64,000 bases of DNA. Origin: Pseudomonadota bacterium (lineage in GTDB: Bacteria > Pseudomonadota > Gammaproteobacteria > Burkholderiales > Thiobacillaceae). The DNA lies in assembly GCA_021820845.1 (NCBI GenBank), contig JAKADC010000001.1:186001-250000 (forward strand), written 5' to 3'. Positions 1 to 64,000 of this stretch are shown here, one piece after another (the stretch's first letter is position 1; every line of letters begins with the position of its first letter). The notes under the pieces are model-generated. The model was not told where the DNA came from and did no database searches. It saw only the letters and a program-made list of their open reading frames with translations. A program made the position numbers and the translations under genes.

Positions 1-324
1 GCATGTCCCCGCTGCGCTTCGGCGTATGCCTACGAAGACGGCGCCCTGCTCGTATGCCCGGAATGCGGTCACGAGTGGCCGAAAGACGCGGCGCCGGCTG
101 CGGACGAGACGCGCGTCGTGCGCGATGCCCACGGCAACGTGCTCGCCGACGGCGACACGGTGACGGTGATCAAGGACCTCAAGGTCAAGGGCGCGTCGCT
201 GGTCGTGAAGGTGGGCACCAAGGTGAAGAACATCCGCCTCGTCGACGGCGACCACGACATCGACTGCAGGATCGATGGCATCGGGGCGATGCAGCTGAAG
301 TCGTCGTTCGTGAAGAAAGCCTAG
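1..324 (+). CDS. phnA: PhnA/YjdM-type zinc-ribbon protein, 5' end cut by window
   Basis: The reading frame is open from base 1 and ends at a TAG at 322-324, so the start lies upstream of the window. The visible N-terminal part has two Cys-x-x-Cys knuckles (CPRC and CPEC), a zinc ribbon. It is followed by the β-rich domain typical of PhnA/YjdM ([14 protein letters not shown], then [15 protein letters not shown]). The family is about 110 residues and nearly all of it is present. It was named for alkylphosphonate utilisation, but no C-P lyase genes are nearby and the biochemical role is not established. Family assignment is strong; function is not implied. Confidence 0.85.
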
Positions 325-346
325 CCGCCGCGGGCGCGACGGGCGG

Positions 347-655
347 CTAGTGCTCGATGCGCTCGACCAGCTTTTCGAGCTGCCGCGCCAGGTTGTCCCA
401 GACGATCATCGGTCCCTCGTTTTCGAATTCCGCCTCTGACCACTGTTCCGGCGAGCGCTGCCTGTATTCCTCGACCCGGCTCGAGAGCGTGTCGCGCGTC
501 GCGCGGGCCTGCGCCAGTTCCGCCGCCGCGTCGCCGCCTGCTTTGCCGATGCCTTGCTGGGCGCGGCCGAGCAGGCTGTCGACGTGCTTCAGCCGCATCT
601 CGTGTTCAAGGATGTGCTGCTGGATCAGATGATCGATTTTCGGCGTTTCGGCCAT
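347..655 (-). CDS. Small coiled-coil hypothetical protein
   Basis: This 102-residue protein is not recognised. It is rich in Glu, Arg, Gln and Ala, with long amphipathic stretches (HILEHEMRLKHVDSLLGRAQ and ELAQARATRDTLSSRVEEYR) that should form helices or a coiled coil. There is no signal peptide, membrane segment or cysteine. It sits downstream of hemH on the same strand but beyond a terminator-like hairpin, so it probably has its own promoter. It faces the phnA-type gene tail to tail across about 22 bases. A small cytoplasmic helical protein is all that can be supported. Confidence 0.55.
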   Translation of the reverse strand: MAETPKIDHLIQQHILEHEMRLKHVDSLLGRAQQGIGKAGGDAAAELAQARATRDTLSSRVEEYRQRSPEQWSEAEFENEGPMIVWDNLARQLEKLVERIEH

Positions 656-668
656 GTCCGATTCTCCC

Positions 669-703
669 GAAAAAACGCTGTGACGGCTTTTACGATAGCC
701 GTC
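669..703 (-). terminator. Rho-independent terminator after hemH
   Basis: On the minus strand a 7-bp stem (GACGGCT/AGCCGTC, bases 682-703) with an 8-base loop is followed six bases later by a run of six T (669-674). It lies about 55 bases past the hemH stop, as expected for the end of an hrcA-hemH transcript. Confidence 0.6.
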
Positions 704-757
704 GATGCGGCGCCCGACAACCGCGGTCCCGGACGCGTGGGGCGGGGTCGTTCGCGC

Positions 758-1861
758 CTAGCTGCGCGCGCCCATCGCCAGCGCCCGGTTCTTGCTGGCA
801 TGGCGCGCCTGTTCGTCGGCGTCGCGGTCCCAGGTTTCGCTGACCCACCCGCCCAGGTTTTCGAGCGCGATGCGGCCGAGTGCGTCGATCCAGTGCGGGT
901 GTTCGTTGAGCGCGGGGATGTAGTGGAATGCCTTGCCGCCGGCGGCGAGGAACGTGGCGCGCCCTTCCATCGCCAGTTCTTCCAGCGTTTCGAGGCAGTC
1001 GGCGGCGAAGCCGGGCGCGACGACATCGACGCGGGCGACGCCGGCGCGGCCGAGTTCGGTCAAGGTCTTGTCGGTGTAGGGCTTGATCCATTCGGCGCGG
1101 CCGAAGCGCGACTGAAAGGTGAGGCGAACCTGTTTCGGTTCGAGTCCCAGCGCTTCGGCGAGCAGGCGCCCCGTTTTCTGGCATTCGCAGTGGTAGGGGT
1201 CGCCTTTTTCCAGGGCATAGCGCGGCACGCCGTGAAAGCTCATCAGCAGCATGTCCGGGCGTCCGTGCGTCTGCCAGTAGTCGCGGATGTTGGCGGCGAG
1301 CGCGCGGATGTAGCCGGGGTGGTCGTGGTAATGCTGGACCGTGCGCAGCGCCGGCTGCGTGCGCGTCCGCCGCAGCCAGTCGAACGCGGCGTCGAAGGCG
1401 CTGGCGGTGCTGGAGGCGGCGTACTGGGGGTAGGCGGGCAGAATGAGGATGCGGTCGCAGCCGGCCGCCTTCATTTTGGCGAGGGTGCCGGGGATGCCAG
1501 GATTGCCGTAGCGCATCGCCCATTCGACCATGAACGGCGAGGCGATGCGCGCACCCAGCCAGCCCTTCAGCAGCTTGGCCTGCTTCTCCGTATGGATCTT
1601 CAGCGGCGAGCCGTCCGGCGTCCAGATCGCGGCGTATTTCGCGGCCGATTTTTTCGGCCGGGTATTGAGGATGATGCCGTTGAGGATCAGCCACCACAGG
1701 GCGCGCGGGATCTCGACGACGCGCGGGTCGGACAGGAATTCCTTGAGGTAGCGCCTCAGCGCCTGCGGCGTCGGCGCATCGGGGGTGCCGAGGTTGACCA
1801 GCAGGATGCCGGTCTTCGCCTGCCGGCCGTGGCCGTATTCGGGTTCTTTCAGATAGCTCAT
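758..1861 (-). CDS. hemH: Ferrochelatase
   Basis: HemH inserts Fe2+ into protoporphyrin IX, the last step of protohaem synthesis, at the cytoplasmic face of the membrane. The 367-residue length is normal for proteobacterial HemH. It opens with the family start region ([22 protein letters not shown]) and carries the SFHGVP motif with the metal-binding His, the QSRFG segment and the C-terminal [13 protein letters not shown] segment with the conserved acidic residue. The frame is open further upstream, but the ATG at 1861 overlaps the hrcA stop by one base (TGATG), which favours this start and suggests translational coupling. A haem-demanding neighbourhood (cytochromes c, NO reductase) fits. Very secure. 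Confidence 0.96.
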
Positions 1862-2880
1862 CAGTGATGATGCGAGAGGGCGCTCGACAGGAGCTTGGCG
1901 GTGACGTCGACGATGGGCACCACCCGCTCGTAGGCCATGCGCGTCGGCCCGACGACGCCGAGCGTTCCCACGACCTGCCCGTCGACCGAATAGGGCGCGG
2001 TGACGAGGCTGCATTCGTCGAGCGGCAGCAGATCGGATTCGCCGCCGATGAAGATCTGGACGCCGGTGGCGTTGCGCGACTGGTCGAGCAGTTGAAGCAG
2101 GCCGGTTTTCTTTTCGAAGGCGTCGAACAGGCGGCGCAGGCTGGTCATGTTGCTCGACAGATCCTGCACGTCGAGCAGCCTGCGGCTGCCGGACACCACC
2201 ACGTTCTCCTGGCTGGCGTCGAGCGCCTGGCTGCCGGCGTCGACAGCGGCCGCCATCAGCCGCGTGATGTCCTCGCGCATGCGCCCGAGTTCGTCGCGCA
2301 GCTTCGCGCGTACCTGGTCGAAGCTGTGCCCGGCAAAATTCTGGTTGAAGAAGTTGGCCGCTTCGGTCAGTTGCGAGGCGCTGTAAGGCTGGCTCGTGAC
2401 GATGATGCGGTTCTCGACCTCGCCTTCCATGGTGACGAGGATGAGCAGGATGCGCTTCTCCGACAGACTGAGGAATTCCACCTGGCGGAACGCCGGGTTG
2501 CGGCGCGGCGTCATCACGAGCCCGGCAAACTGGCTGAGATCGGACAGCAGCGTGGAGGCGGCGGTCATGAGCCGCTGCGGGTCGGCAGCGGCGAGGCTGT
2601 TCTCGAGCTGGCTGACCTCGATCTGCGCCAGCGGCCGTACCGTCAGCAGCGTGTCGACGAAGAAGCGGTAGCCGCGCGGCGTGGGCACGCGCCCCGCCGA
2701 GGTATGCGGGCTGGCGACGAAACCCATCTCCTCGAGATCGGCCATGATGTTGCGGATGCTGGCGGGCGACAGGTCCAGGCCAGCGTGCTTCGAGAGGGTG
2801 CGCGAGCCGACGGGTTCCCCTTCGCTGATATAGCGTTCCACCAGGGTTTTCAGCAGGATACGGGCACGGTCGTTGAGCAT
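1861..2880 (-). CDS. hrcA: Heat-inducible transcription repressor HrcA
   Basis: HrcA represses groESL/dnaK-type heat shock genes by binding CIRCE operators. The 339-residue protein begins with a winged-helix domain ([40 protein letters not shown]) and continues through the family's conserved [16 protein letters not shown] segment into a GAF-like C-terminal domain ending in [15 protein letters not shown]. An upstream in-frame extension has no family resemblance, so ATG at 2880 is chosen. A TATAAT lies only six bases before it on this strand. No CIRCE inverted repeat was found in the intergenic region with nadK. It forms a unit with hemH. Confidence 0.96.
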
Positions 2881-3001
2881 GGGCTCATTATAAGGGGCGA
2901 GGAGCCGGGATTCGGGATTACCGGATGAACGGCGGAACGCCGCGAACGAAAACGCGCCGTCCCCGGAATCCTGACCTCCGACCCCTATATAATCGCCCTT
3001 C

Positions 3002-3874
3002 ATGCAAACCCCTTTCCACACGGTCGGCCTGGTCGGCAAGTACGACAATCAGGGCATGGAAGCGTCGGTGCGCGCGCTGGGCGAGTTCCTCCGCGGGCGT
3101 GGGCACGATGTCCTGCTGGCGTCGCAGACTGCGGAGCGTTTGGGGATCCGGGATTTTCCCACGCGCAATCTGCACGATCTGGCGGCCGGAAGCGACGTCG
3201 TCGTGGTGCTCGGCGGCGACGGCACGATGCTGTCGATCGCGCGCGAACTGGCGCCCAACGGCGTGCCGCTCATCGGGATCAACCAGGGGCGCCTCGGCTT
3301 CCTCACCGATGTCATGGCCTACGAGATGCGCGACGCCATCGCCGAGATTCTCAGCGGCCAGTACGTGGCGGAAGAACGCATCCTGCTGAACGGGCAGATC
3401 CGCCGGGGCGGGGAACGCGTGTACGAGTCCACGGCCTTCAACGACGTGGTGGTCGGAAAGGGCGGCTCGGGTCGCCTGATCGACCTCGAGATCGCGATCA
3501 ACAGCGAGTTCGTCTACAGCCAGCGCGCCGACGGCCTCGTGGTCACCAGCCCGACCGGCACCACCGCCTACGCGCTGTCGGCGGGCGGGCCCATCGTGCA
3601 TCCGACGCTCGAAGCCGTCGCGCTGGTGCCGATCTGCCCGCACACGCTGTCGGCGCGCCCCATCGTGGTGAGCAGCCATTCGCGCATCGAGCTGCATCTC
3701 ACCTACGCCGACGACGCGCGCGTGCATTTCGACGGCCAGCAACATTTCGACCTGGTGAGCGGCGACCATGTGTGGATCACCCGCGCCAGCCGCCCCGTCA
3801 CCCTGCTGCACCCGCATTCGTACAGCTACTACGACACCCTGCGGCAGAAGCTGCATTGGGGCAAGAAACTCTAG
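3002..3874 (+). CDS. nadK: NAD kinase
   Basis: Phosphorylates NAD+ to NADP+ in the cytoplasm. The 290-residue protein shows the diagnostic GGDGT motif near residue 72, followed by the [10 protein letters not shown] segment and the TSPTGTTAY glycine/threonine-rich loop, all characteristic of bacterial NadK. The divergent hrcA gene and the recN gene 14 bases downstream give the classic betaproteobacterial hrcA/nadK-recN arrangement. A TATAAT at 2988-2993 lies eight bases before the ATG without a convincing -35, so a nearly leaderless transcript is possible but unproven. Confidence 0.97.
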
Positions 3875-3888
3875 CGCAGCACGCTCAC

Positions 3889-5544
3889 ATGCTGTCGCAT
3901 CTGTGCATCCGCAACTACCTGCTGGTCGAGTCGGTCGAGCTCGATTTCGCGCCGGGCCTGACCGTGCTCACCGGCGAGACCGGCGCGGGCAAATCCATCC
4001 TGGTCGACGCGCTGGCGCTGGCGCTGGGCGACCGCGCCGAGGCCGGCGTGGTACGCCAGGGCGCGTCGCGGGCGGAAATCACCGCCGAGTTCTCGATCGA
4101 CGGCCTCCCTGCGCTCGCGGCCTGGCTCGACGAGGCCGGCATCGCCTCGAACGACGGGACGCTGATCCTGCGCCGCGTGATCGATACCGGCGGCCGCTCG
4201 CGCGCCTTCATCAACGGCACCCCCGCGCCGCTCGCGCAAATGAAGGACGCGGCCGATTTCCTGCTCGACATTCATGGCCAGCACGCGCATCACGCCCTGC
4301 TGCGGCCGCAGGCGCAGCGCGAGGCGCTCGACGCCTTCGCCGGTGCGCAGCCGCTCGCGGCGGCGGTGAGCGCGGCGTGGCATGCCTGGCAGGCGGCGCG
4401 GTCGCGGCGGCTGGAGGCCGAAACCCATAGTCAGGCACGGCAGATCGAACGCGAAGGCCTGCGGCTGGCGGTCGAGGAACTGAGCGCGCTGGGAAGCGAC
4501 CTCGCGCGCTGGGACGAGATCCAGGCCGAGCATGCGCGGCTCGCGCACGTCGGCACGCTGGCGGAGGGCGGACACGCGCTGATCCAGGGGCTGGACGAAG
4601 GGGAGGACGCGCTGTCGAGCCGGCTCGGCGAGATGTGTGCGCGGCTCGACGCCATGCAGGCGGTGGACGGCAGCCTCGCCGAGATCGCGGCGCTGCTGAA
4701 TTCGGCCAGCGCCGACCTGGCCGAGGCCGGCCACGCCTTGCGCCGTTATGCCGACCACCTCAATCTCGATCCCGAGCGGCTCGCCGAACTCGATCGCGTG
4801 CTCGGCGACATGCACGGCCTGGCGCGCAAGCATCGCGTGCAACCGGAGGCGCTCGCCGGCCTGCTCGACGGCTATCGGGCACGCCTGGGCGAACTCGCCG
4901 CCTGCGACGACGTCGACGCGCTGCAGGCGGCCGAGGACGCCGCTTTCGCGCAATACCTCGCGGACGCGAAGCTGCTCGGCGGGCTGCGCCGCAAGGCGGC
5001 CGCCGCGCTGTCGAAGCAGGTGACGGCGGCGATGCACGAGCTCGCGCTCGCCGGCGGCCATCTCGAGGTCGCTCTGCACGTGGCCGGCGAGCCCCGCGCG
5101 CACGGGCTCGAAGACGTGAGCTTCCTCGTCGCCAGCCATCCCGGCCTGCCGCCGGGGCCGCTCGGCAAGGTGGCGTCGGGCGGCGAGCTGTCGCGGATCA
5201 GCCTGGCGGTCCAGACCGCGCTCTCGGGCGTCGCCGGCGTGCCGACGCTGATTTTCGACGAGGTCGACGTCGGCATCGGCGGCAGCGTCGCCGAAGCGGT
5301 GGGCCGCCGGCTGGCGAAGCTGGGCGAGACCCGCCAGGTGCTGGTCATCACCCATCTGCCGCAGGTGGCGGCGCGCGGCGTGCAGCACCTGCGCGTGACC
5401 AAGCAGGCGAACGGCAGCTTCGTCTCGTCCAATATCGAGTCGCTCGATGCGGACGCGCGCGTCGAGGAGATCGCGCGCATGCTGGGCGGCCTCAGGATCA
5501 CGGCCACGACGCGGAAGCATGCCGCCGAAATGCTAGCCGGGTGA
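3889..5544 (+). CDS. recN: DNA repair protein RecN
   Basis: RecN is an SMC-like ATPase acting early in double-strand-break repair. The 551 residues show the Walker A loop GETGAGKS near residue 30, a long helical middle expected to form the coiled coil, the ABC signature SGGELSRISLA near residue 431 and Walker B IFDEVDVGIGG near 456, then the ITHLPQVAA segment. The start MLSHLCIRNYLLVE matches the family; an upstream in-frame extension overlaps nadK and is rejected. The stop overlaps the next ATG, suggesting cotranslation with the nuclease gene. Confidence 0.97.
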   Translation: MLSHLCIRNYLLVESVELDFAPGLTVLTGETGAGKSILVDALALALGDRAEAGVVRQGASRAEITAEFSIDGLPALAAWLDEAGIASNDGTLILRRVIDTGGRSRAFINGTPAPLAQMKDAADFLLDIHGQHAHHALLRPQAQREALDAFAGAQPLAAAVSAAWHAWQAARSRRLEAETHSQARQIEREGLRLAVEELSALGSDLARWDEIQAEHARLAHVGTLAEGGHALIQGLDEGEDALSSRLGEMCARLDAMQAVDGSLAEIAALLNSASADLAEAGHALRRYADHLNLDPERLAELDRVLGDMHGLARKHRVQPEALAGLLDGYRARLGELAACDDVDALQAAEDAAFAQYLADAKLLGGLRRKAAAALSKQVTAAMHELALAGGHLEVALHVAGEPRAHGLEDVSFLVASHPGLPPGPLGKVASGGELSRISLAVQTALSGVAGVPTLIFDEVDVGIGGSVAEAVGRRLAKLGETRQVLVITHLPQVAARGVQHLRVTKQANGSFVSSNIESLDADARVEEIARMLGGLRITATTRKHAAEMLAG

Positions 5545-6173
5545 TGCGCGGATTGGCGCGATTGTTGCGCGGACACATGCGGATACGCCTCAAGGGACAC
5601 GCGCTGGGCGCCGTGCTGGCGTTGTGCCTGCCGGCGCTTGTGTCGGCGCTCCCCGCGCCGGCGGCCGCGGAAACGCTCCACGGCGTCGTCATTGCGGTGA
5701 TCGATGGCGACACCGTGTTGTTCAGGCCCGACGCCAGCTCGCCCTCCCGCCGCGCCTTCATGAAAATCCGCCTGGCCGACATCGACGCGCCGGAGCACGA
5801 CCAGCCCTATGGCGACGCGGCGACACGCGCGCTGGCGGCGATGATCCTCAAGCGATGCGTCGCGGTCGATACGGTGGCCACCGACGTCTACGGCCGCACC
5901 ATCGGACGCATCAGGGTGGGCGCGGGCGAAGCGGTCGGCCTGGATCTGGTCCGGCGCGGCCTGGCATGGCCGGCGGCGCGTTCGCGGCGGGCTGCCGCGG
6001 CGAGGGCGTTGCAGCACGAGGCACGCCATGAACGCCGGGGGCTGTGGCGGGACGCGGCGCCGGTGCCGCCGTGGGTGTGGCGGCGGACCCATCCGCCGGA
6101 AGCGCGGCCGGCAGACCGTTCGACGGCGCGGCGCGCATCCGGCGCCCCGCGTCGAAGTTCAGAAGAATATTAG
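5544..6173 (+). CDS. Secreted thermonuclease-family (SNase) protein
   Basis: Staphylococcal-nuclease-fold protein, expected to act outside the cytoplasm. A hydrophobic stretch (LGAVLALCLPALVSALP) ending in APAAAE is a credible signal peptide. The SNase core follows: VIDGDT (calcium-site Asp), KIRLADIDAPEHDQPYG (catalytic Arg and Glu region) and DVYGRTIGRI (second catalytic Arg). All expected active-site residues are visible. The C-terminal 40 residues are Arg/Ala/Pro rich and probably disordered. ATG 5544 overlaps the recN stop; ATG 5577 would give a shorter signal peptide and is equally possible. Substrate not proven. Confidence 0.85.
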   Translation: MRGLARLLRGHMRIRLKGHALGAVLALCLPALVSALPAPAAAETLHGVVIAVIDGDTVLFRPDASSPSRRAFMKIRLADIDAPEHDQPYGDAATRALAAMILKRCVAVDTVATDVYGRTIGRIRVGAGEAVGLDLVRRGLAWPAARSRRAAAARALQHEARHERRGLWRDAAPVPPWVWRRTHPPEARPADRSTARRASGAPRRSSEEY

Positions 6174-6313
6174 GAGATAACGTTATAACTCTTTGTCATA
6201 AAAGGATTTTTTAGATGCCTGGCCGCCATCGGCCCGGCCGGGCAGTTTTATAATCGGCGCAAGCCCTGCGTCAGACGGGGAACCCAACGACAACCCAACC
6301 AGAGAGAGCGAGG

Positions 6314-6652
6314 ATGATGAAACTCACCACGATGACGCTGTGCGCGTCCGTGCTCCTGGTGTTGGCCGTGCCGGTTCAGGCAGCGGGCGACCCCAAGGCC
6401 GGGCAACTCAAGAACTCGATGTGCGCCGGTTGTCACGGCATCCCCGGCTGGCGAACCGCGTATCCCTATGTGTACAGCGTTCCCATGCTGGGCGGGCAGC
6501 ACGCGGAATACATCGTTGCCGCGCTCAAGGCCTACAAGGACGGCGAACGCAACCATCCCGGCATGAAGAGCATCGCGAGCAGCCTGTCCGAGCAGGACAT
6601 GGAAGATCTCGCGGCGTATTACGAGTCGTCGTACAGCGGCCCGGCCCATTGA
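6314..6652 (+). CDS. Small periplasmic cytochrome c (class I)
   Basis: A 112-residue precursor with a clear signal peptide (MKLTTMTLCASVLLVLAVPVQAA) and one haem c attachment site, CAGCH, soon after the cleavage site. A GxRxxYPY-like stretch and MLGGQHAEYIVAALKAYKDGER match the c553/c4-type fold, with a Met likely to be the distal ligand. It is probably a soluble electron carrier in the periplasm. It is followed 11 bases later by a second cytochrome of the same type, so the two are cotranscribed. The partner enzyme is not identifiable from context. Confidence 0.87.
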   Translation: MMKLTTMTLCASVLLVLAVPVQAAGDPKAGQLKNSMCAGCHGIPGWRTAYPYVYSVPMLGGQHAEYIVAALKAYKDGERNHPGMKSIASSLSEQDMEDLAAYYESSYSGPAH

Positions 6653-6663
6653 GGAGAGACATC

Positions 6664-6990
6664 ATGAAGACAATGCCGCTCATCCTCGCGACCGCAGCGC
6701 TCGCCGCCTCGCTCCCGGTTCTTGCCGCCACGGGCAGTTACGACGCCGGCAAGGCCAAGTCCACCACCTGCGCCGCCTGCCATGGCTACGACGGAAACAG
6801 CACCATGCCGAGCTTTCCGAGACTCGCCGGGCAACACCGCGACTACCTGCTCCAGGCGCTGCACGAGTACAAGACCGGCAAGCGCACCAATCCCATCATG
6901 GGCGGCCAGGTGAAGGCCCTGTCCGACGCCGACATGGAGAATCTGGCGACGTACTTTTCCGAGCAGAAGGGCCTGACGCTGAAGTATTGA
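6664..6990 (+). CDS. Second small periplasmic cytochrome c
   Basis: A 108-residue precursor with signal peptide (MKTMPLILATAALAASLPVLAA) and a single CAACH haem-binding site. The downstream sequence FPRLAGQHRDYLLQALHEYK and the NPIMGGQ stretch parallel the preceding gene, so the pair probably arose by duplication of a c4/c553-like unit and may function as two halves of a dihaem electron carrier. GAGGAGAGAC just before the ATG is a good ribosome binding site. The gene ends 12 bases before a strong terminator. Confidence 0.87.
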   Translation: MKTMPLILATAALAASLPVLAATGSYDAGKAKSTTCAACHGYDGNSTMPSFPRLAGQHRDYLLQALHEYKTGKRTNPIMGGQVKALSDADMENLATYFSEQKGLTLKY

Positions 6991-7002
6991 TCCAAAGGAA
7001 TG

Positions 7003-7038
7003 AAAAAACGGGCGCCGCGATAACGGGCGCCCGTTTTT
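7003..7038. terminator. Bidirectional rho-independent terminator
   Basis: Perfect inverted repeat of 13-14 bases (A6CGGGCGCC facing GGCGCCCGT5) with T runs on both strands, between the cytochrome pair (plus) and the DUF2059 gene (minus). It can end transcription from both sides. Confidence 0.9.
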
Positions 7039-7072
7039 CATTGCGAGCCGTGCGCCGGAACCGGCGCCGGCT

Positions 7073-7591
7073 TCACGGCTTCTTCGCCTGGCTTGCCCTG
7101 AGTTCGGCGATCGCGTCGCGCTGCAACTGCTGGAGCTTGGGCAGCAAGGCCACCATGCGTCCCTGCATCGCCTGCATGCTGTTCCGCATCACGAGGGGCA
7201 TCTTCGCGATGACCGCCTGCCCCGGTTCCGAACGGTAGAAGTCGAGCATGCCGTCGACCTCCTTCTGCGTGAAAGACCGCTTGTAGATGTCGACGAACAT
7301 GGGCTCCAGCGTCTCCCATTTCATGTCTTCCTTGAACAGGGCGATCATCTTCGCGCGCATGTCGTCGATGATCTTCTGCTGGTCGGCGGTGAGCGTCTGA
7401 CCGCCAAGCGCCTGCTTCATGGAATTCTGCATCATCGAATCGATCTGCCCCATCGTGCTGTCGACCAGCTTTTCGGACTGCGTGACGGTGAGCAATTCGC
7501 GGATGGAGGCCTCGCTCGCGGGGACGTCTGCGGCGATGGCGGGCGCCGCGGCCAGGCAGGCGAGCAGGATGATGGCGCGTAGATTGATCAT
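7073..7591 (-). CDS. DUF2059 family secreted protein
   Basis: A 172-residue protein with a signal peptide (MINLRAIILLACLAAAPAIA). The mature part has helical repeats with the DUF2059 pattern: RELLTVTQSEKLVD, then FTQKEVDGMLDFYRSEPGQAVIAKMPLVMRNSM. It is probably periplasmic or outer-membrane associated; the family has no firmly assigned function. It is convergent with the cytochrome pair and shares their terminator. Family recognition is good. Confidence 0.8.
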   Translation of the reverse strand: MINLRAIILLACLAAAPAIAADVPASEASIRELLTVTQSEKLVDSTMGQIDSMMQNSMKQALGGQTLTADQQKIIDDMRAKMIALFKEDMKWETLEPMFVDIYKRSFTQKEVDGMLDFYRSEPGQAVIAKMPLVMRNSMQAMQGRMVALLPKLQQLQRDAIAELRASQAKKP

Positions 7592-7670
7592 GATTTTCCT
7601 CGTGATGGGGTGATGTGCCGGAAATGCACCCGGTTGGCGAGAGGGTAAAGCAAACCGCGCGCGCGGTCAC

Positions 7671-8489
7671 TCAGCGTTCGAGCGCGATGACGAGCGCCTG
7701 GATCTTGCCGTCGACCGGCCCGGGCCCGAATCGCTCGGCGATCGCCGCCGCGGCGGCGTCGGTCGCTTCGGCGAGCCGGGCGGCGTCGCGCGCCTCGATT
7801 TCGTTGCGCAAGGGCGTGCCCTGGCAGTAGGCGAATGCCGGGATGCGTGCGGACGCCGCCGTGCTCCGCGCCGCGACAGTGTCGACGCGCGGAGGCGCGG
7901 CAAAGCCGCCTTCGCGAAGATCGCGTTCGATTTCCGCACGCTCGTGGTAGCCATGCGGCGTGCGGGCCAGGAAGCGCGGCGGGTCCTCGGGGAAAAGCGA
8001 TGCCGGCGCCGTCGTCACCGTATCCGCGAATTCGTTCTCCTCGATCCGGTCCCAGACGTTGAACATCAAAGTGCCGCCCGGCCTCAGCACGCGGCGCGCC
8101 TCCGCGAACACGCCTGGCCTGTCGGGAAAGAACATGACGCCGAACTGGCAGATCACGGCGTCGAACTGCGCGTCGCCGAAAGGCAGGTGCAGGGCGTTCG
8201 CCTGGTGCCACTCGACCGGGCGGCGCGTGCCGATCCGGACGGCCATGTCGAGCATCGGCCGGTTCAGGTCCATCGCGACGATCGCGGCGGCTTCCGGCAG
8301 CGCGGAGGCCAGGCACCGGGTCACGACGCCCGTGCCGGCGGCAATCTCGAGCACGCGCGAAACGGGACGCGCCGCCAGCCGGCCGGCAAGGTCGTCGGCA
8401 TACGGCTGGAAGATGAGCGGGACGAGATGCGCCTCGTAGAGCGCCGGAATCGAGCCGGCAAAATGCGTGTCGGATAGAGGGCGGTTCAT
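7671..8489 (-). CDS. SAM-dependent methyltransferase (class I, UbiE-like)
   Basis: A 272-residue protein with the Rossmann methyltransferase motifs: VLEIAAGTGVVTRCL (motif I), IVAMDLNRPMLDMA (acidic post-I), FDAVICQFGVMFFPD (motif II/IV) and VLRPGGTLMFNVWD (post-II), as in the Methyltransf_11/UbiE group. The substrate cannot be told from sequence. The frame is open far upstream, but the deacetylase gene occupies that stretch and the MTase family begins just before MNRPLSDTHFAGSIP, so ATG 8489 is used. It lies 32 bases downstream of the deacetylase and may be cotranscribed with it. Confidence 0.85.
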   Translation of the reverse strand: MNRPLSDTHFAGSIPALYEAHLVPLIFQPYADDLAGRLAARPVSRVLEIAAGTGVVTRCLASALPEAAAIVAMDLNRPMLDMAVRIGTRRPVEWHQANALHLPFGDAQFDAVICQFGVMFFPDRPGVFAEARRVLRPGGTLMFNVWDRIEENEFADTVTTAPASLFPEDPPRFLARTPHGYHERAEIERDLREGGFAAPPRVDTVAARSTAASARIPAFAYCQGTPLRNEIEARDAARLAEATDAAAAAIAERFGPGPVDGKIQALVIALER

Positions 8490-8521
8490 CGGCGTTTCCT
8501 GGCTGGCGGCGAAGGCGGGAC

Positions 8522-9445
8522 CTAAAGCTGCGCCAGCGTTTTGATGTGCGCGGCTGCGCTGCGTCCGAGCGAACTCAGATCGTAACCGCCTTCGAGCACC
8601 GAGACGATGCGCCCGCCGGCGTGACGCGCGGCGACGACCATGACCTGTTCGGTGATCCAGACGTAGTCCGCCTCCACCAGGCCGAACTGGGCCATGTCGT
8701 CCTCGCGGTGGCCGTCGAAGCCGGCGGAGAAAAACAGCATCTGCGGGCGGAACGCCTCCAGCGCGGGGAGGATGCGTACCGCGAAGGCGTCGCGGTACGC
8801 GGCGCCTGCGGTCCCGGCGGGCAGCGGCACGTTGACGATGCGTTCGCTGACGGTCTCGGCGCCGCAGAAGGGATAGTAGGGATGCTGGAAGGTGGAGCAC
8901 AGCATCAGCCGCGGCTCGTCGCGGAAGATGTCCTCGGTGCCGTTGCCGTGATGGACATCGAAATCCACGATGGCGACGCGTTCCAGCCCGTGCCGGTCGA
9001 GCGCGTGGGCGGCCGCCACGGCGATGTTGTTGAAGATGCAGAAGCCCATCGCGCGGTTGCGGGTCGCATGGTGGCCGGGCGGGCGACAGGCGACGAAGGC
9101 GTTGGCCGCGTCGCCCGCCATCACGAGGTCGACGGCCACCGCCGCACCGCCGGCGGCATGCCAGGCGGCGTCCAGCGTGTGCGGATTCATGCTGGTATCC
9201 GGATCGAGTTCGCGCAGCCCTTCCCGCGGTGAGGCCGCCTCGATGAAGTCGATGTAGGCCGCGTCGTGCACCCGCAGCAACTGGGCCCGCTGCGCGCGCG
9301 GCGCTTCAAGGTGGCTCAGGTGGTCGAACAGTCGCGCCGCGTGCAGCCGGTCGTCGATCGCGCGCAGGCGGGCCGGGCTTTCGGGATGCCCGTTGCCCAT
9401 GTCGTGCAGCAGGCAGCTGGGATGGGTGATGTAGGCGGTGTGCAT
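8522..9445 (-). CDS. Histone deacetylase family (AcuC/Hda-like) deacetylase
   Basis: A zinc-dependent deacetylase of the arginase/deacetylase fold, 307 residues. Visible motifs are HDMGNGHPESPARL, RPPGHHA (catalytic His pair), GFCIFNNIAVAA, the metal-binding VDFDVHHGNGTED and SAGFDGHRED. All catalytic positions are intact. Bacterial relatives remove acetyl groups from lysines or polyamines. It is divergent from the Pat-type acetyltransferase gene across 111 bases, suggesting an acetylation/deacetylation pair (inference). An open frame continues antisense to the neighbour, but family similarity starts at MHTAYITHPSCLLHD. Confidence 0.92.
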   Translation of the reverse strand: MHTAYITHPSCLLHDMGNGHPESPARLRAIDDRLHAARLFDHLSHLEAPRAQRAQLLRVHDAAYIDFIEAASPREGLRELDPDTSMNPHTLDAAWHAAGGAAVAVDLVMAGDAANAFVACRPPGHHATRNRAMGFCIFNNIAVAAAHALDRHGLERVAIVDFDVHHGNGTEDIFRDEPRLMLCSTFQHPYYPFCGAETVSERIVNVPLPAGTAGAAYRDAFAVRILPALEAFRPQMLFFSAGFDGHREDDMAQFGLVEADYVWITEQVMVVAARHAGGRIVSVLEGGYDLSSLGRSAAAHIKTLAQL

Positions 9446-9556
9446 GGCTCGGCGGCGTGGCAATGGACGAACTATAGTCCGGCCGGTTGGCGGCGTGACG
9501 GGGGATGGCCTAGGATAGGCTGTCCTCGCCCCGAACGGATCCCCTTCAGAGCAGCC

Positions 9557-12235
9557 ATGCCCCAACATTATCTGCATCCGCTTTTCAACGCCCGTTCGGT
9601 CGCCGTCTTCGGCGCCAGCGAACGCGAGGAGTCGGTCGCCGGCACCCTGTTCCGCAACCTGCGCCACGCCGGCTACAAGGGCGAGGTCTACCCGGTCAAT
9701 CCCAGGCACGCGACGGTGTTCGGCGAGCGCTGCTACGCCACGGCCGCCGAATTGCCGGCCGCGCCGGAGCTCGCGCTCATCGCCACGCCGGCGCCGACCG
9801 TCGCGCAGATCATGGAGGACTGCGGGCAGCGCGGCATTCGTCACGCCATCGTGCTGTCCGCCGGCTTTCGCGAGGTGGGCCCCCAGGGCGCGGCGCTCGA
9901 AGCGGCGCTGCTGGCGGTGGCGAAGACGCACGGCATCCGTTTCATCGGCCCCAACTGCCTCGGCATCCAGCGCCCGTCGATCGGACTCAACGCCACCTTC
10001 AGCCAGGGCGTGACCCAGGCCGGCGACCTCGCGCTGGTCTCGCAGTCCGGCGCGCTGTGCACGGCGATGCTGGACTGGGCGGAAGCCAACGGCGTCGGCT
10101 TTTCGAGCGTGATTTCCACCGGCGCGTCGGCCGACCTCGATTTCGGCGAGATCCTCGACTACCTTGCCGTCGACACGCAGACCAAGGGGATCCTGCTGTA
10201 CATCGAAGGCATACGCGACGCACGCCGCTTCATGAGCGCGCTGCGCGCGACCGCCCGCTTCAAGCCGGTCGTCATGGTCAAGGTCGGGCGCCACGCGACG
10301 GGTGCCCGCGCGGTGCTGTCGCACACCGGCGCACTCGTCGGTTCGGATGCGGTGTTCGACGCGCTGGTGCGGCGCGCCGGCGTGGTGCGGGTCAATACCA
10401 TCCTGCAGCTGTTCGCGTCGGCGCGCGCGCTCGCCACCCACATCCGACCCACCGGCAACCGGCTCGCCATCGTCACCAACGGCGGCGGCCCCGGCGTCAT
10501 GGCGACCGATCTCGCGGTGGACATGGGCGTGCGCATGGCCGAGCTGTCGCCGGAGACGATCGCGGCGCTCAACGCCGTGCTGCCTCCCAACTGGTCGCAG
10601 GCCAATCCGCTCGACATCATCGGCGACGCCACCGCCGAGCGGTATCGCGCGGCGGTGGCCGCCTGCCTCGCCGACGACAACGTCGACGGCGTGCTGGCGA
10701 TGCTGACGCCGCAGGCGATGACCCGGCCGACCGAGGCGGCGCGCGCCGTGGTCGACGTGACGAAGACCTCGCGCAAGCCGGTGCTGAGCTGCTGGATGGG
10801 GGAGGCGCAGGTACGCGAAGGCCGCCACCTGTTCAAGCAGGCCGGCATCCCGTATTTCACCACGCCGGAACCGGCGGTCGAGGTGTTCTCCTTCCTCTCG
10901 GCCTTCTACGAGAACCAGCGGCTCCTGATGCAGACGCCGGGGCCGCTGTCGCACCAGGCCGAGCCCGACGTCGAAGGCGCGCGCCTGATCATCGAGAGCG
11001 CGCTCGCGCGCGGCCGCCATCTGCTGAACGAAGTGGAGTCGAAGGCGCTGCTGTCGGCGTTCCACATTCCGATCGCGCAGACCCTGATCGCGCGCGACCC
11101 CATGGAGGCGATGCTGATGGCGCAGCAGCTCGGCTTCCCGGTCGCGATGAAGATCAACTCGCCGGACATCTCCCACAAATCCGACGTCAACGGCGTGCGC
11201 CTTGGCCTGGGCAGCGGCCAGGCGGTGCGCTCCGCCTTCGGCGAGATGCTCGCCGACATCAAGCGGCTGCGTCCCGACGCCACCCTCGACGGCATCGTCA
11301 TCGAGCCGATGGCGTCGCGCCCGCACGCGCGGGAGGTGCTGCTGGGCATGATCTCGGACCCGGTGCTGGGGCCGGTGATCGCGTTCGGCGCCGGCGGCGT
11401 GGACGTCGAGGCGTTTCAGGATCGCGCCGTGACCCTGCCGCCGCTCAACCGCTACCTCGCGCGCGACCTCATCCAGCGGACCCGCATCGCGGCCTTGCTC
11501 GGCCCGTTCCGCAGCCGGCCTCCGGTCGACATGGACGCGCTGGAGAACGTGTTGCTGCGGCTGTCCGAAATGGTCTGCGAGCTGCCGTGGCTGGCCGAAG
11601 TCGACATCAATCCCCTGCTGGTGGACGAGCGCGGCGCGCTTGCGCTGGACGCGCGCATCGTCATCGCGCCGCGCGTGCCGACCGCCGACCGCTACGGCCA
11701 CATGGCGATTCATCCCTATCCGGCGCACCTGGCGACGCGCTGGCAGCTGCCCGGCGGAAACGACGTGCTGATCCGTCCGATCCGCCCCGAGGACGCCGAG
11801 CTGACGCAGCGCTTCGTGCGCAGCCTGTCCGAGGAATCCCGCTATTTCCGCTTCATGGACGCCGTGCGCGAACTGTCCCCCGCCACGCTGGCGCGGCTGA
11901 CCCAGATCGACTACACGCGGGAAATGGCGCTGCTCGCGCTGACCGAGGTCGACGGCAGGGAAACGGAACTGGGTGTGGCGCGCTATGCCATCAATCCGGA
12001 CGGCGAATCGTGCGAATTCGCCCTCGTGGTCGACGACCATTGGCAGAAGCAGGGGATCGGCCACAAGCTCATGGACGTGCTGATGGACGTGGCGCGCACC
12101 AAGGGCATCAAGGTGATGGAAGGCGAGGTGCTGAAGGCCAACCATCCCATGCTGAAGCTCGTGGAAGCCCTCGGTTTTCGCGTCGAGCCTCACCCCGAGG
12201 ATGCGACGGTGCGCAGGATTTCACGCGCGTTGTAG
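9557..12235 (+). CDS. Pat-type NDP-forming acyl-CoA synthetase fused to GNAT acetyltransferase
   Basis: An 892-residue three-part protein matching the Pat/YfiQ architecture: CoA-binding Rossmann domain (SVAVFGASEREESVAGTLFRNL), succinyl-CoA-ligase-like and ATP-grasp domains (LGFPVAMKINSPDISHKSDV, then IDINPLL-like WLAEVDINPLLVDE near residue 680), and a C-terminal GNAT domain (ESCEFALVVDDHWQKQGIGHKLMD). In Salmonella Pat this protein acetylates lysines, including acetyl-CoA synthetase; the synthetase half acts as sensor. The length is typical (~890). The start follows family similarity at MPQHYLHPLFNARSVAV. Promoter elements should lie in the 111-base gap shared with the divergent deacetylase. 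Confidence 0.92.
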   Translation: MPQHYLHPLFNARSVAVFGASEREESVAGTLFRNLRHAGYKGEVYPVNPRHATVFGERCYATAAELPAAPELALIATPAPTVAQIMEDCGQRGIRHAIVLSAGFREVGPQGAALEAALLAVAKTHGIRFIGPNCLGIQRPSIGLNATFSQGVTQAGDLALVSQSGALCTAMLDWAEANGVGFSSVISTGASADLDFGEILDYLAVDTQTKGILLYIEGIRDARRFMSALRATARFKPVVMVKVGRHATGARAVLSHTGALVGSDAVFDALVRRAGVVRVNTILQLFASARALATHIRPTGNRLAIVTNGGGPGVMATDLAVDMGVRMAELSPETIAALNAVLPPNWSQANPLDIIGDATAERYRAAVAACLADDNVDGVLAMLTPQAMTRPTEAARAVVDVTKTSRKPVLSCWMGEAQVREGRHLFKQAGIPYFTTPEPAVEVFSFLSAFYENQRLLMQTPGPLSHQAEPDVEGARLIIESALARGRHLLNEVESKALLSAFHIPIAQTLIARDPMEAMLMAQQLGFPVAMKINSPDISHKSDVNGVRLGLGSGQAVRSAFGEMLADIKRLRPDATLDGIVIEPMASRPHAREVLLGMISDPVLGPVIAFGAGGVDVEAFQDRAVTLPPLNRYLARDLIQRTRIAALLGPFRSRPPVDMDALENVLLRLSEMVCELPWLAEVDINPLLVDERGALALDARIVIAPRVPTADRYGHMAIHPYPAHLATRWQLPGGNDVLIRPIRPEDAELTQRFVRSLSEESRYFRFMDAVRELSPATLARLTQIDYTREMALLALTEVDGRETELGVARYAINPDGESCEFALVVDDHWQKQGIGHKLMDVLMDVARTKGIKVMEGEVLKANHPMLKLVEALGFRVEPHPEDATVRRISRAL

Positions 12236-12260
12236 CCTGCCCCGGCGGCGAGGCGATCGT

Positions 12261-12695
12261 TCAGGCGTCGCCGAGTGCGCGATCGAGGCAGCGCAGGTAG
12301 CCTGCCGAATCGAAGGCCGTCCCGTTGCGCTGGACCTGCCAGATCATTTCGCCGAGGCAGTCCATGACGGCGTGCTGCGCGTCCATCGGCTCGCCGTGCC
12401 GGTCGAGAAGCCGCTGATAGCGCGCGCGGATTCCCGGCGGCTGGTCGACCGACAACTGTTCGGAGACCGCCAGATGCAGGGAGAGATGCAGAAACGGGTT
12501 GGTCTCGCCGTGCTCCGGAAGGTAATCCCGCTCCCTGTAGCGCTCGGGCTGGTCGAGCAGCGCATGGTATTCGGGGTGCGTCAGCACGGCGTCGAGCGCG
12601 GGCCGCTCCGCGCCCTCGAGCGGCTGCCCGGCGCGGTATTTTGCCCACACGTCGAAGAAGAACTGGCGAACCTGGTCGCGGCTGGGATTGAACAT
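12261..12695 (-). CDS. DUF1841 family protein
   Basis: A 144-residue cytoplasmic protein starting MFNPSRDQVRQFFFDVW, with NPFLHLSLHLAVSEQLSVDQP and the conserved H-x4-CLGEMIWQVQR segment, matching DUF1841. The function is unknown. An open upstream extension is Arg-rich and overlaps nth, so it is rejected. It sits 12 bases downstream of nth on the same strand and probably belongs to the rsx-nth transcript. It is convergent with the Pat-type gene, with only 25 bases between the stops. Confidence 0.8.
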   Translation of the reverse strand: MFNPSRDQVRQFFFDVWAKYRAGQPLEGAERPALDAVLTHPEYHALLDQPERYRERDYLPEHGETNPFLHLSLHLAVSEQLSVDQPPGIRARYQRLLDRHGEPMDAQHAVMDCLGEMIWQVQRNGTAFDSAGYLRCLDRALGDA

Positions 12696-12706
12696 GATCG
12701 GCCCGC

Positions 12707-13417
12707 TCAGCGCCCGCTCCGTCTTCCGCGGACGGGCCGGGACGAGGGCGCGCGGCTCACTTGTTCGGGCGCGGTTTCTGCCGCGGGCCAGGTCTTGCGC
12801 TTGTATTCGCACAGGTCCGCGATGATGCACTCGCCGCATTTCGGCTTGCGCGCCTGGCACACGTAGCGGCCGTGCAGGATCAGCCAGTGATGCGCGTCGA
12901 TGCGGAATTCGGCGGGGACGGTCTTGAGCAGTTTCTTCTCCACCTCCAGAACGGTCTTGCCCGGGGCGAGGCCGGTTCGGTTGGCGACGCGGAAGATGTG
13001 GGTGTCGACCGCCATCGTCGGCTGGCCGAACGCCGTATTGAGGATCACGTTGGCTGTCTTGCGCCCCACGCCGGGCAGCGCTTCGAGGGCCGCGCGCTCG
13101 GCCGGCACCGCGCCGGCGTGCTCGTCGATCAGCATCCGGCAGGCGGCGATGAGGTGCTTCGCCTTGCTCTTGTACAGGCCGATGGTCTTGACGTATTCGG
13201 CAAGCCCGGCCTCGCCCAGCGCAAAGATCGCCTCGGGCGTGCTGGCGACCGGAAACAGCCTGCGCGTCGCGAGGTTCACGCCCTTGTCGGTGGCCTGCGC
13301 CGACAGCACCACCGCGACCAGCAGTTCGAACGGCGTCTTGTATTCGAGTTCGGTGGTGGGGTGGGGATTGGCGGCGCGCAGGCGGCTGAAGATTTCGTGG
13401 CGCTTGGCGCTGTTCAT
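12707..13417 (-). CDS. nth: Endonuclease III
   Basis: DNA glycosylase/AP lyase for oxidised pyrimidines in base excision repair. The helix-hairpin-helix LPGVGRKTANVIL places the catalytic lysine at residue 120, and VDTHIFRVANR places the catalytic aspartate at 138, the same numbers as in E. coli Nth. The 4Fe-4S loop Cys-x6-Cys-x2-Cys-x5-Cys is present near the C-terminus (CQARKPKCGECIIADLC). At 236 residues it is longer than E. coli Nth (211), with an extra basic Arg/Ser/Pro tail. It is the last repair-linked gene of the rsx cluster, a common arrangement. Confidence 0.97.
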   Translation of the reverse strand: MNSAKRHEIFSRLRAANPHPTTELEYKTPFELLVAVVLSAQATDKGVNLATRRLFPVASTPEAIFALGEAGLAEYVKTIGLYKSKAKHLIAACRMLIDEHAGAVPAERAALEALPGVGRKTANVILNTAFGQPTMAVDTHIFRVANRTGLAPGKTVLEVEKKLLKTVPAEFRIDAHHWLILHGRYVCQARKPKCGECIIADLCEYKRKTWPAAETAPEQVSRAPSSRPVRGRRSGR

Positions 13418-13453
13418 CGTGCGCGGATGCTCATTCCGGCCTTCGCGGCGGCG

Positions 13454-14131
13454 TCATGCAGCAGCCGGCACGGCATGGCGGACGCGCCGCGCGACCCGCG
13501 CCTTGTTCCAGTTGTTGGCGGCGATCAGCATACCCAGCGCGAGGAAGGCGCCGGGCGGCAGGATCGCGAGCAGGAAGCCGCGATAGTTGGGGAGCACGTG
13601 CAGCACCCAGCCCTTGGCCGCCTCGCCGAACACGAGATCGATGCCCGAGAGCAGCGTGCCCTTCCCGGCAAGCTCGCGGATCGCGCCCAGCACGATCAGC
13701 ACCAGGGTGAGGCCCAGCCCCATCGCGACGGCGTCGACCACGCTGTGCAGCGGGTGATTCTTGGCCGCGAACGCGTCGGCGCGCGCGAGCACGATGCAGT
13801 TGGTCGTGATGAGCGGAATGAAAATCCCCAGCACCAGATAGAGCGGGTGCACGAACGCATTCATCGACAGGTCGATCACCGTCACCAGCGCGGCGATGAT
13901 CAGGACGAACACGGGAATGCGGATTTCGTTCGGGACGAAATTGCGCACGCTCGATACCGCTCCGCTCGACGCCGCCATCACCATCGTCGTCGCCAGCCCC
14001 AGCGACAGCGCGTTGACGACGTTGTTGCTGATCGCCAGCAGCGGGCACAGCCCGAGCAGTTGCACGAGGCCGGTGTTCTGCTTGATGAGGCCGTTGTGGA
14101 ACAGGCTGCGGAATTCGCTCATCGTCATCAT
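13454..14131 (-). CDS. rsxE: Electron transport complex subunit RsxE/RnfE
   Basis: Integral membrane subunit of the Rnf/Rsx ion-motive ferredoxin:NAD+ oxidoreductase complex. About 225 residues with six predicted hydrophobic helices. The family marks are LVQLLGLCPLLAISNNVVNALSLGLAT and the GIFIPLITTNCIVLARAD stretch, which recurs in RsxA and is the half-channel signature with its conserved cysteine. Two ATGs in tandem overlap the rsxG stop; MSEF (start 14122) is the alternative. It is followed by nth, as in E. coli. Confidence 0.94.
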   Translation of the reverse strand: MMTMSEFRSLFHNGLIKQNTGLVQLLGLCPLLAISNNVVNALSLGLATTMVMAASSGAVSSVRNFVPNEIRIPVFVLIIAALVTVIDLSMNAFVHPLYLVLGIFIPLITTNCIVLARADAFAAKNHPLHSVVDAVAMGLGLTLVLIVLGAIRELAGKGTLLSGIDLVFGEAAKGWVLHVLPNYRGFLLAILPPGAFLALGMLIAANNWNKARVARRVRHAVPAAA

Positions 14132-14787
14132 GCTTTCTTCTCCTTCACGGATGGGGGCGCGGCGGCAAAGGCCGCGCGGTGCCGTGCAAAGTAATCGAGC
14201 GCGCTCTTCACGGCCTTGACCACCGCGCGCGGGGTGATGGTCGCGCCCGCGCGGGCGTCGAACGCGCCGCCGTCCTTGGCGACCCGCCAGTCCTTGGGCT
14301 CCGGATTGGTCAGCGACCTGCCGGAAAACTGGTCGATCCACGCGCTCTTCGCGCGCTCGATGTAGTCGCCGAGCCCCGGCGTCTCGTGATGGGCCGTGAC
14401 GCGCACGCCCGTGATGCGGCCGGCCGCGTCGATCCCGATCAGCAGGTTGATGTCGCCGCCATAGCCGTCGGGCGCGACGGCCTCGAGTGCCGCGCCGCTG
14501 AATTGCCCCTGGCGCCGTGCCAGCCAGAGCGACGAGGGCTGGCGCGTGCCCAGCAGATCGTCGGGCGGCACGCTTTGCTCGGCTGTCAGCAGATCGTTGT
14601 CGTACAGCGCCGCGGGCAGCACCTGCCCGAGCAGCGCGCGTTTTGCCGCCAGCTGGCCGCGGGCGATCGTCGGCTCGGTGCGATCGTGCGTGAACGCCAG
14701 CAAGGCCGTGCCGATCGTCGCGAATACGAACAGAACCGTCGCGGTGCGCGCGGCGTTCTTGAGCGCCGCCTGAAGCTGCGGGGTCAT
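14128..14787 (-). CDS. rsxG: Electron transport complex subunit RsxG/RnfG
   Basis: Periplasm-facing flavoprotein subunit of Rnf/Rsx, 219 residues, with one N-terminal membrane anchor (ARTATVLFVFATIGTALLAFT). The FMN-binding domain ends in AGATITPRAVVKAVK, where the Thr of the GAT motif is the expected covalent FMN attachment residue. ETPGLGDYIERAKSAWIDQF is the typical preceding segment. The gene overlaps rsxD by four bases and rsxE by four, consistent with coupled translation. Confidence 0.94.
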   Translation of the reverse strand: MTPQLQAALKNAARTATVLFVFATIGTALLAFTHDRTEPTIARGQLAAKRALLGQVLPAALYDNDLLTAEQSVPPDDLLGTRQPSSLWLARRQGQFSGAALEAVAPDGYGGDINLLIGIDAAGRITGVRVTAHHETPGLGDYIERAKSAWIDQFSGRSLTNPEPKDWRVAKDGGAFDARAGATITPRAVVKAVKSALDYFARHRAAFAAAPPSVKEKKA

Positions 14788-15821
14788 GCGGCCGGTTCCT
14801 TGGCCTTGCGCGTGCTGCCGCCATAGACCGGCGGCTGGGTGTACTGGTCGATCAGCGGCACGGCCAGGTTCATCAGGAGGATGGCGAATGCGACGCCGTC
14901 CGGAAAGCCGCCCCAGGTGCGGATGACCAGCGTCAGGAAACCGGCGCCGAGGCCGAAGATCAGCTTGCCGCGCGGCGTGGTCGCGCCCGTCACCGGATCG
15001 GTGGCGATGAAGAAGGCGCCCAGCATCACCGACGGGGCGAACAGGTGGAACCACGGCGGGCCGAAGCGGCCGGGGTCGTAGAAATGCAGGAAGCCGGCGG
15101 TGAGCCAGACCCCGGCCAGGAAGGTCAGCGGCACGTGCCAGCTGATGATGCGCAAGGCCCACAGCAGCAGGCCTCCGAGCGCGAACGCCGCCGCCAGCCA
15201 CTCGAAGCCGGTGCCGCCGAAGCGTCCGAAAATCGGCTCGGTCATGACCTCGTCCACCGTCAGTTGCCGCAGCAGGCCGGTGCGCAGCGAATCGAGGGGC
15301 GTCGCCATGGTGACGGCGTCGACCGTCGCCATGGGCACGTCGCCACCGAAGATCACCGCGCTGCTCTGCGCGAGCGTGAGATGGGTGGAGGTCAGTTCGA
15401 GGGGGGCCGCCCAGTGCGTCATCTGCACCGGGAACGAGACGATCAGCACGGCGTAGCCCACCATCGCCGGATTGAAGATGTTCTGCCCGAGTCCGCCATA
15501 CAGGTGCTTGGCGACCACGATGGCGAACAGCGTCCCGGTGACGATCAGCCACCACGGTGCCAGCGAAGGCAGGGACAGCGCGAGCAGCCACGCCGTGACG
15601 ATGGCGGACAGGTCGACGAGGAAAGGCCGCAGCGGGTAGCCGCGCGCCTTCAGCATCGCCGCTTCGGCTCCCACTGCGGTGAGGGTGGCGATCGACAGCG
15701 TGACGAGGATGCCCGGCCCGAACAGCCACACGTAGGTCGCGATGGCAGGTACGAGCGCCGCCAGGACCCAGGCCATGATCTGCGTGACGCTGGTGCGGTC
15801 GAGTATGAAAGGGGAGGGCAT
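14784..15821 (-). CDS. rsxD: Electron transport complex subunit RsxD/RnfD
   Basis: Polytopic membrane subunit of Rnf/Rsx, 345 residues, with about nine hydrophobic segments. The covalent-FMN region is visible as DAVTMATPLDSLRTG (the Thr in the T-x-A-T-P stretch is the usual attachment site). The conserved ATDPVTGATTPRGKLIFGLGAG and IRTWGGFPDGVAFAILLMN segments near the C-terminus confirm the family. The start ATG overlaps the rsxC stop by one base, placing it firmly in the operon. Confidence 0.95.
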   Translation of the reverse strand: MPSPFILDRTSVTQIMAWVLAALVPAIATYVWLFGPGILVTLSIATLTAVGAEAAMLKARGYPLRPFLVDLSAIVTAWLLALSLPSLAPWWLIVTGTLFAIVVAKHLYGGLGQNIFNPAMVGYAVLIVSFPVQMTHWAAPLELTSTHLTLAQSSAVIFGGDVPMATVDAVTMATPLDSLRTGLLRQLTVDEVMTEPIFGRFGGTGFEWLAAAFALGGLLLWALRIISWHVPLTFLAGVWLTAGFLHFYDPGRFGPPWFHLFAPSVMLGAFFIATDPVTGATTPRGKLIFGLGAGFLTLVIRTWGGFPDGVAFAILLMNLAVPLIDQYTQPPVYGGSTRKAKEPAA

Positions 15822-17530
15822 CAGGTGTTCTTCTCTTCGGATTCCAGCGGCTGGCGCGCCAGTTCGCGGATTTTAGCCCTGCGCGTCTCGATCTCGTCGA
15901 TCTGCCGGCGTTGCGCGGGGGGCAGGTCGTCGACGTTCTTTGGCGCGGCGTCGGGCTTCTTCGCCTGCGCGCGCGCCAGGGCCGCGGCGATCAGCGCCTT
16001 CTTCGCGTCGGGGTCGGCCGGCGCGGCGGCTGCCGGGGCGGGCGCGGGCTCCGTCGCGAGTTCGGCGCGCCGCACTTGATCCTGCGCGGCTTGCGCCCGC
16101 GCGGCCTGCGCCTTCGCGGCGAGCTTCTCGGCTTTTTCCTTCTTCTCGCGGTCCTGGCGGAACTGGCGGAATTCGTGGCGCTCGCGCGCGAGGTCGGCGG
16201 CGCGCTTGTCCTTTTCGTGCGCCCAGATTTCGCTCTTGGCGTAGCGGTAGAAATCGACCAGCGGGATATGGCTCGGGCAGACGTAGCTGCAGCAGCCGCA
16301 TTCGATGCAATCGAACAGGTGGTATTCCTGGGCACGGCCGAAATCGCCCGCCTTGGCGAAGCGGAACAGCTCCTGCGGCTGCAATTCCGCCGGACAGGCG
16401 TCGGCGCAGCGGGTGCAGCGGATGCACGGCAGCGCCTTCGGCAGCGGCGGGAACAGCTCCCTCGACTGCACGAGGAGGCAATTGGTCGCCTTGACCACCG
16501 GCGCCTCCAGGTCGGGCACCGGCATCCCCATCATCGGTCCGCCCATCAGCACGCCGGTGGTGCCGTCGCGCTCGCCCGCGAGGCTGATCAGCGTTTGCAT
16601 CGGCGTGCCGATCAGCACTTCGAAATTCTGCGGCCGCAGCACGTGGCCGGTCACGGTGACGAGTCGCGAAATCAGCGGCTCGCCGTGGTGCACGGCGCGG
16701 GCGACCGCGTAGGCGGTGCCGACGTTGAATACCTGCAGGCCGATGTCGGTCGAGCGCTTGCCGGAGGGAACCTGCTTGCCGGTCAGGATCTCCGTCATCT
16801 GCTTGGCGCCGCCGCTGGGATAAAGCGTCGGCACCGCGACGACTTCGACCGGGAAGTCGAGGGCGGCCGCGGCGGCCCGCATCGCGGCGATCGCTTCCGG
16901 CTTGTTGTCCTCGATGCCGACGAGGATTTCGGTGCTGCCCATGAGATGGCGCATCACCGCCACGCCCTGCAGGATTTCATCGGCGCGATGACGCATCAGC
17001 ACGTCGTCGCAGGTGATCCACGGCTCGCACTCGCCGCCGTTGATGATCAGCGTGGGGCAGTGCTGCGTCGCGCCCGGATCGAGCTTGACGCCGGTCGGGA
17101 AGACCGCACCGCCGAGGCCCGCCAGGCCCATGTCGCGCAGCTTCCCGCGCAGTTCGGCCGGCGCCATCGTGCGGTAGTCGAGCGGCGCGTGGTCGATCCA
17201 TTCGTCGCGGCCGTCGGTTTCGATCATGATGCACAGGTCGGGCAGGCCGGAGACGTGGGGAACCGGCTGCGGCTCGATCGCGGTGACGGTGCCCGAACTG
17301 GACGCATGGACCGCGGCCGAGATCGCGCCTTCCGCCGCGGCGATCATCTGGCCTTTTTTCACGTGATCGCCGACCTCGACGATCGGCTTGGCCGCGTTGC
17401 CGATGTGCTGGCGCAGCGGAAAGACCAGTTTCCGGGGCAGCGGCGCGGCGTGGATCGGCCGGCCGCTCGACTCGGCCTTGTGCTCGGGCGGGTGCACCCC
17501 GCCCTTGAATGTGTGGAGTTCGCGGGTCAT
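15821..17530 (-). CDS. rsxC: Electron transport complex subunit RsxC/RnfC
   Basis: Cytosolic/peripheral subunit carrying the FMN/NADH site and two 4Fe-4S clusters, 569 residues. It begins with the RnfC barrel-sandwich region (FKGGVHPPEHKAES, VEVGDHVKKGQMIAAAEG), then GLGGAVFPTGVKL and the NGGECEPWITCDD nucleotide/flavin segment. Two ferredoxin motifs follow: CIRCTRCADACP and CIECGCCSYVCP. The C-terminal 110 residues are Lys/Ala/Glu rich and probably helical or disordered, a variable tail common in RnfC. ATG 17530 begins MTRELHTFKGG; the further upstream open frame overlaps rsxB and is rejected. Confidence 0.96.
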   Translation of the reverse strand: MTRELHTFKGGVHPPEHKAESSGRPIHAAPLPRKLVFPLRQHIGNAAKPIVEVGDHVKKGQMIAAAEGAISAAVHASSSGTVTAIEPQPVPHVSGLPDLCIMIETDGRDEWIDHAPLDYRTMAPAELRGKLRDMGLAGLGGAVFPTGVKLDPGATQHCPTLIINGGECEPWITCDDVLMRHRADEILQGVAVMRHLMGSTEILVGIEDNKPEAIAAMRAAAAALDFPVEVVAVPTLYPSGGAKQMTEILTGKQVPSGKRSTDIGLQVFNVGTAYAVARAVHHGEPLISRLVTVTGHVLRPQNFEVLIGTPMQTLISLAGERDGTTGVLMGGPMMGMPVPDLEAPVVKATNCLLVQSRELFPPLPKALPCIRCTRCADACPAELQPQELFRFAKAGDFGRAQEYHLFDCIECGCCSYVCPSHIPLVDFYRYAKSEIWAHEKDKRAADLARERHEFRQFRQDREKKEKAEKLAAKAQAARAQAAQDQVRRAELATEPAPAPAAAAPADPDAKKALIAAALARAQAKKPDAAPKNVDDLPPAQRRQIDEIETRRAKIRELARQPLESEEKNT

Positions 17531-17538
17531 CGGTTGTT

Positions 17539-18090
17539 TCAGGCGACGCGCTTCAGTTCGATCACCGGATGCTTCCATTTCCAGTGCGGGAGGTCTTCGG
17601 CGATCGGCACCATCGAGATGCAGTCGACCGGGCAGGGCGCCACGCACAATTCGCAGCCGGTGCATTCGGAGGCGACGACCGTGTGCAGCTGCTTGGCCGC
17701 GCCGGAAATGGCGTCGACCGGGCAGGCCTGGATGCAGAGGGTGCAGCCGATGCAGACCTGCTCGTCGATGAACGCGACCGATTTAGGCTTGGGCGTGCCG
17801 TGGGCTTCGTCCAGCGACTTGGGCTCGATTCCCAGCAGGTCGGCGAGCTTTTTCACCCCCTCCTCGCCGCCGGGGGGGCAACGGTTGATGTCGGCCTCGC
17901 CCTTGGCGATCGCCTCGGCATAGGGGCGGCAGCCCGGAAAGCCGCACTGGCCGCACTGCGTCTGCGGCAGGATGGCGTCGATCTTCTCGGCAAGGGGATT
18001 GCCTTCCACCTTGAAGCGAATCGCCGACCAGCCGAGCACCAGCCCGGTCACGACCCCGATGAGGACCATCACCAGAATGGCGGCAAGCAT
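17539..18090 (-). CDS. rsxB: Electron transport complex subunit RsxB/RnfB
   Basis: Iron-sulphur subunit of Rnf/Rsx, 183 residues. It has an N-terminal membrane anchor ([21 protein letters not shown]), the four-cysteine domain with [15 protein letters not shown] and a fourth Cys in NRCPPGG, then two ferredoxin-type 4Fe-4S motifs, [16 protein letters not shown] and [16 protein letters not shown]. These feed electrons from ferredoxin into the complex. The start ATG abuts the rsxA stop, and the length agrees with the family. Confidence 0.96.
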
Positions 18091-18692
18091 TATTTCACCA
18101 GTCCGGAGAAGCCCATGAAGGCCAGCGACATGAGACCGGCGGTGATCATGGCGATGCTCGTCCCCTTGAACGGCGCCGGAACGTCGGTGGTTTCCAGCCG
18201 TTCGCGGATGCCGGCGAACAGGATCAGGACCAGGGTGAAGCCGAAGGCGCCGCCCGCGCCGAAAAACAGCGACTCGACGAAATTGTGCTGCGCCTGCGCA
18301 TTGAGGAGCGGAATCCCGAGCACCGCGCAATTGGTGGTGATGAGCGGCAGGTAGATCCCCAGCACCTGGTACAGGACCGGGCTGGTCTTATGGATGAACA
18401 TCTCGGTGAACTGGACGATGCCGGCGATCACGACGATGAACGACAGCGTGCGCAGGTAGACGAGTTCGGGTCCGAGGAGATAGTGGTTGACGAGGTAGCT
18501 CGCGCCGGACGCCAGGGTCAGCACGAAGGTCGTCGCCAGGCCCATGCCGATGGCGGCTTCCAGTTTTTTGGATACGCCCATGAACGGGCACAGGCCGAGA
18601 ATCTTGGCCATCACGATGTTGTTCACGAACACCGTGGAAATAAGAATGAGGAGGTAGGTTTCCAAAGCAGGCAACTCGACGCGATGGGGCAT
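18090..18692 (-). CDS. rsxA: Electron transport complex subunit RsxA/RnfA
   Basis: First gene of the rsxABCDGE-nth operon, a 200-residue integral membrane protein. [29 protein letters not shown] and [16 protein letters not shown] are hallmark sequences with the conserved cysteines thought to hold an intramembrane Fe-S centre. It resembles rsxE, its paralogue. The start at 18692 gives seven more residues than most RsxA proteins; an internal start nearer [13 protein letters not shown] cannot be excluded. The promoter is expected in the ~160 bases before norB's end. Confidence 0.95.
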
Positions 18693-18784
18693 TATCCGCC
18701 GCGGATGGGTCGATATTCAAGCGTGTGGGGCCAATCATGCGGAAGAATGCGTCTTCCCGGCCGGCAACCCGTTGCGCGGATGCC

Positions 18785-18840
18785 AGAAGCGGCCCGACCC
18801 GCCCGGACATCACGTGTCACGGACGGGTCGGACCGCTTCT
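18785..18840. terminator. Long hairpin downstream of norB
   Basis: Inverted arms of 17 bases (18785-18801 and 18824-18840) with one mismatch, 15 bases past the norB stop. No T run follows on the minus strand, so it may be a transcript-end or stabilising hairpin rather than a textbook intrinsic terminator. Confidence 0.5.
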
Positions 18841-18855
18841 GCTCCGATCGAAGGA

Positions 18856-21141
18856 TCAGTCTTCGGACGGTTGTGCCACTGCAGCCATGAGCGGCGCCGT
18901 CTGGGTACGTTTTCCTCCCGTCAGGAGCTTGACGGCGAAGACGGCCAGGAAGAACACGCCGATGGAGAACACGACGTCACCCGGCACGCGGAGCCAGACG
19001 AGCGACTCCATGAGCGTCGAGTGGACCACTTCGGGCGACCGGGCGAACCAGACGCCGTGGGTGATGCTGGCCCAGGCCTGGTAGATGCCGGCCGGCACCA
19101 GCGACATGAACACCATCATGGCCAGGCCGATGTTGAGCGCCCAGAACATCGGCTTCAGCAGCGCGTCGGACCATGCGAGGCGATCGGTCAGGCCGCGCAG
19201 GCAGAACAGCATCAGGCCGATGCCCAGCATGCCGTACACACCGAACAGGGCGGCATGGCCGTGGGCCGCCGTCATGTTCATGCCCTGCATGAAGTACAGC
19301 GAGATGGGCGTGTTGATGGAGAAGCCCAGCAGGCCGGCGCCGACCACGTTCCAGAATCCAACCGCCATGAAGCTCAGGATCGCCCACTTGTACGACTGGA
19401 CCCAGGGCGCCGCTTGCGAACGCTTGTAATTGCGGTAGGCCTCGGTGCCGATCATGGCGAGCGGGACCACTTCCAGCGCGGAGAACATGGCGCCGATGGC
19501 GATCACGACGGTGGTGGTGCCGGTGAAGTACAGGTGATGCAGCGTGCCCAGGATGCCGCCGAACAGGAACACGATGGTCTCCAGCACGATCGCGCTGTGG
19601 GCGGTCGCGGCACGGATCAGGCCGAGGCGGGTGAACAGCAGGGCGATGACCGCGGTGGCGAACACTTCGAAGAAGCCCTCGACCCACAGATGGACGAGCC
19701 ACCAGCGCCAGTACTCGATCATCGAATAGTGGGTATGCTGACCCCAGGCCAGGGACGTGGAGTAGAAGCCGCCGATGCAGACCGCGGACAGGAAGACCAT
19801 GGCGATCAGGCCGCGGCTATCCGACGGCGTCTTCAGGGCGGGCCACAGACCGCGGCCGAGCAGCAGGGCCCAGAACAGGAGGCCGATGAACAGCAGGATC
19901 TGCCAGACGCGGCCCATGCTGGTGAATTCCAGGCCCTGGTTGCCGAGCCAGAAGCTGAAGCTCGTTCCGATGTTTTCGAGCGAACCGACCCAGCCCGTGA
20001 TCGTGGAACCCACCACGATGAACAGCAGGGCATAGAACAGCACGTTCACGCCGAGCTTCTGGAACCGCGGCTCATGACCGGAGATGGCCGGCGCGATATA
20101 GAGGCCGGTGGCGAGCCAGGCGGTCGCGATCCACAGGACGGCGAACTGCGTATGAATCGTGCGGCTGATCGTGAACGGCAGGATTTCGGCGATGGGAATG
20201 CCGAAGAAGCTGTTGCCTTCGACCGCGTAGTGCGCGGTCAGGATGCCCATCCCCACCTGCGCGAGGATCAGGCCGATGACCACGAAGAAGTACTTCTTCG
20301 TCGCCTTCATCGAGGGCGTGGGCTTCAGGTCGAAGAGCGGATCGGACTTGGGTGGAACCGGGTCGTCTTCTTCCTTGTGCTTGCTGTGGTAGAAGATCAT
20401 GCCGGCGATGCCGGCGATCATCAGGATCACGCTGGCGATCGACCAGATGCCGATGGCTGCGGTGGGCGTGTTGTCGACCAGCGGCTCGTGCGGCCAGTTG
20501 TTCGTGTAGCTGAGGTCGGTTTCGCCGGGACGATCGGTTGCGGCCGCCCAGGCGCTCCAGAAGAAGAAGGCGGTCAGCGCCTGACGGTCGGACGGCCTGC
20601 GCAGCGAATCGGTCGCCATCGCATACTGCGTGCGCAGGGCGTCAAACGCCTTGTCGTCTCCGAACAGGCCGCGGTAGTGCGCTTCCACCTGGCGGATCGC
20701 CGTGGCGCGGTCGTTCGACACGGTAACCGTGCCGCTGGCCGCGTCGTAGGTGTTGTGCCGCATTTCAGGCTTCAGCAGGGCGTTCACCTGCGCCTGCTGG
20801 CTCGCATTCAGTTGTGCGAATGGCATCCCATAATCCCGTTGCGCCCAGATTTCGCGCACCGCCAGCGCTTCCCGGTGCAGCCAGTCGGCCGACCAGTCCG
20901 GCGCCAGATAGCTGCCGTGGCCCCAGACCGTGCCCATCTGCTGTCCGCCCGCGGACAGCCAGGCCTCCTGGCCCTTCTGGATATCGTCGGCGGTGAACAG
21001 CACATCGCCGTTCGCGCTGACTACTTTCTTCGGTATCGGCGGGGCCTTGAGGTAAATATCCGTGCCGACCCATCCGAGTGCGGCGAATGACAGCACACAG
21101 ATGATGGCCAGCCAGGTCCAGAGCTTGCGTGTGGCGTGCAT
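18856..21141 (-). CDS. norB: Quinol-dependent nitric oxide reductase qNorB
   Basis: Single-subunit NO reductase of the inner membrane, reducing 2 NO to N2O with electrons from quinol. The 761-residue length, the N-terminal membrane helix plus ~200-residue periplasmic domain without a CxxCH motif, and about 12 further helices are diagnostic of qNOR rather than cNOR. The haem-copper-oxidase core shows HTQFAVLWIATAWLATG, HTHYSMIEYWRWWLVHLWVEGFFEVF and GTLHHLYFTGTTTV, containing the expected His ligands and FeB-site Glu, and HGHAALFGVYG. The frame extends 13 codons upstream, but MHATRKLWTWL has an AGGAAA ribosome site and typical start. Divergent nsrR and a candidate operator suggest NO-induced derepression. 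Confidence 0.96.
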   Translation of the reverse strand: MHATRKLWTWLAIICVLSFAALGWVGTDIYLKAPPIPKKVVSANGDVLFTADDIQKGQEAWLSAGGQQMGTVWGHGSYLAPDWSADWLHREALAVREIWAQRDYGMPFAQLNASQQAQVNALLKPEMRHNTYDAASGTVTVSNDRATAIRQVEAHYRGLFGDDKAFDALRTQYAMATDSLRRPSDRQALTAFFFWSAWAAATDRPGETDLSYTNNWPHEPLVDNTPTAAIGIWSIASVILMIAGIAGMIFYHSKHKEEDDPVPPKSDPLFDLKPTPSMKATKKYFFVVIGLILAQVGMGILTAHYAVEGNSFFGIPIAEILPFTISRTIHTQFAVLWIATAWLATGLYIAPAISGHEPRFQKLGVNVLFYALLFIVVGSTITGWVGSLENIGTSFSFWLGNQGLEFTSMGRVWQILLFIGLLFWALLLGRGLWPALKTPSDSRGLIAMVFLSAVCIGGFYSTSLAWGQHTHYSMIEYWRWWLVHLWVEGFFEVFATAVIALLFTRLGLIRAATAHSAIVLETIVFLFGGILGTLHHLYFTGTTTVVIAIGAMFSALEVVPLAMIGTEAYRNYKRSQAAPWVQSYKWAILSFMAVGFWNVVGAGLLGFSINTPISLYFMQGMNMTAAHGHAALFGVYGMLGIGLMLFCLRGLTDRLAWSDALLKPMFWALNIGLAMMVFMSLVPAGIYQAWASITHGVWFARSPEVVHSTLMESLVWLRVPGDVVFSIGVFFLAVFAVKLLTGGKRTQTAPLMAAVAQPSED

Positions 21142-21201
21142 GGCAAATTTCCTTTCTTGGGAAGGGGCTAAAAAGAACAACGGGATTGCTAAAGCGGTAT
21201 A

Positions 21202-21226
21202 TTACATACATGATTACAGTATGCAA
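21202..21226. promoter_or_regulatory. Candidate NsrR operator upstream of norB
   Basis: Imperfect inverted repeat TTACATAC-N9-GTATGCAA in an AT-rich patch about 60-85 bases upstream of the norB ATG, in the gap shared with divergent nsrR. Its A/T-rich dyad form and position suit an Rrf2-type operator. No binding data; assignment is inferred from position. Confidence 0.45.
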
Positions 21227-21372
21227 ATAAAAATATCTTGAGGTCGTTTATCTGAGGCATTCATGCAACATTGGGCTGTCCCGGCTGTCAGGACGTGAAC
21301 CGATATAATTTGTGCATGATTTGTCGCGTACGGACCGCCCGATAGCGGATTTACTTAGCACAGGACGTTGCC

Positions 21373-21849
21373 ATGAGACTGACCGCCTATACCGACTACG
21401 CGCTACGCACGCTGATCTATCTCGCCACCCACCGCGACAGGCTGGTGACGATTTCGGAGATCGCCGACGTGCACGGGATCTCGAAAAACCATCTGATGAA
21501 GGTGGTGCACCAGCTCGGGCTGACCGGCATGGTCGAGACGGTGCGCGGCCGCAACGGCGGCCTGCTTCTGAAGCGCGAGCCGGTCGACATCAACATTGGC
21601 ACGGTCGTGCGCAACACTGAGACCGATTTCAACATGGCCGAGTGCTTCGATCCCTCCGGAAACCAGTGCCTCTATTCGCCGGCGTGCGCGCTCAAGGACG
21701 TGCTGCAAACCGCGACCACCGCGTATCTCGGCGAGCTGGACAAGGTGACGCTGGCCTCGCTGGTCGGGGAGCCCCGCCCCGACAAGAAGAAAGCCTTATC
21801 GCCGATACGGGTGCATCCGCGCACCAGGAAGGAACCGACGGCCGCGTGA
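21373..21849 (+). CDS. nsrR: NO-sensing Rrf2-family repressor NsrR
   Basis: A 158-residue transcription regulator. It opens MRLTAYTDYALRTLIYLATH, the Rrf2 winged-helix start, with the recognition region HGISKNHLMKVVHQL and wing VRGRNGGLLL. Three cysteines at 91, 99 and 105 (CFDPSGNQC and YSPAC) are placed as the Fe-S ligands of NsrR. The cluster is destroyed by NO, relieving repression. Being divergent from qNorB is the expected context. The C-terminus carries a basic Lys/Arg/Pro tail beyond the core. IscR is less likely because of the cysteine spacing and neighbours. Confidence 0.92.
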   Translation: MRLTAYTDYALRTLIYLATHRDRLVTISEIADVHGISKNHLMKVVHQLGLTGMVETVRGRNGGLLLKREPVDINIGTVVRNTETDFNMAECFDPSGNQCLYSPACALKDVLQTATTAYLGELDKVTLASLVGEPRPDKKKALSPIRVHPRTRKEPTAA

Positions 21850-21877
21850 CGCCGCGGCAGGTCCGGATTCTCGCGGC

Positions 21878-22885
21878 TCAGCCGGCGGCTTCGCCGATTC
21901 CGCCCTTGCCGCTCGCCCAGAAATCGTAGCCCTTGCTCAGGAACTCGTCCCACGGCAGGTAATGCGAGCCGTCGCACGAGAACGTGAGGCCGACCATGCC
22001 GTTGAAGATGTTGAGCGATCCCGCGCGCAGATAGAAGGTCTCGTCCATGAAGCGGAGCGCGCGCAGGCTGTCGAGAACCGGCCGGATCTTGTCCTTGGGG
22101 ACGACCGCATCCGGCGGATAGGGATGGCGCGGGTAGATCAGGCAGGTGTCCGGGTCGGTCAGGGCGTGGATGTCGAGCAGCCGGTAGCGATAGGGATCGT
22201 CGACCAGCCAGACCGTCGCGCGGCTGCTGGAAAAATGCAGCTTGCCGTGGAAGATGCCGCGCTCGGCCATGAGTTCTTCCATCACGCCGAGCACGGTGTC
22301 GAGGTTGAGGTCCATCTGGCTGTCGCTGCGGGTCTGATGGAATACCGCGCCACGGATCGCGGGGTCGCCCTTGATCTGCCGCCAGTAGGTGGGCTCGTCG
22401 TACAGCTTGGCGGTGATCGGCAGGTCGCGCAGGTCGAAATCGGCGCCGACGAAGCCCAGCACCCGGCCCTCTTCGTCGCGCACGATCTGGATCGCGGTGA
22501 GCGATGGCCGCTTGGCGCGCAGGCTGATGTAGGCCTGCGACAGCAGGAAACCCTGGTTCGGCACCGCTTCGTTCATGTAGGGCCGGTCGAACCGGTCGCG
22601 GCCGTAGTCGGTCTCGATCAGGCCTTCATGGCTGATGTTGTCGGAGACCTGGATCGCCCGCGTGTCGAGCGCGTACATGTACTTGCACGCCGGCAGCGCG
22701 TTCAGCGCGTGCGTCAGCGCGGCGTTGAGCCCGGCGCGGTTCGGCCACACCCGGCTGCACGCCTCGGCGGCGAGCGCCAGCGGCTCGCGCAGCAGGTTGG
22801 CCAGCATCTCGCGCTGGTGGGCGACGCTCTCCGCGAGCGTGGTGGGCGCCGGCTTGGGCGCGAGATTCTGGATGGCGAAGTGCAT
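21878..22885 (-). CDS. Soluble PDC/Cache-type sensor-domain protein
   Basis: A 335-residue cytoplasmic-looking protein with no membrane segment. Residues ~30-160 resemble a PDC/Cache ligand-binding fold: NALPACKYMYALDTRAIQVSDN, DRFDRPYMNEA and GFVGADFDLRDLPI are the kind of sequence seen in dCACHE sensors. The remainder (TCLIYPRHPYPPDAVVPKDKIRPVLDSLRALRFMDETFYLR) is conserved-looking but not recognised. There is no kinase, GGDEF or methyl-accepting output domain. The start overlaps the stop of the upstream HAD gene, so the two are probably cotranscribed. Ligand and role unknown. Confidence 0.65.
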   Translation of the reverse strand: MHFAIQNLAPKPAPTTLAESVAHQREMLANLLREPLALAAEACSRVWPNRAGLNAALTHALNALPACKYMYALDTRAIQVSDNISHEGLIETDYGRDRFDRPYMNEAVPNQGFLLSQAYISLRAKRPSLTAIQIVRDEEGRVLGFVGADFDLRDLPITAKLYDEPTYWRQIKGDPAIRGAVFHQTRSDSQMDLNLDTVLGVMEELMAERGIFHGKLHFSSSRATVWLVDDPYRYRLLDIHALTDPDTCLIYPRHPYPPDAVVPKDKIRPVLDSLRALRFMDETFYLRAGSLNIFNGMVGLTFSCDGSHYLPWDEFLSKGYDFWASGKGGIGEAAG

Positions 22886-23571
22886 CAGCGGCTTCCTTCC
22901 TCGGCGGGTTCGCGCAGCGAGATGACTTGCCAGTTCCTGGCCTCGGCGTGCGCGCGCAAGATGGGATCGGGGTCGACGGCGATCGGATGCCGGACTTTTT
23001 CCAGCAGCGGCAGGTCGTTGTGCGAGTCGCTGTAGAACCAGCTCGTGCCGAGCTGATCCAGGCGGGTGCCGTGCGCTTCCAGGAAGCGTTCGAGACGGAC
23101 GACCTTGCCTTCGCGGAAGCACGGCACGCCGGCGACCCGGCCGGTGAAGCGGCCGTCGATTTCCTCGGGCTCGGTCGCGATCAGATTCGGAATGCCGAAA
23201 GCCGCGGCGATCGGCCGGGTCACGAAGCTGTTGGTGGCCGTGATGACGGCGACCAGATCGCCGTCGTTCCGGTGTCTGTCGACGAGATCGCGCGCCGCCT
23301 GGGTGATCATCGGCCTGACGCGCGTTTCCATGTATTCGGCATGCCAGGCGTCGAGCTGTTCGCGCGTGTGGGTCGCGAGCGGGTGCAGGGCAAAGGCAAG
23401 GAAGGCGTAGATGTCGAGCCGGCCGGCCTTGTAGTCCTCGTAGAAGGCGCGGTTCTTCGCTTCGTAGTCCGGGCCGTCGACGACGCCCTTGGCGATGAGG
23501 AACTGCCCCCACTCGTAGTCGGAGTCGCCCGCAAGCAGGGTGTTGTCGAGATCGAAAAGGACGAGATTCAT
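22885..23571 (-). CDS. HAD-superfamily IB phosphatase (SerB-like)
   Basis: A 228-residue hydrolase with the HAD motifs FDLDNTLL (nucleophile Asp and acid/base Asp), ITATNSF (motif II Thr/Ser), a Lys in GKVVRLERF and SDSHNDLPLL (motif IV acidic residues). The IB subfamily includes phosphoserine phosphatase and phospho-sugar/lipid phosphatases; the long cap insertion (DYKAGRLDIYAFLAFALHP) fits the group often annotated as HAD-IB. The substrate cannot be assigned. It overlaps the sensor-domain gene by one base. Confidence 0.85.
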   Translation of the reverse strand: MNLVLFDLDNTLLAGDSDYEWGQFLIAKGVVDGPDYEAKNRAFYEDYKAGRLDIYAFLAFALHPLATHTREQLDAWHAEYMETRVRPMITQAARDLVDRHRNDGDLVAVITATNSFVTRPIAAAFGIPNLIATEPEEIDGRFTGRVAGVPCFREGKVVRLERFLEAHGTRLDQLGTSWFYSDSHNDLPLLEKVRHPIAVDPDPILRAHAEARNWQVISLREPAEEGSR

Positions 23572-23622
23572 CGGGGCAGCCTAAGGGAATCAGGTTACAG
23601 AAAATCGGCGCGTCGACGCGTC

Positions 23623-24300
23623 CTACCCGCGCAGCGCCTGCCCGCGGTCGAGCCAGAACTCGCGCAGTTCGTAGGCGCCCCAGAGGGCGAGCGCGACGTG
23701 GTCTTCGCGGCGCACGCTGCGCTCTTCGGGCGTCAGCTCGTGCAGCGGCGCGGCCAGCACGTAGAACGGGTCGAGCACCTCGTCGACGAAGGCTTCGTCC
23801 TTGCTGTCCGCGGGCAGCCGCCAGTCGTCCTCCCAGTGCTCCACCGCCAGCAGGAAGCCGGCGGCCCACAACTGTGCGTAGGGCGGGATGCCCGCCGCCT
23901 TCAGTTGCCGGGCCTCGTCCGGCGGCAACTCCGCGAGAAGGCCGTTCCAGTCGAGGATCAGCGGCGACAGCGCCCGGGGGTCGGTGAGGTCTTCGATCGG
24001 CGCGGCCAGCGCGCGCGCGATCTCGTTGCGGCGGCGCTCGAACAGCGCCAGAAAGCGCGCCGCGTCCGCGTCGTCGTCGAATGCCGTCGCCAGCCCGTCG
24101 TCGCGGTCGAGCAGCACCGGAAAGTATTCCTCGGGCGGAATGGCGCGCGGCCCGCAGAGCAGCGCGGTCACGAAGCCGTCGAGGCCCTCGAGCGACACCG
24201 GCACGTCGGTGCGCTCGTCGATGATGTCGACGAGGTCGGCCAGGGCGTCGATCTCGTCGTCGCTGAGCGGGGCGTTCGGGGAGCGGGATGGGGAGGACAT
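23623..24300 (-). CDS. UPF0149/YecA-like protein
   Basis: A 225-residue acidic protein. LSDDEIDALADLVDI, then VSLEGLDGFVTALLCGPRAIPPEEYFPVLL, is the characteristic UPF0149 (YgfB/YecA) N-terminal region. The usual C-terminal SEC-C zinc motif is absent. The start at MSSPSRSP is preferred over one 17 codons upstream because the extra residues overlap the divergent gene's promoter. Function unknown; the family is cytoplasmic. Confidence 0.75.
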   Translation of the reverse strand: MSSPSRSPNAPLSDDEIDALADLVDIIDERTDVPVSLEGLDGFVTALLCGPRAIPPEEYFPVLLDRDDGLATAFDDDADAARFLALFERRRNEIARALAAPIEDLTDPRALSPLILDWNGLLAELPPDEARQLKAAGIPPYAQLWAAGFLLAVEHWEDDWRLPADSKDEAFVDEVLDPFYVLAAPLHELTPEERSVRREDHVALALWGAYELREFWLDRGQALRG

Positions 24301-24351
24301 GTCGGAGCCTCGATCTAAGGGCGCGGACCGCGCATCGCGTAAAATTGGCAT

Positions 24352-25032
24352 ATGAATTTTACCGCGCTGGGCTTGCCGGCATCACTGTTGCCCGCATCCT
24401 TTTCTCTTGCCGGCTGGCTGGGCCTTGCCTTTCTGTTCTGGCGCTGGCTGATGTCCGGCGACTGGCGACGGCTGGGCGACCAGAAGGCGCTCAACCTATT
24501 TCTCGGCGCCACGGTGGCCGTGCTGGCGCTGTGGCAGATCCATGCGGGCGTGAGGCCGGGGCTGGCCTTCCATCTCTACGGACTGGCGGGGCTGACGCTG
24601 ATGTTCGGCTTCTGGCGCGCCACCTTCGCCGGGGTGCTGATCCTGCTGGCGAATGCGGCTTTCGGGCACGCGAGCTGGTCGGCGCTGGGCATCGACGCGC
24701 TGCTGATGGCGGCGCTGCCCGCGGCGGTGAGCTGGCGCATCTACCGCTTCATCGGCCGCCGTCTCCCGAATCACTTCTTCATCTACGTCCTCGGCAACGG
24801 TTTTTTCGGCGCGGCCTTGTCGGTGGTGGCGATCGGGCTCGCGACCACGGCGCTGATGGTGTTCGCCGGCGCGTATTCGCTGGATTACCTGCTGGGCCAA
24901 TACACGCCGTATGCCCTGCTGCTCAGTTGGGGCGAGGCGTTCTCGACCGGCATGGCGGTGACGATGATGGCGGTGTACCGCCCGGCCTGGCTCGAAACCT
25001 TCGATGACACCAAATACATCCAGAACAAGTAG
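24352..25032 (+). CDS. Polytopic membrane protein (CbiM-like/COG3235 type)
   Basis: A 226-residue protein with about six hydrophobic helices (LGLAFLFWRWLM, LGATVAVLALWQIH, ATFAGVLILLANAAFG, ALLMAALPAAVSWRIYRF, FFGAALSVVAIGLATTALMVF and AFSTGMAVTMMAVYRP). HFFIYVLGNGFFGAALS and the C-terminal MTMMAVYRPAWLETFDD resemble the energy-coupling-factor permease-like COG3235 group. Transport substrate unknown. It overlaps the start of hrpA by 29 bases, if hrpA begins at 25004. Confidence 0.65.
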   Translation: MNFTALGLPASLLPASFSLAGWLGLAFLFWRWLMSGDWRRLGDQKALNLFLGATVAVLALWQIHAGVRPGLAFHLYGLAGLTLMFGFWRATFAGVLILLANAAFGHASWSALGIDALLMAALPAAVSWRIYRFIGRRLPNHFFIYVLGNGFFGAALSVVAIGLATTALMVFAGAYSLDYLLGQYTPYALLLSWGEAFSTGMAVTMMAVYRPAWLETFDDTKYIQNK

Positions 25033-28000
25033 TCCCTTGCCGATCCAGTACCCCGACCTGCCGGTTTCCGCGCGCCGCGAAGACATCCTCGCGGCGCTGA
25101 AAAAGCATCGCGTGCTCATCCTGTGCGGCGAGACCGGCTCGGGCAAGACCACGCAGATTCCGAAGATGTGCCTGGAGGCGGGCGTGCGGCCCGGCAAGCT
25201 GGTCGGCTGCACCCAGCCGCGCCGCATTGCCGCGCGCTCGGTGGCGGCGCGCATCGCGCAGGAACTGGGCTCGGAACTGGGCGCGCTCGTCGGCTACAAG
25301 GTGCGTTTCACCGACAAGGTGCGCCACGACACCGCGATCAAGGTGATGACCGACGGCATCCTGCTCGCCGAAAGCCAGGGCGACCCGCTGCTTTCGCGCT
25401 ACGACACGATCATCATCGACGAGGCGCACGAGCGCGGCCTCAACATCGATTTCCTGCTCGGCTATCTGAAGACGCTGCTGGAGATGCGCGCCGATCTCAG
25501 GGTCGTCATCACCTCCGCCACCATCGACGCCGAGCGCTTTTCCAGGCACTTCGGCGACGCGCCGGTGATCGAGGTATCGGGGCGGCTGTATCCGGTGGAG
25601 ATTCGATGGCGACCCGTAGAACGGAGCGAGCGGGATGCGCCCGGCAAGGGCGAGAAGAAGGACAAGGACGCACCCGACCTCATCGCCGCCATCCTCGACG
25701 CCACCGACGAACTGGCGCGGCTCGGTCCCGGCGACATCCTGGTGTTCCTGCCCGGCGAGCGCGAAATCCGTGACGCCGCCGAGGCGCTGAGAAAGCACCA
25801 TCCGCCGGGCACCGAGATCCTGCCGCTGTTCTCCCGGCTGTCGGTCGCCGAGCAGGATGCGATCTTCAGGCCGACCTCGGCGGCGCGCCGCATCGTGCTG
25901 GCGACCAACGTGGCGGAAACCTCGCTCACCGTGCCCGGCATCCGCTACGTGATCGACCCCGGCACCGCGCGCGTGAAGCGCTACTCCGCGCGCAACAAGG
26001 TCGAGCAGTTGCTGATCGAGAAGATTTCGCAGGCCTCGGCCAACCAGCGCGCCGGCCGCTGCGGGCGCGTCGCCGACGGCGTCTGCATCCGCCTCTACGA
26101 CGAGGCCGATTTCGCCAACCGGCCGCGCTTCACCGATCCCGAGCTGCTGCGCTCGTCGCTCGCCGGCGTGATCCTGCGGATGAAGTCGCTGGGGCTCGGC
26201 GACGTCGTGGGCTTTCCCTTCATCGATCCCCCGAGCAACCGGCTCGTCACCGACGGCTACCAACTCCTGGCCGAGCTGCATGCGCTCGACGAGCAGGGGC
26301 GCCTCACGCAGATCGGCAAGCAGCTTGCCAGGCTGCCGCTCGACCCGCGCATCGCCCGCATGCTGCTGGCGGCCGAGCAGCAGCGCTGCGTCGACGAAGT
26401 GCTGATCATCGCGAGCGCCCTGTCGGTGCAGGATCCGCGCGACCGCCCGATGGAGCGCGCGCAGGCCGCCGACGAGAAGCACAGGCTCTTCCAGGACGAG
26501 CGTTCCGATTTCGTGGGCTGGATCAAGCTGTGGCGCTGGTACGAGGAGCAGGTGCAGCACAAGAAGACCAACCGCCAGTTGCAGGTCCTGCTTACGGACC
26601 ATTTCCTGTCGCCGCGGAGGATGCGCGAGTGGCGCGACATCCACGGGCAGCTGCACGCGCAGGTCGCCGAGCTCGGACTGCGCGGAAACGACAAGCCAGC
26701 CGGCTACGACGCGATCCATCAGGCGCTCCTGACGGGGCTCCTCGGCAACATCGGCTTCAAGTCGGACGACGCGAAAGGCCGGCCGAAGCCGGGCGAAGGC
26801 AACTACCAGGGGGCGCGCGGGATCAAGCTGTCGATCCACCCCGGCTCGGCGCTGGCGAAGAAGGGGCCGAAGTGGATCATGGCCGCCGAGCTGACCGATA
26901 CCGGCCGCCTGCTCGCGCGCACCGTCGCCGAGGTGCGGCCGGAATGGATCGAGGCGGCGGGCCGCCATTTGCTCACGCGCATGCACATCGAGCCGCACTG
27001 GGAGAAGGACGGCGCGCGCGTGGTGGCGTTCGAGCGCGTGAGCCTGTACGGCATCACGCTGGTGCCGCGGCGCAAGATCCACTACGGTCCCGTCGACCCG
27101 GTGCTGTCGCGCGAGCTCTTCATCCGCGGCGCGCTCGTGGCGGGCGACTATGACACCCGGGCGCCATGGTTCGCGCACAACCGCGCGCTGATCAAGGAGA
27201 TCGAGGACCTCGAGCACAAGGCGCGCAAGTCCGGCGTGTGGCTCGACGAGGAACGCATCTTTCGGGTGTTCGACGCGCGCATCCCGGCCGGCCTGCACAA
27301 CGGTGCGGCGTTCGAGGCCTGGCGCGCCGAGGCCGAGGCCGCCGACCCGAAGGTGCTGTTCCTGCGTCGCGATGACATCCTCGGCGAGGGCCTCGGCGCC
27401 GACCACACGCTGTTTCCCGAGACGATGACGGTCGACGGCGTCGCGTGCAAGCTCAAGTACCGCTTCGAGCCCGGGCACCCGCTCGACGGCGTGACGCTCA
27501 GGCTGCCGCTGTATCTGCTCAACCGCATCGAGCCGGCGCAGCTCGACTGGCTCGTGCCCGGCCTGATCCGGGAAAAACTGACCGCGCTGCTGAAGTTCCT
27601 GCCCAAGGACCGCCGCCGTCCGCTGATCCCGCTGCCCGATACGGTGACGGCGTTTCTCGGCGCGGCGAAGCCGGGCGAGCGCGTTCTGACCGAGGCGCTC
27701 GCCGACTTCATCCGCCGCAAAACGGGCGCCGACGTCCACCCCGACGAATGGAAGGGCGAGCTTCCGGCGCACCTCAGGATGAATCTGAGCGTCGTCGACG
27801 ACAGCGGCCAGGAACTCGCCGGCGGGCGCGATCTCGCCGCGCTGCGCCAGCAGCTCGGCGGCGCGGCGCGCATCACCTACGGCGGCGGCGCGGAGGATAC
27901 CGAGTTCGAGCGCACGGGACTCGTCGAGTGGGATTTCGGCGACCTGCCGGCGCAGGTGAAATTCAGGCGCGGCGGGCGCGAGCTGACCGGTTATCCGGCG

Positions 28001-28774
28001 CTTGTCGACAACGGCGAGAGCGTCGACCTGCGCCTGCTCGACGCCGGCGACGTGGCCGAGCGGGAGATCCGCCGCGGCGTGGTGCGGCTGCTGCGCATCG
28101 CGCTGGCCGCGCAGTTCAAGCAGCTCGACAAGGACCTCGCGCGCGAAACCGCGCTGGCGCTGAAGTTTCGCAGCTTCGGCAGTCCCGAAAAACTGCGTGC
28201 AGCGCTCATCGACGCGATCGCCGCCCGCGCGCTGCTGGGCGACGACGACACGCCGCGCGGCAAGAAGGCGTTCGGCGCGCAGAAGGAGCGCGCCAAGCCG
28301 AGAATTGCGGTGGTGAAGCAGGCGCTCCTGCGCGACGTCGCGGATATTCTCGACCTGCACGCGCAGGTGGCGTCGCGATTGAACGCCAAGCCGCAGTTCG
28401 CCGGGCCGATGCGCGACGAGCACGCGCACCTGGCGGCGCTGCTGTCCGCCGACTTCGTCACCGCGACGCCCTGGCAGCACATGAAGGACCTGCCGCGCTA
28501 CCTGCGCGGCATCCTGAAGCGGCTGGAAAAACTGCCTGCCGCCGAGCAGCGCGACGCCCGCGCCATGGCCGGCGTGCTGACGCTGCAGAACAAGTATCTG
28601 GCGCGGCGCGCGGCGGTGAAAGGCGAAGTGCCGGCGGCGCTGGACGCCTTCCGCTGGCAACTGGAGGAGCTGCGGATATCGCTCTTCGCCCAGGAGCTGA
28701 AGACGCCTTATCCGGTTTCGGTGAAAAGGCTCGACAAGCTGTGGGACGAGCTTGCCAGGCAGCCCCTGAATTGA
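25004..28774 (+). CDS. hrpA: ATP-dependent RNA helicase HrpA
   Basis: A DEAH-box helicase of 1256 residues (E. coli HrpA is ~1300). It shows Walker A GETGSGKTTQIPK near residue 42, TQPRRIAARSVA (Ia), DEAHERGLNIDFLLGYLK (II), TSATID (III), the long family-specific linker, TNVAETSLTVPGIRYVIDPG and QRAGRCGRV (VI) near residue 346, then the HA2/OB domains and the large HrpA-specific C-terminus. E. coli HrpA acts on stalled ribosomes/mRNA. The start could also be a TTG near 25036 just after the preceding stop. Confidence 0.95.
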   Translation: MTPNTSRTSSPLPIQYPDLPVSARREDILAALKKHRVLILCGETGSGKTTQIPKMCLEAGVRPGKLVGCTQPRRIAARSVAARIAQELGSELGALVGYKVRFTDKVRHDTAIKVMTDGILLAESQGDPLLSRYDTIIIDEAHERGLNIDFLLGYLKTLLEMRADLRVVITSATIDAERFSRHFGDAPVIEVSGRLYPVEIRWRPVERSERDAPGKGEKKDKDAPDLIAAILDATDELARLGPGDILVFLPGEREIRDAAEALRKHHPPGTEILPLFSRLSVAEQDAIFRPTSAARRIVLATNVAETSLTVPGIRYVIDPGTARVKRYSARNKVEQLLIEKISQASANQRAGRCGRVADGVCIRLYDEADFANRPRFTDPELLRSSLAGVILRMKSLGLGDVVGFPFIDPPSNRLVTDGYQLLAELHALDEQGRLTQIGKQLARLPLDPRIARMLLAAEQQRCVDEVLIIASALSVQDPRDRPMERAQAADEKHRLFQDERSDFVGWIKLWRWYEEQVQHKKTNRQLQVLLTDHFLSPRRMREWRDIHGQLHAQVAELGLRGNDKPAGYDAIHQALLTGLLGNIGFKSDDAKGRPKPGEGNYQGARGIKLSIHPGSALAKKGPKWIMAAELTDTGRLLARTVAEVRPEWIEAAGRHLLTRMHIEPHWEKDGARVVAFERVSLYGITLVPRRKIHYGPVDPVLSRELFIRGALVAGDYDTRAPWFAHNRALIKEIEDLEHKARKSGVWLDEERIFRVFDARIPAGLHNGAAFEAWRAEAEAADPKVLFLRRDDILGEGLGADHTLFPETMTVDGVACKLKYRFEPGHPLDGVTLRLPLYLLNRIEPAQLDWLVPGLIREKLTALLKFLPKDRRRPLIPLPDTVTAFLGAAKPGERVLTEALADFIRRKTGADVHPDEWKGELPAHLRMNLSVVDDSGQELAGGRDLAALRQQLGGAARITYGGGAEDTEFERTGLVEWDFGDLPAQVKFRRGGRELTGYPALVDNGESVDLRLLDAGDVAEREIRRGVVRLLRIALAAQFKQLDKDLARETALALKFRSFGSPEKLRAALIDAIAARALLGDDDTPRGKKAFGAQKERAKPRIAVVKQALLRDVADILDLHAQVASRLNAKPQFAGPMRDEHAHLAALLSADFVTATPWQHMKDLPRYLRGILKRLEKLPAAEQRDARAMAGVLTLQNKYLARRAAVKGEVPAALDAFRWQLEELRISLFAQELKTPYPVSVKRLDKLWDELARQPLN

Positions 28775-28863
28775 GTACGGTTGCGGTATCGCGCGAGCGT
28801 TTTCTTCTGGCGGGCAGGCCTGACCCGCCCGGTGGACGCAGACTTGCCTGACCGGACTGCCGC

Positions 28864-29439
28864 ATGAACGAACGGGTATTCAACCTGCCGAACGTCGTCA
28901 CCCTGCTGCGCCTGGCCGCCGTGCCGGGGGTGGGGTGGCTGATCCTGCATCAGCGCTGGGAGGCCGCCTGCTGGCTGTTCGTGGCGGCGGCGGTGTCGGA
29001 CGGAGTCGACGGCATGCTGGCGCGCTGGCTCGACCAGTTGACCCAGTTGGGCGCGGCGCTCGACTCCGTGGCCGACAAGGCGCTGGGGCTGGTCACGCTG
29101 GTGATGTTGACGCAGGTCGGGGCCATCCCCCTGTGGGTGACGCTGCCGATCCTGTTGCGCGACACCGTCATCGTCCTGGGCGCGCTCAGCTACCGCGGCC
29201 TGGCGGGACACCTCGAAATCCGGCCGACCTGGCTCGGCAAGACGCACATGTTCGCGGAACTGTCGCTGCTGGCGCTGGTGCTCGGGACGCTGGCGGGCCT
29301 GCTGACGCCCGACGGCTGGCTGCAGCCGCTCTTCGTCGGCGTGTTCGTCATCGCCGTGACCTCGGGCGTGCAGTACGTGTGGATATGGAGCGCCAAGGCG
29401 CGGCGCGAGCGCGAATCGGGCCGCCTCAATCCGCGCTGA
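28864..29439 (+). CDS. CDP-alcohol phosphatidyltransferase (PgsA-like)
   Basis: A 191-residue integral membrane enzyme. The CDP-alcohol transferase motif D-x2-D-G-x2-A-R-x8-G-x3-D-x3-D is visible as DGVDGMLARWLDQLTQLG followed by AALDSVADK, with all acidic metal ligands present. NLPNVVTLLRLAAVPG at the N-terminus is the usual substrate-entry helix. The closest functional class is phosphatidylglycerophosphate or cardiolipin synthase type, but the alcohol acceptor cannot be set by eye. About six hydrophobic helices. Confidence 0.88.
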   Translation: MNERVFNLPNVVTLLRLAAVPGVGWLILHQRWEAACWLFVAAAVSDGVDGMLARWLDQLTQLGAALDSVADKALGLVTLVMLTQVGAIPLWVTLPILLRDTVIVLGALSYRGLAGHLEIRPTWLGKTHMFAELSLLALVLGTLAGLLTPDGWLQPLFVGVFVIAVTSGVQYVWIWSAKARRERESGRLNPR

Positions 29440-29445
29440 TCCGCG

Positions 29446-29595
29446 CTACTGGAATGGCAGGCAGCGCTGACGTTCCGGCTCGCAGCCGGATTTGACCCGG
29501 TACATCGCCGCGTCGGCCGCGCGCATCAGGCCGTCTTCGTCGCCGCCGTCGTCGGGAAAGAGCGCCTGGCCGATGCTCACGTCGATCTCGAGACA
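29446..29595 (-). pseudogene. Out-of-frame C-terminal remnant of the GGDEF domain
   Basis: In a different frame from the GGDEF gene just upstream, this stretch encodes CLEIDVSIGQALFPDDGG and then LMRAADAAMYRVKSGC, the last β-strand and helix of a normal GGDEF domain (SIG-x-A-x-FPDDG ... AD-x-AMY-x-K). It ends at a TAG at 29446. Together with the premature end of the main frame at 29577, it shows that the gene was once longer, or that the assembly has an indel near 29590. Confidence 0.65.
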
Positions 29596-30665
29596 GGGCG
29601 CGCCAGACTTTGCTCGATCTTGATCGCCGCGGCGACGCAGTCCTGCCGTCGCGCCACGCCTTCGAGCAACACCGCGAATTCGTCTCCCCCCAGACGCGCC
29701 ACCGAGTCCGAATCGCGCACGCAGGCGAGCAGCCGTTGCCCCACCTCGAGCAGAACGGCGTCGCCGGTGTGGTGGCCATGCCGGTCGTTGATATCCTTGA
29801 AGCGGTCCATGTCCACGTACAGGATGCCGACCTTGCCGCCGTAGCGGACGGCGCGACGGATCGCCTGCTGCAGCCGGTCGTAGAAGAGCCGCCGGTTGGC
29901 CAGCCCGGTCAGAGGATCGTGGGTGGCTTCCTCGTGCAGCGCGGCGCGCGAGCGTTCGAGTTCGGCCATCTGTTCCCGTATGCGCCGCGAATTCCGGCTG
30001 ATCTTGCACGTCGTGTACCACGCGATCAGCAGCGCCAGCGCAACGGCCGCGACGCCGAACGCCAGCATCAGAAAAAATGCGTGCCGGTAGGTCTGCTGCG
30101 CCTGCCGCTGGGCGGCCTCGTTGGCGCGCTCGTAGGCGTTGCGCATGTCGGCCAGCTGCCGGTTGAACGCTTCCTGAATCGGGATCGCTTCGCGCGTCAA
30201 CAACGCCTGCGCCTCGGCGCGGCGATCGGCATCGAGCAGTTCGATCACGCGTCCCTGCACCGCCTGGATGCGCCCGACCAGGTCGGTCTGCGCGTCGAAA
30301 TAGCGTTGCTCGGCAGCCGTGAACCCGAGTCCGCGCAAGGCATTGCGCCCCTCTCCGACGAGAAATCCCGCGTGGTTGAAGCTCAGGAAAAGTGCGTCGC
30401 GCTCGAACGGGTCGTCCGTCATGACCATGCGGAACAGGTTGTCGGTGCGGATGTACGCCGCCACCTGGGTTTGCGTGATGATGTTGATCTTGCGGTTGTG
30501 ATGCTCGACCACGATGTCGAGTTGATCGCCCAGCGCCTGGAACTGCAGCAGGCCGTTGAGCACGAGACCGCAGATCAGCGCGATCAGCGCGACAAAAGCC
30601 GATACGACGAGGGGGGAAATCCCCCTTTGTGCGGGTCCGGGATTCGCGGGAGGCGGCTCAGTCAC
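29577..30665 (-). CDS. Membrane-anchored diguanylate cyclase, probably frameshifted
   Basis: A 362-residue product as read. It has an N-terminal membrane helix (LVVSAFVALIALICGLVLNG), a ~170-residue periplasmic sensor with four-helix character, a second membrane helix (HAFFLMLAFGVAAVALALLIAWY), then DPLTGLANRRLFYDRL and the active-site loop RLGGDEFAVLLEG. It stops 14 residues after KIEQSLA, where the final β-strand and helix should follow; those are found in another frame (29446-29595). The GTG start at 30665 overlaps the peroxiredoxin stop by eight bases. As read, cyclase activity is doubtful because the domain is incomplete. Confidence 0.75.
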   Translation of the reverse strand: MTEPPPANPGPAQRGISPLVVSAFVALIALICGLVLNGLLQFQALGDQLDIVVEHHNRKINIITQTQVAAYIRTDNLFRMVMTDDPFERDALFLSFNHAGFLVGEGRNALRGLGFTAAEQRYFDAQTDLVGRIQAVQGRVIELLDADRRAEAQALLTREAIPIQEAFNRQLADMRNAYERANEAAQRQAQQTYRHAFFLMLAFGVAAVALALLIAWYTTCKISRNSRRIREQMAELERSRAALHEEATHDPLTGLANRRLFYDRLQQAIRRAVRYGGKVGILYVDMDRFKDINDRHGHHTGDAVLLEVGQRLLACVRDSDSVARLGGDEFAVLLEGVARRQDCVAAAIKIEQSLARPVSRST

Positions 30666-31233
30666 GGCCTGGCTGCGGAAAGGATCGTGCGTCGCCGGAA
30701 CGTCGAAGCGCCAGCAGCCTGTCCCTGACTTCTTCGGCGTGCCGCGCGGGATCGACGCGCTCGAAGCGCGCCGCGATACGCCCGTCCGGCGCGATGATGA
30801 ACGTGCGGCGGCGTGCGAAGCGCACGATTCCCAGATCGAGCAGGCTGCCGTAGGCGGCGGCCGTCCGTCCGTCCCGGTCCGCCAGCAACGGGAAGGGCAG
30901 GCCATGCTTTCTGGAAAACGCGGCATGCGACCGCACGCTGTCCACACTGACGCCCACGACGGCCGCGTCGAGCTTGCCTAGCGTGTCGATGTCGTCGCGA
31001 AAACGGCAGGCTTCCCGGGTGCATCCCGGGGTGTCGTCGCGGGGGTAGAAATACAGCACCAGCCAGCGCCCGGCATAGTCACCCAGACGGTGGATCCGGC
31101 CGTTCTGGTCAGGCAAGGCGAAATCCGGCGCGGCGCTGCCTTCGGTTCGCTGCGTGCCCGGCCGCAGCATCCAGAACGCCGCGCTCGCGGCCAGCAACAG
31201 CACGGCCAGGCCGCCCATTATCATTTTGAACAT
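30658..31233 (-). CDS. Membrane-anchored Bcp-type peroxiredoxin
   Basis: A 191-residue thiol peroxidase with an N-terminal membrane anchor (MIMGGLAVLLLAASAAFWML), so the catalytic domain probably faces the periplasm. The active site TPGCTREACRFRD has the peroxidatic Cys and a second Cys five residues later, the atypical 2-Cys arrangement of Bcp/PrxQ. APDFALPDQNGRIHRLGDYAGRWLVLYFYP is the standard preceding segment. The start at MFKMIM is used; an open frame runs further upstream toward the tRNA gene without family similarity. Confidence 0.9.
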   Translation of the reverse strand: MFKMIMGGLAVLLLAASAAFWMLRPGTQRTEGSAAPDFALPDQNGRIHRLGDYAGRWLVLYFYPRDDTPGCTREACRFRDDIDTLGKLDAAVVGVSVDSVRSHAAFSRKHGLPFPLLADRDGRTAAAYGSLLDLGIVRFARRRTFIIAPDGRIAARFERVDPARHAEEVRDRLLALRRSGDARSFPQPGRD

Positions 31234-31326
31234 ACGCTCCCCCTGTCCGCATGATAGACCGCCGACGCGCCGCCGATGTTCGCGCGGCTCGTTAATCCAC
31301 GCGCCATTCGGTAGAATGCGCGCCAC

Positions 31327-31402
31327 GCCCCGGTAGCTCAGTGGATAGAGCAACCCCCTCCTAAGGGGTAGGTCGGACGTTCGATTCGTCTTCGGGGCGC
31401 CA
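31327..31402 (+). tRNA. tRNA-Arg (anticodon CCT)
   Basis: The cloverleaf is readable: acceptor GCCCCGG/TCGGGGC (one G-T pair), D-arm GCTC/GAGC, anticodon stem ACCCC/GGGGT around loop CTCCTAA (anticodon CCT), T-loop TTCGATT and encoded CCA. Its last 45 bases form the left attachment repeat of the mobile element; the tRNA itself stays intact. Confidence 0.97.
31358..31402 (+). repeat. Left attachment site (attL), 45-bp direct repeat
   Basis: From the anticodon loop to the CCA end of tRNA-Arg, this 45-base sequence recurs without a mismatch at 63005-63049. Bases on either side differ, so the repeat limits are exact. This is the standard footprint of tyrosine-recombinase insertion into a tRNA 3' end. 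Confidence 0.95.
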
Positions 31403-31472
31403 ATTACAAGAATAAATACAACAAGTTAACTCTACAGTGCTTTGCTTGGGTTTTCTTTGAAATTCTCTTGTT

Positions 31473-31501
31473 GTCACCCGCCCGGGTGACAGGCGGGTGA
31501 C
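31473..31501. repeat. GGGTGAC repeat cluster near attL (possible recombinase arm sites)
   Basis: A GTCACCC copy, a 4-base gap, GGGTGAC, then another GGGTGAC 11 bases further on. The tandem pair GGGTGACA-N3-GGGTGACA recurs at 62923-62941 next to the other end. Both clusters lie roughly 65-100 bases inside the att cores, where arm-type sites of tyrosine recombinases or excisionase sites usually lie. Confidence 0.55.
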
Positions 31502-31571
31502 ATGGGTTCCGCATCCATTGATGGCCATGAGATTCCGGCTGCAGTCAAAGAAAGCTAGTGTCATCATTGGC

Positions 31572-31599
31572 TTGACAGTGTCCGACATGGTGATATTCT
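31572..31599 (+). promoter_or_regulatory. Possible σ70 promoter for the left backbone genes
   Basis: A perfect TTGACA at 31572-31577 is followed after 16 bases by TATTCT (4 of 6 matches). It would start transcription about 275 bases before the first gene, giving a long leader that contains the hairpin at 31834-31880. Confidence 0.4.
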
Positions 31600-31833
31600 T
31601 TTATTTATCTAGCGGGCCATATGAGCTTACGTTGGGGCTGGAATGCATGTGAGGCGCCAGAACTGACGGAAGGGGTGTGGGACGCCCCGTTAGATCGTGC
31701 CTGGACGCACATCGTTATGGATGTGTCTGCTTGCGAGCCTGATCGCAAGTAGCGAGAGCCGGGGGCAACACGTAAGGGCGAGCCAGCGGGCAAGCTAAGC
31801 AAAAGGCGGTGTAACGGAAGGCCGTCAGTACCT

Positions 31834-31880
31834 CACGATTTTTTCTTCCGCGATCAGGCGCGCGGTTAGGAAAAATCGTG
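31834..31880 (+). promoter_or_regulatory. Hairpin or dyad covering the first start codon
   Basis: Outer arms CACGATTTTT (31834-31843) and AAAAATCGTG (31871-31880), inner arms CCGCG/CGCGG and an 8-base loop. The right outer arm includes the GTG start at 31878, so the structure could hide the start in RNA, or serve as a protein operator in DNA. Confidence 0.5.
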
Positions 31881-32276
31881 CGCGAATCAAGAGTTACCTC
31901 CAACCCCCACGTCGTTTTGGCCGGGTCGGCCAACCTCCAATCATTTCCGCCAGCCTTCCAGGCTGACGTCTTGTCGCTGATCCTCGGTAAGTCAGTCGCG
32001 GCGATACTGGCTGACCGATCGCGTGCGCCGCATAGGCTTCCCCCCGCCTGCTCGCCACCTGGCACTCGTCGCCCAACTTGGCTCTTGTCGGATGTCCTAG
32101 CGTGGCTCGCAGAACACAGGGAGGCGCCAGCTTCTGCTCCGGAACGTGCCCCGGCTAAGCCCCCGGTCGAGCCTCGACGTAGTGGGCGTCCGACGAAGGT
32201 CGAGCAGACGGAGGCGAAGAAACTAGGCATTAGCGTTCGCGAACTTCGCGCACGTTGCGTTGAAGGGGCCCAGTAA
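31878..32276 (+). CDS. AlpA/excisionase-like small DNA-binding protein
   Basis: A 132-residue protein starting at GTG. The middle (SVAAILADRSRAPHRLPPAC, then GTRRPTWLLSDVLAWLAEHRE) has the layout of AlpA/PrtN-type winged-helix proteins: a helix-turn-helix, a LPP stretch and a basic strand with WLxxDVLAWL. A second basic segment (RRSGRPTKVEQTEAKKLGIS) could form another HTH. Candidates are an excisionase for the element or a regulator of the replication gene. The stop overlaps the next start (TAATG). Family assignment by pattern only. Confidence 0.6.
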   Translation: MRESRVTSNPHVVLAGSANLQSFPPAFQADVLSLILGKSVAAILADRSRAPHRLPPACSPPGTRRPTWLLSDVLAWLAEHREAPASAPERAPAKPPVEPRRSGRPTKVEQTEAKKLGISVRELRARCVEGAQ

Positions 32277-32551
32277 TGAGCGCCTTCCAGTTTCGCCCCT
32301 GTACTCGAACCGTCCGGCGACTGGTGCATCTAGGCGCTTTGCCAGCTGGCATCCCACATACCGCCCGAGAGATCCAGATTGCACGCGATCGCATTGCGTG
32401 CGGAATCGCAAGCCTCGTTGAACGTGGTTACTTCAAGGGGCAGCATCGGCGCCCCTCGAATAAGGAGGGCTGGTACGAATGGCTGCGCCTTCAGGCTTCT
32501 GCTCGCTATAACGCAACGAGCGGGTCGGCGGCTGTCTTTGGGGGGCTTTGA
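32276..32551 (+). CDS. Hypothetical basic protein before trfA-like gene
   Basis: A 91-residue protein, not recognised. It is Arg rich (RTVRRLVHL, REIQIARDRIACGIASLVERGYFKGQHRR) with a possible winged-helix character. Its start overlaps the previous stop and its stop lies one base before the initiator ATG, so it is cotranslated with both. It could be a small regulator of replication, but that is from position only. Confidence 0.55.
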   Translation: MSAFQFRPCTRTVRRLVHLGALPAGIPHTAREIQIARDRIACGIASLVERGYFKGQHRRPSNKEGWYEWLRLQASARYNATSGSAAVFGGL

Positions 32552-32552
32552 A

Positions 32553-33455
32553 ATGGGGACCATTGAGGTGGTTCCCGATCCCGGGCCGCAACACTCACTA
32601 GGTGATGCGTTTTCCAGGATGCAGCAGCGCGCCGCCGAGGCGGCGGCTCGCAAAGAGCGGAGAGGCGAGACGCCGCCCACGCAGAAGCTTTTCCTGCCTG
32701 GTTTGGCCGAGTTCCTGCGAGCGATGCCCAACCATGTCGCCAGGTCCTCGCTGTTCGCTCCGATTGCTAGAGGCCGTCGCAAGTTTCATCATGAGACACC
32801 GCTTGTGACTCGCGCCGATGCGGTCATGCGATATACCGGGGAACAGTTGGACGAAGCCGATGCAGATTTGGCCTTGCAGCTGATTTACGAGGCCATCCAG
32901 TTTCCTTTGGGCATTCCCGTAACACTCAATCGCGCACGATTGCTGCGGGCGATGGGACGCAGCACGGGCAGGCATGACTATGAATGGCTGCACCGACGCA
33001 TGAAGGCCCTGACTGTTGCGACGCTCTTCATAGAGGCGAGGAGGCCGGATGGATCCGTCAAATTTCGGGTAGGCCATCTTGAGGCATTCCATATCGTTCA
33101 GAGCTTCCGCTACGACGACGCATTAGAAACGTACTCTTTCATGCTGGATCCACGTTGGGCGCAACTGTTCAGCAATCGCGAGTTCGCGTTGATTGACTGG
33201 GCCAAGCGGCTCGAAATTCGGCGCGGCCAGGACATGGCGAAAGCATTTCAGCGCCTTGTCGCCACGTCATCAAATCCGGTGCAGCGATACGCGTTGGATT
33301 GGCTCAAAGACAAGATGCAGTACGCGGGGCGAATCCGTGATTTTCGTGAGGCGCTGGATCGGGCGATGCGCGAACTGCAGCGGTTAGAGCTTATCGCTTC
33401 GTGGGACATTGAGCGAAGCAAGAGGGGAAAAGAGCAGCTTGTCATGTGGATTTGA
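32553..33455 (+). CDS. trfA: TrfA-family plasmid replication initiator
   Basis: A 300-residue protein closely resembling the TrfA group of broad-host-range plasmid initiators: YTGEQLDEADADLALQLIYEA, GRSTGRHDYEWLHRRMKAL, VGHLEAFHIVQSFRYD, LDPRWAQLFSNREFALIDW and NPVQRYALDWLKDKMQYAGR. These form the two winged-helix domains that bind iterons and open the origin. The ATG follows the previous stop directly; an upstream extension in this frame is rejected. The adjacent iteron-like repeats begin two bases past the stop. The gene implies that the element can replicate when excised. Confidence 0.88.
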   Translation: MGTIEVVPDPGPQHSLGDAFSRMQQRAAEAAARKERRGETPPTQKLFLPGLAEFLRAMPNHVARSSLFAPIARGRRKFHHETPLVTRADAVMRYTGEQLDEADADLALQLIYEAIQFPLGIPVTLNRARLLRAMGRSTGRHDYEWLHRRMKALTVATLFIEARRPDGSVKFRVGHLEAFHIVQSFRYDDALETYSFMLDPRWAQLFSNREFALIDWAKRLEIRRGQDMAKAFQRLVATSSNPVQRYALDWLKDKMQYAGRIRDFREALDRAMRELQRLELIASWDIERSKRGKEQLVMWI

Positions 33456-33456
33456 C

Positions 33457-33536
33457 GTCGGGATAGCATCGCGCTGCAGTCGGGATGACGTCGCTCCAAA
33501 ACGGGACAGCATCGCGTCTGGTCGGGATGGCGTCGC
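33457..33536 (+). repeat. Four iteron-like repeats
   Basis: Sixteen-base copies at 33457, 33479, 33500 and 33521 with consensus GTCGGGATrgCrTCGC (the third begins AA and has GGGAC). Start-to-start spacing is 22, 21 and 21 bases, two helical turns, so all face the same side of the DNA, as TrfA-type iterons do. Confidence 0.75.
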
Positions 33537-33790
33537 CCGTGCGCTCCTGTAATCCCATATGGCGCGGGGCTTTCAGCGGCGTCGATTGCCTTTTACCTTC
33601 TCTTTATCTTTCTTCTACAGCGGGCACCTGTGGGTAAATCGGCGGCGTAAGAACGAGTTTGGGTAAGGAACCTTCCAGGTTCCCCCGCCCCCAGGGGCGG
33701 GGCCCCCGCCGCAAAAACCGGGTCTACAAGTCTGGGTGGCATGCCGCCCTGTTCCGCCTGTCGGCGGCAGGCAACTAATCGCACCGACAC

Positions 33791-33825
33791 GGACATAAAA
33801 CACCAATAAACCGCGATAGCTAGCT
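33791..33825 (+). repeat. Dispersed regulatory-type repeat, copy 1
   Basis: GGACA-T-AAAACACCAA-T-AAACCG followed by AGCTAGCT. A near copy lies at 51686-51718. Both are in gaps just upstream of backbone genes, suggesting a shared operator or origin-related site within the element. Confidence 0.6.
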
Positions 33826-33868
33826 GCGTGGGCCACCATGCCTCCATGTTTTTTTTTGGAGGCAGAAA

Positions 33869-34051
33869 ATGACGCGGTTCTCTAAATACGCCGGCGCGGC
33901 GGTGTTTGTAATCCTCACGTTGGCTGTTTTGATTTCGCTGCTAGTCGTCTTCCTTCCTTCGCCAACGGCGGAGGAGAGAGCGGCGTTTGAACGCTGGCAG
34001 GCGGACCAGGTGAGCCGTGCAAGCGAGACCGGGGGAGAGAAAAAGAAATGA
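33869..34051 (+). CDS. Small single-pass membrane protein
   Basis: A 60-residue protein with one membrane helix (AAVFVILTLAVLISLLVVFL) and a charged, lysine-rich tail. GGAGG eight bases before the ATG is a strong ribosome binding site. The stop overlaps the next start (ATGA). Not recognised; presence at the head of the mobilisation block suggests a transfer- or membrane-related accessory. Confidence 0.65.
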   Translation: MTRFSKYAGAAVFVILTLAVLISLLVVFLPSPTAEERAAFERWQADQVSRASETGGEKKK

Positions 34052-34353
34052 GGCGATTGCGCTGTGACTGTCCAACCGATTCTTGCCCCCGCATTCGTCG
34101 CTGGTCGGCGCGTCTAAGCCGTTGGATCTGGGTTTGCGAGTGCGGAAGAGCGTTCCCCGAAAACTCCGACGGCTCAACTTCGGAGTTGCCGTTGCGAGGC
34201 GATGTCGATCCCAGGATTACGTGCCCAGACTGCCACGCTCCCATGGTGCTCGTCTGCGGGTCCCGGAATGGAGATTTCTACAGCTGTTCGCGGTATCCGG
34301 CTTGCCGCGGCACGCGCCCCGTAGCGCACACAAACGACGGAGGGGCGGAATGA
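34048..34353 (+). CDS. Topoisomerase-type C4 zinc-finger protein
   Basis: A 101-residue Cys-rich protein. The N-terminal part has further cysteine pairs (CDCPTDSC, CECG). The C-terminal part, CPDCHAPMVLVCGSRNGDF followed by YSCSRYPACRGTRP, matches the zf-C4_Topoisom finger of bacterial topoisomerase I, which binds single-stranded DNA. No topoisomerase catalytic domain is present. Such stand-alone fingers occur in plasmid transfer regions. It overlaps both neighbours by four bases. Confidence 0.8.
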   Translation: MRRLRCDCPTDSCPRIRRWSARLSRWIWVCECGRAFPENSDGSTSELPLRGDVDPRITCPDCHAPMVLVCGSRNGDFYSCSRYPACRGTRPVAHTNDGGAE

Positions 34354-34721
34354 GCGCGAAACATACCCTTTCTGCACGTCTGCGTGACCTTCGAATCGAG
34401 TTCGAGTTATGGGTCGCCGCCTGGCTTGTCACGTCGGCGGTCCTGGCAGCATCCGTCTATCTATACTTGCAGCCCACAGTAAATGCGGGATTGTGGCGCA
34501 ATTACCTGCTGGCCCGTGTTCTTGAAATCGTTGGCCTGGGAGCGGTCTCCATCCCGGGCTGGCACACACCGTACCTCGTCATTCAATTTGTTCGAGAGGA
34601 GCTGCCGCTCGGCCTAGTGACGATCTGGGAGCGTGATCTTGTTCTGCTCCTGCAAACGCCGGTTTTCGCGCTTGTCGCATTGCCGTTGGCTTTTCTGGTC
34701 TTTTTCGACAAGAAGGCGTGA
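34350..34721 (+). CDS. Membrane protein of the mobilisation block
   Basis: A 123-residue protein with two clear hydrophobic segments (LWVAAWLVTSAVLAASVYLYL and LLLQTPVFALVALPLAFLVFF) and a polar middle. Not recognised. Its start overlaps the zinc-finger stop, and the coupling ATPase begins one base after its stop, so it may be the membrane partner of that ATPase. The start MSAKHT is chosen for this overlap; the longer open frame is antisense-like. Confidence 0.6.
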   Translation: MSAKHTLSARLRDLRIEFELWVAAWLVTSAVLAASVYLYLQPTVNAGLWRNYLLARVLEIVGLGAVSIPGWHTPYLVIQFVREELPLGLVTIWERDLVLLLQTPVFALVALPLAFLVFFDKKA

Positions 34722-34722
34722 C

Positions 34723-36363
34723 ATGGAAAGCATGATCATTGGTGCGTCGATTGCCGTTGGGTTGTTTGGTCTGCTGCTATGGCGCCTTCTGGCTTCTAAC
34801 TCAAAACTGCACGATGGGAGCGCTCGCCGTATCGTCTTGTCTGGCGTGGTTGGCGCCGCCACGGCAAGCTTGCTGGCGCCAGCTAGTCTGTGGCCCGGGT
34901 TTGCGGGTGGTGCTGTATTCGGACTGTGGCTGTCCTACAAGCGCTCGATCAGTCAGGTGCAGGGATGCGCTGCAGACGTCATGAACGACGCCGGAAAAAT
35001 GCGCAGGCTTGCAGCCCCCTTTGATCCCGATCTGTTTATCCGAACTGTGCGCAAGGCAGGACGCGACGAAATTTTCATGGGGCTAGACCAGAACCGGAAG
35101 CCCATCTTGGTCCCGCGCACGAAGCTCGGAAAAAACCACGTCGAGATACTTGGTGAAAGTGGTGTCGGCAAATCCTCTTTGGCCGGTGTGTTGCTGACGC
35201 AGTTCGCTGCGGCTGGCGAATGCGTAATTGTGATTGATCCGAAAGCCGATCGCATGCTGCCGGGTGTACTCGCCCGTGCAGGCCGTGAATACGGATTCCC
35301 GGTCACGAACATTGACCTGCGATTCGGCAGACCTCCGCAGCTGAACCCATTCCTGAATGCGCGGCGTGACCAGGTCGAAGAACTACTGCAAGTCGCCCTG
35401 GAGCTCGGAAAGACGGGTTCTGGAGCGGTAGATTTCTATCGTGGAAAAGATCGCGAGGCCACGGGTTTTATGGCCGAGGCTTTCGCAGATGGCGAAACCT
35501 CGATGCCAGAATTGCTCGAAAGAGCTGCCGAGGATGAGCGCGTCACAGTGAACGAGAATCTCTGGCGTGAATTCCGGCAAATTGCGCGCGTGCCCGCGTT
35601 CAACGTGCACCAGGGACAGGGCGGACTCGACCTCGAAAGACTCATTCAGCACAGCGGCGTGATTTACGTTACAGGCTCGACGACTCGACTGGAGGTTCAA
35701 GCCGGACAGAAGCTTCTTTTGCAGCGCGTCATGCAAATCCTCGACGAACGCCGTGACCAGTCTCGGCCTGTCACGATATTCCTCGATGAACTGAAGTACA
35801 TCCTGTCGCCAGCAGCCTTGCGAGCGGCTGGAACGATTCGGGACCGCAATGTTCACCTGCTCTTTGCCCATCAATCCATTGGCGACTTGTCGGACTGCCC
35901 CGGACTGGACCCCAAGGTCGTGCGAGGGGCGATCTGGGGCAACTCCGGCATCAAAATCGCGTACAAGATGCTCGATGCAGAGACGGCACGCGAACTGTCC
36001 CTTATCTCAGGCGACCGTGCGGTTTTGGAGACACGAACGACCGAAAATGACGATGGCATGAGCGTCGCACAGAGCATCGGCAAGGCTAGCCACATGCCAG
36101 CACATATCTTCACGCACCTGCCGAAGCCGGCGGGAGAAGAAGCGAGTGTTGGTGTCGTCATTGGTGACGGCCCGGCGTATTTTCTATCTACGCGCTGGCT
36201 GAAAGCTGGACCGCCACCTGAGCCCATCCCGGCGCCGCCTCTTTTCACTGAGCCCGCGGTCGCTGTGCCAGTTGAAACCTCATACGCGGCCGTGGACCCT
36301 GCACCAGCTGACGTCGGGGAGAGCCGCACCCGCGAAGCCGACTTTGGCGACCTTCTAAGGTGA
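34723..36363 (+). CDS. VirD4/TraD-like coupling ATPase (MobB-type)
   Basis: A 546-residue ATPase with N-terminal membrane helices (ASIAVGLFGLLLWRLL, VVGAATASLLAPASLWPGFAGG) and a FtsK/VirD4-like motor: Walker A GESGVGKSSLAG near residue 143, VIVIDPKADR, Walker B VTIFLDELKYIL near residue 350, and LFAHQSIGDL. This is the arrangement of type IV coupling proteins that deliver DNA to a secretion channel. It is directly followed by a MobC-like gene, as MobB-MobC are in CloDF13. A Pro-rich tail ends the protein. No secretion channel is encoded here. Confidence 0.78.
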   Translation: MESMIIGASIAVGLFGLLLWRLLASNSKLHDGSARRIVLSGVVGAATASLLAPASLWPGFAGGAVFGLWLSYKRSISQVQGCAADVMNDAGKMRRLAAPFDPDLFIRTVRKAGRDEIFMGLDQNRKPILVPRTKLGKNHVEILGESGVGKSSLAGVLLTQFAAAGECVIVIDPKADRMLPGVLARAGREYGFPVTNIDLRFGRPPQLNPFLNARRDQVEELLQVALELGKTGSGAVDFYRGKDREATGFMAEAFADGETSMPELLERAAEDERVTVNENLWREFRQIARVPAFNVHQGQGGLDLERLIQHSGVIYVTGSTTRLEVQAGQKLLLQRVMQILDERRDQSRPVTIFLDELKYILSPAALRAAGTIRDRNVHLLFAHQSIGDLSDCPGLDPKVVRGAIWGNSGIKIAYKMLDAETARELSLISGDRAVLETRTTENDDGMSVAQSIGKASHMPAHIFTHLPKPAGEEASVGVVIGDGPAYFLSTRWLKAGPPPEPIPAPPLFTEPAVAVPVETSYAAVDPAPADVGESRTREADFGDLLR

Positions 36364-36375
36364 GGTGGCGTAGAC

Positions 36376-37113
36376 ATGCCTCTCATTCCACACTCCCATG
36401 CCGAACGTCTCGCCGCCCAGGCAACGAAACGCCGACGCCTGCTGGCTTGGCTGCGGATGGAGCTCTGGACGCCGATTGACATTGCAGGTGACGTCATGGG
36501 CGTGCGCGACCGCCGCACCATCCGGACAACACTCGCTGCAATGGCCCGCGACGGCCTGGTGACGCTCGACAGCATCGAAATCCCGTTCGGTAGTCTCCGA
36601 TTGGTTGGCATCACGATGGACGGGCAAAGCGCCGCCGCCGGCACAGAACGCGCACTAATCGGCAAGGCCTATGAGCGCGGACGGATCGGCCTGACTGTGC
36701 TCGACCATAGCATCGACCTGCAACGCCTGAAGCTTGCTTGTCTTCGAGCGGGATGGAAAAACTGGACGCGGCCCGATCTTGAAAAATGGGGTAAGCACCA
36801 CCGACCGGATGCAATCGCCGTCATGCCGGACGGTACGCCTGTGGCCATTGAATGCGAACGCACAATGAAGACGATCAAGCGATACAAAGCCGTCGTTGCG
36901 AATCATCTGGGTGCGTTGAAGAAAAATGCATACCGGCATGTGATTTACACCAGTCCAACGCCGGAAAAGGCATGCAACGTCGAGCGCCTGTTACGCAGCC
37001 TGCCGCCGCTCGTTGTTGCCGGAGAAAAGGTCTTGCCTACCCCGGTGATCGACTCCAGTTTTTCGTTCGTCACATTCGAACACCTGCCCACACTGATACT
37101 GAAAGGAAGCTGA
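36376..37113 (+). CDS. MobC-like replication-relaxation protein (putative MOBC relaxase)
   Basis: A 245-residue protein. The N-terminal half has winged-helix character (WTPIDIAGDVMGVRDRRTIRTTLAAMARDGLV) as in replication-relaxation proteins. The C-terminal half contains PDAIAVMPDGTPVAIECERT followed by MKTIKRYK, a PD-(D/E)-x-K-like arrangement (D, E-x-E, K). In CloDF13, MobC has a restriction-endonuclease-like fold and nicks oriT without the usual tyrosine. The coupling ATPase upstream supports a mobilisation role. No conventional relaxase is present, so this is the best candidate for the nicking enzyme. Confidence 0.7.
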   Translation: MPLIPHSHAERLAAQATKRRRLLAWLRMELWTPIDIAGDVMGVRDRRTIRTTLAAMARDGLVTLDSIEIPFGSLRLVGITMDGQSAAAGTERALIGKAYERGRIGLTVLDHSIDLQRLKLACLRAGWKNWTRPDLEKWGKHHRPDAIAVMPDGTPVAIECERTMKTIKRYKAVVANHLGALKKNAYRHVIYTSPTPEKACNVERLLRSLPPLVVAGEKVLPTPVIDSSFSFVTFEHLPTLILKGS

Positions 37114-37118
37114 CCAGC

Positions 37119-37382
37119 ATGATCACCGTGCAAAAACTCAACGACCTGGCGAAGAAGATGAAATCTGCGCCAAGGGTCGAAAACCAAAACCGCAGGGTTG
37201 CCAAAGACGAAGCCCTGCAAAAGCTCCTACCCGGCATGAAAACCATGCACGCGAACGGCTACGACGCCGAGCAGATCGCCGCCACCCTCGCCGACGCCGG
37301 CCTGAAGGTTTCCGCGCGTACCGTTGCACGCATGCTGCGCGGCAAATCCGAATCCCGCCGACAGGCGGAACAAGGCGCATAG
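37119..37382 (+). CDS. Small helix-turn-helix mobilisation accessory
   Basis: An 87-residue basic protein starting five bases after the MobC-like gene. The C-terminal half (DAEQIAATLADAGLKVSARTVARMLRGKS) is a clear helix-turn-helix with a recognition helix SARTVARML. Probably binds DNA near the transfer origin or regulates the mob genes (inference from position). The longer upstream frame is antisense-like and rejected. Confidence 0.65.
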   Translation: MITVQKLNDLAKKMKSAPRVENQNRRVAKDEALQKLLPGMKTMHANGYDAEQIAATLADAGLKVSARTVARMLRGKSESRRQAEQGA

Positions 37383-38350
37383 CGCCGCATTTGCCAGCTT
37401 GCGCGCGCAGCTCGCCGACAGGCGGGCGCACACCACCGTAGCTGGTTCCTGGAACCGCTGTGGCGTTCTTTTTGCGCCCAATGCGCTGAAAAATGGTGGC
37501 CTTGTTTGCCCTTATGAATTGCGCAGCGCGATTGTGTTTGCGCGTGCGGCAATCGATGGGGGCAATCTCGGCGGCAGCGTGCCCGTGGTTCTTCGGTGGG
37601 CTTGCCCACCTGCGCACCCCTCAACGCACCGTCCGGGGCCGCTTCGCGGGCGGCTAGGGCCGCAACCCCAGACTTGCCGGGCTGGACGCCCGGCATGCCT
37701 TGTGGGGCTTGCCTTCGCGGCTGGTCCGCTCCGCGCTCCCTGCGGTCGCTTGGGGGTCGGCTTGCCCGCCTGCGGCGCGCGCCCCCCCGCTTCGCGTGGG
37801 CTCCCTTCGGGAGGCCAGGCGGGCGGCCTGCGGCCCCCCTTGCCGGCGTGCCGGCACTGTCCTCCCTCGGTCGGCCTCACCTCCGTTCGGCTCTCACCGC
37901 CACCACGTCACGGCCACTCCGCTGCGCTTCGTGACCGTGCCGCGTCGGGGTTCGACTCGCTGCGCTCCCTGCACGCAGCTGTCGCTGCGTTTCGGTCCCT
38001 CCGCGACCCCGCTTGGGCGGGGCCTGCACAGCGGGGGGGCGCGCGCCTTGGGCGCTTGCCGACCGGGCTCCGCCCCCGCTCGGGGTCGGGCGCTGGGGCG
38101 CCCTAAAACCGACGACGCTGCGCTGTCGGTTTTCCCCCGGCGGCTCCCCCGTCCGAAGCCGGCCCTGCGGGCGCGTCTTCGGAGGCTGCGTCGAGACGCT
38201 CGCTTCGCTCACTTCGACTTGCCCCGCGCGCGTCCTGGCTGTCACGCCCTTCGGCCGTTCGGCCACGACGGCGCGGCTCCCCTCTGGGGCGCCGCCTCGC
38301 GTCGCCGCAATCCGCCATCGAATCCTGCGGACTCAGGCGACAAGGCGCGT
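37383..38350. other. GC-rich non-coding region, possible oriT
   Basis: About 970 bases of very GC-rich sequence with no credible gene. It holds many small inverted repeats (for instance GCC-GACA-GGC hairpins at 37355-37371 and 37413-37424) and skewed C/G tracts. It directly follows the mobilisation genes, where a transfer origin would be expected. Open frames in it are low-complexity Arg/Ala/Pro strings and are not reported as genes. Confidence 0.5.
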
Positions 38351-38383
38351 TGCTTGTAGCATGCGTTGTGAAGCCCATATCCA

Positions 38384-38410
38384 CACTGTATATTGCAGTA
38401 CATTTGCAGT
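38384..38410 (+). promoter_or_regulatory. Candidate operator upstream of the defence operon
   Basis: Two direct TTGCAGT copies (38393-38399 and 38404-38410, 11 bases apart), preceded by ACTG-N7-CAGT symmetry, just upstream of the ribbon-helix-helix gene. Tandem short sites one helical turn apart are typical of such proteins, suggesting autoregulation. Confidence 0.45.
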
Positions 38411-38427
38411 GTCTTCTGGAGAAGGGC

Positions 38428-38625
38428 ATGGCCAACAGCAAAACTGCCACTCTGACCTTTCGGATCGACCCGACATTAAAGGACGCATTGCGCATTGCTG
38501 CGCACGCGGAGCATCGCTCCATTGCGAACATGATCGAGGTCTTGATTCGCGACCACTGCGAGCAGCACGGCATCGCCATTCCTGCCCCCGAACAAGTCGA
38601 AAACAATAAGGAAGAACACACATGA
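38428..38625 (+). CDS. Ribbon-helix-helix DNA-binding protein
   Basis: A 65-residue protein: KTATLTFRIDPTLKDALRIAA is the β-strand and first helix, and HRSIANMIEVLIRDHCEQHG the second helix of an Arc/CopG-like fold. The ATG is preceded by GGAGAAGGG. It overlaps a 16-codon open frame that in turn overlaps the ATPase gene, so it is the head of the defence operon and likely its autoregulator. No partner toxin is adjacent, so an antitoxin role is less likely. Confidence 0.8.
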   Translation: MANSKTATLTFRIDPTLKDALRIAAHAEHRSIANMIEVLIRDHCEQHGIAIPAPEQVENNKEEHT

Positions 38626-38672
38626 GCGAGACGGTGAACCCGGCCGGCGGCAATGAAGGGGAGGGTAAATAA
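38622..38672 (+). CDS. 16-residue linking open frame
   Basis: ATG at 38622 overlaps the preceding TGA (ATGA), and its TAA at 38670-38672 overlaps the ATPase ATG (TAATG). It encodes 16 residues, Gly/Glu rich, and contains GGGGAGGG just before its stop, a strong ribosome binding site for the ATPase. It may be a coupling peptide with no role of its own. Confidence 0.4.
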   Translation: MSETVNPAGGNEGEGK

Positions 38673-41407
38673 TGCTTGGACTGACTCTACGCGAAGAATT
38701 TCGAGGTAAACGCCTCAAAGGGACAGCCATTGAGCTCTCCAACGACACGAATACCGGCGCGACCCAGATCGCCGCTAAGGAATTCCTGGAGATCACCTAT
38801 CCGACCCATGACCTGTTGAAAGGGATCGAGGCGGTCGGTCCCAACCAGGGGCGTCCAGTGGTCGTGATTGGCGAGCGCGGCTTGGGTAAGTCGCACTTGA
38901 TGGCGGCGCTTTACCACACGGTGAACGACGCGGCCTCAACCGGCGCCTGGCTCAATTCCTGGTCGACCACGCTGGGCGATCCCAGCATCGGCAAGATCGC
39001 CCTGCGCGACGGGATGCTCGTGATTGGCGAGAGTCTCCATCGCCAGCGCTACAAGTTCCTGTGGGATCTGCTGTTCGAGCGCCATCCGCATGGCACCTAC
39101 ATCAAGGGCAAGTGGGAGGGCATGGGCGCGGCCAAGACCGACATCCCATCCGACAAGCTCATCATCGAGCTGCTGGAGAACACGCCCACGATGCTGCTGC
39201 TGGACGAGTTCCAGACCTGGTACGACGGCCTCACCAACACCAAGCAGTACCCTTGGAAGAACTGGGCCTTCAACTTCATCCAGATTCTTTCGGAAATCGC
39301 AAAGGAACGGCCTGATCTGCTGGTGCTGGTGATCTCGGTGCGTAACGGCGGCAGCGACGCCTACCAGCAGGTACACCGCGTCAATCCAGTCGCCATCGAC
39401 TTCAAGGCGGGCGGCAACGCAGAGCGCATCCAGCAGGATCGCCGCCGGATGCTGCTGCACCGCTTGTTCGACAACCGTCTGCAGATCGCAAGCGGCACGA
39501 TTGAAGCGCTGGTTGCGCAGCACGTTTCCGAATACTTCCGCCTGCTTGATGTTCCGCCGGCCGAGCAGGATCGCAAGCGGAAGGAGTTCACCGAGTCCTG
39601 GCCCTACGCGCCGCATCTGCTGCGCCTTCTCGAAGAGCAGGTGCTCATCGCCACCGATGCCCAGGAAACGCGCGACATGATCCGCATCCTGGCGAACCTG
39701 TACAAGAGCCGAGGAGAAGTGGCCCCGGTGCTCACGGCCGCCGACTTCCGGCTTGACGACGATGCATCCGGCATCGGCGCCCTGTTGGATTCCGTCTCCA
39801 ACGAGCATCACCGCACCCTGCGCGAGAAAGCCCAGCAGAACATCATTTCGGTCACCGAGGCGGTCTACGACCATGCCAATCTCGCCCCACACCTGCAGGA
39901 GATCGTCGGCGCGTTGTGGTTGCGGTCTATTGCCGTCGGCAACTTGGCAGGTGCCGAACCCGCCACGCTGCAGGTTGACATCACGCGCAATAAAGCCGTC
40001 GACGACAACGCCTTCCAGGTTGAACTGGCGACCATTGTGGAGAACAGCTTCAATATCCACCAGGACGGCCCCCGGCTGGTATTCCGCGAGGAAGAAAACC
40101 CGCGCGCCAAGCTGATGGCCTGCGCCCGCAACGACAAGCTGTTCACGGATGGTTCGGATCAGGCCCAGCTTGCCAAGCAGGTTCGCTACGTCATCGGCGG
40201 CGCCGACGAGGTTGCCAAGACATTCCGCGTGATCGCACTGCCGAAGTCTTGGCAGACCGATCCGTGGTCGTCACTCGACGAAGCCGAACAACCTGATCGA
40301 TGGGACGATCGCCTTCCCATCTTGGTGCTGCCCGAGGAGCCGGATAACGTCGACCAGCGCCTTGGCCGCTGGCTGAAAGACCATTTGCAGAAGCGCCGCA
40401 ACACCGTCCGCTTCCTGCTGCCCCGGTCCGGCTCGACCAACGCATTTTTGGACCGAGACTTGCTAATCCTGGCTCGCGCCGAGATGAAAGCCCAGGAGTG
40501 GAGTGGCCAGAACCCGGAATACAAGAAGCTGCAGAAGGAGTTTGAAGGCTCGCTGCGTGAAAACCTGAAAAAGCGTTTCGACCGCTTCGCCGTGCTGCAT
40601 CGCTGGAACTTTGCCGATCCGAGCCAGTGCCTGTTCAGCGTCGAAAGCCTGAGGAAGCAAGGCGCGCAGATCCCCGAAGGCATCGAGGAGACGCTGACCA
40701 ACGATCTCTTCGTCCCTGAAGACTTTGAAGACCTGGTGCTCGAAGCCGCCGCCGACAACACGGCGCTCGGCAAGCTGCTGCGCGAACTGCAGGAGCCCCG
40801 CCCCGCAGGACAGGATTGCATCCCCTGGCTGGGCGAGACGGCGATGAAGGAGCGCATCCTGCGCCTGTGCTCGCGTGGGAAAATCGCCATCAACCTGCGC
40901 GGTCTTGAATACCTGCAGACCCATGCCGGCGAAGACGAGGACACTGCCTGGAAACGCCTGCGGCCGAAGCTTTCCTACACGGGCCGCCAGCTTGATGAAG
41001 TATTCCTGATGGCGCCCTCGGCGGTGCCTACTACGGGTGGAACGACGCCGCTCGCCCCCCAGCCACCGGGCGGGGGGGGCTTGTTCGGTGGTGGCACGAC
41101 ACCCAATCCACCAATCGTCTCCGAGCCCACGGCAGGTGGTCAGCCCACACCTGTTCCGGGTGGTGGTGGAATCTATGGCGGTGGAGCATCCGGCGGGGGC
41201 AAGCCTCGTATCCCGCTGAACAACCCGCCTACCTCGCCACTGAACCTGATCGGCAAGCTCGAAGGCTGGGGTATTGGACCGGCCACACCGGTCGCCGAAG
41301 TCTCTATTAAGGTGTCGACGGCAACGGGTGCCCAGCTCAAGGAACTGCTCAAGAAACTGCCCGATGGCATGACCTTCGAGCTCAGCCTTGAGAAGGAGGA
41401 CAACTGA
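38672..41407 (+). CDS. DUF499/BrxC-like P-loop ATPase
   Basis: A 911-residue ATPase of the COG1483/DUF499 type found with DUF1156 methylases. It opens LGLTLREEFRGKRLKGTAIEL and continues with EFLEITYPTHDLLKGIEAVG, then Walker A GERGLGKSH near residue 67 and Walker B TMLLLDEFQTW near 174, a sensor-like VISVRNGG, and a long helical region. Near residues 785-850 a Gly/Pro/Thr-rich linker (GGGGLFGGG, GGGGIYGGG) leads to a ~60-residue C-terminal domain. In BREX the large ATPase BrxC/PglY is essential; the same role is inferred. Four or fewer bases separate or overlap it with neighbours. Confidence 0.82.
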   Translation: MLGLTLREEFRGKRLKGTAIELSNDTNTGATQIAAKEFLEITYPTHDLLKGIEAVGPNQGRPVVVIGERGLGKSHLMAALYHTVNDAASTGAWLNSWSTTLGDPSIGKIALRDGMLVIGESLHRQRYKFLWDLLFERHPHGTYIKGKWEGMGAAKTDIPSDKLIIELLENTPTMLLLDEFQTWYDGLTNTKQYPWKNWAFNFIQILSEIAKERPDLLVLVISVRNGGSDAYQQVHRVNPVAIDFKAGGNAERIQQDRRRMLLHRLFDNRLQIASGTIEALVAQHVSEYFRLLDVPPAEQDRKRKEFTESWPYAPHLLRLLEEQVLIATDAQETRDMIRILANLYKSRGEVAPVLTAADFRLDDDASGIGALLDSVSNEHHRTLREKAQQNIISVTEAVYDHANLAPHLQEIVGALWLRSIAVGNLAGAEPATLQVDITRNKAVDDNAFQVELATIVENSFNIHQDGPRLVFREEENPRAKLMACARNDKLFTDGSDQAQLAKQVRYVIGGADEVAKTFRVIALPKSWQTDPWSSLDEAEQPDRWDDRLPILVLPEEPDNVDQRLGRWLKDHLQKRRNTVRFLLPRSGSTNAFLDRDLLILARAEMKAQEWSGQNPEYKKLQKEFEGSLRENLKKRFDRFAVLHRWNFADPSQCLFSVESLRKQGAQIPEGIEETLTNDLFVPEDFEDLVLEAAADNTALGKLLRELQEPRPAGQDCIPWLGETAMKERILRLCSRGKIAINLRGLEYLQTHAGEDEDTAWKRLRPKLSYTGRQLDEVFLMAPSAVPTTGGTTPLAPQPPGGGGLFGGGTTPNPPIVSEPTAGGQPTPVPGGGGIYGGGASGGGKPRIPLNNPPTSPLNLIGKLEGWGIGPATPVAEVSIKVSTATGAQLKELLKKLPDGMTFELSLEKEDN

Positions 41408-42417
41408 TGGCACTGGACGCCGGGGTACTGCACAGCCTGACCAAGGGCTCGGCTGCCGATGCGTGGCGGGTCATCATCGACAAGGCAATCGAGATTGCCT
41501 CCAAGCCTTTGGCCACCGGCAACGCCCCGAGTGAGGTCACCAAGCGTGACCGCGAGATCGGCGCCTTGGATCATTTCCTGTCGTCCGGTGGCTGGGATCT
41601 CTGGCAGGTGTTTGGGCAGACTGAAATCAGCGGCGTCGAACGCACGTCGGATCGCCTCGCACGCTGGTGGGCCGAGCCCTATAGCGCCAAAGCGGTGTTG
41701 ATCCTCGACGGCCTTTCGCTGCGCGAACTGCCCTGGCTGCTGCAGGGCGCCAAGGAGCGCGGCTTCACCCTGCACGAGGTGACGGCCAACGCCTCCGAGC
41801 TGCCCGGCGAAACCAACGAGTTCGCCCAGGCGCTCGGTTTTGGCAGCCGCAGCCAGTTGCAGAACAACGGCGGAGGTCTGGCCCACAAGCTCCAGCCGGC
41901 GCAGACCGAGTGTGTCGATATGCCCTGGAAGGACTGCGAAGGGCTGATCAACAGCGCGCCCGGGGCCAAGAACTGGGTGTTCTGGCACCACTGGCCCGAC
42001 AGCAAGGTTCACGACGGCGCCGGGGCTGGACAGGGCCTCGACATATTGACCCGCGATGCAGCCGACCAACTCAGCAGCGACGACTTCTGGACCTTCGTCG
42101 AGCGCTTGGCCACCGGGCGGCGGCTGGTCATCACCTCCGACCACGGCTACGCCGCCACCGGCTACTTCCCGGATGCCGACGGCGAGGTCGGGCAGTTCCT
42201 CAAAAAGACGTTTTCCAGCGGGCGCAGCACAGCCGGCACCGGGGACACGGGTCCCTTCGTGCCGCCAGTCGCCCTGCAGATCAACAGCCCGCACGGTGCC
42301 CACCTTCTGGCCCTTGGCCGCTGGAAGTGGAAGAGCCAGGGCGGTTACCCGACACTGACGCACGGGGGGCTGTCTCTACTTGAGGTTCTGTCTCCTTTTG
42401 TCGAGCTGACCCGATGA
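41407..42417 (+). CDS. pglZ: PglZ-domain protein (alkaline-phosphatase fold)
   Basis: A 336-residue protein. AVLILDGLSLRELPWLL with Asp 101, VITSDHGYAATGYF near residue 245 and THGGLSLLEVLSPFVEL at the C-terminus are the metal-binding and family motifs of PglZ, the BREX signature protein. It is short compared with many PglZ proteins (~650-850) and lacks the large N-terminal extension. The ATG overlaps the ATPase stop, and the stop overlaps the next ATG (ATGA). It probably acts with the ATPase and methylase in the same defence complex; catalytic activity is not assured. Confidence 0.82.
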   Translation: MALDAGVLHSLTKGSAADAWRVIIDKAIEIASKPLATGNAPSEVTKRDREIGALDHFLSSGGWDLWQVFGQTEISGVERTSDRLARWWAEPYSAKAVLILDGLSLRELPWLLQGAKERGFTLHEVTANASELPGETNEFAQALGFGSRSQLQNNGGGLAHKLQPAQTECVDMPWKDCEGLINSAPGAKNWVFWHHWPDSKVHDGAGAGQGLDILTRDAADQLSSDDFWTFVERLATGRRLVITSDHGYAATGYFPDADGEVGQFLKKTFSSGRSTAGTGDTGPFVPPVALQINSPHGAHLLALGRWKWKSQGGYPTLTHGGLSLLEVLSPFVELTR

Positions 42418-42890
42418 GCCCCGATGAATTGGCAATGCTCAAGCACGATTTCTACGTGATGGCGATGGAAAAAATGTGTAGTGACATGGATTGGGCCGGG
42501 CTAGGAGGCAATTGCCTCCCGGCCTGCCGAGCGATCTTTGAAGACGTCAAAGAAAGGTTTCCACAGGCCCGAATTATGGTCGGCTTAGTCGAGACAAATA
42601 GCGGGACGTCCAGGTGCTCTATGTCCGATAAGCGCGCAATTCTCGAATTCATTCAGACCGAGCAACCTTTAAAACCGGATTTCCATGCTTGGATTGACCT
42701 GGATGGCCGGGATTTTTTCGATCCGGTTGGTCCCTCGTGGCTTAGCGTAACTGCCGTTAATAACTGTAACTATCTGGATGCCAGTCTGGCTGAAGAACGC
42801 GGCGTCAAATATCAATCTGTGCTGGATGCCCCCGAAGATGTTGAAGAGTTCTATCGCCGGTTGTTAAGCCTCCAACGAAAGACAAACTAA
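42414..42890 (+). CDS. Unrecognised protein, possible transglutaminase-like fold
   Basis: A 158-residue protein lodged between pglZ and the methylase gene. GLGGNCLPACRAIFEDVKERFP puts Cys 34 (or 38) at the start of a helix, PDFHAWIDLDGRDFFDPVG gives His 91 at the start of a β-strand and Asp 96 or 103, the order of a papain/transglutaminase-like Cys-His-Asp triad. The similarity is by pattern only. The gene appears more AT-rich than its neighbours, suggesting later insertion, yet overlaps pglZ by four bases. Possibly a system-specific effector or protein-modifying enzyme (inference). Confidence 0.6.
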   Translation: MSPDELAMLKHDFYVMAMEKMCSDMDWAGLGGNCLPACRAIFEDVKERFPQARIMVGLVETNSGTSRCSMSDKRAILEFIQTEQPLKPDFHAWIDLDGRDFFDPVGPSWLSVTAVNNCNYLDASLAEERGVKYQSVLDAPEDVEEFYRRLLSLQRKTN

Positions 42891-42892
42891 GC

Positions 42893-45800
42893 ATGGCCAC
42901 AAAAAAAGAACTACTCGCACAAGAAGTCGCCAAGGCCGTAGGCGCAGGCAAGACAGTCGCGCTCGAAACCGTCGACTTCAACGATCCGAACCGCCCCAAG
43001 ACTTGCCTGGAGGTGGATTTCCCGATCTTGCCCGTCAATCAGGTGGCAATCATCGAAGGTAACGCGGGCAAGCCGATTTACCAGATGTCGAAGTGGTGGG
43101 CGCGGCGGCGTTCCAGCGTGTTCCGTTCCATGCTGATCGCAGCAGCCACCAAGGCCCCGGACGACAAATCGCACGCGGCCAAGCTGGTGTGGGACAACTA
43201 CTATGCCAACCACCAGAAGAGAGGTGCCTTCAAGTACCTGAAGGTGGCAGACATCTTCATGGGCGGCGGCACCACACTGGTGGAAGGCTCGCGCCTGGGC
43301 ATGCAGATGGTCGGCAACGACCTCAACCCGGTCGCGTGGTTCGTCGTCAAGCAGGAACTCGCGAACGTTGATCTGGGCGAAGTGAAGAAGCTTCTCGCGG
43401 ACATCGAGGCCGAGGTCAAGCCGCAGATCATGCCGTACTACTACTGCGACGGCCCGGAAGGTGAGAAAGGTACGTGGACGCACCTTCCGACCAAGAAGGT
43501 GATGCCCGCCGATTTCGATCCGCTGACCATCCCGCGGGACGAGCGCAAGGATTACCGCTACGAAGGCCCGGAGATCATCTACACCTTCTGGGCCAAGCAT
43601 GGCCCTTGTCAGGTGACGGGCTGCGGCCACCGCACGCCGATCATGAGCAGCCCTGTGATGGCGGTGAAGACACTCAGCGTCAAGCATTGGGAGCACACCT
43701 GCGGCAAGTGCGGCGGCGAGTTTCATGTCGAGGAAGACGCCGCGCGCATGGCCCCCGATGTGCCGCTGTACGTCGCTCCCTCCGAGTACCCGTTCTCCGT
43801 ACTCGACCGCAAGAGAGGCGTTGTGTGCCCTCATTGCGGCCACACCGCACTGGTCAATCTTGGCAAAGGCAAGAACAAGAAGGTTGAACTGAGCCTGCTG
43901 GTGCATCCGCAATGGCTGGCCGGCGAAGCGAAGCAGGACGCAAACGGTCGGCCCTACGGCGGGTCGGCGCAGGACGACGTTGCCGCGACCACACGCTGGG
44001 ATGTGGCACGCGCAGCGAATATCCGCTTGCTGGAAGTGCGCGGCACGCTGTCGGATGAAGTGACTGATCCGGAAACGGGCGTAACCTTCGTGCCCGTGAA
44101 AGGCACCGTGCCGAAGAAGTCGCACTACGCCTGTTCGGCCTGCGGCACGGTGCAGGATGTGCTGACCACCATCAAGGCCACCGGCAAGACCGGGCCGATG
44201 GCCGCTTACGCGGTGCAGGGCTATGCGCCCAAGCGTAATGCGGCGGGCAAGCCATACGGTGGTCGCTTCTTTGCCGCCTACGATGCGGCACACGCCCGGC
44301 AGTACGATACTGCGTTCGCGGAATGGGAAGTACGCAAGGATGCCGACCTGAAGGACTACTGGCCGCGCTCCGAGCTTCCCTACGGTTTCATGACCCACCA
44401 TTTGCAAGGTGGCGTGCCGAACCACGGCTTCACGCATTGGTGGACGATGTTCCATCCACGACAGTTGCTCGTTCACGCGCAATTGCTGAAGGCCATCGTG
44501 AATGCTGGGAACCACGACTGGAAAGTGCGCGAGTTTGTTCTTGGCGCATTCCAGAACTACTTGCGCAACCAGAGCGTTCTAGCCTTCTGGCACATTAATA
44601 AGGATCACTTTGTTCCAGCGATGTCGAACAACAACTTCCATCCGAAATCAACGTTGGTTGAAGTTGGTGTTTTTTCGCCGATGGGCTACGGCCCTTGGAG
44701 TTCTTGTGTGCCCGTTCTCCTTGAGAGCCGCGATTGGGCTATGCAGCCGTGGGAGGCAGTAAGCGCAGAGGGCTTGAAGCGGAAGGATGCCGCGCTTGCA
44801 GGCGGTATTAGTGGTAAGAGTGAGAAGGTTTTCCCGGGCGACCCGGTAAACGGCGCAGACGTTTTCTGTGGGTCGTCCACGGAACTGGCGAAGGTCGTCG
44901 ATGCCAGCCTTGATCTGGTCATCACTGATCCACCTTTCGGCGGCCTGTTGCATTACTCGGAGCTTTCAGACTTCTTCTACGTCTGGCTTCGTCTAGCGCT
45001 GAAGGACAAGTACCCGGACTACTTCCGCGCCGAATACACGCCCAAGTCTCTGGAGGCCGTCGCCAACAAAGCCCGTGAGCCGGAAGACCCGGATGGCTTC
45101 TACCAGCGCTTGCTCACGCAATGCTGGCGCGAGGCGCATCGCATCCTCAAGCCCAGTGGCATCCTCGCCTTCACTTTCCACCACAGCGAGGACGAACCCT
45201 GGGTGGCGGTGCTGGAGTCGTTGTTCGACGCCGGGTACTACCTCGAAGCGACGTATCCGATCCGCTCCGACGAGACCAAGGGCGAAGGCGAGTTCGGCTC
45301 CAAGACCATCGAATACGACATCATCCACGTCTGCCGCAAGCGCACGGAAGAACCCAAGCCAGTGAGCTGGGGCCGGATGCGCCGCGAGGTGATGGCCGAT
45401 GTGCGTCAGTTGCAGGCCATGCTGGAGAACCATGCCAAGGAAGGCCTGCCCGCCGCCGACATCCAGGTGATCCGGCGCGGCAAGGCACTGGAATACTTCT
45501 CCCGCCACTACGGCAAGGTCTACGTGGACGAAGGTCGCACGATCTCGGTCAAGGACGCGCTGGTCGGTATCAACCAGCTCATCGACGAAGATGCCGACAA
45601 GGGCAAAGAGCCGCCGCCGGTCAATGCCGAGCCGATCACGCGCCAGTTCCTGCGCACCTTTGGCAACGCCACCGAGATGAAGCGCGACCAGTTGCAGAAA
45701 TTCCTCAAGGGTTCGATCACCACGCCCGACGAGTTCGAGCAGCGCGGTTGGTGCACGGAAAGGAGCAAGATCTTCACCCGGGTGAACCCGCTCGACTTCG

Positions 45801-46096
45801 CGCGCGATTGGTCAGGCAGGCATAAGCGCCGACTGACTTCCGATCTGGATCAGGCGCTGGTACTCATCGGGGCCTGCTTCGATGGCAGTGGCATCAACGC
45901 CTCTGACACGCTGAAGAACGAAAACTTCAAGCCGCACGTGGCGCTCAAGCCTTTGCTTGAGTGGTTGCAACGCAATGGCCCGGATCAGGCCACTCGCAAC
46001 GCAGCCTCGCGTGCCGTTTCGATCTACAACGGTTGGGCAGCCAGCCAGGGCGTGAAGCCCACGCAGGGCACGTTGTTCGAGGAGTATGAGCTATGA
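42893..46096 (+). CDS. DUF1156 DNA methyltransferase (PglXI-like)
   Basis: A 1067-residue methylase of the COG1743/DUF1156 type, typical of BREX type 3. The N-terminus (PVNQVAIIEGNAGKPIYQMSKWWARRRSSVFRSML) is the DUF1156 region, VADIFMGGGTTLVEGSRLG near residue 118 is the SAM-binding motif, and VITDPPFGGLLHYSELSDFFY near 677 is the catalytic DPPF motif of amino-methylases. Between them lie several Cys-pair zinc knuckles (CGKCGG, CPHCGH, CSACG). It is expected to methylate adenine or cytosine in host DNA and thereby mark self. The stop overlaps the next ATG. Confidence 0.9.
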   Translation: MATKKELLAQEVAKAVGAGKTVALETVDFNDPNRPKTCLEVDFPILPVNQVAIIEGNAGKPIYQMSKWWARRRSSVFRSMLIAAATKAPDDKSHAAKLVWDNYYANHQKRGAFKYLKVADIFMGGGTTLVEGSRLGMQMVGNDLNPVAWFVVKQELANVDLGEVKKLLADIEAEVKPQIMPYYYCDGPEGEKGTWTHLPTKKVMPADFDPLTIPRDERKDYRYEGPEIIYTFWAKHGPCQVTGCGHRTPIMSSPVMAVKTLSVKHWEHTCGKCGGEFHVEEDAARMAPDVPLYVAPSEYPFSVLDRKRGVVCPHCGHTALVNLGKGKNKKVELSLLVHPQWLAGEAKQDANGRPYGGSAQDDVAATTRWDVARAANIRLLEVRGTLSDEVTDPETGVTFVPVKGTVPKKSHYACSACGTVQDVLTTIKATGKTGPMAAYAVQGYAPKRNAAGKPYGGRFFAAYDAAHARQYDTAFAEWEVRKDADLKDYWPRSELPYGFMTHHLQGGVPNHGFTHWWTMFHPRQLLVHAQLLKAIVNAGNHDWKVREFVLGAFQNYLRNQSVLAFWHINKDHFVPAMSNNNFHPKSTLVEVGVFSPMGYGPWSSCVPVLLESRDWAMQPWEAVSAEGLKRKDAALAGGISGKSEKVFPGDPVNGADVFCGSSTELAKVVDASLDLVITDPPFGGLLHYSELSDFFYVWLRLALKDKYPDYFRAEYTPKSLEAVANKAREPEDPDGFYQRLLTQCWREAHRILKPSGILAFTFHHSEDEPWVAVLESLFDAGYYLEATYPIRSDETKGEGEFGSKTIEYDIIHVCRKRTEEPKPVSWGRMRREVMADVRQLQAMLENHAKEGLPAADIQVIRRGKALEYFSRHYGKVYVDEGRTISVKDALVGINQLIDEDADKGKEPPPVNAEPITRQFLRTFGNATEMKRDQLQKFLKGSITTPDEFEQRGWCTERSKIFTRVNPLDFARDWSGRHKRRLTSDLDQALVLIGACFDGSGINASDTLKNENFKPHVALKPLLEWLQRNGPDQATRNAASRAVSIYNGWAASQGVKPTQGTLFEEYEL

Positions 46097-46593
46097 GGCA
46101 ACTGCTCGACACCGTATGGCAGCGTCGCGGCACCAGTTGGATTTGGGACGAGGAAGCACGCAATCAGGTGTGCGCGGCCTCGGAAGTCTGGAGCTTGCGC
46201 CAGTTCCTGCAGGCGGTGGGTAACTGGCCCGACGACCTGCCGAGCAATGGCAACCAGACCCTGGTGGTCGCCGGCCTGGAGGGTAGTCTCGATCTTTTGA
46301 CGCCGGACGATGCGGAAGCATGGCTGGGCGATTCGGTTAAGGCTGCTATCTTGTCGTTCCAGGATCAGTACGCGGGAGAAGCCGCTCTGGTTTTCTGGCT
46401 GCCGCTGGGTCACAGCCGCGTTAAAGTACAACCGGCGACCGATGCGGTGACCTGGCTCTGCGAGGCACCGTATCGGGGCAGCCAGCTCGATATTGGCCGC
46501 ATCCTGTGGGGAGAAGCCAACGAGTATCCGCAAGAAATACTCCTGCGCGAGGGCAGCAAACCTGCTGGTCTGTTCCACCTGCGGATCACCTGA
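46093..46593 (+). CDS. Conserved-looking small protein of the defence operon
   Basis: A 166-residue protein, not recognised. TLVVAGLEGSLDLLTPDDAEAWLGDSV and then AALVFWLPLGHSRVKVQPA are suggestive of a degenerate P-loop fold in which the Walker lysine is missing, which could make it a BrxF- or BrxB-like partner; this is a weak inference. It overlaps the methylase gene by four bases and ends nine bases before the helicase, so it is an integral operon member. Confidence 0.65.
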   Translation: MRQLLDTVWQRRGTSWIWDEEARNQVCAASEVWSLRQFLQAVGNWPDDLPSNGNQTLVVAGLEGSLDLLTPDDAEAWLGDSVKAAILSFQDQYAGEAALVFWLPLGHSRVKVQPATDAVTWLCEAPYRGSQLDIGRILWGEANEYPQEILLREGSKPAGLFHLRIT

Positions 46594-46602
46594 GGCCAGC
46601 GC

Positions 46603-49380
46603 GTGGAAGCAGAGATTCAGTTTCAACCCGGCGAACGGATCACCCATCAGGAATATGGCCAGGGGGTCGTCCTTGACCCGGCGCGCGATGGCTATCTGCG
46701 CGCATTCTTCAGCCTCGGCGAGCGGCGGGTGCCGGTTGGCTCGGTTCGCCGCCAGTTATCGCGTACCGAGCGCATTCTCCGTGCCGTCGATGGTGGGGCT
46801 GATCGTTCGCGCAAGGCATGGCTGTCCTACGAGGCGCACGCACTGCCGGTGATGGAAAGCGCCTCGGCGCTGACCTCGGCCAAGATCGATCTGCTGCCAC
46901 ACCAGGTGGTGCTGACCCACCGTATCGCCACGGCCTCACCCCGGCGCTACCTGATTGCCGACGAGGTCGGGCTTGGCAAGACCATCGAAACCGCGCTGAT
47001 CCTGCGCGAGTTGGCCAGCCGGGGCGAGCTGAATCGCGCGCTGATGGTGGTGCCGGCCGGGCTGGTCAACAACTGGCACCGTGAGCTCAATGAGGTGTTC
47101 AACCTCGATTTCGAGGTGTTCGGGTCCGAAGGCGACATCACCGACCGTAAGACCAACGCCTTTGCCAAACACGACCGGCTGATTGCCAGTATCGATACGC
47201 TCAAGCGCCCGGCCCGCATCAAACGCCTGCTGGAGGCGCCACGCTGGGATCTGGTGGTGTTCGATGAAGCCCATCACCTGACCGCCTACCGGACGGGGGG
47301 CAAGGTCAGGAAGACCGAGAACTACAAGCTGGCCGAGGCGTTGAAGGATCACTCACGCGACCTGATGCTGCTTTCGGCGACGCCGCACCAGGGCAACCAT
47401 TTCCAGTTCTGGATGCTGGTGCAGCTGTTGAATCCGACCTTGTTCAGCGGCCCTGAGGAGATGCTGGAGAACCGTCACCGTCTCAACACCGTGATGTTCC
47501 GGCGCACCAAGGCCGACGCCTGCCAGCCCGATGGATCGCCGCTGTTTGCGCGGCGCTGGGTGCATACCGAATCCTTCCTGATGAATCAGGATGAACGACT
47601 GTTCTACGAGAAGCTGCGTGAATACCTGGAGGATGGCTTCAATCTGGCACGCCGTCAGGGCAGCAAAGGCCAGGCGCTCGGGTTCCTGATGGCCATTTTT
47701 CAGAAGATTGCTGCGTCGAGTTTCGCTGCCGTAAGGCGCACGCTGAAACGGCGACTGCTGATGCTGACGCTGCACGAGGCCTTGCTGCGCGATAAGGACC
47801 TCGACATCGAGGGCCGAGAGCGCCTGACGGATGAGGCTCGGGAACTGATTCACGAGGAGTTTGGGCTTTCCCGCGATGCGATTGGCCGCAGCGAAGTGGA
47901 CCGCGTGCTCGCTGATCTGAAATACCGCCTCGTCAAGAAGCTGGATGAAGAGGCGCTGGAAATGGCTTCTGATCCCTACGCGAGCGAATACGGTGCCGCG
48001 CACGCCGAGGAAGCCGCGTCGGCCGTGGTGGAACTGCATCTGCCCGAGGAACGCTTGCGTATCGGCGACCTGCTCGGGATCTTCCCGCAGCAGCGCGAGA
48101 CCAAGGCCCAGAAGCTGCTCGACGGCCTCGGCACGCTGTGGCAGCAGAACCCGAACGAGAAGATCGTGGTGTTTGCCACCTACCTCGGTACAGTGGACTT
48201 GATCGCCCGGGAAATCGACCAGACCTTCCCTGGCCAGGGCGTGGTGGTGCTGCGCGGTGGCGACCACGGCGCCAAGCTGGCTGCAGAACGCCGTTTCCGG
48301 CAGAAGGATGGGCCGCGCGTGCTGGTGTGTACCGCAGCGGGACGCGAAGGCATCAACCTGCAGTTCGCACGCATCCTGTTCAATTTCGATCTGCCGTGGA
48401 ACCCGATGGATATGGAACAGCGTATCGGGCGCATCCACCGCTATGGTCAAAACCACACGGCGCAGGTCTACAACCTGGTGCTGTCGGACACCATCGAGGG
48501 CCGTATCTTCCTGCTGCTCGACGAGAAGCTGACCGAGATCGCTCGCACCGTCGGCAAGGTCGATGATCAGGGCAATGTCGCGGAGGATTTGCGGGCACAG
48601 ATCCTGGGCCAACTGTCCGAGCGGCTCAATTACGACCGGCTATACCAAGAGGCGCTATCAGACCCCGAGCTCAAGCGCACGCAAGTAGAGCTGGAAGCAG
48701 CCTTGTCGAATTCCCGCGAAGCCCGACAGGTCGTGTTCGACCTGTTCCAGGATCTCGAAGGATTCAGCCTCGACGACTACAAACCCTTCTCTGACGTGTC
48801 ACCCAGCCTGGATCGGTTGGTGCGATTCCTTGCGGCTGCGGTCGCGGATCGCCAGCAGAAGCTGATCAAGGTCGACGACGAAGCCTACGACCTCGTGACG
48901 GTCGACGGGTCGCGTCGCGCGCGCTTCACGCTGAACCGTGACGCCGCCACCAGCCAGGACGATCTGGAGCTGATGGGCTTGGATCACCCGTTGGTGCAGG
49001 AAGAGCTTGGGCGCTGGCGCAGTCTGCCTCCGGAGGACGTAGGCATCGCTGTATCGGGGGATGTGGATGCGCCTGTACTGCTCTCCCTTTGGATGGTCGA
49101 GGTGTCCACTGGCAACGGTGAGCGCCGCGTCGTGGTTCAGCCGATCGCCGTCAAACAGGATGGCACGCGAGTTCCTGCGGTTGAGCGGCAATGCGAGCGG
49201 TATCTGCAGGCGCCGGCGACGTCACCGAAGTTCGTTCCAGAGCAACGGCTTGAGCTGTTTTCACACGCTATTGAGCCTACCCTGCAGCGCGAACTGAAGC
49301 ACAAGGGGGCGGCAAACGGAGATGGAAGCTATTCGGCTGAGTTGATCGGCTATGTCGAGATCGTTGTCCAGGGCGTGTAA
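46603..49380 (+). CDS. SNF2-family helicase (BrxHII/DrmD-like)
   Basis: A 925-residue helicase starting at GTG. Residues ~5-50 (FQPGERITHQEYGQGVVLDP) form a CarD/RapA-like β-barrel. The motor has Walker A IADEVGLGKTIETALILRE near residue 118, VVFDEAHHLTAYRTG near 218, LLSATPHQGNHFQFW, a helical insertion, and the C-terminal lobe with FDLPWNPMDMEQRIGRIHRYGQ near 595. SNF2 enzymes translocate along double-stranded DNA. BREX type 3 (BrxHII) and DISARM (DrmD) both use such helicases; the DUF1156/PglZ context favours the BREX assignment. It is the last gene of the operon. Confidence 0.85.
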   Translation: MEAEIQFQPGERITHQEYGQGVVLDPARDGYLRAFFSLGERRVPVGSVRRQLSRTERILRAVDGGADRSRKAWLSYEAHALPVMESASALTSAKIDLLPHQVVLTHRIATASPRRYLIADEVGLGKTIETALILRELASRGELNRALMVVPAGLVNNWHRELNEVFNLDFEVFGSEGDITDRKTNAFAKHDRLIASIDTLKRPARIKRLLEAPRWDLVVFDEAHHLTAYRTGGKVRKTENYKLAEALKDHSRDLMLLSATPHQGNHFQFWMLVQLLNPTLFSGPEEMLENRHRLNTVMFRRTKADACQPDGSPLFARRWVHTESFLMNQDERLFYEKLREYLEDGFNLARRQGSKGQALGFLMAIFQKIAASSFAAVRRTLKRRLLMLTLHEALLRDKDLDIEGRERLTDEARELIHEEFGLSRDAIGRSEVDRVLADLKYRLVKKLDEEALEMASDPYASEYGAAHAEEAASAVVELHLPEERLRIGDLLGIFPQQRETKAQKLLDGLGTLWQQNPNEKIVVFATYLGTVDLIAREIDQTFPGQGVVVLRGGDHGAKLAAERRFRQKDGPRVLVCTAAGREGINLQFARILFNFDLPWNPMDMEQRIGRIHRYGQNHTAQVYNLVLSDTIEGRIFLLLDEKLTEIARTVGKVDDQGNVAEDLRAQILGQLSERLNYDRLYQEALSDPELKRTQVELEAALSNSREARQVVFDLFQDLEGFSLDDYKPFSDVSPSLDRLVRFLAAAVADRQQKLIKVDDEAYDLVTVDGSRRARFTLNRDAATSQDDLELMGLDHPLVQEELGRWRSLPPEDVGIAVSGDVDAPVLLSLWMVEVSTGNGERRVVVQPIAVKQDGTRVPAVERQCERYLQAPATSPKFVPEQRLELFSHAIEPTLQRELKHKGAANGDGSYSAELIGYVEIVVQGV

Positions 49381-49403
49381 GGCCGCGGACATCCCCAAAG
49401 TCA

Positions 49404-49439
49404 TTTCGTTTATTTCACTTGTTTCGTTTGTTTCGTTTG
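49404..49439 (+). repeat. Four tandem 9-bp repeats upstream of the toxin-antitoxin pair
   Basis: Consecutive TTTCGTTTA, TTTCACTTG, TTTCGTTTG, TTTCGTTTG, followed by TGTATAG. A looser cluster of the same word precedes the KfrA-like gene at 51751-51771. Located 150-190 bases before the antitoxin start. Probably protein-binding sites. Confidence 0.65.
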
Positions 49440-49592
49440 TGTATAGTGAACTAACGCCGCGACTCCGCCCGAGGAGTCGGCGGCGTTCGAACTGACGAAA
49501 AGCGAAGACACACCAGACATCGAATTGACGAACTGAAGACACGATCTGACATCTGACACCGCATAGCAGAATTGAAGAATTTAGAGACGACG

Positions 49593-50051
49593 ATGAATAC
49601 GAAAGTAAGACCCGACCTTCCAACAGAGGCGGAAGTTTCGCTGGCGAGAGAGAGCAGTAGGCAGCTCTCTCTGTACCTAAGCACGAAGGAAGAATCCCAG
49701 GCTATTCGGGTGATCGATCAGGCAGGCGAGCATGAAGCAGTACGTGTTCCGACTGCGGCATTTCGACTCTTGATCGATGTCTTGTCCGAGATGGCCCAAG
49801 GAAATGCGGTCAGCATGATTCCCGTGCATGCGGAACTCACAACACAAGAGGCGGCCGACATGCTCAATGTCTCACGCCCGCATTTGGTCAAGCTGCTAGA
49901 CAGCGGGACGATTCCGTACCACAAGGTGGGTACTCATCGTCGCGTGCGATATCAGGATTTGGTCGATTACAAGGCCAGGATTGATGCGGACAGAATGAAG
50001 GCATTGGAGGAGCTGGCGGCCCAGGCGCAAGAATTGAACATGGGCTATTGA
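49593..50051 (+). CDS. Antitoxin with excisionase-type HTH
   Basis: A 152-residue protein. The C-terminal half, LTTQEAADMLNVSRPHLVKLLDSGTIPYHKVGTHRRVRYQDLVDYK, is a MerR/excisionase-type helix-turn-helix as found in antitoxins paired with PIN toxins. The N-terminal half is probably the oligomerisation or toxin-contact part. ATG 49593 is used; a TTG seven codons earlier is possible. It abuts the toxin gene with no gap, and the upstream tandem repeats may be its operator. Confidence 0.85.
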   Translation: MNTKVRPDLPTEAEVSLARESSRQLSLYLSTKEESQAIRVIDQAGEHEAVRVPTAAFRLLIDVLSEMAQGNAVSMIPVHAELTTQEAADMLNVSRPHLVKLLDSGTIPYHKVGTHRRVRYQDLVDYKARIDADRMKALEELAAQAQELNMGY

Positions 50052-50621
50052 ATGGCAAATTTTTCTGTTGTGTATGACGCGTGTGTTCTTTATCCGGCAC
50101 CGCTGCGGGATCTGTTGATGCACTTGGCCCTCACGGATCTGTACCGGGCCAAGTGGACTGACGAGATTCACGAGGAATGGATGAGCAGTCTCCTGGAATT
50201 GCGCCAGGATTTGACACGCGCGCAGCTGGAGAGAACGCGGGATCTGATGAATCGCAGTGTTCGTGATGGTCTCGTGGAGGGTTACGACTACCTGATCCCG
50301 ACCTTGCAACTGCCTGATGCCGATGATCGCCACGTCCTCGCCGCTGCCATCCGCAGTCAGTCGAGCGTGATCCTCACCTTCAATCTCAAGGATTTTCCGG
50401 CGGTGGAACTCGACAAGTACGATGTCGAGGCGCTGCACCCGGACGAATTCATTTCCGACCTGATCGATCTCAATGCAGCCCGGGTATTGGAAGCGGTTGC
50501 GAGGCACCGCCAATCCTTGAAGAAACCACCCATGACTACGCGCGAATACTTGGACTGCTTGCTGAAACAGGGGTTGCCCGAGACGGTTAAACAGCTGGAG
50601 CAGTGGGAAGCCGCTTTCTAG
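50052..50621 (+). CDS. PIN-domain ribonuclease toxin
   Basis: A 189-residue VapC-like protein. VVYDACVLYPAPLRDLLM has the first active-site Asp (residue 9), TDEIHEEW supplies Glu 41/42, LPDADDRHVLAAAIRS the third acidic cluster (89-92), and LTFNLKDFP the last (Asp 114), completing the PIN acidic tetrad. Such toxins cut RNA when the antitoxin decays. It follows the antitoxin directly (stop TGA, ATG immediately after). It lies between the two defence-like modules and could stabilise the element. Confidence 0.87.
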   Translation: MANFSVVYDACVLYPAPLRDLLMHLALTDLYRAKWTDEIHEEWMSSLLELRQDLTRAQLERTRDLMNRSVRDGLVEGYDYLIPTLQLPDADDRHVLAAAIRSQSSVILTFNLKDFPAVELDKYDVEALHPDEFISDLIDLNAARVLEAVARHRQSLKKPPMTTREYLDCLLKQGLPETVKQLEQWEAAF

Positions 50622-51265
50622 ACGCATCTGTTCGTTTTTGGGTAGCTGCCCCCCGCCTACGTGACCTAGCCGAAGTGCCCTCAACGCGCGGGCCTGGCTT
50701 TGCCGGGACAGGGCCGTCGCCTTGTCCCCCTAGTCGCAGCGCGCTTCACGCCCTGCGCATTCCTGGCTTTTCCGCTCCGCCCACGCCTGCGGCGACGGCT
50801 CCGCTCCACCGTTCCGGCGGCAACAGCGGTTGTCAGCGCCATGCCTACGACATCGCGCTGGCCTGACAACTTTCAACCACGCACCGTCGCAGCCGGTGCC
50901 TCCGCGTAATCCACACCATCTTTCGTGAGTTCCTTCGCCCTCAGTTCGCGACCATAGCCCGTCTGCTGAGGGAACGGCGCTATGCGCCTTGCAAGGGGCT
51001 TTCGCGGCATAAAACGCCGTCGCCCGCCAAGTCGCGCGGTGCGCGCGGGCGCCGACATTTATTCCACGTCCCCTTGCATCCCTCATCCCCCCTTCTAAAC
51101 CCGTCGCAAGGGCGAAGGAACTCACGAAAGACGGCAGCGCGGGCAAGCAGAACACCAGCCAGCGCCGGAGCAGAAAAGCCGGGGCTCCAGAATCTTCGAA
51201 TCCGGCAGTTTTGAAACCCAGATCGCGAGATACCCGCAAGCAACCATCAACCTGAGGAGGTCCAC
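50622..51265. other. Non-coding stretch with a 23-bp inverted repeat
   Basis: About 640 bases, GC rich, with no supported gene. It contains the widely spaced perfect inverted repeat described separately. Composition resembles the non-coding stretch after the mobilisation genes. Confidence 0.5.
50919..51131. repeat. 23-bp perfect inverted repeat around 167 bases
   Basis: Left arm 50919-50941, right arm 51109-51131, exact reverse complements (TCTTTCGTGAGTTCCTTCGC plus three bases). The enclosed 167 bases hold no gene. Could be a miniature element, a structured RNA or a transfer-related site. Confidence 0.7.
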
Positions 51266-51673
51266 ATGAACACGATGAACGAGATTTTCGGTGAAGTGAT
51301 TTACAGCTACACCCGCAAGCAGGCCATCGAGGACGGTCAGCTGATCTGCGTCGACGAGGTGGCAAGAGAAGTCGGATTCCGCATCCCGGTAGCTGTCACC
51401 CGCGCGGTGTGGGCCGATTGCGTGGAGTGGGGTGAGGCGGACAACCGCCGCCAGACCTACCAAGACGAGGCGGGGAGATTGTGGGACGTGCTGTGGATGG
51501 CGATGAACGCTGCGCGTCTTGGTGCCGGCGCACAAAGGCTTGTTTTTCAGCTCTATCGCGTACCCCGTGGCGGGCGCGGCGTGAGGCTACGCTTGGTCAA
51601 ACTGGTCGTGCACATTGGGCCGGGAGACGACGGCGATCCGGTTATCACCATTTTGCTTCCTGGCGAAGATTGA
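51266..51673 (+). CDS. DUF6573 family plasmid protein
   Basis: A 135-residue protein: EIFGEVIYSYTRKQAIEDGQLICVDEVAREVGFRIPVAVTRAVW is the typical DUF6573 opening, a family common on plasmids and integrative elements next to antirestriction and single-strand-binding genes. Function unknown. AGGAGG lies eight bases before the ATG. Cytoplasmic, no membrane segment. Confidence 0.8.
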   Translation: MNTMNEIFGEVIYSYTRKQAIEDGQLICVDEVAREVGFRIPVAVTRAVWADCVEWGEADNRRQTYQDEAGRLWDVLWMAMNAARLGAGAQRLVFQLYRVPRGGRGVRLRLVKLVVHIGPGDDGDPVITILLPGED

Positions 51674-51685
51674 AGGCGCGTGCGT

Positions 51686-51718
51686 GGACAGAAAACACCA
51701 AAAAACCGGCAGCTAGCT
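51686..51718 (+). repeat. Dispersed regulatory-type repeat, copy 2
   Basis: GGACA-G-AAAACACCAA-A-AAACCG followed by AGCTAGCT, near-identical to 33791-33825. It lies between the DUF6573 gene and the KfrA-like gene. Confidence 0.6.
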
Positions 51719-51750
51719 AGCCGCCGATCAAACTTGAACTGCGATCGTTA

Positions 51751-51771
51751 GTTCGTTTGTTTATTCGTTTG
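51751..51771 (+). promoter_or_regulatory. TTCGTTTG repeats upstream of kfrA-like gene
   Basis: Two TTCGTTTG words 12 bases apart, followed by T/G-rich sequence up to the TAGGAGGGG ribosome site of the KfrA-like gene. The same word forms the tandem array at 49404-49439. A KfrA operator is a reasonable guess. Confidence 0.4.
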
Positions 51772-51792
51772 TTTGTTTAGGAGGGGAAATTT

Positions 51793-52707
51793 ATGCGTCC
51801 AGCGGAATTCACTACAGAGTCGATCATCAGTGCAGGCCAGGAGCTACATGCTGCGGGCCGCGCCGTGACGGGTTTCGCCATTCGCCAGAAAATCGGCGGC
51901 GGCAATCCGGCCCGCCTCAAACAGGTGTGGGAGGAGCACGTCAGCAGCCAATCAGTCGCCAAGGCCGAACCGGTTGCAGAACTACCCGTTGAGGTCGCCG
52001 AGGAGGTGGCTACTGTGACCAAGGCCCTTACGGAACGCCTGGCGACACTGGCAGTCGAGCTGAACGACAAGGCCGTTAAAACGGCGGAGCGACGCGTTGC
52101 AGAAGTCATCCGAACCGCAGGTGAGCAGCGTGAATTCGCCGAGCGCGAATTGGCCGACGCGGCACAAACGGTCGATGACCTGGAAAACCAGCTGGAGGAA
52201 GTGAAAACCGCTTCCTCAAGGCTAGAAACGCTTCTGGCCGACGTACAGGCCGTCAGCCAAGCGCAAGCTATTGAGCTGGCCCAGGTGCGGGAGCGTCTTA
52301 CTCTGACCGAGCAGGCTGCCAAGGCGGCAGCCGAGGGGCATGGTGCCGAGACAGGCCGCCTTAATGCCGGTTTTGATGCCGAGCGTAGCCGTTACCAGAG
52401 CGAGTTGGCCGGGCAGAAAAAGGCCTTTCAGGACATTGTCACCGAACGCGACGCGGCATGCGCCGAGTTGGCGTCCGTGAAGGCCAAGGCCGAGGCCGCT
52501 GTTCAAATGCACCAGGAGCAGCGCAAGCAGGCAGCGTCCGAGGCGAATCGTGTTGCCGAGAGATTGACCAAGGCACATGCTGAGCGCGATCACGTCCGTA
52601 AAGAGGCGGCTAAGGCCCGTGAGGAAGCGGCTCAGCTACGTGGGCAGGTTGAGGCATTGCAGGTACAGGTTGCAGACCTTATGCGAGCCTTGGCGCCTCG
52701 CAAGTGA
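51793..52707 (+). CDS. kfrA: KfrA-like DNA-binding coiled-coil protein
   Basis: A 304-residue protein. Residues ~1-55 form a winged-helix DNA-binding domain (TTESIISAGQELHAAGRAVTGFAIRQKIGGGNPARLKQVWEE), the KfrA N-terminal domain. The rest (~70-300) is almost entirely Ala/Glu/Gln/Lys heptads, a long coiled coil. On IncP/IncW plasmids KfrA is an autorepressor that aids stable inheritance. GGAGGGG lies before the ATG, and TTCGTTTG repeats lie upstream. The stop overlaps the next GTG (GTGA). Confidence 0.87.
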   Translation: MRPAEFTTESIISAGQELHAAGRAVTGFAIRQKIGGGNPARLKQVWEEHVSSQSVAKAEPVAELPVEVAEEVATVTKALTERLATLAVELNDKAVKTAERRVAEVIRTAGEQREFAERELADAAQTVDDLENQLEEVKTASSRLETLLADVQAVSQAQAIELAQVRERLTLTEQAAKAAAEGHGAETGRLNAGFDAERSRYQSELAGQKKAFQDIVTERDAACAELASVKAKAEAAVQMHQEQRKQAASEANRVAERLTKAHAERDHVRKEAAKAREEAAQLRGQVEALQVQVADLMRALAPRK

Positions 52708-52925
52708 ATGAATCTCAGGTTCGTGCCCTGCTTGCAGCAGGGCGACTGCTACAGTCAAAAAGCTGGGCGAGCGGCCGAGTGAAAATCGAGAAGCGGGAAG
52801 GTGAGGACTATCCGCAGGCGGTTGCCCGCGTTATTGCTGCGCTCGATAACATCGAGCGCCACAGACTTCGCGAGCTTGTGGTATGGGTGCTGGAATACGA
52901 ACAGCTCGAAGCTCTCGTGAAATAA
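52704..52925 (+). CDS. Small hypothetical protein after kfrA
   Basis: A 73-residue protein with a GTG start overlapping the kfrA stop. It is mostly helical (DYPQAVARVIAALDNIERHRLRELVVWVLEYEQLEALVK) with no recognised domain. Coupling to kfrA suggests a partner of the stability module. A gap of about 165 bases with T/G-rich sequence follows, where the promoter for the helicase module should lie. Confidence 0.55.
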   Translation: MNESQVRALLAAGRLLQSKSWASGRVKIEKREGEDYPQAVARVIAALDNIERHRLRELVVWVLEYEQLEALVK

Positions 52926-53090
52926 GGCAGCGATAAAAACGTGTCGCAATCTGGTGTGGGAAGTGGCATTTTGGGGGGGGCAACCGTGTTGACGGTAAGA
53001 ACTGGTCTTGAGGCTTAGTGGTTTCCAGTAAACTTTAGATGCTTCACTGGGTTTACCGTGAGGAGCAGCCTGATGAGGAGCAGGTGAGTG

Positions 53091-56000
53091 ATGGCAACTG
53101 ATAAAAAGAAATGCAGTACACCCCTAAATCTACCAGTAACCAATAACTATCCACTGCGACATGTGTCCGTGCGGGTGCCCTGGCATGACGCCGGCTGGAA
53201 CGGCACGGTCTGCACTGCGCCGCAACTGAATGGGGCATGCGCGAAACTCAAAGGTATTGCCGGCTCGAAGAAGGACGAGCAGGAAATTACCGTCGCTGGC
53301 CGCAAACTCGATGAAATTCCGGTTGAGCAATGGCCCGCCTGCGTAAATGAACGCGGCATGTTCATGGCACCAATGGAGCTGGATGTGATCAAGCGCCACG
53401 CGCTGGCCAGCCAGAACCCTAAGAACTACGGGCACTTCCGGCCCACGCCTCAGCGCTACCCCGCTTTCTCCGCAGGTATCGTGCCGTTCCGGTGGCTGAT
53501 GCGTGACAACCTGGATTACTACGCTGACACGCTGGATCTGGACGTGGACCCCGATCGCGAGCCAGACCTGGGCTATGAAAGCAACTGGGTACATGAGGCG
53601 GCAAACCAGACGGCGCTATTGGACGGCTTTGCCGGGCATTTGCGCGAGGAAGACTCGCTGTGTCTCTTCTACGCCAAGCATGTGCCCTTTGTGGAAGGAA
53701 CCGGCCGAATTTTGGTCGGGGCGGGGCGCATCAAGCAGATAGGCGCGGTTTCCGAGTACAGGCGCGAAGGTGAGGGCCCAGCGGGCATGGTATGGGAGCG
53801 CCCCGTCCAGCATTCAATTCGACCCAAGGGCAAAGATGGTTTCTTAATGCCCTATCTCGAGATGCTGTCACGTGCGCAGGAAGACGCATCGCTTGACTTG
53901 GAGAGATACACCGCCAAAGCGCCCGATGAACACTGGGACGAGTTCTCATACGGCAGTGAGTTGGTAACGCACGATGGTGCCATCGCTGCCCTGTTATCAA
54001 TGGAGGCCGCGCTGCAGCGTATGCAGGACGAGTTGGGTATCTCGACTGATTGGCAGCGCGACTGGATTCATACCGAGTTGGTTCGCTTGTGGAAGGTGCG
54101 TGGACCCTTCCCAGGGCTTGGTGCTGTCTTGACGGCATTTGGCTTGCAGCGCGGCGTGTTTGTTGCTCATGTGCTGCAGGAAAAGGCGGGTGAAAACATT
54201 GATCCCTGGCCGCTGGTTGATACGCTCTTTAAGGACCCGGCAGCTTTGTTGCCGCAAGCGCTTCGTGCAGACGTTAAGGAACTGGCACCTACTTGGAAGG
54301 GTTTGCCAAGCGAACGTCGCCAGTTTTTGAAACTCATTAGCCGTTTCGAGTTAACCGTGGAGCAGGCGGAAAACCTGTATGAGGAGGGTTCACGCAAGAA
54401 GCAGGGTTGGGGGGGGACCGATAAGGAAATTCTCGCCAATCCCTATCGCATCTTTGAAGTGAGCCGGCACGACCCGGACGGCATCAGGTTGTTGGCGATA
54501 GATCGGGGCGTCTTTCCAGACGACGCTGTTCGTCTGAAGCATCCATTGGAGGAACCGTCGCGCCTGGAATCGGCCGTCGATTTGCGGCGGATCAGTGCAT
54601 TCTGCATTGCGGCACTCGAGACAGCCGCGGCGGCCGGGCACACCTTGCTCTCATCGGATAGGGTAGTGGAAGCCGTGCGTGCCTATCCAGTACGTCCCGA
54701 GTGCCATGTGACCGGGGACATGTTGTCAGCCCGGTTGGAGGATATGGCGCCTGAGATCGTGCCGGCGTCGTTACAAGCTGGCACCGGGCTTCAACTTGCG
54801 CGGTACAAGACGATTGGGGAATTGGTACGCAAGCAGGTCCTTGGCAGATTGGGTGGTCAGCGGCATAAAGTCGATGTCGACTGGCAGAAAGCGTTGGCAG
54901 CAAAGCTGGGCAAACCCATTGATGCAGAGGACAAGCGTGCGCATCAGGAAAAAGTTTCCGGGCTCAAGGAACTGGCGGAGGCACGCTTCAGCGTGCTAGC
55001 CGGCCCGGCCGGGGCAGGCAAGACAACGGTTCTGGGCATTCTGTGTGCACAGCGCGAGATTTCGGCGGAGGCCATTTTGTTGTTGGCCCCAACCGGCAAA
55101 GCACGCGTACGCATGCAGGAACTCGCCGGGGGAGACGGTGCCCGGGCGCTGACCATCGCGCAGTTCCTCAACCAGCATGGCCGCTATGACGGCAAAGCCG
55201 GCCGTTATGTGTTGAGTGATCGTCCCAAAGCCCAAGGGTTTGGAACGGTTATTGTCGACGAATCGTCGATGCTCACCGAAGACATGTTGGGCGCATTGTT
55301 GGATGCGCTGCAAGGCGTGAAGCGTTTCATTTTTGTGGGTGACCCCGCGCAGTTACCACCCATTGGCGCGGGACGGCCCTTTGTGGACATCATTGCGAAA
55401 TTGCGGCCGGCTAACTATGAGTCAATCTTTCCACGAGTCGCTCCCAGCTACGTCGAACTCACAATTGAGCGGCGCCAGGTTGGTTCGGAGCGGGCAGATT
55501 TGCGGCTTGCACGTTGGTTCAGCACGGCACCGCCCTCTGCTGGTGAGGATGATATTTTTGTCGCTGGCGACGATGAGCATAAAACGATTTGTTTTGTGGA
55601 GTGGAAGAGTCCCGAGGAATTCCAGCATAAGCTTGTCGGCGTCCTAAAAGAGGAACTCAAGCTGGCAGGGCCTGAGGATCAACGGGGATTCAATCAACAG
55701 TTGGGGGCAACGCCGAAAGGCGATTATGACTACTTCAATGCAACCCGAAATGGAGAGATTGGGTCAGTCAAAGCCGTCGAGCAGTGGCAGATTCTCAGCC
55801 CATTGCGGGGAATGCCATTTGGCGTGGGTGATGTCAATCGACTGATCCACGAACGATACCGCTCGGGGCTGGTGGCATTGGCGACGCGATACCCGCGCTC
55901 TATCCCCAAACCATTTGGTGCGGAGCGCATTGTCTATGGCGACAAGGTCATCAACTTGAGAAATCACAAACGCGATGGGAAGCGTGTATATCCTCAAGAG

Positions 56001-56831
56001 GGTGCACTTGGCTACCTGGCCAATGGGGAGATTGGTATTGCTGTGGGACAGTGGAAGTCGAACGGATTCCCAAAAATACTCAAAGTGGAGTTTTCATCGC
56101 AGAAGGGATACACCTACGATTTCTATGGGAGCGACTTCAGTGACGAGGGTGATGCGGCAATGGAGCTGGCCTATGCACTCACCATCCACAAGGCACAGGG
56201 TAGCCAATTCAATCTGGTGATTGTGGTATTGCCAGAGGGACACCCCATTCTGTCGCGCGAGCTGATCTATACCGCGTTGACCCGGCACCAGGACCGCGTT
56301 GTGGTGATGCACCAGGGGCCGCGCACGATGCTGAAAGACTTCGCCTCACCCTTACGATCTGAGACGGCAAGACGCATGACCAATCTCATGACGGATTGCC
56401 GGATGCTTGAGATTCCTCAGGCAAAGGGAAGCGTGTTCCTGCAAGAGGGCTTGATCCACCTGACAAGCAAAGGCGTGGCTGTGAGATCAATGTCCGAGCT
56501 GGCAATCGCCGAGGCGCTTACTGCTTCCGGCGTAACGTACGAATACGAAAAGGCCTTGACCCTAGGTGGGCAAACCCGTTATCCCGACTTCACAATTGAA
56601 GATGAAATTTCAGGTCGGACGATCTACTGGGAGCATCTCGGAATGCTCGAAAACGAAGGCTATCGCAGTGCTTGGGAAAAGAAGCTGGCTTGGTACAAAT
56701 CCAACGATGTGCTGCCTGAAAGCGAGGGTGGTGGCTCAAAGGGGATGCTGGTGACCTCGATCGGTTCGGGAATGACCGGGTTTGACCTATCGACGATCAA
56801 AGCCGATATAGACCGGTTGTTTGGAGGGTGA
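53091..56831 (+). CDS. RecD-like helicase with putative C-terminal nuclease domain
   Basis: A 1246-residue protein. The first ~600 residues are unrecognised. Residues ~635-1070 form a superfamily 1B motor: AGPAGAGKTTVLGIL (Walker A, near 640), TVIVDESSMLTEDML (Walker B, ~722), FVGDPAQLPPIGAG (motif III), and the UvrD/RecD C-terminal signature ALTIHKAQGSQFNLVIVV followed by IYTALTRHQDRVVV. The last ~120 residues contain YPDFTIEDEISGRTIYWEHLG, a PD-(D/E)xK-like pattern. A GTG one codon earlier is an alternative start; GAGGAGCAGG is the ribosome site. First gene of a three-gene module with SNF2 and Hsp70-like proteins. Confidence 0.82.
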   Translation: MATDKKKCSTPLNLPVTNNYPLRHVSVRVPWHDAGWNGTVCTAPQLNGACAKLKGIAGSKKDEQEITVAGRKLDEIPVEQWPACVNERGMFMAPMELDVIKRHALASQNPKNYGHFRPTPQRYPAFSAGIVPFRWLMRDNLDYYADTLDLDVDPDREPDLGYESNWVHEAANQTALLDGFAGHLREEDSLCLFYAKHVPFVEGTGRILVGAGRIKQIGAVSEYRREGEGPAGMVWERPVQHSIRPKGKDGFLMPYLEMLSRAQEDASLDLERYTAKAPDEHWDEFSYGSELVTHDGAIAALLSMEAALQRMQDELGISTDWQRDWIHTELVRLWKVRGPFPGLGAVLTAFGLQRGVFVAHVLQEKAGENIDPWPLVDTLFKDPAALLPQALRADVKELAPTWKGLPSERRQFLKLISRFELTVEQAENLYEEGSRKKQGWGGTDKEILANPYRIFEVSRHDPDGIRLLAIDRGVFPDDAVRLKHPLEEPSRLESAVDLRRISAFCIAALETAAAAGHTLLSSDRVVEAVRAYPVRPECHVTGDMLSARLEDMAPEIVPASLQAGTGLQLARYKTIGELVRKQVLGRLGGQRHKVDVDWQKALAAKLGKPIDAEDKRAHQEKVSGLKELAEARFSVLAGPAGAGKTTVLGILCAQREISAEAILLLAPTGKARVRMQELAGGDGARALTIAQFLNQHGRYDGKAGRYVLSDRPKAQGFGTVIVDESSMLTEDMLGALLDALQGVKRFIFVGDPAQLPPIGAGRPFVDIIAKLRPANYESIFPRVAPSYVELTIERRQVGSERADLRLARWFSTAPPSAGEDDIFVAGDDEHKTICFVEWKSPEEFQHKLVGVLKEELKLAGPEDQRGFNQQLGATPKGDYDYFNATRNGEIGSVKAVEQWQILSPLRGMPFGVGDVNRLIHERYRSGLVALATRYPRSIPKPFGAERIVYGDKVINLRNHKRDGKRVYPQEGALGYLANGEIGIAVGQWKSNGFPKILKVEFSSQKGYTYDFYGSDFSDEGDAAMELAYALTIHKAQGSQFNLVIVVLPEGHPILSRELIYTALTRHQDRVVVMHQGPRTMLKDFASPLRSETARRMTNLMTDCRMLEIPQAKGSVFLQEGLIHLTSKGVAVRSMSELAIAEALTASGVTYEYEKALTLGGQTRYPDFTIEDEISGRTIYWEHLGMLENEGYRSAWEKKLAWYKSNDVLPESEGGGSKGMLVTSIGSGMTGFDLSTIKADIDRLFGG

Positions 56832-56835
56832 GGGC

Positions 56836-56892
56836 ATGAATGATTGGCTGCTTGATGACGCACCGATAGCTGGGGTTGATTGTCATGGATAA
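56836..56892 (+). CDS. 18-residue linking open frame
   Basis: ATG at 56836 with GGAGGGTGAGGG just before it, four bases after the RecD-like stop. It encodes 18 residues (starting MNDWLLDDAP) and ends at a TAA that overlaps the SNF2 gene start region (ATG 56885). It may exist only to pass ribosomes on to the helicase gene. Uncertain as a real product. Confidence 0.35.
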   Translation: MNDWLLDDAPIAGVDCHG

Positions 56893-59800
56893 AGAATTGC
56901 GACCTGGCGACCGGGTCAGGCTAATCGCAAACCCGGGACAGGTTGGAGTGCTGGGCAACGAAACCGATGGCCCGCCTCACCGGCTGCGCGTGCTGGTGAC
57001 GTTTCTGGATGGCGACGAGCAATTCATCCTCAAGGGCTCGTTGGAGAAGGTTGAAAGAAGGCCCCCAGGCCCTTATGCCGAAATTGCCCGGGGCCGTTAT
57101 GGGCGGGTTGAAGATCTACGGGGGCTGATGACCTATTACCGCTTGAGTGGGCGGTTGGCCAATCTGATCTATAGCTTGAACACCACCAACACCCAGTTCT
57201 TGGCCTATCAGTTCAAGCCGGTTCTGCATTTTCTGGACTCGCCCTGCAACGGTATTCTGATTGCTGATGAAGTTGGCCTGGGCAAGACCATTGAGGCAGG
57301 GTTGATCTGGACGGAGTTGCGCGCACGCATGGATGCCAAGCGTTTGCTGGTGGTGTGCCCGGCGATGCTTCGCGAAAAATGGAAGATGGAACTGGCTGAC
57401 CGTTTTGGCGTGCAGGCTGAACTGGTCGATGCGGGTGAGTTGCGGGCGCGTTTGCAGGCGGTGCGCCAGCGCCCTCAGGACAGCTTTGCGTTGGTGGCAA
57501 GCATTCAGGGTTTGCGTCCGCCCAAGGGATGGAACGACAAGAAGGCGCCCAGTCAGTCTACTTCCGCCAAGCTGGGCCGCTTTCTGGATGAGGCTGATCT
57601 GGAAGACCCTCTGCTGGATATGGTGGTAATCGATGAGGCTCACTACTTGCGCAATCGGGAAACGCAGAACAACCGTCTGGGTTCATTGCTGCGTCCGGTG
57701 ACGCAGAATTTGGTGATGCTCTCCGCCACGCCGATCCAGATGCGCAGTACCGATCTGTTTAATCTGTTGCATTTGCTGGATGAGGACGCCTTCCCCTACG
57801 AAAACTCCTTTGAACATACCTTGCGTGCCAATGCGCCTATCGTAGCCTTGCGTGACCGGGCACTGAATTCGGTCGTTACCCAGGCAGAGTTCGTCGAGGC
57901 TTTGAACGACGCAATCTTGGCGCGCATCTTCGATGACAACGAGCAGATCGAATATCTGCGCAATCATCCGCCATCCGATGATGAGTTGGCTTCACCACAG
58001 GGCCGCGCCGAGATCGCTGAGCGCCTGGACCGCATCAACCCGCTTGCGAAGGTAGTGACACGAACCCTAAAACGCGATGTGCAGGAAATGCGCGTGACGA
58101 GGGAACCTGTGGCCATCAAAGTCACGATGAGCGCGGTAGAGCAGGCGTTTTATGATGCGGTGACCAGTGAGGTACGGGAGTTCTGCGAAGACATGGACAT
58201 ATCCACTGGCTTCATGCTGACCGTGCCCCAGCGCCAAATGTCGAGCTGCATGGCAGCGGCCTGTAGAGGCTGGCTCGAGAAGATGGGAAAAACCAGTACG
58301 GAGGAATTGGATGAGCTGGTGTATGAAAGCTACGGCGATACCGATAACGGTTCATCTGAAACCCCAAAACTGGGGACGCTACTCAAGGAGTTGGTTCGCA
58401 TTGCCCATCAGGTAGGGAACTTTGAAGCGCTTTCTGGAAGCGACAGCAAATATTCGGAACTGCTCAGAAACCTAAAGAGCTACTGGTCCAACCACCCGGG
58501 CAAGAAAGTAGTGCTGTTCTCCTTCTACCGTCCGACGCTGCGCTACTTGTCGGAGCGGCTGGAAAAAGACGGCGTACGCGCGGTCATTGTGCACGGGGGC
58601 ATGGACAAGCAAGAGGCTTTGCGTCATTTCGCCAGTTTGGACGGGCCGAACATTCTGCTGTCATCCGAGGTGGCATCCGAGGGCGTGGATCTCCAGTTCT
58701 CAAGCCTGTTGATCAATTACGACCTTCCATGGAATCCGATGCGGATTGAACAACGCATTGGTCGTATCGACCGGATAGGGCAGGAAGAAGAAAAAATACT
58801 GATCTGGAATCTGGTCTACGAAGACACCGTGGACGATAGGGTTTATGTGCGGTTGCTCGAGCGGCTCAACATTTTTCGCCAGGCGCTGGGAAGCATGGAA
58901 GCCGTGCTGGGCGATGAAATTCGTGAGCTGGGTTATACCCTTTTGTCTCATAAGCTGACCCCGGAGCAGGAGTTGGACCGTATTAACCGGGCCAGCGTAA
59001 CGATCGAGGCGAACAATCTTCAGCAGCAAAGGCTTGAATCCGAGGCGACACAGTTGATCGCCCACGGGGAGTTCATCCAGAACAAGGTGCGGGCAGCGCG
59101 GGAATTAGGCCGTTACATCCGGGGAGAGGATCTGATGGCCTATGTCGGGGACTTTTTCTATCGGGAGTATCCCGGCACTCGGTTTATCCGGTCCGACCAT
59201 AATCCTCTGGAAGCCACGTTGGAACTTTCGACAGAGGCTCGGGTGCGGTTCTCAGACTTTCTTGCTGGTCAGCGTCTTCAGGGCCGAACGGCTCTATTGT
59301 CGTCGCGATCACCGAGGCTGTTGTTCGAGAATTGCCTGGGCAAGCTCACGCCAGGGTTGGAACGCGTAACCCAGGAACACCCTCTGGTTCGATTTGTGGC
59401 TGAGCAACTCAAGTCGGGCGGAAACGGGACTGGTTATGCGCCAGTTTCAGCCATTGAATTGCCTGCCAACACGGTATCGGGTTTCTCTTCAGGCGTTTAT
59501 GTATATGCCGTGGCCCGCTGGACAGTTTCAGGTGCGCGCGACGTCGAGCGCCTTGAATATGTGGTCATGAATCTCAAAGGGAGCCCCCAGACCACCGGTG
59601 AGGCTGCCGAACACCTGGTGAACACTGCCGCAATGTCAGGGCGTGACTGGATATCGGCGATGTCGTCGCTAGACCACGGCGTTGCTGCAGACGTATTCGA
59701 TCAGTGCAAGGAAACACTTGAAAAGCGGTTCAAATCGTTCCGTGATGACTGCATGCGCGAAGACCGTGACCGTATCAAACTAATGGTCAACATGCTTGAA

Positions 59801-60016
59801 CGCCATCTTGATAACCAGCGTAAGAAGATCACAGAACGTATCGACCATTACCGCCATTTCGGGACGGAGCAGCAGCGAAAATTGATACCAGCGGAGGAAG
59901 GTCGTTTGAAAAAGGTTACGGAACGACTCAATAGCCGAATGGAAGAATTGCGACTGAAGGAGCGTGCGTCGGCGTCGGAGAGCTTTGTATCAGGTGGGGT
60001 GATCCGACTAGCTTAA
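56885..60016 (+). CDS. RapA-like SNF2 helicase
   Basis: A 1043-residue helicase distinct from the one at 46603. The N-terminus (RPGDRVRLIANPGQVGVLGNE) is a RapA/Tudor-like β-barrel. The motor has IADEVGLGKTIEAGLIWTE near residue 125, VVIDEAHYLRNRETQ near 247, MLSATPIQMRSTDLFNLLH, SSEVASEGVDLQFSS and YDLPWNPMRIEQRIGRIDRIGQ near 620. The long C-terminal third is helical with a charged coiled-coil end. ATG 56885 is preferred; TTG 56876 is possible. Central gene of the RecD/SNF2/Hsp70 module. Confidence 0.85.
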   Translation: MDKELRPGDRVRLIANPGQVGVLGNETDGPPHRLRVLVTFLDGDEQFILKGSLEKVERRPPGPYAEIARGRYGRVEDLRGLMTYYRLSGRLANLIYSLNTTNTQFLAYQFKPVLHFLDSPCNGILIADEVGLGKTIEAGLIWTELRARMDAKRLLVVCPAMLREKWKMELADRFGVQAELVDAGELRARLQAVRQRPQDSFALVASIQGLRPPKGWNDKKAPSQSTSAKLGRFLDEADLEDPLLDMVVIDEAHYLRNRETQNNRLGSLLRPVTQNLVMLSATPIQMRSTDLFNLLHLLDEDAFPYENSFEHTLRANAPIVALRDRALNSVVTQAEFVEALNDAILARIFDDNEQIEYLRNHPPSDDELASPQGRAEIAERLDRINPLAKVVTRTLKRDVQEMRVTREPVAIKVTMSAVEQAFYDAVTSEVREFCEDMDISTGFMLTVPQRQMSSCMAAACRGWLEKMGKTSTEELDELVYESYGDTDNGSSETPKLGTLLKELVRIAHQVGNFEALSGSDSKYSELLRNLKSYWSNHPGKKVVLFSFYRPTLRYLSERLEKDGVRAVIVHGGMDKQEALRHFASLDGPNILLSSEVASEGVDLQFSSLLINYDLPWNPMRIEQRIGRIDRIGQEEEKILIWNLVYEDTVDDRVYVRLLERLNIFRQALGSMEAVLGDEIRELGYTLLSHKLTPEQELDRINRASVTIEANNLQQQRLESEATQLIAHGEFIQNKVRAARELGRYIRGEDLMAYVGDFFYREYPGTRFIRSDHNPLEATLELSTEARVRFSDFLAGQRLQGRTALLSSRSPRLLFENCLGKLTPGLERVTQEHPLVRFVAEQLKSGGNGTGYAPVSAIELPANTVSGFSSGVYVYAVARWTVSGARDVERLEYVVMNLKGSPQTTGEAAEHLVNTAAMSGRDWISAMSSLDHGVAADVFDQCKETLEKRFKSFRDDCMREDRDRIKLMVNMLERHLDNQRKKITERIDHYRHFGTEQQRKLIPAEEGRLKKVTERLNSRMEELRLKERASASESFVSGGVIRLA

Positions 60017-60039
60017 TAAAAGTAAAAAAAGGAGGGGGC

Positions 60040-61854
60040 ATGGCGGCATCATTGAAAGAAGCGCTGGAAAAAGCCTATGCGGAGAAGGGGCAGGAACTGC
60101 CTGAAGTAAAAAGAGGTAGTACCCGGAATCAGAATGCGGGACAGCCAACTGTCACGGTTTCCTATGGGAAGAGCCACGGATGTAGCCATCCGGGAAATGG
60201 AAGACAACGGCCGCCGTATTCTGCACACAAGGCAGGAAGGAATAATTCGTCAACCTCCCCGAAAGCTAATCCCATTGTGGTGGGGAAAACGACTGGGCAG
60301 GCGAAACACAATTCAACCAGCGCCAGCGCACCCAAACAGATCGGCACCCCGAGATCGATTGCGGTTCCTGTTAAGCCTGCACCCCTGCCCGACTATGTGA
60401 TTAATATTGCCAGCGGGACTACCCCCACCTGCCTGATAACTTCTGAGCGTGATGACTATGTCTATGTGGCACCGGCTAAATCCGGCATAAGAACCCAGGC
60501 GCATGGGGGAACATGGAGCGACGAGCGTGAAGTTGTGATTGGCCTTGATTTCGGCACGTCGAGCATCAAGGTCATTGTTGGTGACAATGCGTTGGGCAAG
60601 GCCTTTGCGGTGCCATTCAACGATGCGACAGACATTTTTCGCTATCTCTTACCAAGTCGTCTCTACGAAACGGCCGCCAACTTTTCACTGCAAGAGGGGA
60701 GACGTGTATACCGCGACCTGAAGCTGTCGCTACTGGCAGATCCGAATGATCAGGAGGCGCAAGTACGAGTAACAGCGCTATTGGCCCTGGTTATCAGACA
60801 CGCTCGTGGCTGGCTGCTTTCAGAGCATCGAGATGTTTACAGTCAAACCAACATCCTTTGGAAGCTCGCAGTCGGTTTGCCAGCGGCCCACCATCTCAAT
60901 GATGAGCATAAGGGACTATTCGAGAGGATGAGCCAGGCTGCGTGGCTGGCGGCCTCGTCCAACAAGCAGGAACTTGGTCGGGACACTGTCACGGCTGCAC
61001 TTTCTAGGGCGGCGCAGTTGATGTCTGGGGCAGCTACTACTCGGCCAACTGAGGAAATCGAGGTTAGTGTTGTGCCCGAGATTGCAGCCCAGATTTACGG
61101 TTATGTGGCATCCAATCGATTCGACAAGCGGGCAAAGAATCTATTTCTGATGGTTGATGTTGGGGCGGGCACTGTCGACTCTTCGCTATTTCACGTCAAA
61201 GCTGGAAGAGGAGGGAAGTTTGGTTTCACGTTTTATACCAGCCAGGTTCAGCCTAATGGTGTGATGAATTTGCACCGGTATCGGATGCATTGGTGGGAAG
61301 GGGCATTCGTAAAACTAGGCGGACAGTTCAAACCCGATACCAGTAAGTTTCACGAGAGCAAATTTTCTACCGATAGGATGCACAGCATACCGGAGAGCTA
61401 CACGGGGTATTTCTCCGATATTTCAGTGCAATACAGAGATGGGGTCGAGGATCCGGACCAATACTTCTTGATGAAACGGGTGGTTTCCCAGGTTCGAGGA
61501 AAAACAATGTGGAGGACCTGGAAAGACGGTTTTCTGACCCAGCAGGACTTGGATGGGGTTCCGATGTTCCTGTGTGGTGGTGGGACTCGGATGCAGTTCT
61601 ATCGCAAGCTTGAGCATGAGATGCAGAATATGTCTGGAGCCAGTTGGCTCAAGGCGGAAACCAAGCCGCTCGAGACGCCCAGAAGCCTCATTGCACCAGG
61701 ATTGTCTGTGCAGGATTACGACCGCCTTTCGGTGGCATTTGGGCTGAGTTTTCTGGAGGTGAGCGAAGTAATAAAAGCTACACCTGATCCAACAATTATC
61801 CCTGATCAGGTCACGTCCTGGCGGGACAACTATATAGACAAGGATCAGTGCTGA
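60040..61854 (+). CDS. Hsp70/actin-fold ATPase with disordered N-terminus
   Basis: A 604-residue protein. Residues ~20-165 are rich in Ser, Gly, Asn, Pro and Lys and are probably disordered. The ASKHA core follows: VVIGLDFGTSSIKVIVGD (phosphate-1), LFLMVDVGAGTVDSSLF (phosphate-2) and MFLCGGGTRM (adenosine motif). There is no DnaK-type substrate-binding domain, so it is a specialised ATPase rather than a general chaperone. AGGAGGGGG precedes the ATG, 23 bases after the SNF2 stop. Third gene of the module, convergent with the integrase gene. Confidence 0.8.
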   Translation: MAASLKEALEKAYAEKGQELPEVKRGSTRNQNAGQPTVTVSYGKSHGCSHPGNGRQRPPYSAHKAGRNNSSTSPKANPIVVGKTTGQAKHNSTSASAPKQIGTPRSIAVPVKPAPLPDYVINIASGTTPTCLITSERDDYVYVAPAKSGIRTQAHGGTWSDEREVVIGLDFGTSSIKVIVGDNALGKAFAVPFNDATDIFRYLLPSRLYETAANFSLQEGRRVYRDLKLSLLADPNDQEAQVRVTALLALVIRHARGWLLSEHRDVYSQTNILWKLAVGLPAAHHLNDEHKGLFERMSQAAWLAASSNKQELGRDTVTAALSRAAQLMSGAATTRPTEEIEVSVVPEIAAQIYGYVASNRFDKRAKNLFLMVDVGAGTVDSSLFHVKAGRGGKFGFTFYTSQVQPNGVMNLHRYRMHWWEGAFVKLGGQFKPDTSKFHESKFSTDRMHSIPESYTGYFSDISVQYRDGVEDPDQYFLMKRVVSQVRGKTMWRTWKDGFLTQQDLDGVPMFLCGGGTRMQFYRKLEHEMQNMSGASWLKAETKPLETPRSLIAPGLSVQDYDRLSVAFGLSFLEVSEVIKATPDPTIIPDQVTSWRDNYIDKDQC

Positions 61855-61900
61855 GCTTGATAAACACGCAGTTCAATAGAACGAATAAACGCCTTTGAGG

Positions 61901-62911
61901 TTAACCAAGCTTCTTCGCCAGATCCTCAGCCCTTAAGTGCGTATATCTTTTAAGCATGGCGAGGGTCTTGTGCCCCGTGATGCTAGCCACTTCCATGCTG
62001 TCGAACACTCCCTTTTCGAACAAACGTGATGTGGCTTCGTGCCGCAAGTCGTGAAATCTTAACCCTTCCACCTTGGCTGTGACGCAAAGCCGTCGCCAAG
62101 CCTTGTTAAAAGAGTCGGATCCGGCCCACCACCAAAATGCCCGCCCATCAATGGAAGCGGGGAGTTTCTTAACGTCCTTCAGTGCACGCACCGCCTCGCT
62201 GGAAAGTGGAACCACTCGGAACGCATCGGCGTTCTTCGTTCCCCGCCCCTGGATTCCGCGAATGATCATTACCCGTCTCTGGAGATCGATGTCGGGCCAC
62301 GTGACCGACAGTAGCTCGCCCAGGCGCGCGGCGGATTCAACGGCCACGACAATCAGGGCGCGTAGTTGTTTTTCGTCACCGGTCGCTGCCAGCAAATTTT
62401 CGAGCTCCTCGCCCTCAAGGCGGCGTTCCCGTGATTTTCCGGGCGGTGGCCGGCTCACCATCGCACAGGGATTCGCAGGGAGCGGCAGCCCCCACTCTTT
62501 GCCGGCCAGATCGATGATGCGGGATAGAAGGTTGATTTCCTTGCGCACCGTATCCCCTGACAGACCGGATGCGAGGCGTTTTTTACGGTAATCCGTGACG
62601 ATCTTGCTGGACAGAGCTGCGAGCGAGTAAGCACCGAGCTCGGACTCCAGCGTTTTGAGCGCAGGCTTGAAGCCTTTGCCGCGCTTCTTTGGCAGCTCGT
62701 CCTCGCGATAGCGCTCAATCAGATCGCGGACCGTAGTCCGTTCGACTTCGCCACGCGAGACGAAGGCGCCGCGATCCATTTCTGACTCAACTGCGCGTGC
62801 CCAAGCTTCAGCTTCTTTCCGGGTGTGCCAGGTCTTCGACTGCAAAGGGTAGCCCTTGCGCTTGACGATGGCTTGCCACTGCAGCTCGCCGCGTTTTCGG
62901 ATCGTCGCCAT
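61901..62911 (-). CDS. int: Tyrosine recombinase (element integrase)
   Basis: A 336-residue site-specific recombinase. It has an N-terminal arm-binding-like segment (WQAIVKRKGYPLQSKTWHTRKEAEAWARAVESEM), a SAM-like core-binding domain, and the catalytic residues Arg 196 (ARLGELL), His 287 and Arg 290 (HDLRHEATSRLFEKG), His 313 (GHKT) and Tyr 323 (RYTH). All are present. It lies ~95 bases inside attR, reading away from the end. GGGTGACA repeats sit just upstream and may be its arm sites and autoregulatory region. Confidence 0.95.
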   Translation of the reverse strand: MATIRKRGELQWQAIVKRKGYPLQSKTWHTRKEAEAWARAVESEMDRGAFVSRGEVERTTVRDLIERYREDELPKKRGKGFKPALKTLESELGAYSLAALSSKIVTDYRKKRLASGLSGDTVRKEINLLSRIIDLAGKEWGLPLPANPCAMVSRPPPGKSRERRLEGEELENLLAATGDEKQLRALIVVAVESAARLGELLSVTWPDIDLQRRVMIIRGIQGRGTKNADAFRVVPLSSEAVRALKDVKKLPASIDGRAFWWWAGSDSFNKAWRRLCVTAKVEGLRFHDLRHEATSRLFEKGVFDSMEVASITGHKTLAMLKRYTHLRAEDLAKKLG

Positions 62912-62922
62912 TTTTTATGTCC

Positions 62923-62941
62923 GGGTGACAGATGGGTGACA
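62923..62941. repeat. GGGTGACA pair near attR (possible recombinase arm sites)
   Basis: GGGTGACA-N3-GGGTGACA with 11-base spacing, the same as near attL (31484-31502). It begins 12 bases upstream of the integrase ATG, so binding here could also repress int. Confidence 0.55.
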
Positions 62942-63004
62942 ACAATCGTACAGATGAGGCAATAAGTACGCAAATTAAGGCTTAGAGGCCTATAACGTTT
63001 CCCT

Positions 63005-63049
63005 CTCCTAAGGGGTAGGTCGGACGTTCGATTCGTCTTCGGGGCGCCA
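63005..63049 (+). repeat. Right attachment site (attR), 45-bp direct repeat
   Basis: Exact copy of 31358-31402, the 3' part of tRNA-Arg(CCT) from anticodon loop to CCA. It lacks the 5' half, so it is a tRNA fragment and not a gene. Confidence 0.95.
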
Positions 63050-63094
63050 GATACCAAATTCGATCGGTGCAGCATGCAGGGCACACAAAAGAAA

Positions 63095-63120
63095 ATAGCG
63101 GCCAAGGCCGCTATATTTTT
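63095..63120. terminator. Rho-independent terminator by the tRNA genes
   Basis: Perfect 9-bp stem ATAGCGGCC-AA-GGCCGCTAT with T5 after it on the plus strand and a T-rich stretch (TTTTCTTTT) on the minus strand. It can end the minus-strand tRNA-Ala/tRNA-Glu transcript; before insertion of the element it would also have lain ~45 bases past tRNA-Arg. Confidence 0.85.
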
Positions 63121-63181
63121 AGGTCTGATCTTGAATCTTCATCCGGGAAGACCGGATATCGAGCACCTTACGAGTGTAAGG

Positions 63182-63257
63182 TGGCGTCCCCACGGGGATT
63201 CGAACCCCGGTTACCGCCGTGAAAGGGCGATGTCCTAGGCCTCTAGACGATGGGGAC
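63182..63257 (-). tRNA. tRNA-Glu (anticodon TTC)
   Basis: Cloverleaf on the minus strand: acceptor GTCCCCA/TGGGGAC, anticodon loop CTTTCAC (TTC), T-arm CCGGGGTTCGAACCCC-type and encoded CCA. Starts at 63257. Confidence 0.97.
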
Positions 63258-63303
63258 CCGGACGACGGCGTGAACCGTCAACTCTACTGCACGGCTTGCG
63301 CCG

Positions 63304-63489
63304 CTACTTCCTGTCGGAAAGCTGGGTGAGGACAACGCCGAGCATCAAACCGACGAATCCCAATGGTACCAGCGAGAGCCATACCTGCGCGTTCCCGCTG
63401 CCACGCAGCATTTCCCAAAAACCAACAATCAATCCGACGGCGCTCAGGATCAGCCCCAGCAGTGTGGTGATGACGCCAAGCTTGTGCAT
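63304..63489 (-). CDS. Small two-helix membrane protein
   Basis: A 61-residue protein with two hydrophobic helices (VITTLLGLILSAVGLIVGFWEML and VWLSLVPLGFVGLMLGVVLTQL), lying between two tRNA genes. Not recognised. Composition and the clean hydrophobic pattern argue for a real gene. It would be transcribed with the tRNAs. Confidence 0.6.
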   Translation of the reverse strand: MHKLGVITTLLGLILSAVGLIVGFWEMLRGSGNAQVWLSLVPLGFVGLMLGVVLTQLSDRK

Positions 63490-63505
63490 CGCACATCCTG
63501 TTAGT

Positions 63506-63581
<76 letters not shown>

Positions 63582-63638
63582 AACGAAGCCGCGCATTCTA
63601 TAGATGCCTCGTACGCTTGTAAAGCCTTTGCGGCGATC

Positions 63639-64000
63639 TCAGTCAGGAAAAAGTTTGCCCGGATTCATGAGGCCGTGCGGATCGAATTGTCGCTTGATCG
63701 CCCGCATCAGTTCGAGCGTCGCGGGCTCGATTTCGCGGTCGATGAAGCGGCGTTTTTCGGTGCCGATGCCATGTTCGCCGGAAAGGGTGCCGCCCAGGGC
63801 CAGCGCGCGCAGCAAGATGGCGTCGAGCGCGAGGTGGGCGCGCTCCATTTCGTCGGCGTCGTCCGGATGCACCATCAGATTGACGTGCAGGTTGCCGTTG
63901 CCGGCGTGGCCGAACGACACCACGGCGAGCCGGTGCGTGTCGGCCATGTGGTCGATGAAATCGACGAACTCGGCAAGCTGCGACACCGGCACCACGATGT
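63639..64000 (-). CDS. FAD-linked oxidase (glycolate oxidase/D-lactate dehydrogenase type), partial
   Basis: Only the C-terminal ~120 residues are in the window; the start lies beyond 64000. VVSFGHAGNGNLHVNLMVHP, GGTLSGEHGIGTEKRRFI and IKRQFDPHGLMNPGKLFPD are the FAD-oxidase C-terminal motifs of GlcD-type 2-hydroxyacid oxidases, with the conserved His residues that bind metal and substrate. The exact substrate (glycolate, D-lactate or D-2-hydroxyglutarate) cannot be told from this part. Confidence 0.9.
   Translation of the reverse strand, partial: IVVPVSQLAEFVDFIDHMADTHRLAVVSFGHAGNGNLHVNLMVHPDDADEMERAHLALDAILLRALALGGTLSGEHGIGTEKRRFIDREIEPATLELMRAIKRQFDPHGLMNPGKLFPD

Follow-up and report, generated by a model that had tools for sequence, protein, structure and literature searches.

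The conserved unit at this locus is a pair of adjoining genes encoding an SNF2 motor (gene 2) and a predicted Hsp70/actin-fold (ASKHA) ATPase (gene 3), with a RecD-like helicase gene (gene 1) as an optional partner. At all 50 loci, which come from seven phyla including one that is archaeal, the SNF2 gene adjoins the ATPase gene, and gene 1 is found at five of these. An earlier note on this DNA had proposed a RecD-nuclease/SNF2/Hsp70-like trio as the unit. The domains it assigned and the defence setting are borne out, as is the linkage of genes 2 and 3, but the unit is smaller than was thought.

Three genes at one end of a mobile island

The window, meaning the whole stretch of DNA analyzed, comprises 64,000 nt (assembly GCA_021820845.1, contig JAKADC010000001.1, positions 186,001-250,000, forward strand). 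Three long open reading frames run in one direction at 53088-61854 on the plus strand with intergenic gaps of 44 and 23 bp (Table 1), and we regard them, like the earlier note, as three real and tightly spaced genes. The island that carries them at one of its ends is 31.6 kb long, inserted in tRNA-Arg, and bounded by a 54-nt direct repeat (94% identical). Of the 35 congeners searched, at least 14 have both flanks of the island on a single contig, separated by less than 200 bp. Together with the integrase, these features bear out the mobile element with the trio at its cargo end. The second defence module that had been placed on the element is also there, a DUF499-like ATPase / N6-MTase / SNF2 module upstream of the trio (38672-49380).

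Table 1. Features of the three genes and the island, in window positions
Feature	Position	Strand	Length or basis
Gene 1, SF1 helicase (RecD2-like) bearing a nuclease-like domain at its C-terminus (PADLOC PDC-S68)	53088..56831	+	1247 aa
Gene 1 predicted C-terminal PD-(D/E)xK/Vsr-like domain, ~residues 1120-1247	56445..56828	+	
Gene 2, SNF2 motor, RapA/DrmD-like group, chaperone-partnered branch	56876..60016	+	1046 aa
Gene 3, predicted Hsp70/actin-fold (ASKHA) ATPase, next to gene 2 at all 50 loci	60040..61854	+	604 aa
Gene 3 N-terminus, low-confidence, largely disordered, residues 1-160	60040..60519	+	structure model
Gene 3 folded nucleotide-binding domain, residues 161-580	60520..61779	+	structure model
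Tyrosine integrase of island	61901..62911	-	ORF and Pfam
Left end repeat of island, within tRNA-Arg(CCT) 31327-31402	31354..31407	+	
Right end repeat of island	63001..63054	+	

Gene 1 is the already catalogued defence candidate PDC-S68, based on a PADLOC profile match over its full length (residues 21-1245, 1491 bits). PDC-S68 is catalogued alone, the PDC-S label being one that we take to denote a single-gene candidate, whereas in the window it stands with genes 2 and 3. The RecD2-like model TIGR01448 matches with 178 bits, under its cut-off of 500 bits. The earlier note had called a RecD-like helicase with a PD-(D/E)xK-like tail and asked for structure prediction of the C-terminus; profiles and structure model agree with the call, and the predicted tail has a nuclease-like fold resembling the restriction-endonuclease superfamily (PD-(D/E)xK-superfamily fold). 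Conserved tail residues are E1137, D1167, and E1182-H1183. The acidic active site (E of (S/N)E, D of (P/A)DF, and EH) is kept in the aligned tail-bearing homologues, and a homologue at locus L068 lacks the tail.

Gene 2 matches SNF2-rel and Helicase_C (Pfam) and has RapA as its best solved structural relative, as expected for the RapA-like SNF2 helicase described earlier. It contains GLGKT at residues 134-138 and DEAH at residues 253-256; its listed start is TTG, and an ATG lies downstream at 56885. E. coli RapA, however, is annotated as an RNA polymerase recycling factor, and we know of no ASKHA partner of RapA.

The gene 3 model has the fold of an Hsp70/actin nucleotide-binding domain (NBD) and carries the phosphate and adenosine motifs; D170, K228, E347, and D373 are its predicted active-site residues. 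Residues 44-112 have pLDDT below 50, nothing is folded beyond the NBD, which ends near residue 580 of 604, and the model contains no substrate-binding domain (SBD). The earlier note had likewise read a disordered N-terminus and no SBD. Pfam, PADLOC, and NCBIfam give no family name for this protein, and Pfam HSP70 is matched by one of 41 gene 3 family members (E 0.0057). We rejected PDC-M61B and LmuB as names for the relatives, as matches are weak and extend to 17 of the 41 members and to at most 6 of 41 per LmuB model, respectively. From its structure model, gene 3 is an ASKHA ATPase domain, and no dedicated family model covers it. Among 60 genomes of host relatives it occurs in one, its own. 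With the single window sequence as query, which elsewhere missed divergent relatives, it has no match among 50,697 phage records, and none of 60 pattern matches in viral contigs was confirmed.

An SNF2-ATPase pair with varied neighbours

In a search of 398 genomes, the SNF2 and ASKHA genes are both found, and in the same five genomes. Their divergence is correlated (r = 0.95, Mantel test, 45 complete pairs). Of 21 SNF2 motif positions, 20 are invariant in all 45 pair SNF2s and the remaining one is intact in 44. Duplicates (L001, L005-L008, L052) were removed before loci were counted, and the Mantel test and residue counts omit L022, L026, L029, L030, and L034, where genes are split, cut, or fragmentary; L029 is included in the 50 loci despite an SNF2 piece of 234 aa. 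Loci L003, L035, L036, L037, and L039 are close relatives and one gene 3 protein is shared by plasmids L104 and L105, so the counts are not of independent events.

The next-nearest SNF2s to those of the pair have an Hsp90-like ATPase as partner instead (6 of 6). In a quick tree, one branch (SH-aLRT 90) separates 46 pair SNF2s from 13 others. In a more careful tree, built from 30 complete pairs out of the 45, with two plasmid pairs added, and omitting four of the other SNF2s in the quick tree (L010_14, L035_06/L039_06, L054_00, L055_01), 30 of 32 Hsp70-partnered SNF2s form one clade (support 98/98). The remaining two, L031 and L048 (archaeal and Bacteroidetes), lie near the base with the Hsp90-partnered L106 (archaeal), in uncertain order, and the Hsp90 group forms a single branch with support of only 57/48.

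The pair is found within a complete type I BREX operon, inside a DISARM locus, 3′ of an Hma operon, and beside McrBC. In Aminobacter sp. HY435 the gene order is hmaA-hmaB-hmaC-SNF2-ASKHA-gene 1. These identities come from selected neighbours compared with PADLOC or Pfam, several without a match, and are cases rather than an enrichment against controls. Clustering of defence genes is general, so neighbours of the pair need not cooperate with it. Some pairs (among them L004, L018, L020, L024, L033, and L045) have no co-directional gene within 250 bp; a partner nuclease there would have to act in trans, if there is one at all.

We recognized no description of the pair in the literature searched, a scope that left out most subscription journals and bioRxiv. 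The earlier statement that the module has no recognized name therefore holds for the SNF2-ATPase pair, but not for gene 1 (PDC-S68) or for gene 2, which matches a DrmD model. In BREX-related (BR) systems, the companions of the RapA-like Swi2/Snf2 helicases are a DUF499 ATPase and an N6-MTase (PMC12839542, in part). Such helicases are common to both, and the island carries the BR-like module noted above; the BR partners differ from gene 3, and the main text of that paper does not contain “hsp70” or “ASKHA”. Hsp70-like NBD/SBD domains occur in predicted defence systems, CoCoNuTs and their relatives, fused to McrB or McrC (PMC11090510, in part). There the Hsp70-like domain keeps its SBD, whereas gene 3 is separate, lacks an SBD, and is tied to an SNF2.

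Possible roles of the pair

Our preferred reading, to which we give slightly less than an even chance, is that genes 2 and 3 together form a plug-in module for defence, an SNF2 dsDNA translocase with its own Hsp70-fold ATPase, which aids partner nucleases or restriction systems. The motor would probably travel along invading DNA and strip or remodel what is bound there, be it RNA polymerase, a phage DNA-binding protein, or a replication complex. The cleared DNA would then lie open to whichever nuclease or restriction system the neighbouring genes provide. In the window this would be gene 1, which may unwind and cut; elsewhere it may be BREX, DISARM, Hma, or McrBC. The Hsp70-fold ATPase would gate or assemble the SNF2 activity. 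We infer a single complex of the two proteins, an ATPase that acts as a switch and not as a folding chaperone, DNA remodelling as the output, and an overall action against phages or plasmids. This reading draws on the constant pairing, the correlated divergence, the intact ATPase motifs of both proteins, the varied defence operons, the nuclease-like fold of gene 1, and the Hsp90-like counterpart.

Alternatively, the pair may be a guard or back-up that awaits a phage protein blocking host restriction and then stops infection, like PARIS in the Salmonella BREX island. PARIS consists, to our knowledge, of AriA and AriB, without an SNF2 or Hsp70-fold protein. The pair resembles it as a two-gene unit carried inside a BREX island, and in the DISARM locus it is inverted; ariAB are part of the BREX island of Salmonella and react to Ocr, an anti-BREX protein (PMC11341690, in part). 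We consider a guard unlikely, given that neither pair protein has a recognizable toxic or nuclease domain and that some pairs lack a close co-directional neighbour.

Gene 3 could also be a specialized Hsp70 devoted to folding or recycling the large SNF2 protein and play no part as a defence switch. Its NBD fold and the Hsp90-like ATPase beside related SNF2s are consistent with this, but the missing SBD and a divergence that tracks one partner across seven phyla make it improbable.

Equally improbable, in our estimate, is a dedicated system in which all three proteins function only jointly. The close gene spacing in the window would fit it, and the trio recurs in Rhizobiales in another gene order (L035, L039, L040, L042), with SNF2s far from the window SNF2 in the tree, which suggests that the trio formed at least twice. 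However, gene 1 is absent from 45 of 50 pair loci, as far as the visible stretch goes (under 10 kb at 6 of 50). Found independently of genes 2 and 3, gene 1 is at 11 places (5 of the 398 genomes, 5 plasmid records, and 1 viral contig), of which 2 adjoin the pair, the window counted in, and 9 are without it.

A DISARM variant, with gene 2 as DrmD and genes 1 and 3 as accessories, is very unlikely. The class 1 DrmD is an SNF2 motor of similar length, the PADLOC DrmD model PDLC02623 matches gene 2 with 920 bits and all 35 pair SNF2s scanned, DISARM genes adjoin the pair at L011 and L012, and L015 has a DrmMI-like gene; against this, gene 2 has a constant ASKHA partner and scores 440.7 bits to NCBIfam DISARM_DrmD (cut-off 610), and L012 carries a separate true DrmD besides the pair SNF2. 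The tree, which includes three DrmDs and has some long branches, places all three apart from the chaperone-partnered branch (98/99). When 9 window proteins were scanned with PADLOC, DrmA, DrmB, and DrmC were the top match of none, and a DrmA model came up as a secondary match for two SNF2 proteins. We thus agree with the earlier note that the combination is not DISARM.

SNF2 genes labelled DrmD by a profile can be a separate family with a different partner. Some eukaryotic SNF2 remodellers depend on actin-fold subunits. In parallel, there may be a prokaryotic SNF2 class that is always accompanied by a chaperone-fold ATPase (Hsp70-like or sacsin/Hsp90-like) and serves as a general plug-in for unrelated defence systems, a generalization that we hold more tentatively, as possible but short of probable. 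The role of an Hsp70- or Hsp90-type ATPase for an SNF2 motor becomes a testable question. If the pair aids BREX, DISARM, Hma, and McrBC alike, restriction of DNA would have a common bottleneck, such as protein clearance, that is solved by a portable motor.

A two-gene unit with an optional partner

The conserved unit consists of gene 2 (SNF2) and gene 3 (an ASKHA, or Hsp70/actin-fold, ATPase). A gene-3 alignment, run against a collection of one genome per species (84,980 species), found 43 loci; a SNF2 match to gene 2, which had no part in choosing them, is present in 43/43. Adding the window, three loci on plasmids and another three from phylum genomes brings the set to 50, and both genes occur together in every one (the L029 SNF2 is a fragment). 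They are directly adjacent on the same strand in 48/50, where predicted starts give gaps of -47 to +165 bp, and are separated by one small ORF in L019 and L038. The hosts are Pseudomonadota, Acidobacteriota, Thermodesulfobacteriota, Cyanobacteriota, Spirochaetota, Bacteroidota and an archaeon.

The earlier note had treated all three genes as one module. Linkage across genomes stands for genes 2 and 3 (50/50) and fails for gene 1, a RecD2-like helicase with a nuclease-like tail, which is beside the pair in 5/50 loci (window, L035, L039, L040 and L042; 6/50 loci are under 10 kb, and some absences may be cut-offs). Gene 1 is thus optional. It lies upstream of SNF2 in the window and downstream of ASKHA in the other four loci, from which the window is distant in the SNF2 tree, and this suggests that the trio arose at least twice. 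Searched alone, gene 1 was found in 5/398 genomes (two beside the pair), five plasmid records (0/5) and one viral contig (0/1); the gene-3 profile had no match in the nine unlinked loci. One relative without the pair, in L067, is carried by an IncC plasmid of Vibrio fluvialis, with a Qnr-family gene nearby.

Independent searches recover the same pairing. The gene-3 profile (E<=1e-10) matched 5/398 phylum genomes and gene 2 (E<=1e-60) matched 8 of the same 398, including those five at E<=1e-178; the other three matched at 1e-86 to 1e-88. On plasmids, ASKHA adjoins SNF2 in 6/6 records with a SNF2 match at E<=1e-164 (three of these ASKHAs, two of them an identical protein, escaped the gene-3 search with a single sequence and were recovered by profile). 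SNF2 and ASKHA protein distances correlate (r = 0.954, 45 pairs), a value reached by 0/5000 permutations (highest 0.246). ATPase motif residues are invariant in 45/45 at 12/13 positions of gene 3 and 20/21 of gene 2, and the remaining position of each is kept in 44/45.

Gene order is reversed in 13/50 loci, all cyanobacterial. In the nine of these measured, 255-631 residues precede the first motif of gene 3, compared with 5-245 in the other 36 measured loci. Long N-terminal extensions occur in the cyanobacterial ASKHA proteins of L025, L027, L028, L032, L033, L041, L043, L044 and L045; they hold a stretch of moderate hydrophobicity (19-residue mean 1.3-1.6) that may be a membrane anchor or buried helix.

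Gene 2 is a SNF2 motor by its Pfam matches (SNF2-rel 4e-23, Helicase_C 2.6e-19). Its nearest solved structure is RapA (6.9e-59, search with the family profile), in agreement with the RapA-like assignment first proposed. It scores 920 bits against the PADLOC DrmD model PDLC02623 and 440.7 bits against NCBIfam DISARM DrmD, under the cut-off of 610. A putative Tudor-like N-terminus, raised in the earlier note, would fit the architecture described for BrxHII and BR helicases (PMC12839542).

The island in tRNA-Arg

The tight, co-directional arrangement noticed at the outset is borne out (gaps of 44 and 23 bp), as is the placement at the end of a mobile element: the trio is at one end of an island with a tyrosine integrase, limited by a 54-nt direct repeat (copies 94% alike). 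Among 36 genomes of the genus (its own and 35 congeners), at least 14/35 congeners have both flanks on a single contig with <200 bp between them, and therefore the insertion site is often empty. Gene 3 is present in 1/60 relatives' genomes searched, its own genome alone, which fits recent acquisition. Because five congeners (G010, G011, G025, G028 and G032) have about 4-11 kb between the flanks, the site looks like an integration hotspot. TrfA-like and TraG/TraD-like genes suggest that the island is of plasmid ancestry.

The second island module comprises a DUF499-like ATPase (1.5e-7), two ORFs without a name, an N6-MTase weakly similar to DUF1156, another small ORF and a SNF2 helicase. It is similar to, yet divergent from, the BREX-related systems of PMC12839542.

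Features of the window and of related loci
Feature	Location	Remarks
Gene 1	53088-56831	
Gene 2	56876-60016	
Gene 3	60040-61854	
Tyrosine integrase	61901-62911	
Left repeat	31354-31407	within tRNA-Arg(CCT)
Right repeat	63001-63054	beside tyrosine integrase
Plasmid-type genes	32379-36360	TrfA-like replication protein (4e-5), TraG/TraD-like ATPase (1.5e-10)
Second island module	38672-49380	
HTH_17 + PIN_3 gene pair	49572-50621	between both modules; toxin-antitoxin-like
Gene-1 relative	L067 10001-13654	
HamA of Hachiman + DEAD/DEAH helicase	L002 13679-17960	Aminobacter plasmid; adjoin pair
SNF2 + sacsin/Hsp90-like ATPase	L106 5788-12272	also L107, L108, L109, L110, L111

Defence neighbours and an Hsp90-like counterpart

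The pair is repeatedly nested in or beside defence systems, a claim of repeated nesting, not of measured enrichment, as selected neighbours were scanned without a control set. L014 (Desulfocapsaceae) reads brxA-brxB-brxC-SNF2-ASKHA-pglX-three ORFs-pglZ-brxL on one strand, with every BREX gene named by PADLOC. In L012 (an Acidobacteria genome) the inverted pair splits a DISARM locus, with drmA on one side and the drmMI/drmD half on the other; the pair aside, the gene order is that of annotated Nostoc DISARM. Aminobacter HY435 has a co-directional hmaA-two ORFs-hmaB-hmaC-SNF2-ASKHA-gene 1 array, and Mesorhizobium L040 has hmaB and hmaC. AAA_5 and McrC-like genes accompany the pair in L002 (PF10117 2e-71), L054 and L055, which are spread over at least two separate SNF2 branches. 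DrmA- and DrmB-like genes precede the pair in Cupriavidus L011, a BREX gene set that includes PglZ and BrxL adjoins it on the opposite strand in Variovorax L023, and further loci are near SspH, HEC-05, and type III and type IV restriction genes. PADLOC had no match for some of the neighbours scanned, and some pair loci have no co-directional gene within 250 bp.

Beside the next-nearest SNF2s (three phylum genomes and three plasmid records) lies, in 6/6 cases, a protein that carries the Hsp90-type motifs E(L/V)(L/M)QNAED and GxFG(I/V)GFK; judged by predicted starts, its reading frame overlaps or adjoins that of SNF2. Five are about 1040-1120 aa, L110 has a 325-aa ORF, and one record annotates an HSP90-family chaperone. 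The gene-3 profile found no ASKHA in these six loci, and Hsp90-like queries had no match in the 50 pair loci. Two of the six, searched against solved structures, matched sacsin (5e-8 and 1e-8) and, weakly near the C-terminus, the restriction enzyme McrA (E 0.0047 and 0.00074). This region has retained cysteine pairs in four of the six, is poor in L109 and is missing from L110; the HNH-type residues vary between the proteins. Several of these ATPases end in a cysteine-rich, HNH-like C-terminus, in a module parallel to the SNF2-ASKHA pair.

In a careful SNF2 tree, a 98/99 branch separates 32 Hsp70-partnered and 6 Hsp90-partnered SNF2s from three DrmDs, HmaA, the window's other SNF2 and RapA; 30/32 Hsp70-partnered SNF2s fall into one 98/98 clade, the base of the chaperone-partnered side being unsettled. 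There appears to be a partner swap, with an Hsp70-type ATPase beside one SNF2 group and an Hsp90-type beside the next-nearest.

Proposed role and relation to described systems

In the simplest reading, the pair would be a translocase on dsDNA whose activity is gated by an ATPase of chaperone fold. The translocase would clear or remodel proteins on invading DNA, leaving it open to a nuclease or restriction complex that acts as partner; gene 1 would fill this place in the window, by unwinding and cutting the DNA. The data show the conserved motifs, the pairing and the nesting; we infer that the pair forms a complex, is gated, remodels and protects. The main rival, by analogy with PARIS inside BREX (PMC11341690), is that the pair may have a guard or back-up role. 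Gene 3 could possibly be a folding chaperone, a poor fit as the substrate-binding domain is missing.

Our literature search recognised no paper describing the SNF2-ASKHA pair. In CoCoNuTs, Hsp70-like domains are part of a fusion with McrB or McrC, whereas the pair's ASKHA is a separate gene beside SNF2; a SNF2-Hsp70 gene pair is not mentioned in the portions considered of the papers on CoCoNuTs (PMC11090510), BREX-related systems (PMC12839542), ARMADA (PMC12458937), Dnd (PMC10853773) and HEPN (PMC3710099). We rate the pair as an undescribed, promiscuous accessory module made of known folds.
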